Shown here piece after piece: positions 1 through 64,000 of a stretch of DNA of 64,000 nucleotides. Made by a program: the position numbers and the translations under genes. The stretch covers positions 26,830 to 90,829 of the forward strand of contig CACILF010000002.1 in the NCBI GenBank assembly GCA_902587435.1, read 5' to 3'. Source of the DNA: an uncultured Pelagibacteraceae bacterium (lineage in GTDB: Bacteria > Pseudomonadota > Alphaproteobacteria > Pelagibacterales > Pelagibacteraceae). Below the pieces are notes generated by a model, which did no database searches, was not told where the DNA came from, and was given only the letters and a program-made list of their open reading frames with translations. Each line of letters starts with the position of its first letter. Position 1 is the stretch's first letter.

Positions 1-538
1 TTTGATTTTTGTCAAAAAAATACTCTGCTAATAAATATAAAGCATGCGATTTCCAAACACTTTCAGAATTAATAATAGGATTTAATATTTTTATTAAATT
101 ATTTTCAGTCTCAAAGTTTGAATTGAATAAACCTTTTTTATAAATAATTAAATTTTTTATTTCCTGATCAAGATTAACTTCTTTAATTATTATATCAAAA
201 AATTTGTTAATTTCCTCATTGGATGATTGGATATCATTATCTAATATAAAATATAATGCCAAAGGAGAATAAGTTGAGTTTTTTTCATTAATTATTTCAA
301 CTAAATCGTTTTTAAAATCCATTTTATTTGAGGAATTAAAATTTATTGAAATACTATTATATTTTTCCGCTAAACTTTTTATTTTTCTATCTTGTACTTC
401 GCCAAAAGTAAAATAAGCAAAAATAATAAGTATAATTGATGATAAAATTGTAATTAAAGATTTTTTATTTTTTATGAAAAAATTTTTAATTTTTTCTTGT
501 CTTGTATTAGCGTTTATTATTGATATATCTTCATCCAT
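1..538 (-). CDS. Membrane-anchored TPR-like protein (YfgM/TPR_21 type), partial
   Basis: This reading frame is not in the ORF track. It starts at ATG 538 on the minus strand, one base after the aconitase stop, and runs off the left edge, so only the first ~179 residues are visible. The N-terminus is a lysine-rich cytoplasmic stretch with one hydrophobic membrane segment at about residues 27-46 (ILSSIILIIFAYFTF). A helical region follows, with leucine/alanine patterning like the TPR-like domain of YfgM-family proteins (e.g. SWKSHALYLLAEYFF-type helices). Proteins of that family sit beside the SecYEG translocon or assist envelope assembly; the assignment here rests on architecture only. Co-transcription with aconitase is implied by the 1-base gap. 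It could equally be an unrelated single-span helical protein. Confidence 0.6.
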   Translation of the reverse strand, partial: MDEDISIINANTRQEKIKNFFIKNKKSLITILSSIILIIFAYFTFGEVQDRKIKSLAEKYNSISINFNSSNKMDFKNDLVEIINEKNSTYSPLALYFILDNDIQSSNEEINKFFDIIIKEVNLDQEIKNLIIYKKGLFNSNFETENNLIKILNPIINSESVWKSHALYLLAEYFFDKNQ

Positions 539-539
539 A

Positions 540-3209
540 TTAAATCATATTTCTTAAAACGTATTGCAGAATCCCACCATTTTTATAGTATTCTAACTCA
601 TTTTTTGTATCTATTCTGCACAATGTTTTGATTTTCTTTATATCACCAGATATGTATTTTATTTCTATTTCTACTTTATCTAAAGGAGATAGGCCTTTTT
701 CTATATTTAATACGCTGATGAGCTCAGATCCTTTTAGTTTTAAATTTGATCTATTCATTCCATCTACGAATTGTAAAGGTAATATTCCCATTCCAATAAG
801 ATTAGACCGATGAATTCTTTCAAAACTTTCAGCTATAACTGTTTTAATACCTAATAATTTTGTACCTTTTGCAGCCCAATCTCTAGATGAACCAGTTCCA
901 TATTCTTTACCACCTATTACCACCAAATCGGTTCCTCTTTTTTTGTACTCCATTACAGCATCATAAACTGTCACTACTTTTCCTTCTGGAAATAACTTTG
1001 TAAAACCACCTTCGGTGCCAGGCGCTATCTCATTTCTTATTCTTATATTGGCAAATGTGCCTCTCATCATAACTTCGTGATTTCCCCTTCTTGACCCATA
1101 TGAATTATAATCTTTTGGCAAAATTTGATGTTCCATAAAATATTCACCAGTAGGACTTTCTTTTTGGATAGATCCTGCTGGAGAAATATGGTCTGTAGTT
1201 ATCATATCTCCTAAAATCAATAATGGTCTTGCATTTTTAATTTGTTTAAATCCCTCTGGCTCATCAGGCATATTATCAAAAAATGGTGGTCTTTTTACAT
1301 AAGTTGATCCCTCATCCCAATTATAAATGCTACTTTTTTTAGTTTTAATTTTTTGCCATTGAACTGGTCCTTCAGAAACATTGGCATATCTTTCAACAAA
1401 CATTTTTGCATTTAATGACTCTCTTAAAGTGTCTTCTATTTCTTTATTTGAAGGCCAAATATCTTTTAAAAAAATATCTTTATTATTTTTATCTTTTCCT
1501 AAAGGATCTTTGTATAAATCTACTTCCATATGACCAGCTAAAGCGTAAGCAACAACAAGTGGGGGTGATGCTAAATAATTCGCTTTTATGTGTGGAGATA
1601 TACGGCCTTCAAAATTCCTATTACCAGATAAAACTGATACAGCATATATATTTTCTTTTTCGATTGCTTCTACAATATTATCAGGTAATGGACCTGAGTT
1701 TCCAATGCATGTTGTGCATCCATAACCAACTAAATTGAATCCTAATTCATCTAGGTATTTATTTAGACCTGCTTTTTCTAAATAATCAGTTACTACTTTT
1801 GATCCTGGTGCTAATGAGGTTTTTACCCAAGGTTTTGTTTTTAATCCTAATTCTACAGCTTTTTTTGCTAATAAACCTGCTCCAATTAAAACATTTGGAT
1901 TAGAAGTATTTGTGCAAGATGTTATTGCAGCTATTAATATAGAACCATCTTTAATTTCAAAATCAGTTCCATTAATTTTTGAAATGTGTTTTTGTTTTCT
2001 TTCTGTAATATTTAAAAATACTTTTTTAAATTCTGATGATGCTTCATTTAATAAAACTTTATCTTGTGGTCTTTTTGGTCCAGATATTGTTGGAACAACT
2101 GAAGACATATCTAGTGAGACCCTATCTGTAAATTCAATGTTTTCACTTGCCCACAATCCTTGCTCTTTTGCATATTTTTCTACAATATTAACTGTTTTTT
2201 CATCTCTTCCTGAAAATCTTAGATATTTTAAAGTTTCATCATCAATTGGAAAAAATCCACAAGTAGCTCCATATTCTGGAGCCATATTTGCGATAGTTGC
2301 TCTATCAGCAAGGGTTAAATTTTTTAATCCATCTCCGTAAAATTCTACAAACTTTCCAACAACACCTTTGTCTCTTAAAATTTTTACAACCGTCAAAACT
2401 AAATCAGTGGCAGTAGTACCTTCTGGCATTTTATTTTTTACTTCAAAACCTATAACTTCAGGAACTAACATTGAAATTGGCTGTCCAAGCATTCCAGCTT
2501 CAGCCTCTATTCCGCCAACTCCCCAGCCAAGTACAGATAATCCATTTACCATTGTTGTATGACTATCTGTTCCAACTAAAGTATCAGGAAATAAATATTC
2601 ATCTTCTTTATATTTTTCAGACCAAACAACTTTTGATAGATACTCTAAATTTACTTGATGACATATACCAGTGCCCGGTGGAACTATTCTAAAATTATTA
2701 AAAGCTTGCTGTCCCCACTTTAAAAAAGAATATCTTTCACCATTTCTTTTAAATTCTATATCAACATTTTTTTCAAATGAATCTGGCTTTGCGGACTGAT
2801 CAACCTGTACGGAATGGTCTATAACTAAATCAACAGCAGAAAGAGGATTGATAGTATTTGGATCTTTATTTTTCTTTTTAACAGCTTCTCGCATTGCTGC
2901 CAAATCTGCTACCGCGGGTATTCCAGTATAGTCTTGTAATAAAACTCTTGCAGGTCTGTAAGCTATTTCTGTATTTGATTTTTTTTCTTTTAACCACTTT
3001 TGAATTGCTTCTATTTGATCTTTAGTAACTGACAAATCATCTTCATATCTAAGTAGGTTTTCTAATAAAACTTTTAATGATTTTGGTAAATTTGAAATTC
3101 CTTTTAAACCATTTTTTTCAGCTTCTACTAAAGAAAAATATTTATAGTTTTTGTTATTTATCTTTATTGATTTTAAAGATTTAAATGAATTTTTATTTCC
3201 AGGTTTCAT
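540..3209 (-). CDS. acnA: Aconitate hydratase A (aconitase, IRP type)
   Basis: At 889 residues this matches the AcnA/IRP1 family length. It interconverts citrate and isocitrate through aconitate in the TCA cycle and uses a [4Fe-4S] cluster. The cluster cysteines appear in the SCTNTS and GCTTCIG motifs. The substrate-binding DSHTTM motif and the C-terminal swivel domain (ITTDHISPAGSI, GGKEYGTGSSRDWA) are all present. No frameshift or missing block is seen. It lies 3 bp after the LysE-family gene and 1 bp before the next minus-strand gene, so it is probably in the middle of a housekeeping operon. The start at 3209 gives the usual short lysine-rich N-terminus before the conserved core. Confidence 0.97.
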   Translation of the reverse strand: MKPGNKNSFKSLKSIKINNKNYKYFSLVEAEKNGLKGISNLPKSLKVLLENLLRYEDDLSVTKDQIEAIQKWLKEKKSNTEIAYRPARVLLQDYTGIPAVADLAAMREAVKKKNKDPNTINPLSAVDLVIDHSVQVDQSAKPDSFEKNVDIEFKRNGERYSFLKWGQQAFNNFRIVPPGTGICHQVNLEYLSKVVWSEKYKEDEYLFPDTLVGTDSHTTMVNGLSVLGWGVGGIEAEAGMLGQPISMLVPEVIGFEVKNKMPEGTTATDLVLTVVKILRDKGVVGKFVEFYGDGLKNLTLADRATIANMAPEYGATCGFFPIDDETLKYLRFSGRDEKTVNIVEKYAKEQGLWASENIEFTDRVSLDMSSVVPTISGPKRPQDKVLLNEASSEFKKVFLNITERKQKHISKINGTDFEIKDGSILIAAITSCTNTSNPNVLIGAGLLAKKAVELGLKTKPWVKTSLAPGSKVVTDYLEKAGLNKYLDELGFNLVGYGCTTCIGNSGPLPDNIVEAIEKENIYAVSVLSGNRNFEGRISPHIKANYLASPPLVVAYALAGHMEVDLYKDPLGKDKNNKDIFLKDIWPSNKEIEDTLRESLNAKMFVERYANVSEGPVQWQKIKTKKSSIYNWDEGSTYVKRPPFFDNMPDEPEGFKQIKNARPLLILGDMITTDHISPAGSIQKESPTGEYFMEHQILPKDYNSYGSRRGNHEVMMRGTFANIRIRNEIAPGTEGGFTKLFPEGKVVTVYDAVMEYKKRGTDLVVIGGKEYGTGSSRDWAAKGTKLLGIKTVIAESFERIHRSNLIGMGILPLQFVDGMNRSNLKLKGSELISVLNIEKGLSPLDKVEIEIKYISGDIKKIKTLCRIDTKNELEYYKNGGILQYVLRNMI

Positions 3210-3212
3210 AAT

Positions 3213-3800
3213 TTATATATAAAAACTTGCTACACATCCAACAAGTAGGATGGACATAGCATAATTAAACCTTTTAATGAATTCATTATTTGTCGCGAAT
3301 TTTCTTAAAAATTTACCTAATAAAGCCCAACTTGTTATACTTAAAAAAGCAGTAACTGAACAAACCACAATTACTGAAATTGAAGAACTAATATAATTTT
3401 CTTGTGATACAAATTTCGAAATTAAAGTAATCGCTGCCATTACTCCTTTTGGGTTTATAAATTGAAAAAAAAATGTTTCATAAAATTTAACAGGATTTTC
3501 TGTTTTTGATTGTGATTTACTTTTTGAAAAAGAAATTTTATAAGCTAAATAAATTAAAAATATTGATCCTAAAATTCTAATTATTTCTTGTATATAAGGA
3601 TATTTTTGAAAAACTGAAATTAAGGCAAATATTAATAAAACAACCAAAACAGTATACCCCAAACCTACTCCTAAAATTATTGGAATTGTTTTCCTTACTC
3701 CAAAATTAAAAGCAGAATAAGATGCTACTGCGTTATTTGGGCCAGGAGTAAAACCCATTGAAAATGAAATACCAATTAATAATAACAGTTCTGGGTGCAT
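3213..3800 (-). CDS. LysE/RhtB-family amino acid exporter
   Basis: This 195-residue, very hydrophobic protein has about six predicted membrane segments. Its N-terminal signature GFTPGPNNAVASYS is typical of the LysE/RhtB translocator family. Members export amino acids or related small metabolites across the inner membrane by proton exchange. The substrate cannot be read from the sequence. It lies 4 bp downstream of the CsaA-like gene and 3 bp upstream of aconitase on the same strand, so the three probably share a transcript. The length is close to the family norm of about 205. Confidence 0.9.
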   Translation of the reverse strand: MHPELLLLIGISFSMGFTPGPNNAVASYSAFNFGVRKTIPIILGVGLGYTVLVVLLIFALISVFQKYPYIQEIIRILGSIFLIYLAYKISFSKSKSQSKTENPVKFYETFFFQFINPKGVMAAITLISKFVSQENYISSSISVIVVCSVTAFLSITSWALLGKFLRKFATNNEFIKRFNYAMSILLVGCVASFYI

Positions 3801-3804
3801 TTAA

Positions 3805-4146
3805 TTAAGCTATTGGAAGACCGTTATCAGCCTTTTGTGAAGGGTGTACCAGGGTAACCTTGCCTTCTGAATCTACCGATCCTAGTATCAAAACTTGAGA
3901 AACAACTCCTGCTATATTTTTCTCAGGAAAATTACAAACAGCTATAACTTGTTTTCCTTTTAAATTTTCTTCATTATAATAATGTGTAATTTGGGCAGAA
4001 GATTGTTTAATTCCTATTTCTTTTCCAAAATCCACTTCCACAACTAATGAAGGTTTTCGAGCCTTTTCGTTTTTCTTTACAGATATAACGGTGCCTAATC
4101 TTATATCTACTTTATTAAAAATATCGTAGGTTATTTGTTCTTTCAT
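3805..4146 (-). CDS. csaA: CsaA-like tRNA-binding (EMAP-type OB-fold) protein
   Basis: This 113-residue protein is a single OB-fold tRNA-binding domain. Family hallmarks are DIRLGTVISVKKNEKARKPS near the N-terminus, KQSSAQITHYY in the middle, and VCNFPEKNIAGVVSQVL towards the end. CsaA is described as a secretion-associated chaperone with tRNA-binding fold; its exact role is not settled. It is the first gene of the minus-strand group leading into LysE and aconitase. It diverges from the M20 peptidase gene with under 30 bp between starts, so the two promoters must overlap. Confidence 0.9.
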   Translation of the reverse strand: MKEQITYDIFNKVDIRLGTVISVKKNEKARKPSLVVEVDFGKEIGIKQSSAQITHYYNEENLKGKQVIAVCNFPEKNIAGVVSQVLILGSVDSEGKVTLVHPSQKADNGLPIA

Positions 4147-4173
4147 TTTTTTAATATATAATTGATTATATTT

Positions 4174-5364
4174 ATGAGTACAGAAAATAATAACAAAGAA
4201 CTTTACAATAATTCAATAAAAATTTTGTCAGATCTTATATCATTTAAAACAATTTCTGGAGAGGATAACAATTCGTTAATCAATTATTGTGATGATATTT
4301 TAAAAAAGCTAGGTGCAACTTCATTTAAAACATTCGATGATGAAAAAAAAAGAGTAAATCTTTTTGCTACATTAAAGGCAAAAAAACCCAATGGAAAGGT
4401 TCCAATAATTTTATCAGGTCATACAGATGTAGTGCCTGTTTCTAAAGGATGGTCTACAGATCCGTTTAAAGCTACAATTAAAGATGACAAGCTATATGGT
4501 AGAGGATCTTGTGATATGAAAGGTTTTATTGCATGTGCATTAGCCTTTGCACCAGTTTTTTCAAAATCAAATTTAGATAGAGATATTAATTTTTCATTTA
4601 CATTTGATGAAGAGACAGCTTGTATAGGAGCTCCATTATTAATTAAAGAACTAAAAAAAAGAGGATTTAAAAAGGGAATATGTATTGTGGGTGAACCTAC
4701 AAATATGAAAATTATTGATGCTCATAAAGGTGCTTATGAATATACAACATATTTTGAAGGTTTGGCTGGTCATAGTTCTCAACCTCACAAGGGAGTTAGC
4801 GCAGTAGAGTATGCAGCTAGATATGTTAATAAACTTATTGAACTAAGAGAAAAACTAAAAGATAGAGTTCCAAAAAATTCTATATTTGACCCTCCCTTCT
4901 CTACACTTTCTGTTGGAGGAATATTTGGAGGGATTGCACATAATGTAATCTCTGACAAATGTCATGTTAAGTGGGAGACAAGGCCTGTAGTTAAAGATGA
5001 TGCAGTATATTTAAACGCAGAGCTAGACAAATATGTTAATGAAATACTTTTACCAGAAATGAAAAAAGTTTATCCAGATTCAAAAATTTCAAAAGAAGTA
5101 ATCGGAGAAATAATTGGATTTGATCGTGATGAAAAATCTGAAGCATGTGAGTTTGTTTCTAGTATAACAGGTGATAATTCAAGAGAAGTAGTTTCATTTG
5201 GAACAGAAGCTGGTCTGTTCCAAGAAATAGGTATAAGTACTGCAGTATGTGGGCCAGGATCAATAGAACAAGCACATAAAATAGATGAATTTATTAAATT
5301 AGAAGAAATTAAGAAATGTTTAAATTTCTTGAATGGTGTTAAAGATAAATCAATACAAAATTAA
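4174..5364 (+). CDS. argE: M20 amidohydrolase, acetylornithine deacetylase (ArgE) family
   Basis: This roughly 396-residue metallo-amidohydrolase carries the metal-binding motifs GHTDVVPV and GRGSCDMKGF, the EET catalytic/metal glutamates (FDEETA), and the GHSSQPHKG dimerisation region. The closest family pattern is ArgE, which removes acetyl groups from N-acetylornithine. However, it heads a ureide-degradation operon (PuuE, allantoicase and AllA follow with 4-7 bp spacing), so a substrate from that pathway is possible. The ORF track starts at a TTG at 4162. I prefer ATG 4174 because it gives the normal family N-terminus and leaves room for a promoter between the divergent genes. Confidence 0.8.
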   Translation: MSTENNNKELYNNSIKILSDLISFKTISGEDNNSLINYCDDILKKLGATSFKTFDDEKKRVNLFATLKAKKPNGKVPIILSGHTDVVPVSKGWSTDPFKATIKDDKLYGRGSCDMKGFIACALAFAPVFSKSNLDRDINFSFTFDEETACIGAPLLIKELKKRGFKKGICIVGEPTNMKIIDAHKGAYEYTTYFEGLAGHSSQPHKGVSAVEYAARYVNKLIELREKLKDRVPKNSIFDPPFSTLSVGGIFGGIAHNVISDKCHVKWETRPVVKDDAVYLNAELDKYVNEILLPEMKKVYPDSKISKEVIGEIIGFDRDEKSEACEFVSSITGDNSREVVSFGTEAGLFQEIGISTAVCGPGSIEQAHKIDEFIKLEEIKKCLNFLNGVKDKSIQN

Positions 5365-5368
5365 ATAA

Positions 5369-6271
5369 ATGTCAAAAAAATATCCAAGAGATATGATAGG
5401 TTATGGTTCAAAAGAACCAAAAGTGGTTTGGCCAAATAATGCAAAACTTGCTTTACAAATAGTTCTTAACTATGAAGAGGGTGGTGAAAATAATATTCTT
5501 CATGGAGATAAATATTCTGAAACTTTTTTATCAGAAATTATAGGAGCACAAGCATTTAAAGATAGACATATTAATATGGAGTCTATGTACGAATATGGTT
5601 CAAGAAGAGGGTTTTGGAGACTTCATAAATTATTCCAAGAAAAAAAAATACCTATAACAATTTTTGGAGTTGCAATGGCGTTAGAGAGAAATCCAGAAGT
5701 ATGTGAAGCATTAAAGAATGGAAATTATGAAGTTGCCTGCCATGGTTGGAGATGGATTGATTATCAAAATGTAAAAAAAAGTACTGAAAAAAAAGATATG
5801 AAGTTAGCTATTAAAACTATAAAAAAAATTTTTGGCAAAAGACCTTTGGGTTGGTACACAGGAAGATGTAGTCCAAATACTAGAGATTTGGTATTTGATG
5901 ATGGTGGATTTTTATACGATAGTGACTCCTACAGTGATGATTTGCCTTATTGGGAATATAAAAAAAATAAAAAACAATTAATTATTCCTTATACTTTGGA
6001 TAACAATGATATGAGATTTGCTACGAATCAAGGCTTTAACAGTGGAGACCAGTTTTATACATATTTAAAAGATAGTTTTGATGCTTTATATGAGGAAGGT
6101 AAAACTAATCCAAAAATGATGTCTGTTGGATTACATTGTAGATTAATTGGAAGACCAGGAAGAATACAGTCACTTAAAAAATTCTTAGATTACACTCTAA
6201 AGTTTAATGATGTATGGATTTGCAAAAGAATAGATATTGCAAAACACTGGATTGAAAATTATCCAAGCTAA
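5369..6271 (+). CDS. puuE: Allantoinase PuuE (polysaccharide-deacetylase fold)
   Basis: This 300-residue protein belongs to the PuuE branch of the NodB/polysaccharide deacetylase superfamily, which hydrolyses allantoin to allantoate. The family N-terminus (YPRDMIGYGSKEPKVVWPN), the NYEEGGEN block, the YGSRRGFWRL helix and the C-terminal GLHCRLIGRPGR motif are intact. It lies 4 bp after the M20 gene and 6 bp before allantoicase, which strongly supports a ureide role. Length matches the family (about 300-310). Confidence 0.93.
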   Translation: MSKKYPRDMIGYGSKEPKVVWPNNAKLALQIVLNYEEGGENNILHGDKYSETFLSEIIGAQAFKDRHINMESMYEYGSRRGFWRLHKLFQEKKIPITIFGVAMALERNPEVCEALKNGNYEVACHGWRWIDYQNVKKSTEKKDMKLAIKTIKKIFGKRPLGWYTGRCSPNTRDLVFDDGGFLYDSDSYSDDLPYWEYKKNKKQLIIPYTLDNNDMRFATNQGFNSGDQFYTYLKDSFDALYEEGKTNPKMMSVGLHCRLIGRPGRIQSLKKFLDYTLKFNDVWICKRIDIAKHWIENYPS

Positions 6272-6277
6272 AAAAAA

Positions 6278-7270
6278 ATGAAAAAAAATAATATTATTTA
6301 CTTAAATGGATTAATTGATTTGGCTCAGTCAAGACTGGGTTCAAAAGTTGTTTATAAAACTGACGAATTTTTTGCACCTGCTAAAAGAATTATTAACCCT
6401 TGGCCTCCTGTATTTAAAGAAGGAGTATTTGATAAACATGGTAAATGGATGGATGGATGGGAAACTAGAAGAAAAAGAACAAAAGGATATGACTATCTAA
6501 TTTTAAAATTTGGAAAATCAGGTGTTATTAAAAAAGTAGATGTTGATACATCATACTTTTCTGGAAATCATCCTGATCAAATTTCATTACAAGCTTGTAT
6601 TAGTAAAAAAAAAATACCTGATAAAAAAACTAAATGGATAAACATTATTAAAAAAAGTAGAACTAAAGCAAATAGCCATCATTTTTTTAAAGTAAAAAAT
6701 AAAAATTATTTTACTCATATAAAATTAAACATTTTTCCTGATGGAGGAGTGGCAAGGTTGAGAGTTTATGGTTTTATGAAAACTAAAAATAAAACTAGTA
6801 ATAAAATTCAAAATTTAACATCTGTTGTAAATGGCGCAGTACCAATTGCTTGTAATAACGAACATTTTGGAAGAGCAGAAAATATACTTGCTCCAGGTGT
6901 TGGAAAAAACATGGGTGATGGATGGGAAACTAGAAGAAGCAGAGGAAAAAATTTCGACTGGATAATAGTAAAATGTTCATCACCAGGTAAAATTAACAAA
7001 ATTCAATTAGATACTCATCATTTTAAAGGAAATTATCCAGACAAATGCTCAGTGCAAGCAGCTTACATTCCTAATAAAATTTCAGAAAAAAACATTGTTA
7101 ATAAATCAAAAAGATGGGCCTATCTTCTTAACAAAATTAAACTCTATGCACATAAAAAACATAACTTTAATAATAAAATAATGAAAAATAAAAAAATAAA
7201 TTATATTAGAATTAATATTTTCCCTGATGGTGGAATTTCTAGAATAAGAGCCTTTGGAAAAGCTGAATGA
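6278..7270 (+). CDS. alc: Allantoicase
   Basis: This 330-residue protein has two copies of the allantoicase (jelly-roll) repeat. Each copy shows the same landmarks: GWETRR (about residues 62 and 213), DT-x-(Y/H)F-x-GN-(H/Y)PD, and IFPDGG followed by R(V/I)R at the end of each repeat. The enzyme converts allantoate to ureidoglycolate and urea in the cytoplasm. Its stop overlaps the start of the AllA gene by 4 bp (ATGA), so the two steps are translationally coupled. The protein is lysine/asparagine-rich, as expected for this base composition. Confidence 0.94.
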   Translation: MKKNNIIYLNGLIDLAQSRLGSKVVYKTDEFFAPAKRIINPWPPVFKEGVFDKHGKWMDGWETRRKRTKGYDYLILKFGKSGVIKKVDVDTSYFSGNHPDQISLQACISKKKIPDKKTKWINIIKKSRTKANSHHFFKVKNKNYFTHIKLNIFPDGGVARLRVYGFMKTKNKTSNKIQNLTSVVNGAVPIACNNEHFGRAENILAPGVGKNMGDGWETRRSRGKNFDWIIVKCSSPGKINKIQLDTHHFKGNYPDKCSVQAAYIPNKISEKNIVNKSKRWAYLLNKIKLYAHKKHNFNNKIMKNKKINYIRINIFPDGGISRIRAFGKAE

Positions 7271-7764
7271 CTGAAAAAATAATAATACCTATTCCAATTA
7301 CAAAAAAAAACTTTGCTAAATATGGAGATATGATTTCAACTAAAGATATAAAGCCTTTAGAAATAAACAATGGATATGCAAAAAGATATGATGGTATAGC
7401 TAATTTAAATACTTCTAGTGATAATGGTGAAACTACAATTAGCATCTTTTCTGCTTTAAAAAGAAATTTCCCAATGAAAATCGATATGATGGAAAAACAT
7501 CCTTTAGGAAGTCAGGCATTCATACCAATGAAAGAAACTACTTTTTTAGTATTTGTCGCTCCTAAAGAAGAAAAGCTAGATTTAAATAAAATTGAAGCTT
7601 TTATAATCCCTCCTGGAATTGGAGTAAATTACAATCCTGGAACTTGGCATTTCCCATTAATATCTACTGAAGATATGAATTTTCTAGTAGTTGATAGAAA
7701 AGGATCAGGTAACAATTTAGTTATTGAAAATTTAGATAAAGAAAATATTACTTTGAAATATTAA
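7267..7764 (+). CDS. allA: Ureidoglycolate lyase AllA
   Basis: This 165-residue cupin-fold enzyme cleaves ureidoglycolate to glyoxylate and urea, the step after allantoicase. Family signatures are the LGSQAFIPM strand, a VAP-ending strand and the NYNPGTWHFPL motif. It overlaps allantoicase by 4 bp and ends at the stem of a GC-rich hairpin, so it closes the ureide operon. No urease genes are visible in the window, so the fate of the urea is not shown here. Confidence 0.93.
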   Translation: MTEKIIIPIPITKKNFAKYGDMISTKDIKPLEINNGYAKRYDGIANLNTSSDNGETTISIFSALKRNFPMKIDMMEKHPLGSQAFIPMKETTFLVFVAPKEEKLDLNKIEAFIIPPGIGVNYNPGTWHFPLISTEDMNFLVVDRKGSGNNLVIENLDKENITLKY

Positions 7765-7795
7765 AGCCCGCCGCGCACAACACTCGGCGAGCTTT
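7763..7795. terminator. GC-rich bidirectional terminator hairpin
   Basis: The sequence aaagcccgccg ... cggcgagcttt forms an 11-position stem with one mismatch and an 11-base loop. It overlaps the last bases of allA and lies between two convergent operons. A TTTT run follows on the plus side and TTT on the minus side. Its GC content is far above the surroundings. Confidence 0.8.
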
Positions 7796-7809
7796 TAAAT
7801 TTAAACTGT

Positions 7810-9264
7810 TTATTTGCCTCTTCCAGATATTGCCATATGAATGATAGCGCCTAAAGCTGCTCCGATCATCCATGCATATCCTCCTCCGCCACCTAAATTA
7901 GCGAAGAAATCATCTAAACCTGCAAATAATATATTTGGCCAAACAGATCCAACTGCAACATAACCTGAGATTACCCAAGCTAACATTGCTTTTCCATTGA
8001 ATCCGCCGTTGTAATGATATTTTCCACTTGCTTTGTCGGAAAATAAATCATCTACATCAAGTTTTTGATTTTTGATTACATAATAATCAACAATCATTAT
8101 TCCAAATACTGGCGCTAAAATTGCTCCTAACGTATTTACAAATGGAAACATTCCCATTTGTGTAATAACAGCAACCCACATACCACCAATTACAAATCCA
8201 AAAATAGCAGTGATTAAACCACCTGTTCTGAAATTTATTTTATCTGGCATTAAGTTTGCAAGGTCATACGCTGGAGGTATAAAATTAGCTACCATATTTA
8301 TACCAACTGTCGCCGCAAAAAATGCAAAAGCTGCAATTAATGTTAAAAGTAAATTATCTACTTTAGCAACCATTTCTGTTGGTTGAGCAATGTACTCTCC
8401 AAATATTGCAATTGTACCACCAGTGATCATTAAAGTTATGAAAGAAAAGAAAATTACGTTTCCTACTAATCCCCATAGGTTACCTTTTTTCATTTCATCT
8501 TCATTTTTAACAAATCTAGCAAAGTCACCAAAGTTAATAACTACTGCAGCGAAATATCCTACCATAATTGAGAATACAGCTAGGAAAGCTCCAAATGAAC
8601 CTAAGCCTTCAAATCCACCTGAACGTTCACCACCTGAAAATATTTCTCCAACTTCTGATAATAATCCGCCACCAGCTTTAGCCCAAATTGCTATCATTAA
8701 AACAATCATCACAATATAGACTGCTGGTCCAGCAAAGTTTAAAAATCTTCTAACAAGATCAATTCCCTGCCAAAACAGATAAACTTGGAAAAGTGAAACA
8801 AAAATAAATGATATCCACATTACTCCTGACATTCCAAGTAATACAGGTTCGCCCTGTATTCCTGTTAAACCCGTAATTAAAAGTGCTACTGCTGTTGAAG
8901 CTGCATAAGTTTGAGCACCATACCAGAACATAGCAACAAGACCCCTTGCCATTGCTGGAAAGTTTGCACCAAATACACCCATACTTACACGCGCAAATAC
9001 TGGATATGGAATACCATGTTTAACACTTGGTTTTCCTGATAGGTTAACAAGCCACATTATAAAAAATCCTGCTAGTATTAATGCAAGAAATACAGCCCAG
9101 CCATTTAAGCCAGAAGCTATAAATAATGATGCCGCCAAAGTATATCCAAATAAACTTTGAACATCGTTAGCCCATACGTTAAAGATTTCGAACCATCCCC
9201 ATTTTTTCTCCGAACTTGGAGTTGGAGCTAAATCTTTATTATATAATTTAGAAGATCTACTCAT
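7810..9264 (-). CDS. NCS1-family nucleobase/allantoin permease
   Basis: This 484-residue protein has about 12 membrane segments and the NCS1 (nucleobase:cation symporter-1) signature. Landmarks are NVWANDVQSLFGYTLAA in the first helices, GIPYPVFARVSMGVFGANFPA, and the YVVIKNQKLDVDDLF segment. NCS1 members import allantoin, hydantoins, uracil, cytosine or purines with H+ or Na+. Convergence on the PuuE-Alc-AllA operon makes allantoin or a related ureide the natural guess. A strong ribosome site (AAGGAGGAAGAT) sits directly before the ATG. The 141-bp leader (9265-9405) shows no clear purine riboswitch pattern to me. Confidence 0.92.
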   Translation of the reverse strand: MSRSSKLYNKDLAPTPSSEKKWGWFEIFNVWANDVQSLFGYTLAASLFIASGLNGWAVFLALILAGFFIMWLVNLSGKPSVKHGIPYPVFARVSMGVFGANFPAMARGLVAMFWYGAQTYAASTAVALLITGLTGIQGEPVLLGMSGVMWISFIFVSLFQVYLFWQGIDLVRRFLNFAGPAVYIVMIVLMIAIWAKAGGGLLSEVGEIFSGGERSGGFEGLGSFGAFLAVFSIMVGYFAAVVINFGDFARFVKNEDEMKKGNLWGLVGNVIFFSFITLMITGGTIAIFGEYIAQPTEMVAKVDNLLLTLIAAFAFFAATVGINMVANFIPPAYDLANLMPDKINFRTGGLITAIFGFVIGGMWVAVITQMGMFPFVNTLGAILAPVFGIMIVDYYVIKNQKLDVDDLFSDKASGKYHYNGGFNGKAMLAWVISGYVAVGSVWPNILFAGLDDFFANLGGGGGYAWMIGAALGAIIHMAISGRGK

Positions 9265-9405
9265 ATCTTCCTCCTTCCATGTTTTCTACTTAGACAACGG
9301 TAAATTTTATGATATTAATTTCAAGCGTTTATTACGGGTGAGTTAAAAACGGCCAATTTTATGATTTATAAAACCCAATTTGATCGATTAAATCAAATTT
9401 AAAAT

Positions 9406-10839
9406 TTAATTCCAGCCACCAACTGTTTTTACTTCCAAAAACTCTATCAGCCCTTCTGTTCCAGCTTCTCGTCCAATTCCAGAATGTTTATAACCACCAA
9501 AAGGAGAGGCAACTGCTATACCAACACCATTTACATCTACCATTCCTGATCTAAGTTTTCTTGCAACTCTTTTAACTTTTTCTTTGTCTTGAGTTTGAAT
9601 ATAATTTGTTAGGCCATAAGGAGTATCGTTAGCTATTGAAATAGCCTCTTCTTCATTTTCAAAAGGAATTATAGATAACACTGGACCAAAAATTTCAGTT
9701 CTTGCAATTTCCATTTGATTATTCACGTCAGCAAAAACTGTTGGTTTTACATAATATCCTTTTTCAAAACCTTTAGGTTTTCCTGTTCCACCAGCAATTA
9801 ACTTTGCTCCTTCGTCTATTCCTTTTTGAATTAAATTTTGAATTTTATTATATTGTACTTCTGAAACTACTGGTCCTATATGGTCGCCTTCCTTTTCTGG
9901 TAAATCTACTTTAGTATTATTTGCTAACTCTTTTACCTTTTCTACAGTTTCATTATAAATTGATTTTTCAACAAGCATTCTTGTCGGCGCATTGCATGAT
10001 TGTCCCGAGTTTCTAAAACATCTTAAAACTCCTCTTGCTACAGCTTCAGAGTCAGCATCTTTAAAGATTATATTTGCACCCTTTCCTCCAAGTTCTAAAC
10101 TAATTCTTTTAAAATCTTTAGCAGCATTTTGAGAAATTAGTGCACCAGCCCTAGTAGAGCCAGTAAATGATATCATATTTACGTCAGGATGGCTTGTTAA
10201 TGCATCTCCAGTTGTTTCTCCATCTCCATTAACTAAATTAAAAACTCCAGGAGGAAATTTTACCTCATCTATCATTTCTGCAAGTAACATTGATGACAGT
10301 GGTGCAATCTCAGAAGGTTTTAATACTACAGTACAAGCAGATGCTAATGCTGGAATTACTTTTAAATTAACTTGATTGATTGGCCAATTCCAAGGTGTAA
10401 TTAAAGCACATACTCCTTTTGGTTCATAAAGTAATTTTTGATTATTTTTTTCTTCTCCTAAATCTTTTTCAAATTTAAAATCTTTTAAAATATTTTTAAA
10501 AGATTTTATATGGCTAGCTCCCGTTGCAGCTTGCATTTCTGTTGAAAATTTCATAGGCGCTCCCATTTCAAGTGATATGAGTTTTGCCATTTCTGCCCAA
10601 CGTTTTTTATAAACTACATATAATTTTTCTAATAAATCTAATCTTTCTTCTTTTTTTGAGAAAGCCCAAGTTTCAAAAGCCTTTTTTGCAGCACTAACTG
10701 CTTTATCTACATCTTTTTTTCCTCCAAGAGATATTTCTGCACAAATTTCTTCATTTGATGGATCAATTACTTTATGATTTCTTGGCTCTTTTGGTGAGAC
10801 CCATTTTCCATCGATATAAAAGTTTTTTCTATCTAACAT
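9406..10839 (-). CDS. NAD(P)-dependent aldehyde dehydrogenase
   Basis: This 477-residue ALDH-superfamily enzyme oxidises an aldehyde to its acid. The oxyanion/NAD region TPWNWPINQ, the FTGSTRAG nucleotide-binding turn, the general base in LELGGKGANI and the catalytic cysteine in SGQSCNAPTR are all present. It is 14 bp downstream of the ureohydrolase and at the end of the Ehu transporter operon, so an amino- or guanidino-aldehyde is a reasonable substrate. It is a clear paralogue of the ALDH at 27590-29020, with a near-identical start, length and GGKG / SGQSC context. The substrate is not deducible. Confidence 0.9.
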   Translation of the reverse strand: MLDRKNFYIDGKWVSPKEPRNHKVIDPSNEEICAEISLGGKKDVDKAVSAAKKAFETWAFSKKEERLDLLEKLYVVYKKRWAEMAKLISLEMGAPMKFSTEMQAATGASHIKSFKNILKDFKFEKDLGEEKNNQKLLYEPKGVCALITPWNWPINQVNLKVIPALASACTVVLKPSEIAPLSSMLLAEMIDEVKFPPGVFNLVNGDGETTGDALTSHPDVNMISFTGSTRAGALISQNAAKDFKRISLELGGKGANIIFKDADSEAVARGVLRCFRNSGQSCNAPTRMLVEKSIYNETVEKVKELANNTKVDLPEKEGDHIGPVVSEVQYNKIQNLIQKGIDEGAKLIAGGTGKPKGFEKGYYVKPTVFADVNNQMEIARTEIFGPVLSIIPFENEEEAISIANDTPYGLTNYIQTQDKEKVKRVARKLRSGMVDVNGVGIAVASPFGGYKHSGIGREAGTEGLIEFLEVKTVGGWN

Positions 10840-10853
10840 TTTTGAAATCTAGC

Positions 10854-11813
10854 CTATAGTTTTTTTTTTGCAAATAGATTTGTTAATTCATAAACAATGG
10901 TCGCAGCAGCTAAAGATGTTACTTCAGCATGATCATATGCTGGCGAAACTTCAACTACGTCGGCTGAAATTAAATTTAGACCTGAAAGCCCTCTTAAAAC
11001 ATTTACCATTTCTCTTGTAGTCATGCCTGCTATTTCTGGCGTTCCAGTTCCAGGAGCAAAAGCTGGATCTAAAACATCTATATCTATAGATAAATATAAT
11101 GGATTATCTCCTACCCTGTCTCTTATTCTTTTAGCAATTTTATCTGTTCCTTGAGATTGGAATTCGTCACAATGAATTATTTTAAATCCAAAACTTGCAT
11201 CATTTTTTAAGTCATTTCTGCTGTAAAGTGGACCTCTTATACCAACATGCATAGAAGCATTATCTAAAAATAAATTTTCTTCTCTTGCTCTTCTAAATGG
11301 TGTTCCATGTGTATACGGTGCTCCAAAATAAGTATCCCACGTATCTAAATGTGCATCAAAATGAACAAGTGCTACTGGTCCTTTGTTTATTTTGTTTACA
11401 GCTTTTAAAAGAGGAAAAGCAATTGTGTGGTCTCCTCCCATACTTATTATTCCATTTACTTTATTTAGCAGTTCAGTTGCTCCAATTTCAATTTGTTTTA
11501 TTGCTTCATTAATATTAAATGGATTACATGCAATATCACCAGCATCAGCCACTTGTTGTTCAACAAAAGGTTCGCTATCATAGTCAGGGTGATAGTTTGT
11601 TCTTAAGTGTCTTGAGGCTTGTCTTATACTTTGTGGACCAAATCTTGCACCGGGTCTGTAGCTAGTTCCAGCATCAAAAGGTATTCCAACAATTGCAACA
11701 TCACAACTTTCAACATCTCTTAATTCAGGTAACCTTGCAAATGTAGAAGGTCCTGCAAATCTTGGAACTTTTGTTCCAAGCACTGGTTGAATTGTTTTTT
11801 TATTTTTTTTCAA
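10854..11813 (-). CDS. Ureohydrolase (agmatinase/guanidino-acid hydrolase family)
   Basis: This 319-residue member of the arginase/agmatinase superfamily hydrolyses a guanidino group to urea and an amine. The two-manganese site motifs are complete: GGDHTI, DAHLDTW and SIDIDVLDP. The region PFDAGTSYRPGARFGPQSIR is typical of the agmatinase (SpeB-like) branch. Agmatine, guanidinobutyrate, guanidinopropionate and free guanidine hydrolases share these motifs, so the substrate is open. It sits between an Ehu-type ABC importer and an aldehyde dehydrogenase, consistent with uptake and degradation of a guanidino compound. Confidence 0.88.
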   Translation of the reverse strand: MKKNKKTIQPVLGTKVPRFAGPSTFARLPELRDVESCDVAIVGIPFDAGTSYRPGARFGPQSIRQASRHLRTNYHPDYDSEPFVEQQVADAGDIACNPFNINEAIKQIEIGATELLNKVNGIISMGGDHTIAFPLLKAVNKINKGPVALVHFDAHLDTWDTYFGAPYTHGTPFRRAREENLFLDNASMHVGIRGPLYSRNDLKNDASFGFKIIHCDEFQSQGTDKIAKRIRDRVGDNPLYLSIDIDVLDPAFAPGTGTPEIAGMTTREMVNVLRGLSGLNLISADVVEVSPAYDHAEVTSLAAATIVYELTNLFAKKKL

Positions 11814-11844
11814 AATATATTTATTTAAAATTTATACATAGTTT

Positions 11845-12633
11845 CTAGTTAGCATCAAGTACAGCATGAAGAAATTGTTTTGTTCTTTCGTTTTTAGGAT
11901 CTCCAAATAATTGTTCTGGTGGTCCTTGTTCAAAAATTTTTCCTTCATTAAAAAAACATACTCTATCTGAAATTTCTCTAGCAAATCCCATTTGGTGTGT
12001 AACCATAATCATAGTCAAACTATGTTCTTTATTTAAGGATCTTATAACATTTAAAACTTCTCCAACCACCTCTGGATCTAAAGCTGAAGTTATTTCATCT
12101 AATAACATTACTTTTGGTCTCATTGCTAAAGCTCTTGCTATTGCAACACGTTGTTGTTGGCCTCCTGATAATCTTGAAGGATGTTGATCTTTTTTATCTG
12201 TTAATCCTACTAATTCTAAAAGCTCAAGTGCTCTTTCTTCTGCTTCTTCTTTTTTCATTCCTAAAACCTCTACTGGAGCTTCTATACAGTTTTGAAGGGC
12301 TGTCATATGTGGAAATAAATTGAATTGTTGAAATACCATACCAATTTTTGAACGTCTATCTCTCAAATATTTTTCGTTAGCTTCTACTAATGTGCCATTT
12401 GTATCCATATGCGTAAGTGGTTCTCCATCCAAATGAATAACCCCGCCGTTAATTTTTTCTAAAGTCATCAATACTCTTAGAACAGTTGTTTTTCCAGAAC
12501 CTGAAGGACCAATAATTGAAACCATTTCATTTTTTTTAATATTCAAATTTAGCTTATCTAAAACTACAAGATCTCCATATTGTTTTGTAACTTCGTCAAA
12601 TTTAACAATTATTTCCTGAGAATTTTTATCCAT
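11845..12633 (-). CDS. ehuA: Amino acid/ectoine ABC transporter ATPase (EhuA-like)
   Basis: This 262-residue ATPase of the polar amino acid uptake class has Walker A (GPSGSGKTT), Q-loop ([10 protein letters not shown]), signature LSGGQQQR and Walker B ([14 protein letters not shown]). It powers the importer formed with the two permeases encoded just upstream (2 bp gap to the first) and the binding protein at 14060-14905. Gene order on the minus strand is binding protein, permease, permease, ATPase. Other amino acid ATPases of this class look almost the same, so the Ehu label comes mainly from the binding protein. Confidence 0.88.
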
Positions 12634-12635
12634 TA

Positions 12636-13310
12636 TTATTTTACTTTTCCTTGAGCTACATTAACTCGTTTTTCTAAATTTCTAACCCACATAGCAGCTG
12701 GAATAGAAAGTGTTAAAAATATTATACCAACCATTGTGTAAGGTTCCAAATATCTATAATTATAGCCACCTACAGCTGTTGCGGCATGAAATAACTCTGC
12801 AACACCTATTGTTGATAAAAGAGGAGTATCTTTAAAAATACCCACTAAATAATTTCCCATTCCTGGTATTGCGATTGGAAAAGCTTGAGGCAAAACAATT
12901 CTTCTATATGTATAAACGGTTGAGAAATTTAAAGCTCTACATGCTTCCCATTGAGTTTTGGATACACCTTCTAGTGCACCACGATAAACTTCTGATAGAT
13001 AAGTTCCAAAATGTAAACCAATTGTAATCATTCCACATAACCATGCTGATAATTTTATGCCAAATTGAGGTAGTACAAAGTAAACAAAAAATAATTGAAT
13101 TAAAAGTGGTGTTGAACGGATAAATTCTACTAATTCTCTATTAATTACATTTACAATTTTAGAAGGAGTTCTTTGGCCAAGTAAAAAAAATAATCCAACA
13201 ACTAAAGCTATTGCATAACCCACTCCTGCAGCGATTATAGTGTTTAAAGTTGCCCATAACATTTGTGGTAAAATTTCATAAGCAAAGTCCCATCTAAATC
13301 CCATTTCCAT
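12636..13310 (-). CDS. ehuD: Amino acid/ectoine ABC transporter permease (EhuD-like)
   Basis: This 224-residue permease of the HisM/GlnP class has about five membrane segments and the conserved cytoplasmic EAA loop ([21 protein letters not shown]). The N-terminus ([14 protein letters not shown]) resembles EhuD-type permeases. It pairs with the upstream permease to form the inner-membrane channel and is 2 bp from the ATPase gene. The assignment as EhuD rather than EhuC is by position and N-terminus only. Confidence 0.85.
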
Positions 13311-13322
13311 ATGTAATACCTC

Positions 13323-13985
13323 TTACCTTCCAACCTTTCTAGCTGCTACTACTTCTAGCCATCTTAAAAAAGGAACAAGAGCAAATCTTGCCATAATATA
13401 ATAAATTAATAAGGCTGTACCAAAACACTGTGCGGAAAGCCAAGTAATAGAATTAATTTGTTTTGCTTCAAAAGTTAAATCAACAACTGTAACAAGAGCT
13501 ACGAGAGCAGTAGCTTTTAAAAGTTCCACTGTTAAATTTGCAGCTGGTGGCAAAATAATTGGAAATATTTGTGGAATAATAATTCTTTTAATTCTTTTTG
13601 CAGGGCTAAAATTAAGTGCATGAGCTGCTTCCCATTGACCTTTCGGTACTGCAAGTATTCCTGCTCTCACTATTTCTGCACCATATGCTCCAAAATTCAT
13701 TCCTAAAGCAACTACACCTGCAACAAAAGCTTCTAGAGAAAGACCAAAAAAAGGTAATACATAATAAACCCAAAATAATTGAACTAGCAAAGATGTACCT
13801 CTAAAAAATTCAATGTATACTGTTGCTATTCCTTGGATTGCAGGATTTTTAGATAAACGCATTAAGCCAAATATCATTGATATAATTACATAAAGAATAG
13901 TTGAACAAACTAAAACTTTAATTGTAGTAACTGTACCTAACAAAAGTGTAGGTCCATGTTCGGCTAAAAATGCAAAATAACTCAC
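13323..13985 (-). CDS. ehuC: Amino acid/ectoine ABC transporter permease (EhuC-like)
   Basis: This 220-residue HisM/GlnP-class permease has about five membrane segments. The EAA loop is present (EAAHALNFSPAKRIKRIIIPQIFP). It is the first transporter gene after the hairpin that follows the binding-protein gene, so its expression is probably lower than that of the binding protein. It is 12 bp upstream of the partner permease. Confidence 0.85.
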   Translation of the reverse strand: MSYFAFLAEHGPTLLLGTVTTIKVLVCSTILYVIISMIFGLMRLSKNPAIQGIATVYIEFFRGTSLLVQLFWVYYVLPFFGLSLEAFVAGVVALGMNFGAYGAEIVRAGILAVPKGQWEAAHALNFSPAKRIKRIIIPQIFPIILPPAANLTVELLKATALVALVTVVDLTFEAKQINSITWLSAQCFGTALLIYYIMARFALVPFLRWLEVVAARKVGR

Positions 13986-14011
13986 TGTAAACCTTTAAGT
14001 AAATTGAAAAA

Positions 14012-14042
14012 AATCAGGCGACTTTTTTTTAGTCGCCTGATT
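14012..14042 (-). terminator. Post-binding-protein hairpin/attenuator (ehuB-ehuC)
   Basis: aatcaggcgact ... agtcgcctgatt forms a perfect 12-bp stem with a 7-base loop. On the minus-strand transcript it is followed by a run of six U. It lies 18 bp after the ehuB stop and before the permease genes. It should act as a partial terminator and/or 3'-end stabiliser so that binding protein exceeds permease. Confidence 0.85.
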
Positions 14043-14059
14043 AAATAAATGTATTTATA

Positions 14060-14905
14060 CTATTTAGTTGAGCAAGCCCACTCTGTAGTCATATCAGGAG
14101 GAGGTAATTGAGCTTTATCATACCCATACTTACCAGCTCTCTCTAACATTGTAGCTGGATTAGCCATAACTTTAGCTAAAGCAGCATTAAAAGCTTGTCT
14201 GAACTCTTCGTCACTTTTTCTAAAACCAATACCTACTACGTTTACAGTTTCTTTAGGCATTAATTTAGGATCAGTAACTTCAAATGCACCACCTGTTTTT
14301 TCTTCATGCTCTTTTGCACCAAAGAAAGTTTGAACAGCAGCATCAGCTCTACCTGCTTTCATTGCAGCTAATATTCCAACTTCACCTTCAACTAACAACA
14401 TCTGGCTATCTGGAACACCAAATTTTTTAGCTGCTTCAACAGTATTGAAACCAGCGCCTGTAACTAATGTTGCACCTGTATCAATAACATCTTGGTAATT
14501 ATTAATATTTTTTGGGTTACCTTTAGGAACTAGCATAGCGTCACCAAAAACTCCTATAGGATCCGAAAAGTTTATGTTTGCACATCTACTTTTTAAAATA
14601 TACATACCACCAGTTATCATGTCTGATCTATTGGCATTAATTCCAGGAATTAATCCAGACCATTCAAAAACTTTAGTTTCATGCTCAGTAATTCCCATTT
14701 CTTCTAGAACTGTTAAAGCAATCATGTTAACAAATCCTAGTGCTTCGCCATTATCTCCAGCATAAGCCCACGGCACAGCTGTACCAAATCCTAGTCTTAA
14801 TTTATGTCCATCTGCCAATCTTTGAGTTAGTGTTGCAGCACTCACTGAAGAAACACTAAAAAGAATAACAAAAAGAACAGTAAAAGATTTAAATAATCTA
14901 CTCAT
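14060..14905 (-). CDS. ehuB: ABC transporter substrate-binding protein (EhuB-like, ectoine/amino acid)
   Basis: This 281-residue periplasmic binding protein has an N-terminal signal peptide (about residues 1-23, ending VSSVSAA). The segment FEWSGLIPGINANRSDMITGGMYILKSRC and the following SDPIGVFGDAMLVPKGNPKN match the EhuB branch, known for ectoine/hydroxyectoine uptake. The binding residues themselves were not verified, so another cationic amino acid or guanidino substrate (see the neighbouring ureohydrolase) remains possible. The ribosome site AGAGAGGGAAATAAACT precedes the ATG. It heads the operon; the 113-bp upstream gap is AT-rich and probably holds the promoter, but I cannot place it firmly. 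Confidence 0.85.
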   Translation of the reverse strand: MSRLFKSFTVLFVILFSVSSVSAATLTQRLADGHKLRLGFGTAVPWAYAGDNGEALGFVNMIALTVLEEMGITEHETKVFEWSGLIPGINANRSDMITGGMYILKSRCANINFSDPIGVFGDAMLVPKGNPKNINNYQDVIDTGATLVTGAGFNTVEAAKKFGVPDSQMLLVEGEVGILAAMKAGRADAAVQTFFGAKEHEEKTGGAFEVTDPKLMPKETVNVVGIGFRKSDEEFRQAFNAALAKVMANPATMLERAGKYGYDKAQLPPPDMTTEWACSTK

Positions 14906-15018
14906 AGTTTATTTCCCTCTCTATTTAATTTATTTTAAATAATTTAACTAAAAAAATGGTTATTTGTATACAGAAAATTATTTTTACAATCAGAGGTTGA
15001 CTAAAAAATTAAAAATAA

Positions 15019-15798
15019 TTATTGGGGTAATTGAATTTTATCACCAACATTGATTTTACCATCTTCTAAAACACTTAAATAAATTCCCATATCAAAATGA
15101 TTATAAGTTTTTTTTAGAGATTGAAGTAAATTTAAAGAATTATCATCAGTTTTTGGTTTTAAATTTATAGCTACACATCTTGGAATGTTTTTTTCAACTT
15201 TAAAAGAAACGTTATTAATTTTTATAACTTTGCCTATCCAATTTCTTTCTTCTCCAGCATCTAGTCCCTCAAAATAAAAATTACCCCTAAATCTTTCAAA
15301 CTCAACTTTTTCATTAATTTTTTTTTCAAAATCTCTAACAGTATTTAAGTTTATTAATGATATTGAATTAAAAATATTATTAGAATGAGTAGTGTCAAAA
15401 AATGGAAATTCAGTATTTTTTAAAAGAAAAATAGGTTTTGCTAAAGAACTTTCTAATTCAATTAATTTTTCTGAAAGTTTAATTCTTTCTTTATTATTAT
15501 CTGGTGATATTGAAATTATTTCCTTTTCTTTAAGATTTAAACTAAGTTTTCCTTCTTTATAAGTAAAATTATATTTATTTAATGCTGGAGAATTTTTTAA
15601 AGTTAATAAATTAATTAATTTTCTATCATTGGGATTAGCTTCCATAGAATTTGCTTTTTCTAAATCAACACCTCTAGAAAATGCAAATATCCTATCATTA
15701 ATCATTCCTAGTTCTTTTTTCACATTACAACTTTCAATACTTTGAAATGATAAAGTTTTAACTGGACAATAATAAATAGATGAAATTGAGCAATTCAT
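15019..15798 (-). CDS. MOSC-domain protein (YcbX-like)
   Basis: The N-terminus (ISSIYYCPVKTLSFQSI) is the MOSC N-terminal beta-barrel seen in YcbX and mARC-type proteins. The C-terminal half (FRGNFYFEG ... RNWIGKVIKIN, then KNIPRCVAINLKP) is a MOSC domain with the conserved cysteine. Such proteins bind a molybdenum cofactor and often reduce N-hydroxylated compounds; that role is inference here. The ORF track starts at 15831, overlapping the PhyH gene by 29 bp. I prefer the internal ATG at 15798, which begins directly at the domain and leaves a 4-bp gap. Confidence 0.78.
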   Translation of the reverse strand: MNCSISSIYYCPVKTLSFQSIESCNVKKELGMINDRIFAFSRGVDLEKANSMEANPNDRKLINLLTLKNSPALNKYNFTYKEGKLSLNLKEKEIISISPDNNKERIKLSEKLIELESSLAKPIFLLKNTEFPFFDTTHSNNIFNSISLINLNTVRDFEKKINEKVEFERFRGNFYFEGLDAGEERNWIGKVIKINNVSFKVEKNIPRCVAINLKPKTDDNSLNLLQSLKKTYNHFDMGIYLSVLEDGKINVGDKIQLPQ

Positions 15799-15802
15799 AA
15801 TA

Positions 15803-16630
15803 TTAATACTTTCCTTTTTTGGTTGCTCCACTATAAAATATTTTTGATAGTTCGTCCTTTGCCTTATTCCACGTTATTATGTCATCTTTTACCATAAGTC
15901 CTTTGGGGACATTAGAATATTCGTGAAATTTGTGAGTATCTTCTCCTCTTGCTTTTTGAACATATATTTTTCCAAGTACTTGATCTACATTACTTCCGAT
16001 ATAACTTTGAACTACAAATCCTATTCTTCTATCATTACTTCTATTTAAACCTGAGCCATGAATTACAGTTGGATGATGTAATGACATTTGACCTGCTTTT
16101 AAAACTATAGGTTCTGTTTCTTCTATTGGAACATTTGCAATTGTTTGTCCTCTTGTAAGTAAATTATTCTCATCAAATTTTTGTTCGTGATTTTTTAAAT
16201 CTTCCTTATGAGATCCTGGCCACATTCGCATACATCCATTTTCTTCATTCGAATTTGTTACTGCTATCCAGGCTGTTACCCAATTATGAGGTTCAAGACC
16301 TATATATTTTGCATCCTGATGAAAACTCACAAACCCTTTTTCATTGGCATTTTTAATAAAAAGTGTTGTTCCACAAATAAGAATATTTTTACCAATAACA
16401 CTTTCAACGGCATCTAGAATTTTATTATTAATACATACATTATTAAAGACAGGAGAGATCATATGTACGTAATTACGTCCTAAACCCTCAAGAGCATTTG
16501 GCCATTGTTTTTCAATAGTTTCTATTTCTTCTCTAATTTCATTAGCTTCTTGAATTGAAAGTACATCGATTGGAGCAACATAACCTTTTTCATTATAGAA
16601 TTTTATCTGTTGGTCAGACAAGTGGGTCAT
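15803..16630 (-). CDS. Phytanoyl-CoA dioxygenase (PhyH) family oxygenase
   Basis: This 275-residue Fe(II)/2-oxoglutarate oxygenase has the facial triad visible as H104-Q-D106 (SFHQDAKYIG) and H191 (VIHGSGLNRS), with an RRIGFVVQ strand after it. The family hydroxylates a wide range of small molecules, including phytanoyl-CoA, ectoine and phosphonates. It does not show the EctD signature I would expect for ectoine hydroxylase. It lies 1 bp after the FadN-like gene and just before the MOSC gene, at the distal end of the polyamine-type transporter operon. The substrate is unknown. Confidence 0.85.
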   Translation of the reverse strand: MTHLSDQQIKFYNEKGYVAPIDVLSIQEANEIREEIETIEKQWPNALEGLGRNYVHMISPVFNNVCINNKILDAVESVIGKNILICGTTLFIKNANEKGFVSFHQDAKYIGLEPHNWVTAWIAVTNSNEENGCMRMWPGSHKEDLKNHEQKFDENNLLTRGQTIANVPIEETEPIVLKAGQMSLHHPTVIHGSGLNRSNDRRIGFVVQSYIGSNVDQVLGKIYVQKARGEDTHKFHEYSNVPKGLMVKDDIITWNKAKDELSKIFYSGATKKGKY

Positions 16631-16631
16631 T

Positions 16632-18854
16632 CTAATTTACTAAAAGTTTACCTGTATTTAAAGTATGTTTAATTCTTTCTTGAGTTTCTTTTGTTTCTAT
16701 TAATCTCATAAAAGACTCTAGTTCTAATTTGTATAATTCGTCTTCTGAAAGAGTTTGGTTTATTGTTGTATCTCCTCCACTTAAAACATTTGCTAGTTCT
16801 GAACCAACCTTCATACCATGATCTAGTATAATTTTATCGTTATATAATTTCTCTAAAACTTTTATCATTTTTTCCTTAAGAGGTTTTCCAGATAAATTGA
16901 ACGAACATTCTTTTGGAGGTGTAAAATCTTTATTTTCTAATATTAATCTTTTTGAAACTTCAAACAAACTGTTTCTATTCATAACTTTTTTATCTTCTGG
17001 TCTTAAAAATTTTAGTGGTTCAGCCTCAACAGTTGAAGTTGCTGTAGTTCCATAACCAATAATATTAAATACTTTTAAAGGAGCAAAATCAGGATCTTTT
17101 TTTGCTTCAGGAGTTTGAGACCATCTCCATAGTACTTCCTTGCACCCTCCTCCAGCTGGTACAAGGCCTACTCCAGTTTCAACCAGACCCATTACAATAT
17201 TTGTATGCGATACTACAAAATTTGATTGGATAGCTACCTCTTCTCCTCCTCCTAAAACTAAACCAGATGGAGCTGAAATAACAGGATGATCTGAATATTT
17301 TAAATGCTTACAGGTTTCTTGAAAATATTTTATAAATTTTTCAATAGATTTAAAATCACCTTTGTTTGCAAAATTCATAGTATAAGTTAAATTTACACCT
17401 GCAGAAAATTGCATACTTTCATTTATAATTATTAAAGGTTTGTCGGTTGCATTTTTTAATGCATCCATAGAGTCATAGTCTAAAGCACAAGCTTTTGTTG
17501 TAAACTCAACAATATTAAAATCTTTAAATCTATAAATTTCTGCAGACTTATTTTTATCTACTTTAATTGCTTTAGGTTTAATTTTTCCTAAAGTTTCAAT
17601 GCTTGTATATAGCTGTCTTTCACCATAAAAATTTTCATCTTTTGATTTTGACAAATTTTCTAAGAATTTATTATTTTCAAAACCATCAATACGATCAAAG
17701 AAATTTTTAACTCCTATTGATTTTAACATTTCAAATGGACCCATGGCCCAATTAAAACCAAGACGCATAGCTTCATCAATGTCATTAAATTTATCTGTAA
17801 TTCCAGGAACTAATGATGATGCATATTTAATTATTTGTGAAATTACTGACCAGGCATATTCACCATATTTGTCTTTTCTATTAATTAACAAATTTAAATT
17901 TACAGTTTCAATTCCAAGATCAATCTTTTTTGAAGATGAATAATCTCCAGTTTCAAGATTAATTGCTTCTAATACTTTTTGGTTATTTTGTTTATTCATT
18001 CTATAGAAGCCACCCTTGCCTTTTCTTCCTGTATAACCTGATTGAATTAATTTTGTAATTAATGGAATTTCTTTAGCAACTAATTGGAAAGGATCATTAT
18101 TAGAAAGTTCTTTAATAAAACTTTTTAATACATCAGCCATTAAATCTATGCCTATTAAATCATAAAGACCAAATACACCTGTTTTTGGAATTCCCATAGG
18201 TCTACCAAAAACTGCATCGGCTTCCTCAATGGAAAGTTTCATTTTAAAAGCTTCAGTCATTGCTACTTGCATTGCAAAGACACCGACTCTGTTTCCTAAA
18301 AAACCAGGAGTATCATTACAAATAATTGCACCTTTTCCTAGTTCATGTTCACAAAATTTTTTTAATGAATTAATTTTATCAAGGTCATTATTTTCATTTT
18401 TAACAATTTCTAATAACCCCATGTAACGAACTGGATTAAAGAAGTGTGTAATACAGAAATCTTTTTTTTCTTCTTCTGTTAATTTTTCAGATAAAATTTT
18501 TATAGGTATTGATGAAGTATTGGATGAAACAATTGCGCCTGTTTTTCTTGATTTAAAAATTTTTTCATAAATATTATGTTTGATATCAATTCTTTCAACA
18601 ACTGCCTCTACTATCCAGTCAGCATCTTTCACTACATCAAAATCATCATTTATATTACCTACATTAATATTATTTATCTTTGACTTATCTATTAACAATG
18701 GAGGTCTAGATTTATGTATTCTATCCCTCGCTTTCTCTGAAATTTCTGTTTTTAAATCTAACAATGTCACAGGAATATTTGCATTACATAAATGAGCCGC
18801 TATACCGCTTCCCATTGTTCCTGATCCTATAATTACAACTTTTTTTATATCCAT
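16632..18854 (-). CDS. 3-hydroxyacyl-CoA dehydrogenase/enoyl-CoA hydratase fusion (FadN-like)
   Basis: This 740-residue bifunctional beta-oxidation protein starts with the 3-hydroxyacyl-CoA dehydrogenase NAD domain (IGSGTMGSGIAAHL) and its C-terminal helical domain (NDTPGFLGNRVGVFAM, SGYTGRKGKGGFY). A crotonase/enoyl-CoA hydratase domain follows from about residue 440 (oxyanion-hole glycines in SGLVLGGGEEVA). This order (dehydrogenase first) is that of FadN/YusL, not FadB. No thiolase or acyl-CoA dehydrogenase lies nearby. It is 49 bp after the last permease gene of the polyamine-type importer on the same strand, and 1 bp before PhyH. Confidence 0.9.
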   Translation of the reverse strand: MDIKKVVIIGSGTMGSGIAAHLCNANIPVTLLDLKTEISEKARDRIHKSRPPLLIDKSKINNINVGNINDDFDVVKDADWIVEAVVERIDIKHNIYEKIFKSRKTGAIVSSNTSSIPIKILSEKLTEEEKKDFCITHFFNPVRYMGLLEIVKNENNDLDKINSLKKFCEHELGKGAIICNDTPGFLGNRVGVFAMQVAMTEAFKMKLSIEEADAVFGRPMGIPKTGVFGLYDLIGIDLMADVLKSFIKELSNNDPFQLVAKEIPLITKLIQSGYTGRKGKGGFYRMNKQNNQKVLEAINLETGDYSSSKKIDLGIETVNLNLLINRKDKYGEYAWSVISQIIKYASSLVPGITDKFNDIDEAMRLGFNWAMGPFEMLKSIGVKNFFDRIDGFENNKFLENLSKSKDENFYGERQLYTSIETLGKIKPKAIKVDKNKSAEIYRFKDFNIVEFTTKACALDYDSMDALKNATDKPLIIINESMQFSAGVNLTYTMNFANKGDFKSIEKFIKYFQETCKHLKYSDHPVISAPSGLVLGGGEEVAIQSNFVVSHTNIVMGLVETGVGLVPAGGGCKEVLWRWSQTPEAKKDPDFAPLKVFNIIGYGTTATSTVEAEPLKFLRPEDKKVMNRNSLFEVSKRLILENKDFTPPKECSFNLSGKPLKEKMIKVLEKLYNDKIILDHGMKVGSELANVLSGGDTTINQTLSEDELYKLELESFMRLIETKETQERIKHTLNTGKLLVN

Positions 18855-18903
18855 GAATGAAATGGTTTTTAACTTATAATAGTCTATCTTGAAATGATAA
18901 AAT

Positions 18904-19785
18904 TTATCTTTGTTTAATTCCTCTTAATCTTTCAGATCTTCTTCTCAGCATCTCAACAGTTGTTAATAAGGCTATTGATAATGCTACCAAGCATGTTGCC
19001 ATACATAAAATAACTGGACTGGTTTCTTGACGCAGCCCAGCCCACATTTGTTTTGGTATAGTTATTTGTTCAACACTACCAATGAACATAACAATTACAA
19101 CTTCATCAAAAGAAGTAATAAACGCGAATAATCCACCTGAGATTACGCCAGGAAGAATTAGTGGCATAATAACTTTAAAAAAAGTTCTCATAGTATCTGC
19201 TCCTAAACTTTGTGATGCTCGTATTAAATTGGTATCAAAACCAGTTAAAGTAGCTGTAACTGTGATTACAACAAATGGTGTTCCAAGAGCAGTGTGTGCT
19301 AAAATTAATCCTAGATAAGTATGGGTTAAACCAATTTTCGAATAAAAGAAAAACATTCCTGCTGCAGTAATGATTAGTGGTACAATCATTGGTGAAATTA
19401 ATATTGCCATAAGAACAGCTTTGAATGGCATGTGTGGTCTACTTAATCCTAACGCAGCAACAGTACCAAGGGCAGTTGCAAGAAGTGTAGCAACAATTCC
19501 AACAAAAAAACTATTTCTAGTTCCCATCATCCATTTATCAGTAACAACTGTTGTATCTCCTATGCTACTAATGCCAACCATCTGTCTATACCATCTAAGA
19601 GACCATGCTTCTGGCTCAAAATTCATAAATTCTCTAGTAAACTCAAAAAATGGCGAAGCACTAAATGAAAGTGGAAGAATTATAAAAATTGGCGCAATTA
19701 AAAAGAAAAAAACAAAACCACAATAAGTTAAAAAAGAATAGTATCCTACTTTTTGTCCAGTTGTTGCGTATGCGGGTAAAGCCAT
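18904..19785 (-). CDS. potC: Polyamine-type ABC transporter permease (PotC-like)
   Basis: This 293-residue inner-membrane permease of the spermidine/putrescine class has about six membrane segments and an EAA loop (RASQSLGADTMRTFFKVIMPLILPG). It pairs with the PotB-like permease immediately upstream (2 bp gap). The distal position in the operon and the hairpin upstream of both permeases suggest lower expression than the binding protein. Substrate follows from the binding protein: polyamine or a similar cationic or small organic solute. Confidence 0.87.
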   Translation of the reverse strand: MALPAYATTGQKVGYYSFLTYCGFVFFFLIAPIFIILPLSFSASPFFEFTREFMNFEPEAWSLRWYRQMVGISSIGDTTVVTDKWMMGTRNSFFVGIVATLLATALGTVAALGLSRPHMPFKAVLMAILISPMIVPLIITAAGMFFFYSKIGLTHTYLGLILAHTALGTPFVVITVTATLTGFDTNLIRASQSLGADTMRTFFKVIMPLILPGVISGGLFAFITSFDEVVIVMFIGSVEQITIPKQMWAGLRQETSPVILCMATCLVALSIALLTTVEMLRRRSERLRGIKQR

Positions 19786-19787
19786 AA

Positions 19788-21047
19788 TTATCCTAATTTA
19801 ATATTTTCTATTCCTACTATTTTATTATAAGCCCAATACAAGACAGTCATCATTGCTAAAAGTATAGCTCCCAATGAAGCACAAAGTCCCCAATTCAATG
19901 TAGTTTTTAAATGATAAGCAATCCAGTTTCCCACCATTTGTCCATCCTTACCACCTACAAGTTCAGGTGTGATGTAGTATCCAATGGCAATTATAAATAC
20001 AAGCAAACACCCTGCACTAACTCCTGGAACTGAATTTGGCATATAAATTTTATAAAATGCATGCATCGGAGAAGCTCCAAGATTTAAAGCTGCTCTCATA
20101 TATGTTGGTGAAATAGTTTTCATTACGCTATAGAGAGGTAAAACCATAAAAGGTAGTAGAATTTGTGTCATCACTATTACAACTGCTGTTTGATTGTACA
20201 TGAGTTGGAAGCGATTCTCATCTGCGATCAAATTTGACATAACTAATAGATTATTCAGAACACCTTTTTGCTGTAACATGACCATCCAGGCAACAGTTCG
20301 AACTAGCAAAGAAGTCCAAAAAGGTAGTAAGACACATATCATTAAAAGATTGCTATATTTCATAGGCAACGTTGCAAGCAAATATGAAATTGGGTATCCC
20401 AAAAGTAGGCAAAACAATGTAACTAAAAGACTTACCTTAAAAGTTTTAATCCATGTTTTGTTGTAAATACGTCTATTTTCCTTTTGTTGAACTATGTTTT
20501 TGCTTGAATCGTACTTTAAATCAACGGCATTTAAATAATATCCCATTGTCGTAGGATCTACCATTTGTCCAAGAGCTAGCCAATATTCAGGGTCAGCCCA
20601 TTTTTTATCAATGGCAATCATTTGTTCTTTGAAAGGACCTTCTTCAATTTTTTTAAATTTTCTTTTAGATTTTTTTAATAAACTTTTCCAACCAGATTTT
20701 GAATAATTCATTCTGGTACTTGCTTTACCAACACTATAGCCTTCACTATTTTTTAATTCAAAAAACATTGTTTTATATACTTCTTCGGAAGGAAGGCCTT
20801 GTCTGTCCCATTTTTTATAAACCTCAAAAGTTTTTGGGAAAACTGTATTAATTTGTCTGTCATCAACGCTCCGAGCTAACATGTCACCAATTGGGACTAG
20901 GAATGTAATTAATATAAATGCCAAAAGCGGAAGCACTAAAAGAAATGCTCTTATTTTATTTATTCGCTCTGCTTTTTTAAGACTAACTTTTAATGGAATT
21001 CCATCGGTTGTTAATATTGGACCTGTTGATGTCTGGGTTTGATTCAT
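19788..21047 (-). CDS. potB: Polyamine-type ABC transporter permease (PotB-like, with long periplasmic insertion)
   Basis: This 419-residue permease is longer than E. coli PotB (about 280). The extra length is a roughly 150-residue charged stretch between the first and second membrane segments (about residues 55-200, with WKSLLKKSKRKFKK), likely periplasmic. The core has the usual segments and an EAA loop (AALNLGASPMHAFYKIYMPN). Long-loop PotB homologues are common in alphaproteobacteria, so this is a variant rather than a fusion. It lies directly after the hairpin that follows the binding-protein gene. Confidence 0.87.
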   Translation of the reverse strand: MNQTQTSTGPILTTDGIPLKVSLKKAERINKIRAFLLVLPLLAFILITFLVPIGDMLARSVDDRQINTVFPKTFEVYKKWDRQGLPSEEVYKTMFFELKNSEGYSVGKASTRMNYSKSGWKSLLKKSKRKFKKIEEGPFKEQMIAIDKKWADPEYWLALGQMVDPTTMGYYLNAVDLKYDSSKNIVQQKENRRIYNKTWIKTFKVSLLVTLFCLLLGYPISYLLATLPMKYSNLLMICVLLPFWTSLLVRTVAWMVMLQQKGVLNNLLVMSNLIADENRFQLMYNQTAVVIVMTQILLPFMVLPLYSVMKTISPTYMRAALNLGASPMHAFYKIYMPNSVPGVSAGCLLVFIIAIGYYITPELVGGKDGQMVGNWIAYHLKTTLNWGLCASLGAILLAMMTVLYWAYNKIVGIENIKLG

Positions 21048-21079
21048 AAAATTATTTATACAATAAAATTATTATACAA

Positions 21080-21115
21080 TAAAAAAAAAGGCGAGATAAA
21101 AATCTCGCCTTTTTT
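21080..21115 (-). terminator. Post-binding-protein terminator/attenuator (potD-potB)
   Basis: ggcgagat-aaaa-atctcgcc is a perfect 8-bp GC-rich stem with a 4-base loop, flanked by an A run and a T run that extend the pairing. On the minus transcript it ends with about nine U, the classic intrinsic terminator form. It sits between the binding-protein stop and the first permease start. Confidence 0.9.
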
Positions 21116-21133
21116 AAATTATACTACGAATTA

Positions 21134-22195
21134 TTAGCTACCTTTCCAAGCACCAAATCTTTCGTGAACTTCAGCACCGTTATCAGCCCACCAAACTGGG
21201 TCTCCTATTACAGCTCTTTTTAGAACTTTTGGAGTAGTTGGCATGTGAGGTAAGATATCAATATTACCACTTGATGTTATGAACCAAGGTTCACCTTTTT
21301 TGATAATGTTGATACTAGATTTTCTCATAGGACCGTATGGAATGTATTTAGCTTGTTCAGCATTAGATTCTGCTGTTGAAGCATGCGCCATAAACTCAAG
21401 CGCTTCTTTTTCATTTCCACCTTTGATAGCTACAAGATATTCTTGTTCAAGAACTGTAGCATCCCAAATGTATTCGAAGTTTTTACCTTCTGAAAGGATA
21501 GCAGCACCAATTCTACCGTTGTAAGCTAATGCCATAACAACTTCACCGCTTGATACTAACTCAAGTGGCTTAGAACCTGCAGACCAAAATACAACATGAT
21601 CTTTAATTGTATCTAGTTTTGCAAATGCTCTATCTATTCCTTCAGGAGTACTCATTACTTCGTACACTTTGCTTGCTTTAACACCATCAGCAACTAGTGC
21701 CATTTCGATTAAAGCGTTTGCCCAAGTATGTATTCCTCTTTTTCCAGGAAACTTTTTAACATCAAAGAAATCTTTAATGTTTTTTGGTTTTTTTCCTGGG
21801 AACGCTGCTTTGTCGTAAAATGCAGTGTAAGCCCAAAAGATTTGTGGAACAACACAGTCAGAAACTGGTGGTACAACCATATCGTTGATAAACTCACTTT
21901 GGTCTACTTTAACAAATAAACCTTCGTCGCATCCTGTGATCGCTTGGTCTGGAAGTACGTCTACTACATCCCAAGTTACATTTCCTGCTTCCACTTGTGC
22001 TTTGATTTCTCCAAGACCACCGTTGTAATTTTCAACAGTAATTGAAGAACCTTTGCTATAAGTGTCTATGTAAGCTTTTTGTTGGCTGGCTGTGTAAGCA
22101 CCACCCCAAGAAACGAAAGTAATATCTGCTGTTGCAGATCCAACAAACGCAATTGAGATTAAACCAAAAAAAGCTGCTTTGATTGCTTTTTTCAT
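21134..22195 (-). CDS. potD: Polyamine-type ABC transporter substrate-binding protein (PotD-like)
   Basis: This 353-residue periplasmic binding protein has a signal peptide (about residues 1-23, FVGSATA then DITFVSWGG). FVSWGGAYTASQQKAY at the mature N-terminus and the DVVDVLPDQA segment are typical of the PotD/PotF cluster of binding proteins in marine alphaproteobacteria. The specific ligand (putrescine, spermidine or another small solute) is not readable. It has a strong ribosome site (AAAGGGGAAAATAA before ATG). It is followed by a strong hairpin and preceded by the ATPase gene with a 111-bp gap, so it may also have its own promoter. Confidence 0.88.
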   Translation of the reverse strand: MKKAIKAAFFGLISIAFVGSATADITFVSWGGAYTASQQKAYIDTYSKGSSITVENYNGGLGEIKAQVEAGNVTWDVVDVLPDQAITGCDEGLFVKVDQSEFINDMVVPPVSDCVVPQIFWAYTAFYDKAAFPGKKPKNIKDFFDVKKFPGKRGIHTWANALIEMALVADGVKASKVYEVMSTPEGIDRAFAKLDTIKDHVVFWSAGSKPLELVSSGEVVMALAYNGRIGAAILSEGKNFEYIWDATVLEQEYLVAIKGGNEKEALEFMAHASTAESNAEQAKYIPYGPMRKSSINIIKKGEPWFITSSGNIDILPHMPTTPKVLKRAVIGDPVWWADNGAEVHERFGAWKGS

Positions 22196-22306
22196 TTATT
22201 TTCCCCTTTAAATTAAATTTAATTTAAGTTTTAAAGGCGAAAGTAAAACATAATTACTTAGAGACTGCAAAACGTTTTTTGATAGATTTTTCCTAAATTT
22301 ATTAGC

Positions 22307-23401
22307 TTAATTAAGGTCTAGAGCCCTAGAATCTGATGCTTTCCATGACAGTTTGACTGTCGAACCTTCTTTTAAATTTGCTTCCTTATAAGAATTTGGG
22401 ATTTTAACTATAAATTGATCATTTCCACAAACTTCTACTCTAGATCTTATGTGGTCTCCTAAATAAATTAATTCTTTTACTTTTGCGTCAAAATTATTTT
22501 CAAAATTTTCTGATGAGTTAATAGCAACTCTCTCTGGTCTTAATGAAACTAAAGAACCATCACCGTTATTATTCACATTTATTTTTAAAGCATGAATATC
22601 ATCTCCAGATTCTGTAGTAACAATACAATTTTCTCCGTTAATTGATTTAACTTTCCCTTTTAGTTGATTATTCTCTCCAATAAATTGTGCAACAAAAGAA
22701 CTGTTTGGTTTTTCATACAAAATATCCGGAGAAGAAATTTGCTGAATCTTTCCATCGTTAAAAACTGCAATTCGATTTGACATTGTTAAAGCTTCACTTT
22801 GATCATGAGTTACATAAACTACTGTTATTCCAATTTTTTCATGAATATGTTTTATTTCATACTGCATTTGCTCTCTTAAATTTTTATCAAGTGCTCCAAG
22901 TGGCTCGTCCATTAAAACTAATCTAGGTTCAAACACTAAAGATCTTGCTAATGCGACACGTTGTTGTTGTCCACCCGATAGTTGTAATGGCATACGATTT
23001 CCAAAATCTTGCAATTCAACCATCGCAAGTGCATTTCCAACTTTTTCATCAATCTCAGTTTTTTCCATTTTTCTAACTTCAAGTGGGAATGCTAAATTCT
23101 CTTTTACAGTCATATGAGGAAATAAAGCGTAATTTTGAAAAACCATACCTATGCCTCTTTTGTTAGGTGGAATACTACTTATTGGATTTCCGTCCAAATA
23201 AATTTCTCCGCTTGTTGGAGTTTCAAATCCAGCTAACATCATTAACACTGTTGTCTTACCTGATCCAGATGGTCCTAACATAGTTAGAAACTCACCCTTT
23301 GGAACATCAAGATTTAAATCTTTAACGACTAGTATTTCACCATCGTAACTTTTATCTACCTTCTCGAATTTTACGAAACTATCTTTTTGAGACATGCGCA
23401 T
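22307..23401 (-). CDS. potA: Polyamine-type ABC transporter ATPase (PotA-like)
   Basis: This 364-residue ATPase has Walker A (GPSGSGKTT), Q-loop (FQNYALFPHM), signature LSGGQQQR and Walker B (LVLMDEPLGALD). A C-terminal TOBE domain follows (about residues 290-364, VSLRPERVAI). It drives the PotB/PotC permeases and the PotD-like binding protein encoded downstream. The track start at 23401 encodes MRM; a second ATG two codons later (23395) is equally plausible, and neither has a clear ribosome site. It is the first gene of the run that continues to the MOSC gene. Confidence 0.9.
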   Translation of the reverse strand: MRMSQKDSFVKFEKVDKSYDGEILVVKDLNLDVPKGEFLTMLGPSGSGKTTVLMMLAGFETPTSGEIYLDGNPISSIPPNKRGIGMVFQNYALFPHMTVKENLAFPLEVRKMEKTEIDEKVGNALAMVELQDFGNRMPLQLSGGQQQRVALARSLVFEPRLVLMDEPLGALDKNLREQMQYEIKHIHEKIGITVVYVTHDQSEALTMSNRIAVFNDGKIQQISSPDILYEKPNSSFVAQFIGENNQLKGKVKSINGENCIVTTESGDDIHALKINVNNNGDGSLVSLRPERVAINSSENFENNFDAKVKELIYLGDHIRSRVEVCGNDQFIVKIPNSYKEANLKEGSTVKLSWKASDSRALDLN

Positions 23402-23474
23402 TTAAAACATTAGATAAAGATTAATTCAAGGATTAATTAATAATGACATCTTATAGTTGTTTTTACTATATTTT

Positions 23475-24035
23475 TCATATTGACTCTTCTTTAATTAATT
23501 TTTTTATACGCGGAATCATAACCTTTGGTGCTTCCATTGATGGATGTAATTTTTCTACTTCTTTATAACTTTCAATAGCTTTTTTATAATTTTTTAATTT
23601 AATTTGAACTAAACCTTGTCCAGATAATGCCCCAAAGTGTCTTTCTTCAAGTTTAAGTACTTCGTTTATATCGTTTTGAGACTGTTCATAGTTACCCATC
23701 ATATAAAGAACAGTAGCACGTTTATTCCAGGCCTCAGCCCATTTGGGATCCTCTAAAATTATCTGTGAAAAAAGTCCATAAGCTTTATTTAATTTTCTCT
23801 GATTAATTAATATAGAACCTTGGGCTAGCAGTTCAGTTAATCTATATCCTCTTCTATCTTCGGATGGATGTGTTATCCAAATTTTCCATATTTTATTTTC
23901 TATTTCTATAGCCTTTGTATTTTCGCTATTTTTAAGCAATTTGAATAGATTGTTTAATTCATTGACTCTGTTTTCTGCACTGACATTGTTAAAGATTAAC
24001 AAACTTAGGATAATTAATTTTACTAATTTTTTCAT
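23475..24035 (-). CDS. Secreted TPR-repeat protein
   Basis: This 186-residue protein has an N-terminal signal peptide (about residues 1-20, LLIFNNVSA). Two or three tetratricopeptide-like repeats follow (AEAWNKRATVLYMMGNYEQS, then FGALSGQGLVQIKLKNYKKA). Small periplasmic TPR proteins of this type are widespread in alphaproteobacteria and have no agreed function. It lies 8 bp after another secreted hypothetical and at the end of the doeA operon. Nothing specific links it to ectoine. Confidence 0.8.
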   Translation of the reverse strand: MKKLVKLIILSLLIFNNVSAENRVNELNNLFKLLKNSENTKAIEIENKIWKIWITHPSEDRRGYRLTELLAQGSILINQRKLNKAYGLFSQIILEDPKWAEAWNKRATVLYMMGNYEQSQNDINEVLKLEERHFGALSGQGLVQIKLKNYKKAIESYKEVEKLHPSMEAPKVMIPRIKKLIKEESI

Positions 24036-24043
24036 AAATTTTA

Positions 24044-24670
24044 TTAAACTTTTTCTAAATAATTTTTAAGAACTTTGCTTCTAATATCAATTCTGAAGGA
24101 GTCAAATTGATTAATATCTTTTATAGGTGAATCAATTTGATTTGTTGCTTTATCCATATCATAACATGATAAAATTATTTTTCCTCTATCATTAAAATCA
24201 AACGAAATACTAGTTGCTGTACTTTTTCCTGATTGGTTTTCCTCTTGAAAAACTTTTCTTGAATTATATTCAACCTTGTATAATTTTTTTTTACTTCGCT
24301 TAGTATTTTTAAATAATTCCGATATATTTAATGCTGAATAATCTAGTTCTTTGTTGCATTCAGCGTCATCATATTTTTTTTTTACTACTATTCCAACTAA
24401 TCCTTCGATTGTAAAATTATCGTCATCACTTTTATAACTAATTTTAAACCAATCATAAATACCTTTCCCCGATACAAGTGAAGTTGCAAACTCCTTATAA
24501 CTATAATTAAACCAATCTAGCTCTCCATTCTCTAGTTCAGTCTCATTAAAATAATCCAAAGCACTATCTCCAATACTTATGCTTTCAATCTTAAAATCTT
24601 TAATATTATCTGAATAAGCGTTTGTACTTAACAAAAAAACCAGAAACACGATCCCGAAAATTTTTTTCAT
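24044..24670 (-). CDS. Secreted hypothetical protein
   Basis: I do not recognise this 208-residue protein. It has a signal peptide (about residues 1-20, FLVFLLSTNAYS), a charged acidic middle region and two cysteines (one near DDAECNKEL, one in ILSCYDM). It is translationally coupled to doeA: its ATG shares one base with the doeA stop (TAATG). That coupling and the export signal suggest an envelope protein, but no function can be inferred. Confidence 0.75.
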   Translation of the reverse strand: MKKIFGIVFLVFLLSTNAYSDNIKDFKIESISIGDSALDYFNETELENGELDWFNYSYKEFATSLVSGKGIYDWFKISYKSDDDNFTIEGLVGIVVKKKYDDAECNKELDYSALNISELFKNTKRSKKKLYKVEYNSRKVFQEENQSGKSTATSISFDFNDRGKIILSCYDMDKATNQIDSPIKDINQFDSFRIDIRSKVLKNYLEKV

Positions 24671-25839
24671 TAGCCTTTGATATGTAGCTCACCAGGAAAT
24701 TTATAAAAATTCTCAGCTCCATTTTCTGAAACTCTAATTGACTCACTGCTTTCAACACCCCATTCTCCAAACTGCATTACTGCAATCATATGAAAACAAA
24801 CATTTTTTTGTAAAACAGTTTTGTCTCCCTTTTGAATGTTAAGTGTATGCTCACCCCAATCTGGTGGATAGCCTATTCCTATTGAATAACCTGTTCTAGA
24901 TTTTTTTTCAATTCCATATTTATCCAAAACTTTCCAAAATGCTTGGGCTACGTCGTCTGCAGTATTTCCAGGTTTTGTCACATCAATACCTGCTTGCAAT
25001 GCTTCTCTTGTTCTTTTCATTGTATCTATTTTTTTTTGATCAGGTTTTCCTAATAATACTGTTCTTGCCATGGGACAATGATATTTTTTATATACTCCAG
25101 ATATTTCAATTATTGATGCTTCTCCTTCAACAAATTTATCATCTGTCCAAGATAAGTGAGAGGCAGATGTTCCTTTGCCTGTTGGTATCAATGGTACAAT
25201 TGACGAATAATCTCCACCATGTTCTTTGGTTCCGCTTATTAATGTTGAATATATTTTTGCAACGGCATCACATTGTCTAACTCCAGGGTTAATTGCTTCA
25301 AATGCGGTTTTCATTCCTAGTTGAGTAATTTGAGATGCTATCTTCATATAATTAATCTCTTCATCAGATTTAACCAATCTCACCCAGTTAACTAATCTCT
25401 CACAATCTTTTACTTTAGCATTGGGTAAACCATTTTTTAATTTTTCATGTGAATAAGCGGTAAAATAATGGCTATCCATCTCTACACCTATACTTAGGTT
25501 GTCCCACTTTCTTTCTTTTATAATTTCTATTAATCTATCGTAAGGATGTATTGGCCAAACATGGATGTATTTTTCATCGTAAACAATAATATTTTCATCT
25601 TTTAAGTAAGTTTTTATGTAGGCTCCGCCTGCATCCTGTGCTCTTACAAAACACAATGGTTCTTCTGCATTAATATGAACTATTACACACTGCGCATAAT
25701 AAAATGACCAAGCATCATATCCTGTAAGATAATTCATATTGTTAGTATCTTGAGAAATTAATAGTTCAATGCCTTTTTCTTGCATTGATTTTTGAACTTT
25801 TTTAAGTCTTTCTTTGTATTCTTCTTTTGTAAATAACAT
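24670..25839 (-). CDS. doeA: Ectoine hydrolase (DoeA/EutD), M24 fold
   Basis: This 389-residue protein of the M24 (creatinase/prolidase) fold matches the ectoine hydrolase branch. Landmarks are DTNNMNYLTGYDAWSFY near the N-terminus, IGVEMDSHYFTA, GGDYSSIVPLIPTGKGTSA, KYHCPMARTVLLGKP and YSIGIGYPPDWGEHTL. DoeA opens the ectoine ring to N-acetyl-diaminobutyrate. In this branch the normal M24 metal ligands are replaced (EISGVYKKYHCPMAR where prolidases have two aspartates), as seen here. EutA-like follows the same orientation 2 bp upstream. The usual deacetylase partner DoeB is not in the window. Confidence 0.88.
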   Translation of the reverse strand: MLFTKEEYKERLKKVQKSMQEKGIELLISQDTNNMNYLTGYDAWSFYYAQCVIVHINAEEPLCFVRAQDAGGAYIKTYLKDENIIVYDEKYIHVWPIHPYDRLIEIIKERKWDNLSIGVEMDSHYFTAYSHEKLKNGLPNAKVKDCERLVNWVRLVKSDEEINYMKIASQITQLGMKTAFEAINPGVRQCDAVAKIYSTLISGTKEHGGDYSSIVPLIPTGKGTSASHLSWTDDKFVEGEASIIEISGVYKKYHCPMARTVLLGKPDQKKIDTMKRTREALQAGIDVTKPGNTADDVAQAFWKVLDKYGIEKKSRTGYSIGIGYPPDWGEHTLNIQKGDKTVLQKNVCFHMIAVMQFGEWGVESSESIRVSENGAENFYKFPGELHIKG

Positions 25840-25841
25840 TT

Positions 25842-26588
25842 CTAATTGTTTGAAAATAATTTTCCAAAGCCACTTATCGAATTATTTTCACCTATTTTTT
25901 CTAAAGTATCCCATATTAATGTTTGATTACTTGATAAAACAATTTTGCCCAATTTTTTTTCAAGTTTATCTATTATGGACAAGGCTGGTAAAGCTGTGCA
26001 CGAAATAAATAATGCATCTGCTCCCTTTAAATCCATTTTTGACAAAACATCATATAAATAATTAGCATCTACTTTGCCAATATCAATGTCAGAAGCAATA
26101 TCGAAATAAGAGTTTGATGTAACTTGAAAATTTTCTTTTTCAAAAAAATCTATCACTTCGTCATTTAATTTTTTAGGATAAGGAGTAAAAATTGCAATTT
26201 TATTTAGATTTAACTTTTTGAGAGCTTTAATAGATGATGAACTTGGAGTTGTAACTTCAGCTTCAGGTTTTGCTTTCTTTATTTTTTTTTCTATAGATTG
26301 ATAACCAGCAGCAATGGTTCCTGAGGTACAGCCATAAACTACACAATCAATTTTTTCATTTGGCAGAATATCTTTTGTAACTTCTGTAATTTTTTCAGAC
26401 ATTTTTATTAAATTCTCACTGGTTAAAGGATTAAAACATTCAATTCTATTAACAAAAAAGTCTATTTTTTTATCTTTAATTACATTAATAAAGTCTTTTT
26501 CAATCATGTAATCACTTGCAAGTGCTATTAACCCAATTTTCGGATTTTGATACTTGTTATATTTTGGATCTATTTTTATTGAATACAT
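25842..26588 (-). CDS. eutA: Asp/Glu racemase-superfamily protein (EutA-like, maleate isomerase type)
   Basis: This protein of about 248 residues belongs to the Asp/Glu/hydantoin racemase and maleate isomerase superfamily. Both catalytic cysteines are visible: VVYGCTSGTIAAG and LFISCTALPA. Homologues called EutA accompany ectoine degradation genes in rhizobia, and the gene lies 2 bp upstream of doeA here, so that label is sensible. The exact reaction of EutA is not firmly known to me. The ORF track starts at 26627; I prefer ATG 26588 because it begins just before the conserved domain and leaves more space to the divergent gene at 26646. Confidence 0.8.
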   Translation of the reverse strand: MYSIKIDPKYNKYQNPKIGLIALASDYMIEKDFINVIKDKKIDFFVNRIECFNPLTSENLIKMSEKITEVTKDILPNEKIDCVVYGCTSGTIAAGYQSIEKKIKKAKPEAEVTTPSSSSIKALKKLNLNKIAIFTPYPKKLNDEVIDFFEKENFQVTSNSYFDIASDIDIGKVDANYLYDVLSKMDLKGADALFISCTALPALSIIDKLEKKLGKIVLSSNQTLIWDTLEKIGENNSISGFGKLFSNN

Positions 26589-26645
26589 TTTCAAAAAAAA
26601 ATATATCATAAAGCATTTAATATTCACTATAATTAAAAGGTTGTT

Positions 26646-27587
26646 ATGAAAATAGGATTTATAGGACTTGGAAATGTTGGGGGCAAATTGGCGAACAGCT
26701 TGTTAAGAAATAAATTCGATTTAACAGTACGAGACGTAGAAAAAAACCTAACAAATGATTTTAAGAGTAAAGGAGCAAAAGTTTCTGACAATGCTAAAGA
26801 GCTAGCTGAACAAACAGATTTAATTATTACCTGTCTTCCTTCTCCTGAAATATGCGCAGAAGTTATGGAATCTGATGAAGGAGTTGTTAATGGACTTTCA
26901 AAAAATAAAATATGGTTAGAAATGAGCACAACAGATGAGTCTGAGGTTAAGAGATTGGGTAAACTTGTTATGGATAAAAAAGCTATTCCAATGGATGGTC
27001 CTGTTAGTGGTGGATGTCATAGAGCTACAACTGGAAATATTGCTATTTTTGTTGGTGGTGAAAGAAATAGTTTTGAAAAAATATTGCCAGTTTTAAGCAT
27101 TATGGGAAGAAAAATTTTACATACAGGAGAACTTGGAACTGCATCTGTATTAAAAGTGATTACTAATTATTTAGCCTCTGTTCATTTAGCAGCACTAGGA
27201 GAAGCATGGACTGTTGCAAAAAAATCTAATTTAGATCTTAACAAAACCTATAAAGGAATAGCTGCTTCATCTGGAAATTCTTTTGTACATGAAACTGAAA
27301 GTCAGGTAATTTTAAACGGTTCATATAACATTAATTTTACTATGGACTTAGTAAAAAAAGACATGAATCTTTTTGATCAGCTTTCAAAAAAACTAAACAC
27401 AGAATTAGAAATATCACCATTTGTATTAAATATATTTAAAGAAGCTGAAAAAAAGTTTGGATCAAGGGCATGGTCATCTATGGTGGTAAAAAGACTTGAA
27501 GAAAAGTATAATATAAACTTTAGAGCCTCAGGTTTTCCAGAGGAATTAGTTGATAATGAGCCTGAAGAAAAAGGATATGAGATATAA
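26646..27587 (+). CDS. NAD(P)-dependent beta-hydroxyacid dehydrogenase (HIBADH family)
   Basis: This 313-residue protein has the Rossmann motif GFIGLGNVGGKLA, the family substrate motif DGPVSGGCHRATTGN and the catalytic-lysine region (KVITNYLAS). The family oxidises 3-hydroxyisobutyrate, tartronate semialdehyde and similar beta-hydroxyacids. It lies 2 bp before an aldehyde dehydrogenase, suggesting two consecutive oxidation steps. It diverges from the eutA/doeA genes, so the pair may belong to the same catabolic theme; that is inference. Confidence 0.87.
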   Translation: MKIGFIGLGNVGGKLANSLLRNKFDLTVRDVEKNLTNDFKSKGAKVSDNAKELAEQTDLIITCLPSPEICAEVMESDEGVVNGLSKNKIWLEMSTTDESEVKRLGKLVMDKKAIPMDGPVSGGCHRATTGNIAIFVGGERNSFEKILPVLSIMGRKILHTGELGTASVLKVITNYLASVHLAALGEAWTVAKKSNLDLNKTYKGIAASSGNSFVHETESQVILNGSYNINFTMDLVKKDMNLFDQLSKKLNTELEISPFVLNIFKEAEKKFGSRAWSSMVVKRLEEKYNINFRASGFPEELVDNEPEEKGYEI

Positions 27588-27589
27588 AA

Positions 27590-29020
27590 ATGTTAGATAA
27601 AAGAAAATTTTATATTAACGGTGAATGGATAGAGCCTTCAAAAAAAAATGATTTTGAAGTAATTAACCCATCAAATGAAGAAACATTCGCAGTAATATCT
27701 CTGGGGACTAAAGCTGATGTTGATTTGGCTGTCAAAGTCTCAAAAGAGGCTTTTGAATCTTGGAAAGAAACTACAAAAGAAGAAAGAATTAAATTATTAG
27801 AAAATTTACTATCAGTTTATAAAAAAAGATTTAGTGAAATGACTGAAGCAATTTCTAAAGAAATGGGAGCTCCGATGGATTGGTCTTCTAATGTTCAAAA
27901 TGCATCCGGTCAAGCACACTTGGAAGATTTTATTATAAGGCTTAAAAACTTTAAATTTGATGAACAATTTGACTCAAAATCAAATAATCAAATATTTTAT
28001 GAACCTATTGGAGTTTGTGGATTAATTACTCCTTGGAACTGGCCAATAAACCAAATTGCACTTAAAGTAATACCTGCTTTAGCAACTGGCTGCACAATGA
28101 TACTCAAGCCTTCGGAAATAGCTCCAGTATCAGCAATGTTATTTGCTGAAATGATTCATGAAGCTGGTTTTCCACCTGGAGTTTTTAATCTAGTAAATGG
28201 AGATGGAGCTGGAGTTGGAACATATATATCTGGTCATCCTGATATTGATATGGTGTCTTTTACTGGGTCAACAAGAGCAGGGAAACTAATTACAAAAAAT
28301 GCAGCCGAAACAATTAAGAGAGTTTGTTTAGAACTAGGTGGTAAAGGTGGAAATATTGTATTTGCAGACTCCTACCCTAATGCTGTTAGAGATGGAATAA
28401 AAAATGTAATGAGTAATTCAGGACAATCTTGTGACGCCCCAACAAGAATGCTTGTCGAAAAATCTATATACAAAAGAGCTGTAAGTGAAGCAGTGGATGA
28501 AGCCAATAAAATTAAAGTAGATATAGCATCAAAAAAAGGAGATCATATAGGTCCGGTAGTTTCAAAAGTTCAATACGATAAAATTATTAACTTAATAAAA
28601 GATGGAATTAATGAAGGTGCAACATTAGCTGCAGGAGGCCCTGAAATGCCTAATGGTTTAAATAAAGGATATTTTATTAAACCAACCATATTTACTGATG
28701 TTACAAATGATATGCAGATAGCAAAAAAAGAAATTTTTGGACCAGTTCTTTCTATTATACCTTTTGAAACAGAAGAGGAAGCAATTAGCGTTACCAATGA
28801 TACAGAATACGGCCTTGGAAATTACCTTCAAACTGAAGATAAAGAAAAGGCAAAAAGAGTATCTAAAAAACTTAGATCTGGGATCGTTTATATTAATGGA
28901 AATTCTCCAGACTCTGGAACTCCTTTTGGTGGATATAAACAATCTGGAAATGGACGCGAAGGTGGTTCTTGGGGACTAGAAGAATATCTAGAGGTAAAAA
29001 CAATTACCGGCTGGAAATAA
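27590..29020 (+). CDS. NAD(P)-dependent aldehyde dehydrogenase (paralogue of 9406-10839)
   Basis: This 476-residue ALDH has TPWNWPINQ, FTGSTRAG, the general base in LELGGKGGNIV and the catalytic cysteine in SGQSCDAPTR. It is very similar throughout to the ALDH at 9406-10839, including the MLD(R/K) start and the C-terminal GGYK.SG.GREGG block. In ectoine breakdown an aldehyde dehydrogenase (DoeC) makes aspartate from its semialdehyde, and this gene is near doeA, but the substrate is not proven. It follows the beta-hydroxyacid dehydrogenase by 2 bp and precedes the GDPD gene by 8 bp. Confidence 0.88.
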   Translation: MLDKRKFYINGEWIEPSKKNDFEVINPSNEETFAVISLGTKADVDLAVKVSKEAFESWKETTKEERIKLLENLLSVYKKRFSEMTEAISKEMGAPMDWSSNVQNASGQAHLEDFIIRLKNFKFDEQFDSKSNNQIFYEPIGVCGLITPWNWPINQIALKVIPALATGCTMILKPSEIAPVSAMLFAEMIHEAGFPPGVFNLVNGDGAGVGTYISGHPDIDMVSFTGSTRAGKLITKNAAETIKRVCLELGGKGGNIVFADSYPNAVRDGIKNVMSNSGQSCDAPTRMLVEKSIYKRAVSEAVDEANKIKVDIASKKGDHIGPVVSKVQYDKIINLIKDGINEGATLAAGGPEMPNGLNKGYFIKPTIFTDVTNDMQIAKKEIFGPVLSIIPFETEEEAISVTNDTEYGLGNYLQTEDKEKAKRVSKKLRSGIVYINGNSPDSGTPFGGYKQSGNGREGGSWGLEEYLEVKTITGWK

Positions 29021-29028
29021 AATTTTAA

Positions 29029-29676
29029 ATGACAGATCTGTTAATTCACAGAGGTATTGTAAATAAAAATTATAAAGAAAACCTTCTTAAATCATTTAAG
29101 CAATCCTTTAAAAAAGGATATGGAATTGAAACTGACATTCATGCAACAAAAGATAATAAATTTATTTGCTTTCATGACTTTACTTTAAATAGAATTTTTA
29201 GAAAAAACGTTAGTGTAAAGAATTTAAATTATTCTAAAATTAAAGAGATAAGTTCTAAAAATAAAAAGACAATTCCACTATTAAAAGATTTGCTAAAAAC
29301 TTCAAAAAATAAGTACCTTTTATTTATTGAATTAAAACCAGCTTTCTCAAAAAAACTTTTACAAAAATTATTGAAAGAAACATCAAAGTATACAAAATGT
29401 GTATTTATTTCTTTCAAACATAAAAATATTTATAATTTGCTTAAAATAAAAAGTAACACAAAGGTAGGTTTATCTTTTTCAAATTCTACTAGTGCCAAAA
29501 TGGTGATTAAAAAATCAAGCAACAAACAAATCGACTATTTAATTTTAGATAAGTCTTTTTTAAAAAATAAAAATATACAAAATTTAAAAATTAAAAAATA
29601 CTACTATACAATCAAAACTAAATCAGAATTTAATAAATATAATAAAAAGAATAATTTAATATTTGAAAATTTATAA
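29029..29676 (+). CDS. Glycerophosphodiester phosphodiesterase-like protein
   Basis: This 215-residue TIM-barrel-type protein has the GDPD active-site residues in place: H7-R8, E34 with D36 (GIETDIHAT), and H49 (FHDFTLNR). It is smaller and more lysine-rich than E. coli GlpQ/UgpQ (about 250-350) and has a simplified C-terminal half. It has no signal peptide, so it is probably cytoplasmic. It releases alcohols such as choline or ethanolamine from glycerophosphodiesters. Its end overlaps the convergent gamma-butyrobetaine hydroxylase-like gene by 6 bp. Confidence 0.83.
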   Translation: MTDLLIHRGIVNKNYKENLLKSFKQSFKKGYGIETDIHATKDNKFICFHDFTLNRIFRKNVSVKNLNYSKIKEISSKNKKTIPLLKDLLKTSKNKYLLFIELKPAFSKKLLQKLLKETSKYTKCVFISFKHKNIYNLLKIKSNTKVGLSFSNSTSAKMVIKKSSNKQIDYLILDKSFLKNKNIQNLKIKKYYYTIKTKSEFNKYNKKNNLIFENL

Positions 29677-30804
29677 ATTATTTTTTAAATAACTTAATCT
29701 TCCTATTATTTCATCACGATCCATATAATAACCTTGGAGATGTCTATGACCTGAATTTGGATCAAATTCTGTTCTTCCATGTAAAACTCTTCTATTATTA
29801 AATGAAAAAATATCGCCAGGTTCAAGCCTAAAATTTATTTGAAACTTATCATCGTGTAAAAGATTTCCAAATCTATGGTGAGCTTTGTAAACTTTATCCA
29901 TAACATCTGGATGACAATCTAAGGCGTCCATAGTTGCTACGCTAAATCTTATATCGTTATAATCATCATCTTTAGTCAAAGAAATTGCTGGAGCATAAAA
30001 ACTTCTATGGGCTTCTTGCGTGTAATCTTTATCTTTAAATTTAAGAGGTATATTCACCAGTGTTTCAAATATTTCTTTTTCATTATTTCTTAAATAATCT
30101 GCTACTGCAAAAGCATCTATTGCTGAAGAATCTCCTCCTTTTGCAGAATTAATTAAACAATGAAGAAATTGATAACCCGGAGGATTTTCAAACCAAGGTA
30201 AATCCATATGATTCCTTAAAGCGTGAGCTGTGTAAGCTGAGTTATTCGGTTTTGGAATATTTACAACTTCAAAAGGAGTTTTAAAAAAAGTTTCTCTTGT
30301 ATGGCTTATTCTGTTTAAAACTTTAAAAGCAGATTCTTTCTCTGTTGGAGCATTTTTAACAATTGCAATTCCCTTGTAATGTAAAAGTTCTAACCATTTT
30401 ATCAAACCTTCTTCAGAATTAATAATTTCATCATGATCTATTTTGATAGTCTCTAAATTTTTTTGTAAAGAACAGTCCCATAATTGATAAGGAGAGTTAT
30501 ATTTTTTATTATTATTTATTGTATAACAATTTTTTCTTAACCATTCTTGATCGTAATAACTTACGTGATTTCCTTCACTCCACTCAATCTCTAGCTTGCC
30601 TTCATTATTAATTTTACATGTTTTTGGCTCTATGTTTGTTGAAACTTCAAGTATATTAAACATCCTATGTCTTGAATCTTTGTCATGAGCTGTTGGGCAG
30701 TTGTCTCTTAACCACATAAAGTGAAAATTACTTTTCTCACCATCACTCCATACAACATTTAATGCTGAACCATTTTTTGAAACTTTAGAAATTTCTATTC
30801 CCAT
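29671..30804 (-). CDS. Gamma-butyrobetaine hydroxylase-like Fe(II)/2OG dioxygenase
   Basis: This 377-residue protein has the two-part architecture of gamma-butyrobetaine hydroxylases. An N-terminal DUF971-like domain carries FMWLRDNCPTAHD, and a TauD-type oxygenase domain follows. The iron triad is visible as H199-x-D201 (RNHMDLPWFENPPGYQ) and H342 (RRVLHGRTEFD). The family makes L-carnitine from gamma-butyrobetaine; close relatives such as TmpA hydroxylate trimethylaminoethylphosphonate. Divergence from ProXWV and proximity to BKACE favour a carnitine/betaine role. A 19-bp inverted repeat lies in the shared upstream region. Confidence 0.87.
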   Translation of the reverse strand: MGIEISKVSKNGSALNVVWSDGEKSNFHFMWLRDNCPTAHDKDSRHRMFNILEVSTNIEPKTCKINNEGKLEIEWSEGNHVSYYDQEWLRKNCYTINNNKKYNSPYQLWDCSLQKNLETIKIDHDEIINSEEGLIKWLELLHYKGIAIVKNAPTEKESAFKVLNRISHTRETFFKTPFEVVNIPKPNNSAYTAHALRNHMDLPWFENPPGYQFLHCLINSAKGGDSSAIDAFAVADYLRNNEKEIFETLVNIPLKFKDKDYTQEAHRSFYAPAISLTKDDDYNDIRFSVATMDALDCHPDVMDKVYKAHHRFGNLLHDDKFQINFRLEPGDIFSFNNRRVLHGRTEFDPNSGHRHLQGYYMDRDEIIGRLSYLKNNL

Positions 30805-30838
30805 AAATTAATTGTTATTTTATTTAAATTTGTTTTCA

Positions 30839-30857
30839 ATTCAATTTATAATTGAAT
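30839..30857. promoter_or_regulatory. Inverted repeat in the divergent hydroxylase/proX promoter region
   Basis: attcaatt-tat-aattgaat is a perfect 8-bp inverted repeat with a 3-base spacer, 35 bp upstream of the hydroxylase start and about 120 bp upstream of proX. Its size and location fit a dimeric repressor operator for both directions. AT richness makes chance occurrence fairly likely. Confidence 0.35.
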
Positions 30858-30980
30858 CTATGCAATATATAATGTTTTTTCCTTACTTTATTAACAACTA
30901 TCAATCTCATTAATGGTTGTATTTTATCGCGTATCAAGTTTTAATAAGGCCAGTTTAAACTAATAATATGGAGGGAATTC

Positions 30981-32006
30981 ATGAAATTTCTTAAAAAAAT
31001 CTTTCTTTCGATTGCATTCATTGCTGTAACTTCAATTGGCACAACAAGTGCTAATGCTGCTTGCAAAGTGCATTTGGGAGATTTCGACTGGGATAGTGCA
31101 AACGTTCACACAGCTATTGTTGGTTATATTCTTGAACACGGATATGGCTGTCAAGTTGAAGTGACAAAAGGTAGTACTAGTCCAATTATGGCTGCACATT
31201 ATGATCAACAACTTGATATTATCACTGAAGTTTGGAGAGATAATATTGTTCAAATGCATGAAGAAGCTGTAGCAGCAGGTAAAATTATTGAGCTAGGGAT
31301 TAACACTCCTTCATCAACTCAAGGTTTCTATGTAGATAAACCAACTGCAGATAAGTATGGTTTAAAGTCTGTTGAAGACATGAAAAAACCAGAAATTGCA
31401 AAATTATTTGCTGACCCTGAAGCACCAGGAAAAGGTAGAATGACAAGCTGTATATCAGGATGGACTTGTTACACTATTAACTTGGTTAAACACAAAGTTT
31501 ATGGTTTGGATGAATACTATACAAACTTTGACCCAGGTTCAGGTGGAGCTTTAGATGCTGCAATTGCTGGAGCATTTAAAAAAGGTAAACCAGTATTTTC
31601 TTACTACTGGACACCAACTGGTTTAATGGGAAAAGTTGACTTAGTGCAACTTGAAGAGCCTGCTTATGATAACGCATGTTGGACTAAAATGATGGCAGTT
31701 GTTGAAAAAATTAAAGCTGATGGACCTGACGCATACACAGATACATGTGCAAGCGCTTACGTTAATATGGCTTTAACAAAATCTGCATCAACAACATTTG
31801 CAAACAAAAAATCTAACAAAAAAATTATAGACTTTGTTAGAGCTTATTCTGTACCAACACCAGATGTAAACAGATCACTTGCATTCTATATGGATGAATC
31901 GGGTGGAGATATGGAAGCAACAGCTAAGCACTTCTTGTCAAACACTGGTATGTGGACAAAATGGGTACCAGCTGATGTCGCAGCAAAAGTTAAAGATACT
32001 CTTTAA
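30981..32006 (+). CDS. proX: Betaine/carnitine/choline ABC transporter substrate-binding protein (ProX-like)
   Basis: This 341-residue periplasmic OpuAC-type binding protein has a signal peptide (about residues 1-26, TTSANAA). The mature protein starts CKVHLGDFDWDSANVHTA, typical of ProX homologues. It has a conserved cysteine pair (CISGWTC) and tryptophan/tyrosine-rich segments such as FSYYWTPTGLMG, suited to a quaternary-ammonium ligand. A ribosome site (ATGGAGGGAATTC) precedes the ATG. A perfect hairpin follows the gene. Ligand choice between glycine betaine, carnitine, choline and butyrobetaine is not readable; context favours carnitine or butyrobetaine. Confidence 0.9.
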   Translation: MKFLKKIFLSIAFIAVTSIGTTSANAACKVHLGDFDWDSANVHTAIVGYILEHGYGCQVEVTKGSTSPIMAAHYDQQLDIITEVWRDNIVQMHEEAVAAGKIIELGINTPSSTQGFYVDKPTADKYGLKSVEDMKKPEIAKLFADPEAPGKGRMTSCISGWTCYTINLVKHKVYGLDEYYTNFDPGSGGALDAAIAGAFKKGKPVFSYYWTPTGLMGKVDLVQLEEPAYDNACWTKMMAVVEKIKADGPDAYTDTCASAYVNMALTKSASTTFANKKSNKKIIDFVRAYSVPTPDVNRSLAFYMDESGGDMEATAKHFLSNTGMWTKWVPADVAAKVKDTL

Positions 32007-32027
32007 TTTTTAAAATAAATATTAATT

Positions 32028-32056
32028 CTAAGAGCCCGAAAGGGCTCTTAGTTTTT
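32028..32056 (+). terminator. Post-binding-protein hairpin/attenuator (proX-proW)
   Basis: ctaagagccc-gaaa-gggctcttag forms a perfect 10-bp stem capped by a GAAA (GNRA) tetraloop and followed by TTTTT. It sits 22 bp after the proX stop and 18 bp before proW, in the same place as the hairpins after ehuB and potD. Confidence 0.9.
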
Positions 32057-32069
32057 AGAGAAAGAATAA

Positions 32070-33086
32070 ATGGGAAAATATAAAAAACATATTTTATATT
32101 CGCTATATTTAGCAGCTTTTTGTGCAATGGTTTATGTTGCATATACAAGCTCAAAATATAGACCCGAAAGTGTTTCAATTTTATTTACAGATTTGTCTTG
32201 GCTGGGTAACTGGCCTAAGTGGCTAGATCTTCCATTGATGCCTTATTTAAACGAAGGTTTTGATAAACTTATTAGAGAATATGGAATGTTTTTTGAAGGA
32301 ATCAATAATTTCTTACTAGGTCTTTACACAGATATGAAAAATTTTATGGTTGGGTTGCCTTGGCCATTACTAATGATTTCAGTCATTGCTCTTGCATATT
32401 TTGCTAGTGGAAGAAATATGGGAACAACAATTATGGTCGCTTTCTGTGTTTTCTTTCTAGGCTTCTTAAGTCCTAGGTATTGGGATAAATGTATTATGAC
32501 GACTTGTATAGTTGTAATTGGGATGTTGCTCTGTTTGGTCATTGGTATTCCTGTTGGAATAATGATGGCAAGAAATAAAAAAGTAAGAAATGCCATATTG
32601 CCAATACTTGATTTAATGCAAACTATTCCAAGTTTTTGCTATTTAATTCCAGGAATTTTGTTGTTTGGTTTAGGTGCAGTTCCAGCTATTTTTGCAATAT
32701 TTGTATATGCTGTTCCTCCTTTAATAAGATTAACTGATCTTGGAATTAGATTGGTTGATACAGAAGTTGTAGAAGCAGCGGAAGCTTTTGGAGCAAGTAA
32801 AAAGCAAAAGCTATGGGGAGTACAATTACCTTTGGCACTTCCAAATATAATGCAAGGAATTAACCAATGCACAATGATGGCATTAGCAATGGTAGTTATT
32901 GCTTCTATGATAGGAACTAGAGGAATTGGAGATGAAGTATTATTAGGACTACAACAATTAAATGTAGGTATGGCTACTGAAGCAGGTATTGCAATTGTTT
33001 TACTAGCTATTATATTCGATCGAATTACACAATCTTACGGAGAGAAAATTCAAGAAAGAACCAAAACAAAAAAAATAAAGTTATAA
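32070..33086 (+). CDS. proW: Betaine/carnitine ABC transporter permease (ProW-like)
   Basis: This 338-residue permease of the ProW/OpuAB class has about seven to eight membrane segments. The conserved loop EVVEAAEAFGASKKQKLWGVQLPLALP is the EAA motif contacting the ATPase, and QTIPSFCYLIPGILLFG is typical of the family. It pairs as a homodimer with ProV. It lies 18 bp after the post-proX hairpin and 4 bp before proV. Confidence 0.92.
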   Translation: MGKYKKHILYSLYLAAFCAMVYVAYTSSKYRPESVSILFTDLSWLGNWPKWLDLPLMPYLNEGFDKLIREYGMFFEGINNFLLGLYTDMKNFMVGLPWPLLMISVIALAYFASGRNMGTTIMVAFCVFFLGFLSPRYWDKCIMTTCIVVIGMLLCLVIGIPVGIMMARNKKVRNAILPILDLMQTIPSFCYLIPGILLFGLGAVPAIFAIFVYAVPPLIRLTDLGIRLVDTEVVEAAEAFGASKKQKLWGVQLPLALPNIMQGINQCTMMALAMVVIASMIGTRGIGDEVLLGLQQLNVGMATEAGIAIVLLAIIFDRITQSYGEKIQERTKTKKIKL

Positions 33087-33090
33087 AAAT

Positions 33091-34143
33091 ATGAGCAAAA
33101 TTGAAATTAAAAATGTTTACAAAATTTTTGGAGACCAACCTTCCAAAGTTCTTCCTATGGTTCAAGACGGAGCTACAAAAGAAGAAATATTAGAAAAAAC
33201 TGGTCATACGGTTGGCTTGGATAATGTTTCTTTAAGTATTGAAGAAGGTGAAACTTTTGTATGTATGGGTTTATCTGGTTCAGGTAAATCTACTCTGATT
33301 AGACATATTAATAGATTAATAGATCCAACTTCAGGCGTAGTTTCTGTTGAAGGTACAAATGTTATGGATTTAGATCCAAAAGGATTGATTGAATTTAGAA
33401 GACATAAAATGAGTATGGTGTTCCAAAGATTTGGTTTATTCCCACATAAAACAGTATTGGAAAATGTTGGATATGGACTTGAGGTACAAGGACAGAAACC
33501 AGAAGAGAGAAACAAGACTGCAATGGAAAAAATAGAAGCGGTCGGTTTAACAGGTTTTGAACATCAATACCCTAACCAATTATCTGGTGGTATGCAACAG
33601 AGAGTAGGTTTAGCAAGAGCACTTGCAACCAATACAGACATAATGTTAATGGATGAAGCGTTTTCTGCTTTAGATCCTTTAATTAGAAGTGATATGCAAA
33701 AACAGTTAATAGATTTACAAAGTGAATTAAAAAAAACAATAGTATTTATAACTCATGATTTAGATGAATCATTAAGGTTAGGAGATCATATAGGTATATT
33801 AAATGGGGGAAGACTCGTGCAAGTAGGAACTCCAATAGATATTATTATGAACCCTGCTGATGATTATGTTGAAGCTTTCGTTAAAGATGTAAATAGAGCA
33901 AAAGTAATAAAAGCTAAGATTATTATGACACCCGCAAGTTCATCTAACGATGTTGATAAATCAAATCTTATAAAAGTTCAGGAAGATCAATTTTTAGATG
34001 AGTTTTTGCCAAAAGTTGTCTGCTCAAATGCAAATTGTGAAGTTGTTGATAAAGGTGGCAATGTAAAAGGATACTTAACTCAAAAAGAACTTTCAAAAGC
34101 CTTAACAAAAGAACATATGGCTGATGCCGCTAAGTCTAATTAA
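33091..34143 (+). CDS. proV: Betaine/carnitine ABC transporter ATPase (ProV-like)
   Basis: This 350-residue ATPase has the ProV-specific N-terminal extension (KIEIKNVYKIFG...), Walker A (GLSGSGKST), signature LSGGMQQR and Walker B (IMLMDEAFSALDP). The C-terminal part (about residues 275-350) is shorter than E. coli ProV and may hold a reduced CBS-like region, which in OpuA-type systems senses ionic strength. Its last 20 bp overlap the start of the SDR gene. Confidence 0.92.
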   Translation: MSKIEIKNVYKIFGDQPSKVLPMVQDGATKEEILEKTGHTVGLDNVSLSIEEGETFVCMGLSGSGKSTLIRHINRLIDPTSGVVSVEGTNVMDLDPKGLIEFRRHKMSMVFQRFGLFPHKTVLENVGYGLEVQGQKPEERNKTAMEKIEAVGLTGFEHQYPNQLSGGMQQRVGLARALATNTDIMLMDEAFSALDPLIRSDMQKQLIDLQSELKKTIVFITHDLDESLRLGDHIGILNGGRLVQVGTPIDIIMNPADDYVEAFVKDVNRAKVIKAKIIMTPASSSNDVDKSNLIKVQEDQFLDEFLPKVVCSNANCEVVDKGGNVKGYLTQKELSKALTKEHMADAAKSN

Positions 34144-34909
34144 CAAAAAAATCATTATTTCTGGTGGAGCTTCAGGAATTGGATGGTCGACTGCAAAAAT
34201 TTGTCTTTCAAGAGGTGCTATTGTTTATATTTGTGATATCGATAGCAAATCTTTAAAAAAAGCACAAAAACATCCGCTAAATAAAAAAAAATTATTTACA
34301 TATGAGTGTGATGCTTCTGATGAGTATGAGGTTTCAAATTTTTTTAGTAAAATTAGAAAAAAAACCAAAAAAATTGATGCTTTAATAAATAATGTAGGGA
34401 TTGCAGGTCCAACTGGAAATTTAGAAAAGTTAAGCTCTGATGACTGGGAACAAACATTAAAAACAAATGTTATAAGTCATTTTTACTTTACAAAGCTTGC
34501 AATACCAATGCTTAAAATTAACAAAGGCGGTTCTATAATAAATATTTCTTCAACTGCGGGAATAATGGGTTTTGCATTAAGATCTCCATATGCTGCAAGT
34601 AAGTGGGCAATCATAGGAGTAACAAAAACTTTAGCAATAGAATTAGGTAAATTTAAAATAAGAGTAAATGCTGTTTGTCCAGGTACGATTAAAGGAGATA
34701 GAATGAATAGGGTGATAACAGATAAAGCAAAATTTCTTAAAGTTTCAAAAAAAATGATTGAAAAAGATTTTTTATCTATGGCTTCAATTAATTCTTGGAT
34801 TTCTCAAGAAGATATAGGAAACATGTGCTCATTTTTAATTTCAAAAGATAGTGAAAAAATATCTGGTCAAGTCTTTCCTGTGGATGGCAATACTATAAGA
34901 GTAGACTAA
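34124..34909 (+). CDS. Short-chain dehydrogenase/reductase
   Basis: This 261-residue SDR has the cofactor motif SGGASGIG (about residues 13-20), NNVGIAG, the catalytic serine in NISSTAG and the YxxxK pair in YAASKWA. It uses NAD(P)H on an unknown alcohol/ketone. The start overlaps proV by 20 bp, so it is coupled to the betaine/carnitine importer. With BKACE convergent downstream, oxidation of a carnitine-like hydroxyl is an attractive but unproven idea, since known carnitine dehydrogenases belong to a different family. Confidence 0.87.
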   Translation: MPLSLINKKIIISGGASGIGWSTAKICLSRGAIVYICDIDSKSLKKAQKHPLNKKKLFTYECDASDEYEVSNFFSKIRKKTKKIDALINNVGIAGPTGNLEKLSSDDWEQTLKTNVISHFYFTKLAIPMLKINKGGSIINISSTAGIMGFALRSPYAASKWAIIGVTKTLAIELGKFKIRVNAVCPGTIKGDRMNRVITDKAKFLKVSKKMIEKDFLSMASINSWISQEDIGNMCSFLISKDSEKISGQVFPVDGNTIRVD

Positions 34910-34920
34910 ATAATCTTGAT

Positions 34921-35805
34921 TTATTTATATTTTTTTAATTTTAGTTTTTCTCTAGTTTCAGCAGGTGTCATTATAGATACACCAAGATCAGTAACAATTC
35001 TAATTGCTTTTTCTACTAATTGAGCGTTAGTTGCTAATTTTCCTTTTTCTAAATATAAATTATCCTCTAGTCCTACTCTTGGATTTCCTCCCATAATTAC
35101 AGTTTGAGCGACAAAAGGCATTTCATTTTTTGAAATTGCAAATCCTGACCAAATTCCTTCTTTTGGCATAATGTCTTTCATGGCTTGCATTGCTAAAGGA
35201 GTTGCTGGTGCTCCCCAAGGTATACCTAAACACATTTGAAACATTGGAGGATCACTTAACAATCCTTCTTTATATAATTGAGCTCCAAACCACATGTTAC
35301 CTAAATCAAATGCTTCAATTTCTGGTTTCACATTTATCTCTTGTAATCTTTTTGCAGCTTTTCTTAAATCATTTGGTGTATTTACAGTAATAACCGAACT
35401 GTCTCCAAAGTTTAAAGTTCCACAATCTAATGTACATATTTCTGGTAAAAACTGTTCTGCATTTGCAATTCTCTCCATTACATTTGCCATATCGGTCATT
35501 GGACCAAAATCTAGAGGATTCTTTCCTTGTCCTATATCTAAGTCTCCACCCATTCCTGTGGTTAAATTAAGAACAACATCTGTATCACTAGATCTAACTC
35601 TATCTACAACTTCTTTATATAATTCTAACCTTCTGCTTGGTGTTCCATCTTCTTCTCTAACATGAATATGAGCTATTGCTGCTCCAGCTTTAGCCGCTTC
35701 AATAGCAGCTGTAGCTATTTGTTCTGGTGTTTTTGGTAAATCTGGATGTTTTCCAGCAGTATCGCCAGATCCAGTTACAGCACATGATATAAAAACTTTG
35801 CTCAT
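34921..35805 (-). CDS. BKACE (DUF849) beta-keto acid cleavage enzyme
   Basis: This 294-residue zinc-dependent beta-keto acid cleavage enzyme has the metal ligands H46-x-H48 (IAHIHVRE) and the GNPRVGLEDN motif near the C-terminus. BKACE enzymes use acetyl-CoA to cleave beta-keto acids. One well-known subgroup acts on dehydrocarnitine, giving betainyl-CoA and acetoacetate, and the segment LDCGTLNFGD is of the kind seen there. Neighbouring ProXWV and hydroxylase-like genes support that assignment, and a betainyl-CoA-type thioesterase lies at 62283. It converges with the SDR gene and diverges from the aldolase gene. Confidence 0.88.
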   Translation of the reverse strand: MSKVFISCAVTGSGDTAGKHPDLPKTPEQIATAAIEAAKAGAAIAHIHVREEDGTPSRRLELYKEVVDRVRSSDTDVVLNLTTGMGGDLDIGQGKNPLDFGPMTDMANVMERIANAEQFLPEICTLDCGTLNFGDSSVITVNTPNDLRKAAKRLQEINVKPEIEAFDLGNMWFGAQLYKEGLLSDPPMFQMCLGIPWGAPATPLAMQAMKDIMPKEGIWSGFAISKNEMPFVAQTVIMGGNPRVGLEDNLYLEKGKLATNAQLVEKAIRIVTDLGVSIMTPAETREKLKLKKYK

Positions 35806-35839
35806 TTATTTTTAAATAAAGTATATTATCATATTAAAT

Positions 35840-36568
35840 ATGAAAAGCTCAGAATTATTAAATGATTTAGCTGCTGTTTTTAGATGGACAGCAAAATTGA
35901 ATATGCATGAAGGTATTGCAAACCACCTAAGCGTATGTTCGCCAGATGCGGGAGGTGGCTTCTATGTTAATGGAACAGGAATGCATTTTAGCAAAATCAA
36001 AGCAAGCGATTTAGTGCTTATTGAGGATAAAAAATTTGAAGAAATGAAAAATAAACCAGAAATTGTTGATCCGACAGCAATCAATATTCATGGTACGATT
36101 CATAAAAAAGTTCCAAATGCAAAGTGTATACTTCATGTTCACTCAAAATATGCTTTAGCTTTATCATGCCTAAAAGACCCTACTCTTCCTCCAATTGATC
36201 AAAACACTATGCGTTTTTATAATCGTGTCGCGGTTTACAAAGAATTTGGTGGGCTTGGCTTTGAAGAAGAGTCAGAAAAAATGGCAAACAGTATTGGAAA
36301 TTATAATATACTTTTATTAGCTAACCATGGAATTTTAACAGCGGCTCCTACAATTGCTCAAGCTTTTGATGATTTATATTATTTTGAAAAAGCATGTGAA
36401 ACATACATAACTGCACTATCAACTGGCAAAGAATTAAATATAGCAAGCCCAGAAGTTGCTGAAAAAACTGCTCAAGATTGGGAAAATTATTCTACAGACA
36501 TGGGCGAACTACATTTAAAAGCAGTAAGATCGATCTTAGATTCTGAAGATCCTAGTTACAAACAATAA
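35840..36568 (+). CDS. Class II aldolase/adducin-family protein
   Basis: This 242-residue protein has the class II aldolase zinc site: HVHSKYALALSCL with an upstream glutamate (EGIANHLSV), and LLANHGILT. Members act on sugar phosphates (fuculose-1-phosphate, ribulose-5-phosphate) or are decarboxylases and dehydratases. Many alphaproteobacterial homologues of this type have no known substrate. It diverges from BKACE with a 34-bp gap and precedes a secreted hypothetical by 7 bp. Confidence 0.88.
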   Translation: MKSSELLNDLAAVFRWTAKLNMHEGIANHLSVCSPDAGGGFYVNGTGMHFSKIKASDLVLIEDKKFEEMKNKPEIVDPTAINIHGTIHKKVPNAKCILHVHSKYALALSCLKDPTLPPIDQNTMRFYNRVAVYKEFGGLGFEEESEKMANSIGNYNILLLANHGILTAAPTIAQAFDDLYYFEKACETYITALSTGKELNIASPEVAEKTAQDWENYSTDMGELHLKAVRSILDSEDPSYKQ

Positions 36569-36575
36569 AAAATAA

Positions 36576-37037
36576 ATGAAAAGATTAATAATTATTTTTT
36601 TATTTATTACCACATCTTTGCATGCTGAAAAAATAGAAAGGCTTGGTTTCTATAACATTCAAGAAATACTTGGGGATGATAAACTAACTTATAAAATACT
36701 TAAAGGATGTGTGTCTATGAATTCAGCAGTGACTGAAATTATTAAAGAAGAACATCCAGATCTAGCAAAAGAATTTTTTGAGACTGCTAATTATCTTTAT
36801 CCTTTTGGTATTTTAGTTTTAAAAAAAATAAAAAATATAAACCATCAAGAAGCAGAGAAAGAATATTTTTTTGGTGTAAGTAATCTTACAGATGATTACA
36901 TAAATTTTATTAAAGAAAATGGCGCTGTAAATAAAAGTTTTTTTAAAGGAACATTTTTGGGTGATGATTTAAATTTCTGTAACGAGATTAGAGGTGCAAT
37001 AGAAGTATCAATTTCGCACTCTAAAAAAACAGAATAA
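36576..37037 (+). CDS. Secreted hypothetical protein
   Basis: I do not recognise this 153-residue protein. It has a signal peptide (about residues 1-17, FITTSLHA) and two cysteines in the mature part (ILKGCVSMN and NFCNEIRG) that could form a disulfide in the periplasm. It follows the class II aldolase by 7 bp and converges with another small secreted protein gene with a 1-bp gap. Confidence 0.7.
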   Translation: MKRLIIIFLFITTSLHAEKIERLGFYNIQEILGDDKLTYKILKGCVSMNSAVTEIIKEEHPDLAKEFFETANYLYPFGILVLKKIKNINHQEAEKEYFFGVSNLTDDYINFIKENGAVNKSFFKGTFLGDDLNFCNEIRGAIEVSISHSKKTE

Positions 37038-37038
37038 A

Positions 37039-37338
37039 TTAATTTGTTTTTTTAAATTTTGGAATTTTAGATTTCTTTTTTTTCTTTTTCTTAGGTATTT
37101 TAGATTTTTTAGAATCTGACGACCCTTCTTCGCTAGCAACTTCTTCTATTGCTTCTTGTATTTCTTTACATTCAGTAGAATTACAAAAATAAGTTGAGCC
37201 TGTTTTAGTGTTATATAAATAAGCTCCACAATTATCTTTTTTTTTTAAAGTGCAATTGACAGGTTCAAGTTTGTATTCTGCAAATAAACTTGTTGTTGAA
37301 AACAAAAAAAAAGTTAAAACTAAAAAAAATTTTTTCAT
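37039..37338 (-). CDS. Small secreted protein with lysine-rich tail
   Basis: This 99-residue protein has a signal peptide (about residues 1-20, STTSLFA). A short cysteine-containing core of four cysteines (VNCTLKKKDNCGAYLY and YFCNSTECKE) may be cross-linked. The C-terminus is low complexity, with repeated KIPKKKKKKKSKIPK. I do not recognise it. Similar small secreted basic proteins exist in marine alphaproteobacteria without assigned roles. It starts near the upstream region of the ribose-type operon and is transcribed away from it. Confidence 0.65.
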   Translation of the reverse strand: MKKFFLVLTFFLFSTTSLFAEYKLEPVNCTLKKKDNCGAYLYNTKTGSTYFCNSTECKEIQEAIEEVASEEGSSDSKKSKIPKKKKKKKSKIPKFKKTN

Positions 37339-37547
37339 AACAAAAATTAATTAAAAATATTAATTTATACAACTCTCGTTAGAATATAATATTAATTATT
37401 TCTCAACCCAACTTAGTATATTTTTTACACTAAAAACAAACAAAAATTTTAGGTCTAATAAATATATATAAAAAACAGAAATTCATAATTATAGATATAT
37501 TCGTTCATTAGTGAGATACTTAATTTAATTAAGGAAAGGGGAACATT
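37339..37547. promoter_or_regulatory. Intergenic region upstream of the ribose-type ABC/carboxylase operon
   Basis: This 209-bp AT-rich gap separates two divergent genes and must hold the promoter of the long plus-strand operon. A perfect 7-bp inverted repeat with a 1-base centre (cttaatt-t-aattaag, 37519-37533) lies just before a strong ribosome site (GAAAGGGGAACATT, then ATG 37548). The repeat could be an operator or an RNA hairpin. I cannot place a -35/-10 pair with confidence in such AT-rich sequence. Confidence 0.4.
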
Positions 37548-38750
37548 ATGAAAATAAAGAAAATGTTATATGTTGTTCTTTTCTCTTGGTTTTTTGGAAT
37601 TTTTTCTTCTGCTTCAGCAGGTGAATTATGTAAGGAGTGTTTAAGTAAAGTTCCTCAAGACATGAGAGATTATGTTTACAACATGGACTTTATGGACAGT
37701 GATCAGCCACTAGGTGAAGCGGTAATGAGAAAGTGGAAAAGTCCTAGAAAACCACCTTGGACAATAGGTTATGCTAGTACTTACGCTGGAAACACTTGGA
37801 GAAAAGGAGCAATGGAGCGTTTAATGGAAGTTGTTTATCCTAAGTGGAAAGCTTTAGGAATGGTTGATGAAATTGTTATTACACAGTCAAATTTGGATGA
37901 CTCTTTACAGATTCAACAAATGAGACAGATGATAGATGGCGGAAAAGTTGATGCTATTATTATTTGTTGTTCTAACATTACAGCTTTAAACACTACTATT
38001 AAATATGGTTGGGAAAAAGGTATCCCAACTCTATCTTTTACTGGCTTTACAACATCTCCGTACTCAATCAATACATCTGTTAACTACAGATTAGTTGGTT
38101 ATTACGTTGGTGCATGGATGGCTGAGTTAATTGGAGAAAAAGGTAATGTGATAGTTATGGAAGGAATTCCTGGCTATTCAGCATCTGACCAACAGAACAA
38201 AGGTGTATTAGCTGCACTTGATGAATATCCAAATGTTAATGTTGTTGGACAATTAGCACATAACTGGACTTCTCAAATTGCTCAGAAGGAACTTTCACAA
38301 TGGCTATCAACGAATACAAAAAAAGTTGATGGTATTGCGGTTCAGTCTTCAGGAGAAACAGGAACTTTACAAGCTCTGCTTCAGTCAGGACTTGATCCAA
38401 TTCCACCAATTGCATTAGGTGGAGAATTGGGAGCTCTTTGTTATTGGAGAAATAACCCAGACTATATCGATGAAGCGATATATGCTTGGCCTCCAGGGGA
38501 TGAAATCGAGTTAGGTATGGAAGTAATGATTAGAACACTTCAAGGTCAAGGTCCTAGAATCCAATCTTTATTGGTTGGTCCTGCTACTAAGAATTTCGAT
38601 GAAATTAAACAAATCTTAAATGAAGATTGTGATAGAAATTCAACTGGTTGGGATAACCCAGGAATGGAAAAATGGGCTCCAAGATCTTACGTGGAAGCGT
38701 TCTTTGATAATCCATCTGATCCGGAGAAATACGATCCTAAATCTCACTAA
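37548..38750 (+). CDS. Ribose-type ABC transporter substrate-binding protein
   Basis: This 400-residue periplasmic binding protein of the sugar (Peripla_BP_4/RbsB) class has a signal peptide (about residues 1-24, SSASAGEL). An insertion with a CKEC pair sits at the mature N-terminus. The fold landmarks are TIGYASTYAGNTWRKGAM, DGGKVDAIIICCSN and GLDPIPPIALGGELGAL. Downstream genes encode amide/lactam-acting enzymes rather than sugar kinases, so the ligand may not be a sugar. It has a strong ribosome site, and a perfect hairpin follows within the start of the next gene. Confidence 0.87.
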   Translation: MKIKKMLYVVLFSWFFGIFSSASAGELCKECLSKVPQDMRDYVYNMDFMDSDQPLGEAVMRKWKSPRKPPWTIGYASTYAGNTWRKGAMERLMEVVYPKWKALGMVDEIVITQSNLDDSLQIQQMRQMIDGGKVDAIIICCSNITALNTTIKYGWEKGIPTLSFTGFTTSPYSINTSVNYRLVGYYVGAWMAELIGEKGNVIVMEGIPGYSASDQQNKGVLAALDEYPNVNVVGQLAHNWTSQIAQKELSQWLSTNTKKVDGIAVQSSGETGTLQALLQSGLDPIPPIALGGELGALCYWRNNPDYIDEAIYAWPPGDEIELGMEVMIRTLQGQGPRIQSLLVGPATKNFDEIKQILNEDCDRNSTGWDNPGMEKWAPRSYVEAFFDNPSDPEKYDPKSH

Positions 38751-38766
38751 TACTTAAAGTTAAAGT

Positions 38767-40512
38767 ATGAGTGCAGAAAAAAATATAAAAGACAACACCT
38801 CAAAAGAGGTGTTGTCTGAAAAATCAAATAAAATTACTGGTGACATTTACGTCCAAGATGTTCATAAATATTTTGGTGTAACTAGAGCATTAAACGGAGT
38901 TAATTTTAACGCAAACTTTGGTGAAATTCATGCAATAGTCGGTGGTAATGGATGTGGAAAAAGTACACTGGCAAAAGTAATGTCAGGAGTTTTACCAATT
39001 GATAAAGGTAAAGTTTCTGTATTAGGTCATACGCCAACATCACCAGTTATGGCAAGAAATATGGGTATAGCAACTGTGTTTCAAGAAGTTATGATTGCAG
39101 AAGAAGCATCGGTTGTTGACAACCTTTTTGTTGGATCAGATGATTTTTGGTACAAAAATTTAACTCAAAGAGAAAAGGTTTTAAAAGCGCAAGAAATAAT
39201 GGAAGATCTTGTTGGTGAATATATTGATCCTTATACTCAGGCTTTTAATCTATCATTACCAATAAAAGCATGGATTACAATTGCAAGAGCATTCTTGCGT
39301 GAAAATACTAAGGTTTTAATTCTGGATGAATCTTCTGCAGCACTTGATTTCGATTCAACTGAAAGATTGTTTAAAAAAATGAGAGAATTAAGAGATAAAG
39401 GTGTTGCTGTATTTATTGTTACTCACAGAATTGCGGAGCTAGTTAGAATAAGTGATAAAGCAACAGTTATGAGGGACGGCAAAGATGTCGGTGTATTGGA
39501 AAAAAAAGATCTTAATGAAAAAAATTTAATAGGTCTAATGACGGGAAGAGCAGAAACAGGAGAGAAAAGTAAGTCTGCATCTATACAAACTAAAACTGAT
39601 AAAGTCGTAATGAGAGCTGAAAATTTAGTCGTTTGGCCTGATAGCAAACCTGTAAATTTTGAAGTAAAAAAAGGAGAAATAGTAGGTGTAACTGGGTTAG
39701 ACGGGAATGGACAAGATGACTTTGTTAAAATTTTAGCGGGTGTACAGGAAGCCTATGGAGGCATTACCGAAATTCTGGACAATAATGAAAATTTTGTAAA
39801 ATATAATTCTTTAGATAATGCAAAAAATAATGGGATATCTTTTGTTTCTGGAGATAGAAAAAAAGAAGGAATACTTCCTAACTTAAGTATTTATGAAAAT
39901 TTAGTAGTTCCTCTTTATAAAAAAACTAGCAGAGGAGGTTTTTTAGGATTTGTTGATTGGCTTGAGTTAAATGGAATTTTTGATTGGGAAGTAGATAGAC
40001 TGAGCATTAAAACTGGCCCAAGAGATAATTTAATTGGTTCTCTTAGTGGCGGTAACCAGCAAAAAGTTATGATAGCACGATCATTTGCTCAACATCCTAA
40101 AGTTTTAATTTTAAATGACCCTGCAAGAGGCATAGATGTAAGTACAAAAAGAGATTTATATACTCACTTAAGAAATTATGTTGAAGAAGGTAATACAGTT
40201 GTATTTTTATCTAGTGAACTTGAAGAATTTATAGGACTTTGTCCAAAAGTAATGGTTTTTAGAAACGGAACAGTATTCGATATATTTGAAAATGAAAAAG
40301 TTAATGCAGACACTTTGTTAGAAGGAATGTTTGGTCAAACAGCAGGTATTGGCGAAACAACTATTTCAAGTAAATCAAATACACCTTTGATGCCTACACC
40401 TAATAGAAAAATTGATAATGAAATTCCAGAAAAGAAAATCTTAAAAGTAGTAGATTTCGATAAGGAAAATAATAATGAAAATAAAACAAAAATAAAAATA
40501 AAAACATTTTAA
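38767..40512 (+). CDS. Ribose-type ABC transporter ATPase (two ABC domains, extra C-terminal tail)
   Basis: This 581-residue double ATPase of the RbsA/MglA class has domain 1 with Walker A GGNGCGKST and Walker B VLILDESSAALD. Domain 2 has a degenerate Walker A (GLDGNGQDDF) and an intact signature LSGGNQQK, as is usual for the family. The N-terminus carries about 20 extra residues before the first domain, part of them encoded by a perfect RNA hairpin. The last ~60 residues are a charged tail ending KVVDFDK ... KIKIKTF that is not part of the family fold. It resembles the C-termini of the next protein and of PxpC. GTG 38809 and TTG 38812 are in-frame alternative starts inside the hairpin. Confidence 0.87.
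   Translation: MSAEKNIKDNTSKEVLSEKSNKITGDIYVQDVHKYFGVTRALNGVNFNANFGEIHAIVGGNGCGKSTLAKVMSGVLPIDKGKVSVLGHTPTSPVMARNMGIATVFQEVMIAEEASVVDNLFVGSDDFWYKNLTQREKVLKAQEIMEDLVGEYIDPYTQAFNLSLPIKAWITIARAFLRENTKVLILDESSAALDFDSTERLFKKMRELRDKGVAVFIVTHRIAELVRISDKATVMRDGKDVGVLEKKDLNEKNLIGLMTGRAETGEKSKSASIQTKTDKVVMRAENLVVWPDSKPVNFEVKKGEIVGVTGLDGNGQDDFVKILAGVQEAYGGITEILDNNENFVKYNSLDNAKNNGISFVSGDRKKEGILPNLSIYENLVVPLYKKTSRGGFLGFVDWLELNGIFDWEVDRLSIKTGPRDNLIGSLSGGNQQKVMIARSFAQHPKVLILNDPARGIDVSTKRDLYTHLRNYVEEGNTVVFLSSELEEFIGLCPKVMVFRNGTVFDIFENEKVNADTLLEGMFGQTAGIGETTISSKSNTPLMPTPNRKIDNEIPEKKILKVVDFDKENNNENKTKIKIKTF
38791..38816 (+). promoter_or_regulatory. Perfect hairpin inside the 5' coding region of the ABC ATPase gene
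   Basis: gacaacacctc-aaaa-gaggtgttgtc is an 11-bp perfect stem with an AAAA loop, starting 24 bases into the annotated ATPase gene and 40 bases after the binding-protein stop. No U run follows, so it is not a standard terminator. Its position parallels the hairpins after ehuB, potD and proX, suggesting 3'-end protection of the binding-protein mRNA and/or reduced ATPase translation. Confidence 0.8.
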
Positions 40513-41024
40513 TGAAAAAAGAAAATAAAAATAATTATTATAATGAAGAAGATAAAATTAATTTTGAAAAATTAAATAATTTTAAAAAATTTAAGTCTGA
40601 TAATGTAAAAAATTTCCAAATCAAAAATTACAGTACTAACTACTCTAACTCAGATAAAAATAATTTTAATAATATTTTAAAAACTAATGAAAATATATCT
40701 ATGCTAAACCAAAAAGATATTGTTGAAGAGATAAAATATTATAATTCCTCAGACTTTAAAAAATTTGATCAACTAAATAATTTCCCTGAGTACAATGATA
40801 ATAAAGCACATGAAGATAAAGAAAATATAAATTCTAAAGTAACTTACAAATCAAGTGACTATGGTGAATTTAATAAGATAATCCAAACAAAAAATAATGA
40901 AGAAAAAATAAAAGAACAAAACAAAAAAATTAAAGTTATTGATTACGGTAAATTAAAAGATGTTGGAGAAAAACTTAAAAATAAAATTGGAATTGAAAAA
41001 ATAAAAATTGTTTATTTTGATTAG
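40512..41024 (+). CDS. Lysine/asparagine-rich repeat protein with four YxxxDxxxFxx(I/L) repeats
   Basis: I do not recognise this 170-residue hydrophilic protein. It has four copies of a short motif Y-x3-D-x3-F-x2-(I/L): Y10-D14-F18-L21, Y44-D48-F52-I55, Y77-D81-F85-L88 and Y112-D116-F120-I123, spaced 33-35 residues. It ends in a tail (IKVIDYGKLKD ... IKIVYFD) like those of the ABC ATPase and PxpC. No signal peptide or membrane segment is seen, so it is cytoplasmic and probably largely disordered between short helices. The start overlaps the ATPase stop by one base and it ends 3 bp before the permease gene, so it is firmly inside the operon. A scaffold or docking role is my inference. Confidence 0.8.
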   Translation: MKKENKNNYYNEEDKINFEKLNNFKKFKSDNVKNFQIKNYSTNYSNSDKNNFNNILKTNENISMLNQKDIVEEIKYYNSSDFKKFDQLNNFPEYNDNKAHEDKENINSKVTYKSSDYGEFNKIIQTKNNEEKIKEQNKKIKVIDYGKLKDVGEKLKNKIGIEKIKIVYFD

Positions 41025-41027
41025 TAT

Positions 41028-43349
41028 ATGGAAATAGTAGATAAAATAAAAAAAACTTACAGATCAAGCGTTGATACTTCTTCAAACAAGTATCTAATGG
41101 TTCCAATATTCATCTTTTTTTCTTTATTAATTTTTGCATTAATTAGAAGTCCAATAATTATTTCTCAATCTGGAATAGGAAGTGCAATAATGCTTACAGC
41201 TCCATTAATTTTAACAACTTATGCATTAACATTTATAGCAATGGCAGGAAGAGGTGGAGTTGATTTATCCATTGGTCCTTTTATGGGTTTTATAAATGTA
41301 AGTAGTATTCAATTGTATGCCGCAGGTTTTTTACAGACACCTATTGGATGGTTTGTTTATGCGATTGCAATGGGTTTAATTTGGCAACTGTTTTATGCTT
41401 TGATTGTTTGTTTTGTAAGAGTGTCTCCAATTATTGTTTCGCTAGCAGGATATTTAGCTTTTGCGGGAATCAATATTGTAATTTTGCCAAGACCAGGAGG
41501 AATAGCACCTGACTGGCTTATTCCTTGGGGAGAAGGTTTTACAATTTTTAATGAAATATTCCTTCTAATGATTTTAGCAACAATATTGTTTTATATAATT
41601 ACTCATACTGCATTCTGGGGTCATTTAAAATTAATGGGAGCAGATGAAAGAGCAGCTTTTACAAGTGGAGTCAAAATTAATTTAGTAAGAATAGTTGCTC
41701 ATATGATAGCAGGAATTTTTGCAGCTTTATCTGCAATATGTTTTACTGCTCTCGTTGGTTCTGGAGATCCTTTACAAGGAACTAAATATACATTGTTAGG
41801 TATAACAGCTCTAGTTTTGGGAGGAGCAAGTCTGGCCGGAGGTCGTGGAGGTGCTTTTGGTGCAATTTTAGGTGCCTTAAATTTATATCTTATTAATTAC
41901 ATCTTGGTTACTTTTAAATTTGAAAGACTTCAAAGCTTTGTATCTGATTTATCTTATGGAGCAGTTTTAGTTATTGCTTTGTTAGTTAGTTTAATTCTTC
42001 CTTACGTCACAAGGGTAACAAGGGGTTTATCTGTAATGGTATTTTTTATTCTTATGGCTTTTGCTGGATTGTTTGTTGTAATTCATCAAGTATATGATCA
42101 GCCAATAGTTGTTGAAAAAGTTGTTGATGAAGAAAAAGATGATGACAGAAGAGGAGCAAAAATAAGAAAAGTAGATGCAACAGGAAATATTATTGTTGAA
42201 GAGGGAGAAGAAGGAACAACTACTGGTACAGGAACTGCAAAAGGTGGTTCTCTTGCAGGACATGGTGTAGTTCAATTTACAGAAACACCAGGGACAATTG
42301 TTTTTTATGTAATTCTAGGGATAGCTGGTGCTGCTTTATTACTTTATTTATTAGCTGTTCATAGGAGTCCTTCAACAATCACTTTTGCGGTTGTTGTGGT
42401 TATAATGGTTGCAGGTTTAATATTTGACCCAGAAGATAAAGAAAAAGACTCATTAAAAGACACAGAGTTAATAACTTTACAATCTAATCAGTCAAGTAGT
42501 ATTGAAACTTCTGCACCTCAATATTTTAGTTTAGAAAAAATAAATTATTTACCTAATATTTCAGATGGTGTTCTTATTTCTGGAACTACATACAGCATAG
42601 TTTATTTAGCTGGAGTTGTGCTGCTTGCTTCGCTGTTGGTCATTACAATGCTACCCCAATTTAATGTCAGAACAAAATCTACAGCAATGCTTTTTTTCCT
42701 AGCAGCATTATCGTTAATTGTTTTGAAAGGAGTGTCTTATAATAATTTAATTGAAAGTCCAGATAGTAGCTTTTTTGGTATTCAAGGATATGGTGTAATA
42801 TTAGTAAGTCTGCTCTTGTTTGTTATTACAGCTCCATTTGCTCATTCCAAAATAAAGAATCTAACTAATGTTTATATATTTGGTTTTGGTGTGCTGGCAA
42901 TAATTTCTACTTATTTTATAGGTGGAAATACATTTGTTCCAAGCGATACAACAATTTATCAACCAAGAATAATAAGTGAGCTAAATATTGGTGATCTATC
43001 TCAAATTAAATACGAAGCTACAAAAAGATTTTTCTATGAGACAGTAAATTCAGGCTATTCACAAGTAGCGTTTAGTATTTTGGCAGTTTTTTTAGTACAA
43101 TATTTTTTATTTTTAAACATGGGACATAAAGCTAGTTACAAAAGATTTGCTCCTTATATGTATATTGTTATTTTTGCAGGTCTTTTATGGTCAGGAATAT
43201 TTTATTCTGTGGGCTACTCATTTTATAAAATTATAGCTGTATTTATAATTGGGATACCGCTTACTCCGTTAGTATGGCAATTCATGACAATATACAGAGA
43301 AAAAATAGCTAGAGACAATAAATTAAGTCAATGGGAAGAGGTAAAATAA
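41028..43349 (+). CDS. Ribose-type ABC permease with long extra membrane region
   Basis: At 773 residues this is about twice the normal length of an RbsC-class permease (about 320-350). The N-terminal ~345 residues are the permease proper, with GGVDLSIGPFMG and ALVLGGASLAGGRGGAFGAILGA. After it comes a charged, glycine/threonine-rich linker (about residues 365-410, EGTTTGTGTAKGG). A further ~360 residues with roughly eight hydrophobic segments, separated by hydrophilic loops, follow and I do not recognise them. No frameshift is apparent; the extension is a real continuous frame. It forms the channel with the 467-residue permease encoded 1 bp downstream. Confidence 0.87.
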   Translation: MEIVDKIKKTYRSSVDTSSNKYLMVPIFIFFSLLIFALIRSPIIISQSGIGSAIMLTAPLILTTYALTFIAMAGRGGVDLSIGPFMGFINVSSIQLYAAGFLQTPIGWFVYAIAMGLIWQLFYALIVCFVRVSPIIVSLAGYLAFAGINIVILPRPGGIAPDWLIPWGEGFTIFNEIFLLMILATILFYIITHTAFWGHLKLMGADERAAFTSGVKINLVRIVAHMIAGIFAALSAICFTALVGSGDPLQGTKYTLLGITALVLGGASLAGGRGGAFGAILGALNLYLINYILVTFKFERLQSFVSDLSYGAVLVIALLVSLILPYVTRVTRGLSVMVFFILMAFAGLFVVIHQVYDQPIVVEKVVDEEKDDDRRGAKIRKVDATGNIIVEEGEEGTTTGTGTAKGGSLAGHGVVQFTETPGTIVFYVILGIAGAALLLYLLAVHRSPSTITFAVVVVIMVAGLIFDPEDKEKDSLKDTELITLQSNQSSSIETSAPQYFSLEKINYLPNISDGVLISGTTYSIVYLAGVVLLASLLVITMLPQFNVRTKSTAMLFFLAALSLIVLKGVSYNNLIESPDSSFFGIQGYGVILVSLLLFVITAPFAHSKIKNLTNVYIFGFGVLAIISTYFIGGNTFVPSDTTIYQPRIISELNIGDLSQIKYEATKRFFYETVNSGYSQVAFSILAVFLVQYFLFLNMGHKASYKRFAPYMYIVIFAGLLWSGIFYSVGYSFYKIIAVFIIGIPLTPLVWQFMTIYREKIARDNKLSQWEEVK

Positions 43350-43350
43350 T

Positions 43351-44754
43351 ATGAAAAGATCTGCTTTTCTTTTCTTTAAAGGATTAGGTTTATTGTTTGC
43401 AGTCTTATGCGGTATTGGTACTGCAGTACTTGGTTGGTTCGATGGAGCCGATTGGATGAATATTGTTGCATACTCTATAGCCGTAACAGGGTTAATACTG
43501 TGGGGATGGTACCATTTTTCTGTAAGATGGATTAACGAAGAATTAAAACAAAATATATTTACTAAAATGCCTAAAGAAGAAGAAAAAGGGCAAGACAGTG
43601 AGGACGAAGAAAATTTCTTTTTTAAAAATATTAGAGAACATAAATGGAAAACTATAGCTTTCCTTGGAGTAATTTTAATATTTATATTTGTATCTTTTAT
43701 TGCGGAAAATTTCTTTTCTGGAAGAACTTTGGTTTCTTTTTTAATTTTCCTTGCGTTTGTAATTTTTATGGGGGTCATAAGCAGGTTTATTAAGGGAACA
43801 AAAAGTGTTTTTGTTGGTATATCTGTTTTAATTGGATTGTTTATAATTGGATCGTTAACAATCCCTGGTTTCTTGACATTAATGAATATGAAATCGATGT
43901 TAGTTTTTGCTGCATTTCTTGGTTTAGCAACTGTAGGACAAACTTTTGTTGCGATGTTAGGTGGTTTAGATTTATCTATCCCTTTTGTTATTGGCTCTAT
44001 GAACGTAGCACTAATGTCATTAATTTCTAAGGGAGTTCCACCATGGCTAGCTTGTGTAGCCATCTTATTACTTGGTGCTTTAATAGGATTGGTAAATGGA
44101 ATTTTAAGTTTTAGATTACAAGGACAAGCTTTAATTTTAACATTGGGGGTTGGGTTTTTTGTTAAAGGTGGAGTTCAAATACTTGTGGCAATGGGAACTT
44201 TTTCAGCTGGTACAGTTTTCGGTGTAGTTCCTCCGTGGATGACAAATTTAGCATCCATGAATGGTAAAACTATTGGTCTTCCAATACCTCCTGTTGTAAT
44301 TATTTGGATAGTTGCAAGCATAATAATCATTGTTGGTCTACGGTTAACAAAATGGGGAAGACATTTATATGCTTTGGGAGGTAGTAGATTGTCTTCTTCA
44401 AGACTATCAATTTCTGAAAGAGGTTATTGGATTGGAGCTTACGTTATAAGTGGATTTTTTGCAGCTTTAACTGGAGCGCTTCTCCTAGGTTGGAGTGGTG
44501 GAGGATTTGTTGGAGCAGGAGATATATATTTATTTACAACAATAGCGGCAGTAGTAATTGGGGGTACATCATTATTAGGTGGTTATGGAGGATATGGATT
44601 AAGTGTAATTGGTGTTTTAATTTTACAAATAGTAACAACTGTATTGATTGGATGGGGTTTGAGTTGGGAAGCTCAACAATTTATTCTAGGATTATTGATT
44701 ATACCAATGGTAGCACTTTACGCTAGGTCGCCACATATAAGGTCGCAAATATAG
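43351..44754 (+). CDS. Ribose-type ABC permease with N-terminal extension
   Basis: This 467-residue permease has the RbsC-class core in its C-terminal ~320 residues (MLGGLDLSIPFVIGS, VNGILSFRLQGQALILTLG, VVIGGTSLLGGYGGYG). The first ~150 residues add two to four extra membrane segments and an acidic loop (KEEEKGQDSEDEENFFF). It is the second channel subunit, 1 bp after the giant permease gene. Extra membrane segments in both permeases suggest a specialised complex. Confidence 0.87.
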   Translation: MKRSAFLFFKGLGLLFAVLCGIGTAVLGWFDGADWMNIVAYSIAVTGLILWGWYHFSVRWINEELKQNIFTKMPKEEEKGQDSEDEENFFFKNIREHKWKTIAFLGVILIFIFVSFIAENFFSGRTLVSFLIFLAFVIFMGVISRFIKGTKSVFVGISVLIGLFIIGSLTIPGFLTLMNMKSMLVFAAFLGLATVGQTFVAMLGGLDLSIPFVIGSMNVALMSLISKGVPPWLACVAILLLGALIGLVNGILSFRLQGQALILTLGVGFFVKGGVQILVAMGTFSAGTVFGVVPPWMTNLASMNGKTIGLPIPPVVIIWIVASIIIIVGLRLTKWGRHLYALGGSRLSSSRLSISERGYWIGAYVISGFFAALTGALLLGWSGGGFVGAGDIYLFTTIAAVVIGGTSLLGGYGGYGLSVIGVLILQIVTTVLIGWGLSWEAQQFILGLLIIPMVALYARSPHIRSQI

Positions 44755-44762
44755 GAGAAAAA

Positions 44763-45482
44763 ATGACAAAAATAAATTGTGATATGGGAGAAAGTTTTGG
44801 AATTTATAATGCAGGAAATGATGAGCAAATAATGCCTTTGATAGATGTCGCTAATGTTGCATGCGGTTTTCATGCATCAGATCCTAATCATATGAGAAAA
44901 ACAGTAGAGCTAGCAAAAAAAAATAAAGTAAAAGTAGGAGCTCACCCTTCTTTTCCTGACCTACAAGGCTTTGGAAGAAGAGAAATGAAGATGCCAAAAT
45001 TAGATTTAAAAAATATGATAATGTATCAAGTCGGTGCTCTTAAAGCTTTTTTAGATGAGTATAATATGCCTTTAAACCATATAAAGCCTCATGGATCTTT
45101 ATATGTCATGGCTTCAAAAGATGAAGAGATTGCAAGAGCTATTGCAGATGCGGTCGAAACTTTTAATGTCAGTATTTATGGTATGGCAAATACAGTTCAT
45201 GAAAAAGTTTACAAAAAAGAAAGAAAGTTAGACTTTATCGCAGAATTTTATGCTGATTTAGATTATGACAAAGACGGAAAGCTTGTAATAGCTAAAGGAA
45301 AAAATGCAAAATATAGCAGTAAGTTAGCAGTAAAACGTTGTTTAAGAGCTATAAAAGAAAAAAAAGTTAAAAATACAAGTGGTACAGATACAGATGTTGG
45401 ATGTGATATTATTTGCGTTCATTCAGATACACCTAATGCTGTTGAAATCATCAAAAGTTTAAAAAAAGCACTTAAAAAATAA
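44763..45482 (+). CDS. pxpA: 5-oxoprolinase subunit A (LamB/YcsF family)
   Basis: This 239-residue PxpA-type protein has the full family signature: CDMGESFGIYNAG, ANVACGFHASDP, VGAHPSFPDLQGFGRR and HIKPHGSLYVMA. With PxpB and PxpC it forms an ATP-dependent 5-oxoproline hydrolase in other bacteria. Here PxpB is fused to a biotin carboxylase and a biotin carrier is encoded too, so the reaction may be a biotin-dependent carboxylation/hydrolysis of a lactam or amide rather than simple oxoproline opening. It lies 8 bp after the permease gene and 5 bp before the fusion gene. Confidence 0.92.
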   Translation: MTKINCDMGESFGIYNAGNDEQIMPLIDVANVACGFHASDPNHMRKTVELAKKNKVKVGAHPSFPDLQGFGRREMKMPKLDLKNMIMYQVGALKAFLDEYNMPLNHIKPHGSLYVMASKDEEIARAIADAVETFNVSIYGMANTVHEKVYKKERKLDFIAEFYADLDYDKDGKLVIAKGKNAKYSSKLAVKRCLRAIKEKKVKNTSGTDTDVGCDIICVHSDTPNAVEIIKSLKKALKK

Positions 45483-45487
45483 AAAGT

Positions 45488-47941
45488 ATGAAAAAAATTC
45501 TGATTGCAAACCGTGGGGAAATTGCCTGTAGAATTATCGATAGTTGTAAAAAACTTAAGTTTCACTCAATAGCAGTTTATTCTGATATAGATAAAAACAG
45601 TAAACATGTAAGAAAAGCGGATGAGTCAATTCACATCGGTGCATCGAAAGCTCAAGAAAGCTATTTAAATGCAGATAAAATAATTGAAGCAGCTAAAAAA
45701 TTAAAAGCTGACGCTATTCACCCCGGTTATGGCTTTTTAGCAGAAAACGAAAAATTTGCCCAAAAAGTAATTGATTCTGGAATTATTTGGATAGGACCTA
45801 AACCAAATACAATTGTCTCAATGGGTAACAAGGATATAGCAAGAGATTTAGCTTTAAAAAGTAATTTACCTATTTGTCCAGGCTTAAATAATAAGGATTT
45901 AGAAAAAGAAGATTTAGAAAAAAAATGCAATGAAATTGGTTTTCCTATTCTAGTAAAAGCTAGTGCAGGAGGAGGCGGAATAGGAATGCAAATTGTTAAC
46001 GATTATGGAGAATTAATTAAATCTTTAGAAAAAACAAAAAATTTAGCTAAGAAAGCTTTTGGTAACAGTGACGTATTTTTAGAAAAATTTATAAAAAATG
46101 CAAGACATATAGAAATACAAATATTTGGATTTGGTAAAAAAAAAGCTGTGCATTTTTTTGAAAGAGATTGTTCTATACAAAGAAGATTTCAAAAAATTAT
46201 AGAAGAAAGTCCAGCACCAAAAATAGATAGAAAAATCTTAAATGAAATGGCACAAAGTGCAGTTAACTTTGCAAGCAATCAAAATTATGAAGGTGCTGGA
46301 ACAATAGAATTTATCTACGATGTGGATGAAAAAAAATTCTACTTTTTAGAAATGAATACAAGAATTCAAGTAGAGCATCCTGTAACTGAAAGTATAACTA
46401 ATTCAGACCTAGTAGAAATGCAAATTAAGTTTGCATTGGGTATTGATCTTGATTTAACAGAACAAAATAAAATTAATAAGAACGGTCATGCAGTTGAATG
46501 TAGATTGTATGCAGAAGATCCTTCAAAAAACTTTCTGCCCTCTCCAGGAAAAATTACAAAACTTAAAATTCCAAACATAGGTTTAACAAATATTAGATTA
46601 GATATTGGTGTTGACGAGGGAGATGAAATATCTTTTTATTACGATCCGATGATTGCAAAGATCATTTCTAAAAGTGCAAATAGAACTGAAAGTATTAATA
46701 ACATGATAAATTTTTTAAAAGATTTTGAAATTGAAGGTATTAAAACAAATAAATCTTTTTTGATATCTGTTCTACAAAATAAAACTTTTGAGGATGCAGA
46801 CTTTAATACAAAATTTATTGAAAATAATTTAACTTTATTTGCAGAAAAAAAAGAAATTAACAAGAAAGACAAGCAGCAAAATAAAAATAATGAACAAAAA
46901 TATAGCGACAAAGATGTAAAAGCATTTGAAAAAATTATTTCAAAAACTCCAAAAATTAAAAATGGTCAAGATTATACAGATAAAGATTTAAAAGAATTTG
47001 AAAATATAGTTTCATCAAAAAATAATAAGAAGAAAACTGATGAGAAAACTGAAGTAAATAACGTTCCAGGCAAAATTTACGATACTCCTAAGTTCTTACC
47101 TGCTGGTGATAAATATATGCTTATTGAGTTTGGAAACGTAATGAATTTAGAGCTAAATTTTACCGCTCAAAATCTAGCAAAGGCAATAAAAGACCACAAA
47201 GTTAAAGGCGTTTACGAAACATCTCCATGTTTTGCTTCTATGATAGTTCATTATGAACCTGAAGAAATAAAATTTAATGAATTAAAAAATGAACTTATAT
47301 CCTTAATCAACTCACTAGGACCTTCAGATGAAATAGAAATAAATAGTAGAATCTTTTCTTTTCCAACTGTTTATTTAGATAAATGGACAAAGGAATGTAT
47401 TGAAGATTATTCAAATAAAATAGCTAAAAAGAAACCTGATCCTGAACTTATAACAGAATTAAATAATCTTGAAAATATTGATCAATTTGTAAGAGTTCAT
47501 TCAACTACAGAATATTGGGTGGCAGCAATAGGTTTTTGGCCAGGTCTTCCGTTTATGATGGCTCTTGATCCAAGATGTAAGCTGACTGTTCCAAAATATA
47601 ACCCTCCAAGAACTTGGACTCCAAAAGGAACTGTTGGAATGGGTGGTGCTTCAACTTGTATTTATCCAGATCGCCTACCAGGTGGTTATCAAATTTTTGG
47701 AATTATCCCTGTTCCTATATGGGACACCAAAAAAAGTTTTCCAGTATTTGAAAATAATATATGTCTTTTTCAACCTGGTGACAGAGTAAAATTTGTACCT
47801 ACTACTTATGAAGAGTTTGACCATGTATCAAACAAAATAAAAGACGGAACATATAATTATAACATTGTTGAATATCAAAAATTCTCAGTAAAAAATTATA
47901 AAAGTTGGTTAAAAACGATTGACCATTCAAAGAGGTTTTAA
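45488..47941 (+). CDS. Biotin carboxylase fused to PxpB/AHS1 (KipI-like) domain, with a repeat-bearing linker
   Basis: This 817-residue fusion begins with a complete biotin carboxylase (residues 1 to about 450: LIANRGEIACRI, HPGYGFLAEN, KASAGGGGIGMQ, EMNTRIQVEHPVTE). Residues ~450-530 are a lysine-rich linker with two copies of the YxxxDxxxFxxI motif (Y472-D476-F480-I483 and Y496-D500-F504-I507). From about 535 comes a PxpB/AHS1 domain (GFWPGLPFMMALDPR, PKGTVGMGGASTCIYP, PGGYQIFG). The motif is the same as in the 170-residue protein of this operon. Urea carboxylase also joins such domains, but as I recall places the PxpC-like half first. The substrate is unknown. Confidence 0.88.
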   Translation: MKKILIANRGEIACRIIDSCKKLKFHSIAVYSDIDKNSKHVRKADESIHIGASKAQESYLNADKIIEAAKKLKADAIHPGYGFLAENEKFAQKVIDSGIIWIGPKPNTIVSMGNKDIARDLALKSNLPICPGLNNKDLEKEDLEKKCNEIGFPILVKASAGGGGIGMQIVNDYGELIKSLEKTKNLAKKAFGNSDVFLEKFIKNARHIEIQIFGFGKKKAVHFFERDCSIQRRFQKIIEESPAPKIDRKILNEMAQSAVNFASNQNYEGAGTIEFIYDVDEKKFYFLEMNTRIQVEHPVTESITNSDLVEMQIKFALGIDLDLTEQNKINKNGHAVECRLYAEDPSKNFLPSPGKITKLKIPNIGLTNIRLDIGVDEGDEISFYYDPMIAKIISKSANRTESINNMINFLKDFEIEGIKTNKSFLISVLQNKTFEDADFNTKFIENNLTLFAEKKEINKKDKQQNKNNEQKYSDKDVKAFEKIISKTPKIKNGQDYTDKDLKEFENIVSSKNNKKKTDEKTEVNNVPGKIYDTPKFLPAGDKYMLIEFGNVMNLELNFTAQNLAKAIKDHKVKGVYETSPCFASMIVHYEPEEIKFNELKNELISLINSLGPSDEIEINSRIFSFPTVYLDKWTKECIEDYSNKIAKKKPDPELITELNNLENIDQFVRVHSTTEYWVAAIGFWPGLPFMMALDPRCKLTVPKYNPPRTWTPKGTVGMGGASTCIYPDRLPGGYQIFGIIPVPIWDTKKSFPVFENNICLFQPGDRVKFVPTTYEEFDHVSNKIKDGTYNYNIVEYQKFSVKNYKSWLKTIDHSKRF

Positions 47942-47948
47942 AAAGAAT

Positions 47949-49076
47949 ATGGTTCAAGTAATTAAAAAAGGTTTAGAAACGTCCGTTCAGGATTATCCTG
48001 GAAGAATTGGAACTTTAAATCAAGGTTTTCCTTCCTCAGGTCCAATGGATAGTTGGTCTTTTAGGCTTGCAAATATTTTAGTGGAAAATGAATCTGGAGC
48101 AGCTGCATTAGAGTGTCAGTTTATGGGTCCAACACTTAAATTTGATAGTGATAGAATTATTGCAATAACTGGAGCTAACATGAATCCAAAGATAGATGGA
48201 AAGATTGTTCCATTGTGGGAAAGTTTAGCAGTCAAAAAGGATCAAATTTTAGAAATGTCTTATGCAACAATAGGTGCAAGAGCTTACATTGCCTTTTCTG
48301 GTGGGATAAATACCACGCCTTGGCTTGGCTCAAGATCAACTTTTCACAAAGCAGGGGTTGGTGGAATAGATGGTAAAGCAATACAAGATGGTCAAATTAT
48401 TCCTTTAAATAAATCTAAGTCATATCCTGGAAGAAAAATTAAAAAAGATTCTATCCCAGTAATGTCTACAAATAAAAAATGGTCAATAGAAGTTGTTAAA
48501 GGACCTAATGATGATTGGGTAGATGACAAAGGTCATAAAATGTTTTTAAATGCTGACTGGAAACTTCAGTCTAAAAGTGACAGAACAGGTTATAGGTTAG
48601 ATGGGCCAAAATGGTCTTTTGCTGAAAAAGCAACTAATAAAGGATTAGAGCATGGAACTTTTCCTTCGAACATTATTGATCAAGGATATCCTGCGGGAGC
48701 CATAAACTTGGCTGGACAAACTCCAATTATATTAGTCAATGATGGTCCTAGTATGGGTGGATTTATTGTTCCTTACACTGTTCCTTCTGCATCTTTTTGG
48801 AAACTTGGCCAAGCAAAACCAGGTGATAGTTTTAATTTTGTTAAAATATCTGTTGATAAAGCTCAAGAATTACGATCAGAACAAACTCAAATTTGTAGTG
48901 AAATTAGTGTGATATCGTCAAAAAAAGGTACTGATTTAAATGACAAAAAGAAAAAAATTAAAATTGATCATATAAAGATTGTTGATTTTGACAAAGAAAG
49001 AATGAATGAAAAAATAAGAACTAAATTAATGGAAAGAAGAGGAATGAAATCAATTAAAATTAGATATTTTGATTAG
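47949..49076 (+). CDS. pxpC: PxpC/AHS2 (KipA-like) biotin-dependent carboxyltransferase subunit with C-terminal tail
   Basis: The core is PxpC/KipA: VIKKGLETSVQDYPGR at the start, SSGPMDSWSFRLANILV, ALECQFMGPTL and GPNDDW. The last ~55 residues are an extra charged tail ending KIVDFDKER ... IKIRYFD, closely similar to the C-terminus of the 170-residue repeat protein and the ABC ATPase tail. It should pair with the PxpB part of the upstream fusion to form the carboxyltransferase site. The ORF track starts at 47919, overlapping the previous gene. I prefer ATG 47949 because the family N-terminus begins right there. Confidence 0.87.
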   Translation: MVQVIKKGLETSVQDYPGRIGTLNQGFPSSGPMDSWSFRLANILVENESGAAALECQFMGPTLKFDSDRIIAITGANMNPKIDGKIVPLWESLAVKKDQILEMSYATIGARAYIAFSGGINTTPWLGSRSTFHKAGVGGIDGKAIQDGQIIPLNKSKSYPGRKIKKDSIPVMSTNKKWSIEVVKGPNDDWVDDKGHKMFLNADWKLQSKSDRTGYRLDGPKWSFAEKATNKGLEHGTFPSNIIDQGYPAGAINLAGQTPIILVNDGPSMGGFIVPYTVPSASFWKLGQAKPGDSFNFVKISVDKAQELRSEQTQICSEISVISSKKGTDLNDKKKKIKIDHIKIVDFDKERMNEKIRTKLMERRGMKSIKIRYFD

Positions 49077-49093
49077 ATAGATTAAAGATATTT

Positions 49094-49312
49094 ATGACAA
49101 CAGAAGTTAAAACAACTGTGCCTGGAAATATGTGGAAAGTTTTAGTTAAAGAAGGTGATGCAGTTAAAAAAGGAGATACATTATTTATTATGGAAGTAAT
49201 GAAAACAGAAGTACATCATGACTCACCAGTTGATGGAACAATAACAAAAGTTAATGTTGTGAATGATCAGGAAGGCATTGACCCAGATACAGTTGCGGTA
49301 ATAATTGAATGA
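49094..49312 (+). CDS. Biotin carboxyl carrier protein (single biotinyl domain)
   Basis: This 72-residue protein is just the swinging biotinyl domain, with the acceptor lysine at K37 in MEVMKTE and the KEGDAVKKGDTL strand before it. The usual E(A/S)MKM context is altered to EVMKT, with threonine instead of methionine after the lysine. It carries CO2 from the biotin carboxylase to the PxpB/PxpC site and completes a three-gene split carboxylase. It has no N-terminal proline/alanine linker like acetyl-CoA carboxylase BCCP. The stop overlaps the next start (ATGA). Confidence 0.9.
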   Translation: MTTEVKTTVPGNMWKVLVKEGDAVKKGDTLFIMEVMKTEVHHDSPVDGTITKVNVVNDQEGIDPDTVAVIIE

Positions 49313-49509
49313 CAAATAAGAAAGTTGAATACTTAAAATTAATCAAAAATCTTTCAGATGACATAGGTATATCTGAAGAAGAAACAAAAAGTTTGGTTGA
49401 TATTGCGTTATCTTCTACAGACCGAAGATATGTAAATTACGAGGAACTAAAAGATGAAATTACAACTTTTCTAGTAATCAATATATTTTCTTTAATTTGT
49501 AAATTATAA
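49309..49509 (+). CDS. Small hypothetical protein
   Basis: I do not recognise this 66-residue protein. The first ~50 residues are charged and helical (SDDIGISEEETKSLVDIAL), and the C-terminal 15 are hydrophobic (FLVINIFSLICKL), which could be a membrane-contacting or protein-contacting helix. It overlaps the biotin carrier gene by 4 bp and precedes the GST gene by 5 bp, so it is likely translated with the carboxylase. It may be an accessory subunit. Confidence 0.6.
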   Translation: MTNKKVEYLKLIKNLSDDIGISEEETKSLVDIALSSTDRRYVNYEELKDEITTFLVINIFSLICKL

Positions 49510-49514
49510 ATCTT

Positions 49515-50108
49515 ATGCAAGACCAAATGATATTATACAATGGTCCAAATTCTCCCTTTGGAAGAAAGACTAAAATTACAGCTTTAGTACAAAAAATTAA
49601 TTTAGAAGAAAAAATTATAAATGTATATGAATCTGATTTTTTAGATAAACATAATCCATTGAGAAAAATTCCAACACTTCTAGTTGGACAGGAGTCAATT
49701 ACAGATAGTGATAATATATGTTTATACCTAGATTCGATTTCAAAAAAAAATACTTTGTTTCCAAAAAAAAATTATTGGCAAATAATGAATGTAACTTCTA
49801 TCGCTAATGGTTTAATGGAAGCAGTGCTAGAAAGAAGAATGGAAACTATAAGACCAGAAAATGAAAAGAGTAAAAATTTTATCAGCAAACAAGAAGTTAG
49901 GATTAAAAGAACCATTGAATGGCTAGAAAATAATTGGAACAATTATGATGAAAATAATTTAACTATGGATCAAATAACAATAGGATGCGCACTAGATTAT
50001 ACAATCTTTCGATACAATGATGAGTGGAAAACAAATAATAAAGATCTAACCGCCTGGTTTGAAAAATTTATAAAAAATCAATTTATGAAATCAACAGTTC
50101 CAGTTTAA
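49515..50108 (+). CDS. Glutathione S-transferase-family protein
   Basis: This 197-residue protein has a thioredoxin-like N-terminal domain (LYNGPNSPFGRKTKITAL, KIPTLLV, then ITDSDNICLYLD as the glutathione-binding turn) and a helical C-terminal domain. It may conjugate or isomerise an electrophile, or act in a ring-opening step. It is the last gene of the plus-strand operon and converges with the metallo-hydrolase gene with a 2-bp gap. No catalytic serine, cysteine or tyrosine can be assigned with certainty. Confidence 0.83.
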   Translation: MQDQMILYNGPNSPFGRKTKITALVQKINLEEKIINVYESDFLDKHNPLRKIPTLLVGQESITDSDNICLYLDSISKKNTLFPKKNYWQIMNVTSIANGLMEAVLERRMETIRPENEKSKNFISKQEVRIKRTIEWLENNWNNYDENNLTMDQITIGCALDYTIFRYNDEWKTNNKDLTAWFEKFIKNQFMKSTVPV

Positions 50109-50110
50109 AA

Positions 50111-50947
50111 CTAATCGTAATAAAACATTGGAGCTTTTTTCCAATCTAACCAAGTAACTGGATCATGACCCCAAACAACTTTTGCATTATATTCTTTTGC
50201 AACTTGTCTTAATTTTTTAACTGAATCTGCAGCATCAGATGAAGATGCTACTAAACCTGGTAAGCATTTATCACACCAATGGTCTCCTGTATAACATGCA
50301 TCACCAGTAAATAACATATAACCAGTTTTAGGTAGATTAACTAATACAGATTGATGACCTGGTGTATGTCCAGGTGTAAATATTAATTTTATAACCCCAT
50401 CTCCATAAACATCATAAAAATCTGTTTTTCTTCCCTGTAAAAACTTCCAACGTATATTTGGTTTATCAAAGTCTGCTTTTATATAAGCCGGTTGCGAAAA
50501 CCAATCTGGATTATAAGCATAATCATATTCTACCTTTTGAGTGATGTGTGTTGCATTTGGAAAATGCCCTATAGCACCTGAATGATCAAGATGAAGATGT
50601 GTTTGTATAACATATTTAACATCTTCAGGATTCGTATTAACGCTTTTTACCATGTCTTTACACCATTCTGAAGCTTTCATAACTGGGTCGTAAGCCTCAA
50701 CAACATGGCCCCAGTGTTTGTGTTTATCAAGCGCTGCCTCTATTGGCATTCCTCCATCAATAATTACGTCTCCTTCTGGATGTTTGATTAAAAACCATGG
50801 TACAGGAATTTCATAAGGTTCTTCACCTTGATTCATTTTTATAAATTTTAATTTTGTTTTTATTACACCTGTTTGGAACATGTATAATTTAATACCAGTA
50901 TTAAACTTTGTTGTTTGTTCAAAAATATCTTTATCTTTTTCTTTCAT
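50111..50947 (-). CDS. Metallo-beta-lactamase-fold hydrolase (lactonase-like)
   Basis: This 278-residue protein has the binuclear zinc motif THLHLDHSGAIGHF (HxHxDH), FTPGHTPGHQS, and the TGDACYTGDHW and GHDP motifs that supply the remaining ligands. It resembles N-acyl-homoserine lactonase/gamma-butyrolactonase-type enzymes (AttM/BlcC group). Next to an iron-containing alcohol dehydrogenase, a lactone or hydroxy-acid substrate would make sense, by analogy with butyrolactone pathways. It is the last gene of the rhodopsin-led minus-strand operon. Confidence 0.85.
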   Translation of the reverse strand: MKEKDKDIFEQTTKFNTGIKLYMFQTGVIKTKLKFIKMNQGEEPYEIPVPWFLIKHPEGDVIIDGGMPIEAALDKHKHWGHVVEAYDPVMKASEWCKDMVKSVNTNPEDVKYVIQTHLHLDHSGAIGHFPNATHITQKVEYDYAYNPDWFSQPAYIKADFDKPNIRWKFLQGRKTDFYDVYGDGVIKLIFTPGHTPGHQSVLVNLPKTGYMLFTGDACYTGDHWCDKCLPGLVASSSDAADSVKKLRQVAKEYNAKVVWGHDPVTWLDWKKAPMFYYD

Positions 50948-50959
50948 ATATATTTTATT

Positions 50960-52129
50960 CTACCAAGCTGAATGATAAATGTTAAGTGCGTCTTTTTCTG
51001 TCACTTCTCTTGGATTGTTAACTAACAATCTTGTTTGTTTCATTGCATCTTTTGCCATTTTTTCACACGCATTTTTAGGAATATCCACTTCTCTTAACTT
51101 TTGTGGTAATCCTAATTTTTTTGATAAACTTTCTAATTTATCTATAAATTCTGCACACACAGATTGGGCTCCTCTATTAGTATCTATTTCTGGAAAAACA
51201 TATGGAGCTAGTTCGGCATAATCTTTTGAAGCTTTTGAATCTACACTATTGAACCTTAGGACATATGGTAATACCAGAGAATTTGAAAGTCCGTGAGAAA
51301 CATGAAAAGTTCCACCAATCGGATATGCAAGAGCATGGACTGCTGCAACTGGAGAATTAGCAAACGCTTTACCAGCTAACATTGCTCCTATTAACATATT
51401 TCCTCTTGCTTCAACATTTGAACCTTCAAATACTGCCTTCTCTATAGATCCACCAAGTAATTTTAAAGCTTCTACTGATAACATTTTTGAAATAGGATTA
51501 TTATTTTTACTTGAAGATGCGTATGCTTCAATTGCATGGACCATAGCATCAATTCCTGTTGCTGCTGTAGTACCTGCTGGAAGACCTAAAGTTAAATCAG
51601 GATCTAATATAGCTAAATCAGGTAATATTATTGATGAAGAAACTCCTTTTTTTTCTTCCTCTCCAACAGTTATAATAGATACAGGTGTAACTTCTGATCC
51701 TGTGCCTGCAGTAGTTGGAATTAAAACAAGAGGTAAGCGCGGTCCTTTTGCGTTTGCAACTCCCCATGCTTCTTCTAAATTTTCACCAGAGCCAAGTATT
51801 AAAGCTGCAAGTTTAGCTACGTCCATGGAAGAGCCTCCTCCAAAACCAATAACGCCTGTTGCTTTAATTTTTTTTCCAACTTCAATTGCTTTAAGGAGAG
51901 TTTTTTTGGAAGGATCTGCTTCAACATCATCAAAAATTTCAACAGAACTAGTTTTTTTTAATTCTTTTAAAGTTTGCCCTGTTAAGCCCAATGACATTAG
52001 ACCTTTATCGGTGATAAAAAGAATACTTTGACCTAGTTTATTGGAAATTTCTTTACAACAATCTTTTGATTGACCGCTTCCATAACGAAGGCCAGGTGTT
52101 GTATTAAATTGAAAAGAATTTAAAGTCAT
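50960..52129 (-). CDS. Iron-containing (group III) alcohol dehydrogenase
   Basis: This 389-residue protein has the nucleotide motif GFGGGSSMDVAK, the family motif TTAGTGSEVTPVS and the iron ligands in GIDAMVHAIEAY and VHALAYPIGGTFHVSHG. The family interconverts alcohols and aldehydes or semialdehydes, for example 4-hydroxybutyrate. It is 6 bp after the symporter gene and 12 bp before the metallo-hydrolase gene on the same strand. The substrate cannot be read. Confidence 0.9.
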   Translation of the reverse strand: MTLNSFQFNTTPGLRYGSGQSKDCCKEISNKLGQSILFITDKGLMSLGLTGQTLKELKKTSSVEIFDDVEADPSKKTLLKAIEVGKKIKATGVIGFGGGSSMDVAKLAALILGSGENLEEAWGVANAKGPRLPLVLIPTTAGTGSEVTPVSIITVGEEEKKGVSSSIILPDLAILDPDLTLGLPAGTTAATGIDAMVHAIEAYASSSKNNNPISKMLSVEALKLLGGSIEKAVFEGSNVEARGNMLIGAMLAGKAFANSPVAAVHALAYPIGGTFHVSHGLSNSLVLPYVLRFNSVDSKASKDYAELAPYVFPEIDTNRGAQSVCAEFIDKLESLSKKLGLPQKLREVDIPKNACEKMAKDAMKQTRLLVNNPREVTEKDALNIYHSAW

Positions 52130-52135
52130 AAATTA

Positions 52136-54202
52136 TTATACAAAGTAAACATAAAACACTATTGAAAATATTGCTATTCCTATAAGAATTAAAATCCACC
52201 CATATCCCGTGCCAACTTTATCAATATAATTTACTTCTCCTTGGACCTCATCTGGGGGTTGATACAAATCATTAGCTTGAATTGGCTTGTTTGGCAGAGT
52301 TGATAAATCCATTTTGTTAGATAAAAACCATATTAAGCCTATTCCAAAAAACCACCATATTAGTTGATATCCCCAAATAGATGGTATCTTTAAAATCCAC
52401 GCTTCATATCCTGCTCCAGGTTCTCCAAAAAAATTATTACCTAAAACTTGTCCGGGACCAACACCAAAAAACAACCAAATTAAAGCTATTACGTAAGCAA
52501 ACGATCTTAATTTTGTTCTACTAGGATGTAGGCCCATATGATCATTTAAAAAATCATGAAATTTTTGTCTATGAGATCTGTACATATCAATCTTGGTAAT
52601 ATTTGAAAAACCAGAAATAGAAAAACAAATAAATACATTAAATATTAAACCCCATACTCCTGAGTGAATCGTTAAAGGCCATCTCCCCCAAGGCAATCTG
52701 TTTCCAGTAATTTGCTGTCCAATCGTTTCAGTTAAAATAACAATAATGATTCCAATAATTAAACCTGACATTGCTGCTCCTTTGGTAATCCAAGGGAACC
52801 ATAACAATCCTAATAAAACAATAATAAACTGAAAAGCTATTGCTATCGAAATTCCACTAAAAATTACCATCGCGGGTTTAGCAAACGTAGCTAAATAAAG
52901 CGAAGCTAAAAAAATTAGCAGCATAATAATTCTAGCAACAGCGAGTTCTTTTTCCCAAGGTATATTTTTATTTACATAAGCCTTGTATAAGTCTCTAGTA
53001 ATAATACTACCCGAAGTCATTAATAATGCTGAAGCTGTTGATTGAAGGGCTGCAATTATTCCAACTGCTAATAAGCCTGTTACCCAAAGAGCATATTCGT
53101 CCATTAAATTTATAATATGATAAATTATTAATGAGTGATCATTGTTTGGTATCTCTGGGAGTAAATTGCTAATTGCTAAGCCATTACTATTTACTTCCGA
53201 ATTAGCTCCTAACAAGCTTGCACCAATACCTTGAAAGGTTGTAAAAATAAATAATAATAAACCTACTACTACTGCAGAGCCCCATATTTGGTAATATGAA
53301 AATACTTTTGGATGCTTTGCAGAGTAACTCCACATAGAAAAAGAAGGTGAAAGTATAATTCCCATAAATGTTACTGTAAAAGTAAATATCATCATTGCCG
53401 TCCATGGACCACCAACTGCTTCGTTTTTACCTAAACCTGCAACCCATTGAATAACTCCTGGTAATGCAAAGTATCCGTTATAGTCTCCACCACCGTAACC
53501 ATTTGTATTTCCCCATGAACTAATTGAAGTACTTGCAATTTTTGCTAATGATTTACCAAATGAATCTAAATCACCAATGAAAGAATAAATAATAATCCCT
53601 AAAAGAATTACAGTTACAAAATATAACCATGACTGAACAACACCAACGCTAACAATTGATTTAAATCCCCCTCTTGTAACATAAAAAAGTACAATTGTAG
53701 AAACTACCCACATTCCCATTTCTCTAGAGACATAACCTTCGCTTAAAATATTTATCAGATAACCAGTTGCTCCAAAAAAAACTGCTATAAGCGGAATTGC
53801 AATAAAAAAAGTTACTAAAACAGATAAAACACGAATAGTATCACTTTTATAGTAATCATAATACATTTCACCCGGTGTAATATATCCAAATTTTCTACTT
53901 AACATCCACTGACGCTTAAAAAAAAATATACTTCCAAGTGGTACTGTTATTGCAATAAAAGCTGTTCCTACATATTGAAAACCATCATTAAAAATTAAAT
54001 TTGTTTGGGATATTACTGTTAAACCTGAAAAAGTGGCTGCTGTTGCGGCAAAGAAAAAAACCCAAGAAGAAACATTTCTATTTGCTAAATAAAATTTTTC
54101 TGGACTATCAGAATTATAATTAGATCCTCTTACACCCCAAAAAAAACAAAATGCAGCATAAACTAATATAAATATTAATAACCAAAGAGATTTTTCGGAC
54201 AT
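52136..54202 (-). CDS. Sodium:solute symporter (SSS) family transporter, long form
   Basis: This 688-residue protein has about 14 membrane segments. The SSS pattern is visible in the N-terminal half (FFAATAATFSGLTVISQ, FGYITPGEMYYDYYK). A long C-terminal region (about residues 520-688) with two or three extra segments makes it larger than PutP (about 500). It imports an organic solute with Na+. Its place directly after the dimethylformamidase-like genes and before an alcohol dehydrogenase suggests it brings in the amide or a related compound. A ribosome site (GGAAGGATTAA) precedes the ATG. Confidence 0.88.
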   Translation of the reverse strand: MSEKSLWLLIFILVYAAFCFFWGVRGSNYNSDSPEKFYLANRNVSSWVFFFAATAATFSGLTVISQTNLIFNDGFQYVGTAFIAITVPLGSIFFFKRQWMLSRKFGYITPGEMYYDYYKSDTIRVLSVLVTFFIAIPLIAVFFGATGYLINILSEGYVSREMGMWVVSTIVLFYVTRGGFKSIVSVGVVQSWLYFVTVILLGIIIYSFIGDLDSFGKSLAKIASTSISSWGNTNGYGGGDYNGYFALPGVIQWVAGLGKNEAVGGPWTAMMIFTFTVTFMGIILSPSFSMWSYSAKHPKVFSYYQIWGSAVVVGLLLFIFTTFQGIGASLLGANSEVNSNGLAISNLLPEIPNNDHSLIIYHIINLMDEYALWVTGLLAVGIIAALQSTASALLMTSGSIITRDLYKAYVNKNIPWEKELAVARIIMLLIFLASLYLATFAKPAMVIFSGISIAIAFQFIIVLLGLLWFPWITKGAAMSGLIIGIIIVILTETIGQQITGNRLPWGRWPLTIHSGVWGLIFNVFICFSISGFSNITKIDMYRSHRQKFHDFLNDHMGLHPSRTKLRSFAYVIALIWLFFGVGPGQVLGNNFFGEPGAGYEAWILKIPSIWGYQLIWWFFGIGLIWFLSNKMDLSTLPNKPIQANDLYQPPDEVQGEVNYIDKVGTGYGWILILIGIAIFSIVFYVYFV

Positions 54203-54216
54203 TTAATCCTTCCACT

Positions 54217-54585
54217 TTAGGTACAACGCATTGGCGCTGACTCGCCACGCTCTTTTTTAATTCTTTCTGCTTCTTCCTGTGCTTTTTCAATTGAACTAAA
54301 AACTTTATCTTCAAACAAAATAAAAGGCTTTGCTCTATCGGCATTAAGTTGCGCCACACACCATTCTTTGCCAGGTTTTGTACACATTACCATATATGCT
54401 CCTGGTATAGGTCCATAACGTCTATTGTTTAATGTAAAAAGACACTTAGCAAGTTCAGTTAATTTATCTTCATCTAAATTTCCTAAAGCATTCTTTTCTA
54501 ATTCATTCAATGGCGTAACATTGTCAGATCCTAGTACACTTTTACCGCCAGTTCCTTCTGGTCTTGTAAATTGAGGTTTGTTCAT
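54217..54585 (-). CDS. Small conserved-looking protein coupled to the dimethylformamidase-like large subunit
   Basis: I do not recognise this 122-residue soluble protein. It has four cysteines (AKCLFTL, VMCTKPGKEWC and the C-terminal PMRCT) and a motif NNRRYGPIPGAYM. Its ATG overlaps the large-subunit stop by one base (TAATG), so the two are translated in near-equal amounts. It may be a third subunit or metal/assembly factor of the amidohydrolase. It is followed by the symporter gene 14 bp later. Confidence 0.75.
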   Translation of the reverse strand: MNKPQFTRPEGTGGKSVLGSDNVTPLNELEKNALGNLDEDKLTELAKCLFTLNNRRYGPIPGAYMVMCTKPGKEWCVAQLNADRAKPFILFEDKVFSSIEKAQEEAERIKKERGESAPMRCT

Positions 54586-56942
54586 TATGGTAATGGCCCT
54601 TCTTTTAAAAATCCTTTGATTGCATTCTCTAAAATTTTTGAAACATTATTATTATAATTGTTATAAGATAAACTTCCGCACCAAGATAATGAACCTGGTG
54701 CAAATAAAGCTCCATCATTTGGAGTTTTGTAATAAATCATGTCAGCTCTAACCATCGGGTTTTCTGTACCACCACCGTAGAAACCTCTTACTGTAAAATG
54801 AATTTCCTCATTAACTTGCATCATTAAGTTTGTGTGATTTTCAGATCTAGCTAGCAAATATGCGTTATGAGGAGTTCCAAATTCTAAATCATATCTATCA
54901 AGTTCTAAACCTGCGGCACCTCCACCTACTAAACCAAAATCTCCAATAACTTCATCTTCGCCAACTCCGTCAAAAATCCATGAACACTCTGGTCTTTTAC
55001 TATCAGGACATCTTTTATAATATGAACTGACATCAAAACCATAAGCTGTAAAAGTTAATCCACAAACCTTTGATGGTATTCTTCCTCTTGCTCTCCACAT
55101 TCCTCCATATTTTCCATCAAAAGCATTATTGTATTCTCCTGGGTTAGCGGTCCATGCTCTTGTTCCCGCCTCACCTTTTCTTACTTCAATTATATTTGGA
55201 TTGTCAGGGTGATATTCGCTTATCCAATAAAATCCATCAGAGCCTAAATAAATCCATCTTCCACCATTTAATTGATATTGTTCATATGCTGCTAACATTT
55301 TTTCTGAGCTGTATTCTGGATGAGAGCCCGTTAAAACACATTTATATCTATTTAATAATTCTACTCCTTCTAAGTGTAAATCCTCATCAGTTACCACATC
55401 GAAATCAATTTTTTTTTCTTCCAGCCAGTCAGTTAAATGCAAATCTGCATTTAATTGCCAAAGTGAAGGTGATAACCAGTGCCTATATTTAGGTCTCATG
55501 TTTAAAATTGGTCTTAATCTAGAAGAGATAGCTACACCGCTGCCATCAGAGTGCTTAGAATATGTAGATAAACCATACTCTCTATGTTCATTTAAATATA
55601 AATCTGATGCAGCTAACACTGGAACTTTTCCTGCTAGTAATTGTGCTACAACTGAATTTGTTCCTAAATTGTCGTTCGAATATGCTAAATAACTATTTGT
55701 AGGTAATACAAAACAAAGCTTAGATGTTGCTTTTCCTTTGGGTGGTTTTATTACAAACGGAATAAAATCCTCGGTTTCTGCAGATTCTTCACCATTAATT
55801 CTTAATCTTGCTGCGTAAACTCCACTTCGAATTATATCAGGAATTTTAAATGTAAAGTCTACATCCCATCTTGCATCATCTATATCATCATCATGAAAAT
55901 GAATTGCACCATATTCCTCTGGTTTGTGATGAAAAACCATTTCATCTGCAGTCCAATTATAACCTGTCATAGCTCTACAAGGTAAATTAATAATAAATCC
56001 GTTTAAATGATTAGATGTGGTATCAATTATATAAGTAGAGGCTATATTTTTTGTTATATTTGAATGAAAGTCCCACGCTCCTACTACCTCTGATCTAAGT
56101 TCAGATGTACATCCACTGTATCCTCTTGCCAAAGATTCTATCTCAGATTTCGATAAAGCTTTTTTACTCAGTCTTGGTCTATCTATTTTACCATTATAAG
56201 TTAATGTTTGCTCTGGTAATTCAATTGGACTTAAAGCTTCTTTATAATGTCCGCCATGGATATGTCTTCCTGATCTATCGTTAAGCGTACATGCTGCCAT
56301 TAAAAAAGGTGCATCATTAGCTCTAGGTTTTAAATTATTTACTGTCTCAACATAAGAAGTTGTTTCGTCTGCAGGATGAAGTAAGGACATTCCTAAGCCA
56401 CCATTTGTAGGTGTTACACAAGGTTCTTGATAAAGTTTTAATTTTCCTGTCTCAGCATCGTAAGTAGCTGCAACTAAATACCAAACTTTTCTCATTAATT
56501 CTTTTTCACTCGAAAGAGTCGTAACCTGGCCCCCTCCATCTCCAATCATGACTGATAAACATTTGTTCTCATCTATAAAAAGACCAAAGCCACTTTTAGT
56601 TTTATCATTCCATTTAGTTAAAATTCCTTGTTTACCTTTTTCTGGAGTTGTCGGAAAAATATATGCTTGTAGGGTAAAGCTAGTTGTATTTAATCTATCA
56701 TCTTGAGGTATTACTACATACGAACCACCATGAATTCTTTGATTTCTTCCTTGAAAAGTTCTGTTGCATTCAGCTCCAATTTCTTCATCTTTGTAACCAG
56801 GACCTTCGGGATTGGTATCTCCATGAATAAGTCTTACAATTTGAACATCATAGTTTTCGTTCTTTTCAGCATTAACATAAAACTTAATTTCCTCACCAGG
56901 AAAGGCTTGGTACTTGTCGCTATAGCCAGTAATTCTTAACAT
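54585..56942 (-). CDS. dmfA2: N,N-dimethylformamidase-like large subunit
   Basis: This 785-residue protein matches the large (beta) subunit of dimethylformamidase in length and layout. An N-terminal region is followed by a LamG/concanavalin-like domain (about residues 75-265, LQAYIFPTT ... GFGLFIDENKCLSVMIGD) and a C-terminal amidotransferase-like domain. The Paracoccus enzyme uses an iron bound by two tyrosines and a glutamate. NSYLAYSNDN, YGLSTYSKHSDG and TGSHPEYSSE here are probable equivalents (inference). It hydrolyses an amide C-N bond; the true substrate may be another small amide. The small subunit gene is 22 bp upstream. Confidence 0.88.
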   Translation of the reverse strand: MLRITGYSDKYQAFPGEEIKFYVNAEKNENYDVQIVRLIHGDTNPEGPGYKDEEIGAECNRTFQGRNQRIHGGSYVVIPQDDRLNTTSFTLQAYIFPTTPEKGKQGILTKWNDKTKSGFGLFIDENKCLSVMIGDGGGQVTTLSSEKELMRKVWYLVAATYDAETGKLKLYQEPCVTPTNGGLGMSLLHPADETTSYVETVNNLKPRANDAPFLMAACTLNDRSGRHIHGGHYKEALSPIELPEQTLTYNGKIDRPRLSKKALSKSEIESLARGYSGCTSELRSEVVGAWDFHSNITKNIASTYIIDTTSNHLNGFIINLPCRAMTGYNWTADEMVFHHKPEEYGAIHFHDDDIDDARWDVDFTFKIPDIIRSGVYAARLRINGEESAETEDFIPFVIKPPKGKATSKLCFVLPTNSYLAYSNDNLGTNSVVAQLLAGKVPVLAASDLYLNEHREYGLSTYSKHSDGSGVAISSRLRPILNMRPKYRHWLSPSLWQLNADLHLTDWLEEKKIDFDVVTDEDLHLEGVELLNRYKCVLTGSHPEYSSEKMLAAYEQYQLNGGRWIYLGSDGFYWISEYHPDNPNIIEVRKGEAGTRAWTANPGEYNNAFDGKYGGMWRARGRIPSKVCGLTFTAYGFDVSSYYKRCPDSKRPECSWIFDGVGEDEVIGDFGLVGGGAAGLELDRYDLEFGTPHNAYLLARSENHTNLMMQVNEEIHFTVRGFYGGGTENPMVRADMIYYKTPNDGALFAPGSLSWCGSLSYNNYNNNVSKILENAIKGFLKEGPLP

Positions 56943-56964
56943 TATAAAAACCTCAATAAATTAA

Positions 56965-57384
56965 TCATCCACCGTGCCTTTCAAGTAAATCTACAACTCT
57001 TTTTAAAAATATAGCATGTTCACATGCTTCTTCTGAAGAGAATGACTCTTCTAAAATTTCTACAGGTTGGCCTCTTACTCCGGTTACAATTCCAATTCTA
57101 TAGTCTTGAAAATCTTTTTTACATATAGTTACATACTTTTTGATATGCATTGGTTGTCTTCTAAGTTTGTCTAAAACTATTTGTAATTCTTTACTATGTT
57201 CAACCATTGGCTGACCTTTATGAGGTTGCGCAGCTTTACCAACTGGACATGCTCTGTGTTCTTCAATTAACTTGTTTCGCATTTTTTCATCTCTTAGCAG
57301 AGGTAAAACATATTTTTCAGTTATAAAATCATCGGTGCTAGTATGTCCTAGATCTAGCTGAACACCTGTTTTATCTTTTTTCAT
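56965..57384 (-). CDS. dmfA1: N,N-dimethylformamidase-like small subunit
   Basis: This 139-residue protein resembles the small (alpha) subunit of dimethylformamidase (about 132 residues). Shared landmarks are EEHRACPVGK, then LRRQPMHIKKYVTICKKDFQDYRI, and a C-terminal helix AIFLKRVVDLLERH. In the known enzyme the small subunit wraps the large one in an alpha2beta2 or higher assembly. It lies between the alpha/beta hydrolase gene (21 bp) and the large-subunit gene (22 bp), which is the usual small-then-large order. Confidence 0.83.
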   Translation of the reverse strand: MKKDKTGVQLDLGHTSTDDFITEKYVLPLLRDEKMRNKLIEEHRACPVGKAAQPHKGQPMVEHSKELQIVLDKLRRQPMHIKKYVTICKKDFQDYRIGIVTGVRGQPVEILEESFSSEEACEHAIFLKRVVDLLERHGG

Positions 57385-57405
57385 ATTTAACCTCTTCGTT
57401 AATAC

Positions 57406-58260
57406 TTACTTGTTAGTTCTTTCTTGAATTATTTTTAAAGCCTCAATCAAATAAACCCTAAATACTTCATGATTTTCACTCATTGGGAAATGTCCAATAT
57501 CGGTCATTTCTATATAAACGCCTCCTTTTATCTGCCTTGCTGTATTTTCTGTTGCTTCTGGAGGAGTTAAGTAATCATAAGTACCCGTTAACATTATTAC
57601 TGGACATTTATGTCCATCAATATTTTTTAATTCATTTCTCAAATCGTGATCAACTGAATAAAAGTATAAATCTCCCTTAAATGCCTCTGACCCTTGAGTG
57701 TAGTAATGCCAAGTCAACCATCTATCTTTATCTGGTGATTGTGGTGCCATTAGATCCCAAGTTCCACTTGCACAAACCTGTGCCGCATTAGCGTGTGGAT
57801 GTCTCCACCAGTCCAAGTAAAATCCTGGAGCGTAATCAGCAGCCTCAACTGGTATAACTGCTCTAAATTTATTTGGATGTCTTAAAGCAAGTTGCAGAGC
57901 TACATTGCCTCCAAATGAAGATCCCATAAATATTGGATCTTTTAAATTTAAAGCTTCACATAATTTCACAATAAAATTACAATAATGTTCTGCAGTTAAT
58001 TTATACTCTTCTTTCCACCATTCTTTATTGTGTGGTGGGTCAGATTTACCATGTCTAGGTAAATCATACGCTATAACATTATAATTTTTTGTTATTTCTT
58101 CATCTTCTAAAAGTCCTCGCCACTGGTGGTTATGACATCCAGCTGTGTGCTGACAAACTAAAGGAATTCCTTTTCCGTTTTGTAAATAGAAAACTTTATA
58201 TTCACAGTCATCTACCTCTATAGTTACATAACGTCCTACAACATCGTGGTGCTTTACCAT
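57406..58260 (-). CDS. Alpha/beta hydrolase
   Basis: This 284-residue protein has the nucleophile elbow GSSFGG, an oxyanion region VCQHTAGCHNHQW, the acid in TGTYDYLTPP and the histidine in IGHFPMSE, giving a complete Ser-Asp-His triad. The length is typical of carboxylesterase or C-C hydrolase types. It lies inside the dimethylformamidase-like operon, so it may process an ester, amide or lactone in the same pathway. The substrate is unknown. Confidence 0.88.
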   Translation of the reverse strand: MVKHHDVVGRYVTIEVDDCEYKVFYLQNGKGIPLVCQHTAGCHNHQWRGLLEDEEITKNYNVIAYDLPRHGKSDPPHNKEWWKEEYKLTAEHYCNFIVKLCEALNLKDPIFMGSSFGGNVALQLALRHPNKFRAVIPVEAADYAPGFYLDWWRHPHANAAQVCASGTWDLMAPQSPDKDRWLTWHYYTQGSEAFKGDLYFYSVDHDLRNELKNIDGHKCPVIMLTGTYDYLTPPEATENTARQIKGGVYIEMTDIGHFPMSENHEVFRVYLIEALKIIQERTNK

Positions 58261-58291
58261 TTAATTTCTCCCTTTAAATTAAAATATCTCA

Positions 58292-58681
58292 TTAAACTGG
58301 AACTCCTATTTTTCTTAAGAGTTCAAATTGAACTGTAAAATTTCTTAAATTTTTCATTAAAATTAAGTGATTGCCTTCAATTTTTAGATCTTTTAAAAAG
58401 CTTGCAGACCATATTCCATGATACATTGGCTTGGGCATAGGTTGTCCAAATTCTCTCCATGTTTGTGCTGAAGCTCTTAAAGCAAAATCATATGGATCTA
58501 ATGGGGATGGACTTGTATTAATATTTTTTACTTTACCGTCGTGCATTTCAATTATTACTTTTGCTTTTTCCATATCAAACATAAAAGAGCATGTGTAATA
58601 TTTTGCCATTGCTTTAATGGTCTCATCACCATTTGTAAGATCTTCATATTTTTTTGCCCAATTTTCTATTTCCGTGCTCAT
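58292..58681 (-). CDS. Hypothetical protein, possible SCP2-like fold
   Basis: This 129-residue protein has no signal peptide or membrane segment. The pattern DMEKAKVIIEMHDGKVKNIN followed by DPYDFALRASAQTWREF and a C-terminal LKIEGNHLILMKNLRNF is reminiscent of SCP2-type lipid-binding folds, but I am not sure. It sits between the flotillin gene (17 bp) and the alpha/beta hydrolase gene (31 bp) in the rhodopsin-led operon. Function cannot be assigned. Confidence 0.72.
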   Translation of the reverse strand: MSTEIENWAKKYEDLTNGDETIKAMAKYYTCSFMFDMEKAKVIIEMHDGKVKNINTSPSPLDPYDFALRASAQTWREFGQPMPKPMYHGIWSASFLKDLKIEGNHLILMKNLRNFTVQFELLRKIGVPV

Positions 58682-58698
58682 AAAATATTTAATTTAAG

Positions 58699-60687
58699 TT
58701 ATTTGTTTTTTGGATTATTGGCTCCTTTTAAATTTTTTGCATCTTCACCAAAGTTCATATGATAATCTTTCTTTGGATTTCCATAATCACCAAGGATATT
58801 TCGGATGTTACTAATTTCTCCAGGATTCATTCCAATTTCTTTAAGAAGACTATCTAAAAACGGTTGATGAGCTCTATATCTTAAAGCTGAACTAACTACA
58901 TTGTCTGCCAAGTTTCCTCCTCCACTTTTAGATCCACCAGAAGTACCTGATCCGCCACCTCCCGAAGGTGAAACACTTGTTCCGCTAAATCCAGGAAGAC
59001 CGCTGACATCTACAATTTTAATGTCACCAATGTTTGCCATAGGTTTAACGCTTTCTCTAATAATTGATTCAATTTTTTCAGCAAGTTTTATTCTTAATGC
59101 ACTTCTTCTATTTGCATCACTTCTTACATTCTCAGCAAGATTTAACGCTTCTTTACCTGCAGCATCTATTTCGTATCTTAATTTAGCAGCCATAGTTGCA
59201 TGTTTATCTTGTTCAGCTTTTGCAGATGCCTCAATTACATCTACTTGTTTAATACCTTCAGCTTTTTCAATGTATCTAGTTGAATTAGCTTTTTCTTCAG
59301 CTTCTATAGCTTTAGCTCTGGTATTTTGTTCCTCAGCTTTTGATGCAAGAACTTCTTTAGATTTTTCAATTATCTCTAACTCTTTTTGGTGTTCCTCAAT
59401 TTGCAACCTCTTAGCCTTTTCAATATCTAAAGTTCTAACTTCTTTTTCTGATTCAATTCTATGTGAATCTATATTTCTCTGCTGAGCAATTTTAGCATTT
59501 TTAATTTCTTGTTCAGAAATTATTTGTGCTTCCTCAGCTTCTTTTTGTCTTTCCGATTGCTCTTTTATTATTGATGTTTTTTCTTGAGCTCGTTTAATAT
59601 CAACTAATCTTTGTTTTTCTAAACGTGCATATTCACTTTCTTTATCTAAATTTAAAATCTTAACTTCAGTTTCAAGATCTTTTTGCCTTATATCAAGAGC
59701 TGAATTTTTTTCTAATTCATTTTGTTCTTTTCTTCTCTTTTCGATTTCCTCAATCAATCTTGTTTCCGTGAGTTTTCTTTCAACTTCAATAACTTGGTTT
59801 TGAGAAATTTTTGCAACTTCAATTGCCTCTTGGCTTTTTATTTCTGCTTCTTCTGCTTCTCTTTCTTTTTCTGCTCTTTGTTTTATTGACTCAGTTTTTT
59901 CGTTAGCCTTTTGAATAGAAACTTCTCTTTCCTGTTTAAATTTTGAAAACTCTTCATTTTTTTTAATTTCTAATTCTTTTTGAATTGTTTCTAAATTCTT
60001 ATTTTCAATAGAAATTTTTGTATCTTGAGTAATGTCATTTCTTTTCTTTTTTCTAGTTTCAATTTGCTCAGTCAGTTGTGTTAAACCTTGTGAGTCAAAA
60101 GTATTAGCTGGATTAAATTGTTCTATTGGAGTTTGGTCCAAAGAAATTATTGAAACCGTTTCTAATGCTAAACCTGTATGACCAATTGATCCGTCAGCAA
60201 TTTTTGTAACTTCTTTTACAAACTGTCCTCTATTCTCTTGTATTTCATCTAGAGTCATTTTTGCAGCAACCTCTCCTAATGCATCTGCGAAACGTCCTTG
60301 AACTACTTCTCTTAAATGTTCAGGATCGAGTGTTCTATTACCTAAAGTTTGTGCAGCAGTTGAAACAGCTCTTGGATCAGGTGGAACTTTTGTAAAAAAT
60401 TCCGTAACAAGCTCTGCTCTCATTCTATCTTTTGTTATCAAAGATTTATCGCCTCCTCTTTTTATAGTAATACTTAATGTTCGCATACCTACTTGAGTGA
60501 TATTATGAATAATTGGTAAAACAAATGCACCGCCGGATATAACAACTTTCTCCCCGAGCATTCCTGTTCTTACAAAAGAAACTTCTTTCGAAGATCTTCT
60601 GTATAGCCAATGCAATAAATAAACTATAATCGCTATTGCAAGTGCTAATAAAATTATCGCTGCTATTATATCTGCTCCTCTAGTCAT
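58699..60687 (-). CDS. SPFH/flotillin-family membrane scaffold protein (YqiK-like)
   Basis: This 662-residue protein has one N-terminal membrane segment (about residues 8-28), an SPFH/band-7 domain (about 30-210, ISGGAFVLPIIHNITQVGMRTL) and a long coiled coil (about 215-540). The coiled coil contains a tandem duplication: ANEKTESIKQRAEKEREAEEAEI is repeated about 108 residues later as AQEKTSIIKEQSERQKEAEEAQI. A glycine/serine-rich linker (GGGGSGTSGGSKSGGG) precedes a short C-terminal domain. Flotillins form oligomeric rings organising membrane microdomains. Strong ribosome site (AAGGAGGAACAATT). It lies 18 bp after the rhodopsin gene. Confidence 0.92.
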   Translation of the reverse strand: MTRGADIIAAIILLALAIAIIVYLLHWLYRRSSKEVSFVRTGMLGEKVVISGGAFVLPIIHNITQVGMRTLSITIKRGGDKSLITKDRMRAELVTEFFTKVPPDPRAVSTAAQTLGNRTLDPEHLREVVQGRFADALGEVAAKMTLDEIQENRGQFVKEVTKIADGSIGHTGLALETVSIISLDQTPIEQFNPANTFDSQGLTQLTEQIETRKKKRNDITQDTKISIENKNLETIQKELEIKKNEEFSKFKQEREVSIQKANEKTESIKQRAEKEREAEEAEIKSQEAIEVAKISQNQVIEVERKLTETRLIEEIEKRRKEQNELEKNSALDIRQKDLETEVKILNLDKESEYARLEKQRLVDIKRAQEKTSIIKEQSERQKEAEEAQIISEQEIKNAKIAQQRNIDSHRIESEKEVRTLDIEKAKRLQIEEHQKELEIIEKSKEVLASKAEEQNTRAKAIEAEEKANSTRYIEKAEGIKQVDVIEASAKAEQDKHATMAAKLRYEIDAAGKEALNLAENVRSDANRRSALRIKLAEKIESIIRESVKPMANIGDIKIVDVSGLPGFSGTSVSPSGGGGSGTSGGSKSGGGNLADNVVSSALRYRAHQPFLDSLLKEIGMNPGEISNIRNILGDYGNPKKDYHMNFGEDAKNLKGANNPKNK

Positions 60688-60705
60688 AATTGTTCCTCCT
60701 TAAAT

Positions 60706-61404
60706 CTAAGTACCTTTCTGTGTGTCTTGTTTTGCTGCGCTATAAATTATCATTCCAAATATTATTTTATTTAAAAAATCAGCTAGGTTATAAATTACAT
60801 TTAGACTATTTATGTTTGCTCCTCCCGCCAGATGTTCAATAAAATATCCGATATGATAAATTGAAAAACCTATTGTTATAATTAGTCTATTTGCAAAAAA
60901 AGCCATTTGAACATTTTCGTTGCCACAAGAAGCATTTTTTCTTCCTGTGTCACCCATATAAAGTTCACCTATTATGTACAACCATCCAACTATACCAACC
61001 AAAAATCCTAGAGTTACACTCATGTAGCCATAAGCTCCTAGAAGTTGAGCAATAACCCAAACCAAAGTACCAACCAATAAACGCCAAAACATTCCTCTTT
61101 TGATGTCGGTAACTGAATTTAGCATCACATAAAAAGTTAAAATTGTTAATGGAAAAGTAAGAAGCCAATCAATATATCTTAATGCTATTGGTGCTTGTCC
61201 ATTTAATACCCATAAATTTTTTGCGTAGAAATAATGTATGGATGACATCAAAGCGATCACTCCAACAATGTTCATTACTGTAGCCCATCGATTTGATAAT
61301 CGCCCTCTCTCTAAAAAGAAAAATATTGCTGCACCTATCATTGCAACAGAAATTAGCCAAAAAGATCCTCCGACTATATCCTGTGGTAATAATAGCTTAT
61401 TCAT
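60706..61404 (-). CDS. Proteorhodopsin-family retinal protein with D-T-T motif
   Basis: This 232-residue, seven-helix microbial rhodopsin aligns with proteorhodopsin at a constant offset of 18. H57 equals H75, R76 is conserved, D79 equals the acceptor D97, T83 equals T101, D209 equals D227, and the retinal lysine is K213 (NLADFLNKIIFG). The proton-donor position 108 is threonine (T90) instead of glutamate, and the colour-tuning position 105 is threonine (T87) instead of leucine or glutamine. There is no signal peptide: the first helix begins at about residue 12, and an upstream in-frame stop fixes the start. No retinal synthesis genes are in the window. It is the first gene of a minus-strand run reaching 50111. 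Confidence 0.93.
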   Translation of the reverse strand: MNKLLLPQDIVGGSFWLISVAMIGAAIFFFLERGRLSNRWATVMNIVGVIALMSSIHYFYAKNLWVLNGQAPIALRYIDWLLTFPLTILTFYVMLNSVTDIKRGMFWRLLVGTLVWVIAQLLGAYGYMSVTLGFLVGIVGWLYIIGELYMGDTGRKNASCGNENVQMAFFANRLIITIGFSIYHIGYFIEHLAGGANINSLNVIYNLADFLNKIIFGMIIYSAAKQDTQKGT

Positions 61405-61641
61405 AAGTCCGCATTTCTCCCTTTATAATAATAACCTAATTAAATAGAGAGTTTCTCATAAATCAAATTAAAAATATCATATTTTTTTTAGTTATATTTT
61501 TTAGAAGGTTTATAAACTATTATTTTCAACGAAAAAAAAAGTTTTAATATTAAAATACAATCTTTGGTAGAAATTTTTTTTAAACTTAAATTAAAATAAT
61601 AATTTTATTTCGAGAAACATTTAATAATTATAATATGAAGA
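61405..61641. promoter_or_regulatory. Divergent intergenic region, rhodopsin/ParA-like
   Basis: This 237-bp gap, the longest in the window, must hold promoters for both the rhodopsin-led operon and the plus-strand group. It is extremely AT-rich with long T and A runs, so -10-like boxes are everywhere and I cannot choose. On the minus strand AAGGGAG lies 12 bases before the rhodopsin ATG, with a five-codon upstream frame (ATGCGGACTTATGAATAA) overlapping that start. On the plus strand TATAAT (61629-61634) lies 7 bases before the ParA ATG. No RNA gene is seen. Confidence 0.4.
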
Positions 61642-62280
61642 ATGCTCTCTAAAGTTATAACTATTTCACAACAAAAAGGTGGGACAGGTAAAACAACTTT
61701 GGCTGTTCATTTAGCTATGGGGTTTATAAAATATCATAACTTTAAAGTAGCAGTTGTTGATACTGATCCACAAGGAAGTCTTGGAAAATGGTTTATGATA
61801 AGATCAGAAAACAAAATAGCAAATGATAATTTAACTTTTAAAACTGCAAGTTTATGGGGTGCGCAATACGAGTCTAAAACATTAAAAAAAGACCACGACG
61901 TAGTTATTATTGATACGCCACCAAAAATTGAATCTGATGCTCGTCCTTCTATAGAAGCTTCCGACTTAGTGTTAATTCCTATGAGTCCATCTCATGTTGA
62001 TTTTTGGGCTACTGAAGCAATTATAGATATTGCAAAAAAAGCAAATAAAAAAATAATGATACAAATAAATAGAGCTAACCAAAGATCAAAACTTATTATT
62101 AAAACAAACGATTATATAAAGAGTCTAAATGTACCATCGGTAGAAACAATTATTGGCAATAGACAAATTTATGCATCATCTATGGGTGAAGGAAAAACTG
62201 CAATTGAAAAACAAAGAAAAGGTAGTGCTGTAGACGAAATAAAAAAACTTTCTGACCAAATTTTATCTGAATTAAATTAA
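61642..62280 (+). CDS. Orphan ParA/MinD-like ATPase
   Basis: This 212-residue P-loop ATPase has the deviant Walker A QQKGGTGKTTLA, DTDPQGSLGKW and Walker B-like VVIIDTPP. The length matches the small orphan ParA group common in alphaproteobacteria rather than chromosomal ParA (about 260). No parB or parS-like site is visible nearby. Such ATPases position cellular cargo; the cargo is unknown here. It lies 2 bp before a thioesterase gene, which is probably not functionally related. Confidence 0.88.
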   Translation: MLSKVITISQQKGGTGKTTLAVHLAMGFIKYHNFKVAVVDTDPQGSLGKWFMIRSENKIANDNLTFKTASLWGAQYESKTLKKDHDVVIIDTPPKIESDARPSIEASDLVLIPMSPSHVDFWATEAIIDIAKKANKKIMIQINRANQRSKLIIKTNDYIKSLNVPSVETIIGNRQIYASSMGEGKTAIEKQRKGSAVDEIKKLSDQILSELN

Positions 62281-62282
62281 TA

Positions 62283-62750
62283 ATGTCTCTTCTTCTGAAA
62301 ACTACAAAAATAATTAATGATTGGACTGATTACAACGGTCACATGAATTTAGCTTATTATATTTTAGTCTTTGACCAAAGCGCAGAAGTAATTTTATCAA
62401 AATTTAAAATGGGTGAACAATCTGCAAAAATAGAAAAAAAAAGTACAATGGTTGTTGAAACTCACACTACTTATAACAATGAAGTAAAAGAAGGTGAAGA
62501 AGTTGATGTTTTCATTTCTAATTTTGATCACGACAAAAAAAGACTACATTATAAACTGGAAATGTACAAAAAAAGTAAAAATATTTTGTCTGCAACAACT
62601 GAGGTTTTGTCTTTATATATTGATCTAAATCATAGAATAGTTGCTGAATTTGAAGAAGAAAAACTAATGATAATGGATCAATTTATCAAAGAAAATAAAT
62701 CAAAATTTAAAATTGATAACTTGCAATTTTCAAATAAACTTAAGAAATAA
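62283..62750 (+). CDS. Hot-dog-fold acyl-CoA thioesterase (possible betainyl-CoA thioesterase)
   Basis: This 155-residue 4HBT-type thioesterase has the active-site segment NDWTDYNGHMNLAYY with D16 and H20, followed by VVETHTTYNNEV. It resembles the thioesterase domain attached to carnitine dehydrogenases, which releases glycine betaine from betainyl-CoA made by BKACE. That would complete the carnitine module at 29.7-36 kb, though it is 27 kb away. Other short acyl-CoA substrates are possible. It is cytoplasmic and 15 bp before the TauD-like gene. Confidence 0.8.
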   Translation: MSLLLKTTKIINDWTDYNGHMNLAYYILVFDQSAEVILSKFKMGEQSAKIEKKSTMVVETHTTYNNEVKEGEEVDVFISNFDHDKKRLHYKLEMYKKSKNILSATTEVLSLYIDLNHRIVAEFEEEKLMIMDQFIKENKSKFKIDNLQFSNKLKK

Positions 62751-62765
62751 TTAAAAAAAATACAC

Positions 62766-63599
62766 ATGGAAGTAAAGTTATTATCAGGTGCTTTAGGAGC
62801 AGAAATTAAAGGTATAGACCTTACGGATACATCCGATAAAAATTTTAGCAAAATAAATAATTTATTATTAGAACATAAAGTGATTTTTTTTAGGGATCAG
62901 CCTTTAACAACCGATCAACATATTGCTCTTGCAGAAAAGTTTGGGCCGCTAGAAACTCATGCTTATGTTAAGGGAATTAAAGACTATCCAGAAATCGTAA
63001 GAATTATAAAAGCTGAAGATGAAAAAAATCAATGGGGCGAGAATTGGCATAGCGATGTGAGTTATAATTTTAAGCCAACTAAAGCGGTAATACTTAAATC
63101 TATTAAAATTCCTCCGGTTGGTGGTGATACTTGTTTCTCTAATATGGAGCTTGCATGGGAAACTTTGGATGAAAAAATAAAAGATAAAATTAAAGATAAA
63201 AAAGCAATTCATAGTTCACTGGGTGCCGAATTTTTTATAAAAAATTATAAGAAAATGGAAGGTAATAATAAAAAAAATTATGATGAATATTCTAATAAAC
63301 ATCCAATTGTAAGAACTCATCCAGAAACTGGGAAAAAAATTTTGTATGTTAATTGGACATATACCAAAGAAATAATTGGTATAGGTAAAGAAGAAAGTGA
63401 TGAAATTTTAAAACAAATTTTTGAACATCAGGCAAGACTTGATTTAACTTGTAGGTTTAACTGGACAGAAAATGCAGTTTGTATTTGGGATAATAGAAGT
63501 GTTATTCATTATGCAATAGCAGATTTTTATCCAGGAAAAGGTCTTGGCTATGAAAGAGTAATGGATAGAATTGCTATTGAAGGAGACAATCCTCAATAA
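62766..63599 (+). CDS. TauD/TfdA-family Fe(II)/2-oxoglutarate dioxygenase
   Basis: This 277-residue oxygenase has the TauD fold and metal motif: WHSDVSYNFKP supplies H and D, and the distal histidine and 2OG-binding arginine are in NRSVIHYAIADF and GYERVMDR. The N-terminal GALGAEIKGIDLTD is typical. The family hydroxylates next to sulfonate, ether, amine or phosphonate groups. The gene immediately downstream (3 bp) encodes a PhnZ-type HD oxygenase, so this enzyme probably makes the hydroxylated substrate that the second cleaves. Taurine use is therefore not the default assumption here. Confidence 0.88.
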   Translation: MEVKLLSGALGAEIKGIDLTDTSDKNFSKINNLLLEHKVIFFRDQPLTTDQHIALAEKFGPLETHAYVKGIKDYPEIVRIIKAEDEKNQWGENWHSDVSYNFKPTKAVILKSIKIPPVGGDTCFSNMELAWETLDEKIKDKIKDKKAIHSSLGAEFFIKNYKKMEGNNKKNYDEYSNKHPIVRTHPETGKKILYVNWTYTKEIIGIGKEESDEILKQIFEHQARLDLTCRFNWTENAVCIWDNRSVIHYAIADFYPGKGLGYERVMDRIAIEGDNPQ

Positions 63600-63602
63600 G
63601 AA

Positions 63603-64000
63603 ATGCATATATTAGATAAAATTATTTCTAATTTTAAAAATAACAAATCCCTCTACATCGGTGAAAAAATTACAATTTCAGAACACATGATTCAATCTGC
63701 GATGTTGGCTGAAAAAGCTAAATCTAAAGATCTTTTAGTTTGCTCTTGTTTGCTTCATGATTATGGACATTTTATTATTGATGATCCTGATGAGTTAGTA
63801 AAAAACAATAAAGATGGTAACCATGAAACAATTGGCTATGAATATCTTAAAAATTTTTTTAAAAAAGAAGTAGTTGAACCAATAAAATATCACGTATTGG
63901 CTAAAAGATACTTGGCTAGAAACAAAAGATACTATAATCGTCTTTCAAATGCATCAAAGGTAAGTTTAAAATTACAAGGTGGTATATTAAATAAGAGACA
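63603..64000 (+). CDS. HD-domain oxygenase, PhnZ/TmpB type (partial, right edge)
   Basis: This frame is absent from the ORF track because it runs off the window; 132 residues are visible from ATG 63603. Residues match PhnZ at a near-constant offset (from memory of PhnZ): Y18, E21, H28, H52-D53, H74, H97 and K101 correspond to Y24, E27, H34, H58-D59, H80, H104 and K108. The segments SCLLHDYGHFI, YHVLAKRYL and SLKLQGG are typical. PhnZ-type enzymes use a mixed-valence di-iron site and O2 to cleave the C-P bond of 1-hydroxyphosphonates. The last ligand (D161) lies beyond the edge. Confidence 0.83.
   Translation, partial: MHILDKIISNFKNNKSLYIGEKITISEHMIQSAMLAEKAKSKDLLVCSCLLHDYGHFIIDDPDELVKNNKDGNHETIGYEYLKNFFKKEVVEPIKYHVLAKRYLARNKRYYNRLSNASKVSLKLQGGILNKR

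Follow-up and report, generated by a model that had tools for sequence, protein, structure and literature searches.

The question raised by this locus is what a rhodopsin gene does in front of a row of hydrolase and transporter genes in an uncultured Pelagibacteraceae bacterium. The window, by which we mean the whole stretch of 64,000 nt that was analyzed, carries ten ORFs between positions 61404 and 50111, all co-oriented on the minus strand. A sequence-only reading had described them as a rhodopsin-led series with short gaps, and all ten ORFs were confirmed at the coordinates given there, together with their families. From the rhodopsin end, they encode a flotillin-associated rhodopsin (FArhodopsin, FAR) of the DTT-T type with the retinal lysine K213 (60706..61404; PF01036, E 9e-27), a flotillin of 662 aa (58699..60687; PF15975 Flot, E 6e-30), an SCP2-like protein of 129 aa (58292..58681), an alpha/beta hydrolase (57406..58260; PF00561, E 6e-21), the small (56965..57384; 6lvb_B, E 5.6e-6) and large (54585..56942; 6lvb, E 3e-190) subunits of a dimethylformamidase (DMFase)-like enzyme, a second small-subunit-like paralogue of 122 aa (54217..54585), a sodium:solute symporter (SSF) of 688 aa (52136..54202; PF00474, E 1e-19), an iron-containing alcohol dehydrogenase (Fe-ADH; 50960..52129; PF00465/PF25137) and an AttM-type MBL-fold lactonase with an intact HxHxDH motif (50111..50947; NF045700). 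The 129-aa product is probably SCP2-like, i.e., a putative carrier of hydrophobic ligands, as judged from weak Pfam matches (6/8 homologues match PF02036, best E 0.009). Its AlphaFold model has a mean pLDDT of 43, at which the Foldseek matches are meaningless, and a fold assignment was dropped. For the Fe-ADH, the nearest NCBIfam models are ErcA, SarD and lactaldehyde reductase, every one under its cut-off. The MBL protein scores above the cut-off of its NCBIfam equivalog (396.2 against 390 bits) and adjoins the Fe-ADH, like the AttM/BlcC type, yet it lacks a neighboring semialdehyde dehydrogenase; its role as a lactonase is predicted. The lactonase and Fe-ADH pair presumably resembles the Agrobacterium blc operon.

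The gaps along the ten genes, from the rhodopsin end, measure 18, 17, 31, 21, 22, -1, 14, 6, and 12 nt. The first of them, the rhodopsin-flotillin junction (60688..60705, minus strand), consists of little else than the Shine-Dalgarno sequence AAGGAGG. A strong terminator at this point, which the sequence-only reading had named as an argument against its proposal, was not detected there, and the scan returned no terminator-like site in any gap of the ten-gene set, against a background of 7 such sites per 12 kb (4.7 expected). The presumed promoter region of the operon is the divergent spacer of 237 nt (61405..61641). In a related SAR11 cluster, metatranscriptome reads span both rhodopsin and flotillin, which thus share one mRNA (PMC10308929). 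Together with the gaps and the conserved gene order, this makes a single transcription unit well supported; transcription would by extension reach the amide genes. The layout is not due to chance, since the order is identical in every sufficiently long SAR11-type locus that we found. Purifying selection acts strongly on each of the ten genes (pN/pS 0.05–0.16, given in this form because dS is close to saturation); the value for the rhodopsin is 0.08, and the alpha/beta hydrolase is the most conserved (0.047).

The observation of the sequence-only reading was correct, but it overlooked that the rhodopsin-flotillin pair and its neighbors had been published: the cluster is one more copy of the FAR gene cluster of Pelagibacterales. 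Haro-Moreno et al. (2023; PMC10308929) described it in Pelagibacterales, HIMB59, and Pseudothioglobus as a region of about 26 kb, in which a 236-nt spacer (the length in AG-390-L03) is followed by 10 same-strand genes, with flotillin 16 nt from rhodopsin. It includes DMFase, Na+ symporter, Fe-ADH, alpha/beta hydrolase, SCP2, biotin carboxylase and PxpA genes, and its rhodopsins carry DTT, DTL, or DNI motifs. The same authors reported a proteorhodopsin (PR) in every FAR genome, a marine distribution limited to three streamlined taxa, and a lack of the cluster in the isolate genomes from that group (PMC10308929). In the window, the cluster spans 37548–61404, about 24 kb. Beyond the ten genes it comprises, all on the plus strand, genes for a periplasmic binding protein (37548..38750; PF13407, Peripla_BP_4), an ABC ATPase (38767..40512; two PF00005 domains), an enlarged ABC permease 1 (41028..43349; PF02653), an ABC permease 2 (43351..44754; PF02653), which adjoins the rhodopsin in other taxa, a PxpA/LamB-YcsF family protein (44763..45482; PF03746), a biotin carboxylase fused to a PxpB/KipI-like domain (45488..47941; PF00289, PF02786, PF02785, PF02682), a PxpC/KipA-like carboxyltransferase subunit (47919..49076; PF02626), and a GST-like protein (49515..50108; PF13417), the last convergent with the operon end. 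AG-390-L03 (G131, locus L088) shares with the window the order of ten co-oriented genes, the spacer of ~236 nt, the DTT-T rhodopsin, flotillin, DMFase, symporter, Fe-ADH, biotin-carboxylase, and PxpA genes, and the proteins of the ten genes are 81–95% identical; the GST-like gene, however, was not found in AG-390-L03 at the search threshold. The gene order is also identical in genomes G030 and G233. In these two, about 300 nt separate the 122-aa gene from the symporter (L027, about 11253–11553; L029, about 10978–11281), compared with 14 nt in the window, enough to accommodate an internal promoter or a short gene. Amid the ABC genes of the window (40512–41024) lies a low-complexity, Asn/Lys-rich ORF of 170 aa, which is 54–64% identical in relatives where the adjacent genes reach 81–94%. 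Farther out (29671–35805), genes resembling, by eye, those of gamma-butyrobetaine/carnitine catabolism and betaine transport (TauD/BBOX-like, ProX/W/V-like, SDR, BKACE-like) were noted.

In its DTT motif, the T at the tuning position and the short N-terminus, the window rhodopsin also resembles deep SAR11 proteorhodopsins described earlier from Station ALOHA (Olson et al., 2018; PMC5864233). Their genomic context was left undescribed, unlike here; we found that AAA288-N07, named in that study, possesses the ten-gene set (L100). What we regard as new beyond the published cluster is the survey of gene order in SAR11 and HIMB59, the FAR-clade cluster in three large genomes devoid of amidase, PR and Blh, a rhodopsin-less amidase trio in many bacteria, and the recognition of the 122-aa protein as a second small-subunit paralogue.

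Is the rhodopsin still driven by light? Its best PDB match is 9r21, "flotillin-associated rhodopsin" (E 9e-89), and it falls on the FAR side of a FAR/PR branch supported at 100/99 (18 vs. 10 sequences). It aligns without gaps to proteorhodopsin 4jq6 and retains R76, D79, W80, D209, and K213. The motif residues are D79, T83, and T90, i.e., T at the proton-donor position, in place of the carboxylate of the DTE/DTD motif of proton-pumping proteorhodopsins. The retinal pocket contains bulky residues; it holds F84, Q120, and, where bacteriorhodopsin has W182 and P186, F180 and H184, and most of the changes F84, Q120, F180, H184, and T90 are common to SAR11-type copies. The Thioglobus-type PDB chain 9r21 and the chain 9r23 differ in the aligned region only by H84V and E120G: 9r21 has H84 and E120, while 9r23 carries V and G, like proteorhodopsin. 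These are two of the positions altered in the window-type pocket, and 9r23 would seem to be a variant with the pocket reopened. SAR11 DTT-T proteins expressed in Escherichia coli neither bound retinal nor pumped (PMC5864233). We regard the window rhodopsin as degenerate and probably light-blind. The counter-ion positions vary in two FAR copies, D79E in L097 and D209E in L108, and are otherwise invariant among those compared.

These data bear on the proposal of the sequence-only reading that a light-active rhodopsin feeds light energy into the Na+ symporter or acts as a light sensor regulating the operon. The kept K213 and counter-ion D79 agree with it, as does the co-transcribed layout, and the window's own genome encodes Blh, so that retinal is probably available there (no bona fide PR was found elsewhere in this genome, which is 71% complete). 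Yet the donor is lost, the pocket is filled, the equivalents of W182 and P186 are replaced by F and H, and the SAR11 DTT-T proteins were inactive in E. coli; moreover, no transducer gene occurs in the window cluster, and the cluster exists also in genomes with neither Blh nor a second rhodopsin. The coupling of light to uptake thus finds no support here, and we consider a light-active role very unlikely.

As to conservation, flotillin was detected in 7/297 Pelagibacterales genomes, and a DMFase large subunit of at least 88% identity in the same seven. Five of them encode the FAR rhodopsin, and in the other two the contig stops inside flotillin. An eighth genome (G125) has a DMFase fragment of 45% identity at a contig end, which we did not count as a FAR case. 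In our survey of 80 named loci harboring a DMFase relative, of which only those with enough contig were scored, rhodopsin and flotillin are kept with the amidase in 25/25 SAR11-type and 18/18 HIMB59-type loci; each SAR11-type locus without them is cut by a contig end. The gene order, whose conservation in relatives had been proposed as a check, is kept in all 25 of the former and rearranged in all 18 of the latter, where Fe-ADH is missing and the symporter relocated. The claim that the rhodopsin heads the operon holds for most SAR11 loci only: in HIMB59, L103, L106, L108, L109, and the large genomes treated below, a same-strand permease gene lies upstream, and the rhodopsin is not always the cluster head. 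L108 (1494–13194) and L109 (1466–12907) combine the FAR cluster with the amidase on contigs with a GC content of 0.59–0.61; their MAGs are labeled Hyphomicrobiales and Chromatiales, beyond the published marine host taxa, and the two loci are about 75–78% identical to each other.

The amidase itself belongs to the DMFase family, as judged by sequence. The large subunit can be aligned over its full length to Paracoccus 6lvb_A and retains the Fe ligands Y421, Y461, and E543, plus H541 and E680, so that in Paracoccus numbering both Fe tyrosines, E521, H519, and E657 are present and the 2-Tyr-1-carboxylate Fe site is there. It thus shares with the Paracoccus dimethylformamidase (6lvb; PMC7686228) a full-length large subunit, a small subunit and the Fe-site residues, but differs in its neighbors, in having a second small-subunit paralogue (the 122-aa protein; hhalign against the small subunit 94%, E 8.5e-8) and in the oxyanion residue, where Asn (N547 in Paracoccus) is replaced by D569. 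As N547 is essential against DMF in the Paracoccus enzyme (PMC7686228), the name "dimethylformamidase" is not justified for the SAR11 protein. Asp occupies this position in all alphaproteobacterial FAR copies checked. It was rejected as a mark of rhodopsin-linked amidases, because the residue is Asn in the FAR copies of Thioglobus/SUP05 and Asp in many copies that lack a rhodopsin.

The trio of large, small and second small subunits also occurs without rhodopsin or flotillin, at 71–74% identity, in alpha- and gammaproteobacteria, and four such loci (L129, L132, L140, L156) extend for at least 9.5 kb on both sides. In Paenibacillus naphthalenovorans (L155, 5186–14476), more distant DMFase subunits, SSF, an alpha/beta hydrolase 77% identical to that of the window and an SCP2-like protein (50%) lie within 10 kb, with rhodopsin absent; so high an identity across phyla suggests gene transfer. 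In L074 (11901–19892), the rhodopsin-less trio adjoins split glutamate-synthase-type genes (GATase, GXGXG, Glu_synthase), which we take to resemble N-methylglutamate synthase and which hint at an amine product.

The converse case, FAR without amidase, is provided by three genomes from a single alphaproteobacterial genus (G480, G650, and G573; loci L169, L170, and L171), which are large (4.0–4.5 Mb), high in GC and 96–97% complete. Their gene row comprises binding protein, ABC ATPase, permeases, rhodopsin, flotillin, SCP2-like protein, alpha/beta hydrolase, and MBL hydrolase, with an SSF symporter nearby. Identity to the window is 50% for rhodopsin, 50% for flotillin, 73% for the SCP2-like protein, 84–85% for the alpha/beta hydrolase, and 31% for the MBL protein, and the rhodopsins form the deepest FAR branch of the tree. 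We found no DMFase-family gene in these genomes; this absence rests jointly on several searches, as PF20254 matched nothing in control genomes either. Hence, the amide enzymes are optional in the FAR cluster, and the trio is an interchangeable accessory. The term "amide-catabolism operon," apt for the window, does not extend to the family. Mis-binning of MAG contigs can be a source of such clusters; here, the FAR genes agree with their neighbors in third-position GC, and the three genomes concur. Together with L108 and L109, they extend the published host range of FAR.

This independence of the modules is what one would expect if rhodopsin-flotillin and the catabolic enzymes merely shared a genomic island without joint function, and isolate genomes within the group do lack the cluster (PMC10308929). 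Yet SCP2, alpha/beta hydrolase, ABC importer, MBL, and SSF accompany rhodopsin-flotillin across SAR11, HIMB59, the two high-GC MAGs and the large-genome family, which makes mere co-location improbable.

The large genomes also bear on the published hypothesis that FArhodopsin aids an ordinary proteorhodopsin in flotillin-built membrane patches in dim light. It is favored by the depth distribution and co-transcription (PMC10308929), and by the separate PR and Blh that we found in each of the FAR-bearing streamlined genomes checked (G131, G030, G233, G553, and G630). In the three large genomes, however, neither a second rhodopsin nor Blh was found at 96–97% completeness, so that the helper idea cannot be general, and we regard it as unlikely. 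A search for lycopene cyclase was unspecific, giving short sub-cut-off matches in the large genomes and long ones only in SAR11 and HIMB59 genomes. RPE65-family oxygenases are present in the large genomes and might cleave imported carotenoids, giving retinal; their rhodopsin type retains V84, W180, and P184 and, from these residues, could bind it.

In our opinion, the best explanation, with a probability of roughly 0.6, is a retinal-independent membrane platform of a seven-helix protein and flotillin serving an import-and-hydrolysis pathway. It draws on the pocket changes, the failures of SAR11 DTT-T proteins in E. coli, the FAR-only genomes without Blh and the conserved order; the platform and ligand roles derive from gene context. 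The rhodopsin would no longer be a retinal-driven pump, and with flotillin it would organize, or sense for, the pathway. The ABC importer and SSF symporter of the cluster would import a compound, which we do not assume to be DMF. A hydrophobic intermediate may be bound by SCP2, and ester, lactone or amide bonds would be cut by the alpha/beta hydrolase, the MBL lactonase and, in clusters that have it, the DMFase-like amidase together with both its small subunits. Against the platform speaks the retinal lysine, present in all 47 FAR proteins of the named loci and in the three large genomes, an oddity if the protein works without retinal; also, the negative E. coli results may be folding failures. 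More tentatively, and as a possibility only, FArhodopsins as a group could be seven-helix proteins that act independently of retinal and bind, in their altered pocket, the hydrophobic substrate of the pathway or a lipid, forming the uptake-hydrolysis platform with flotillin also outside streamlined plankton.

The useful addition is not the window copy itself but the comparison with the large genomes and the optional nature of the amidase. This comparison suggests a FAR core of importer, blind rhodopsin, flotillin, SCP2, and hydrolases. If the large-genome family were cultured, knockouts, difficult to make in SAR11, could be used to test the role of a retinal-free rhodopsin.
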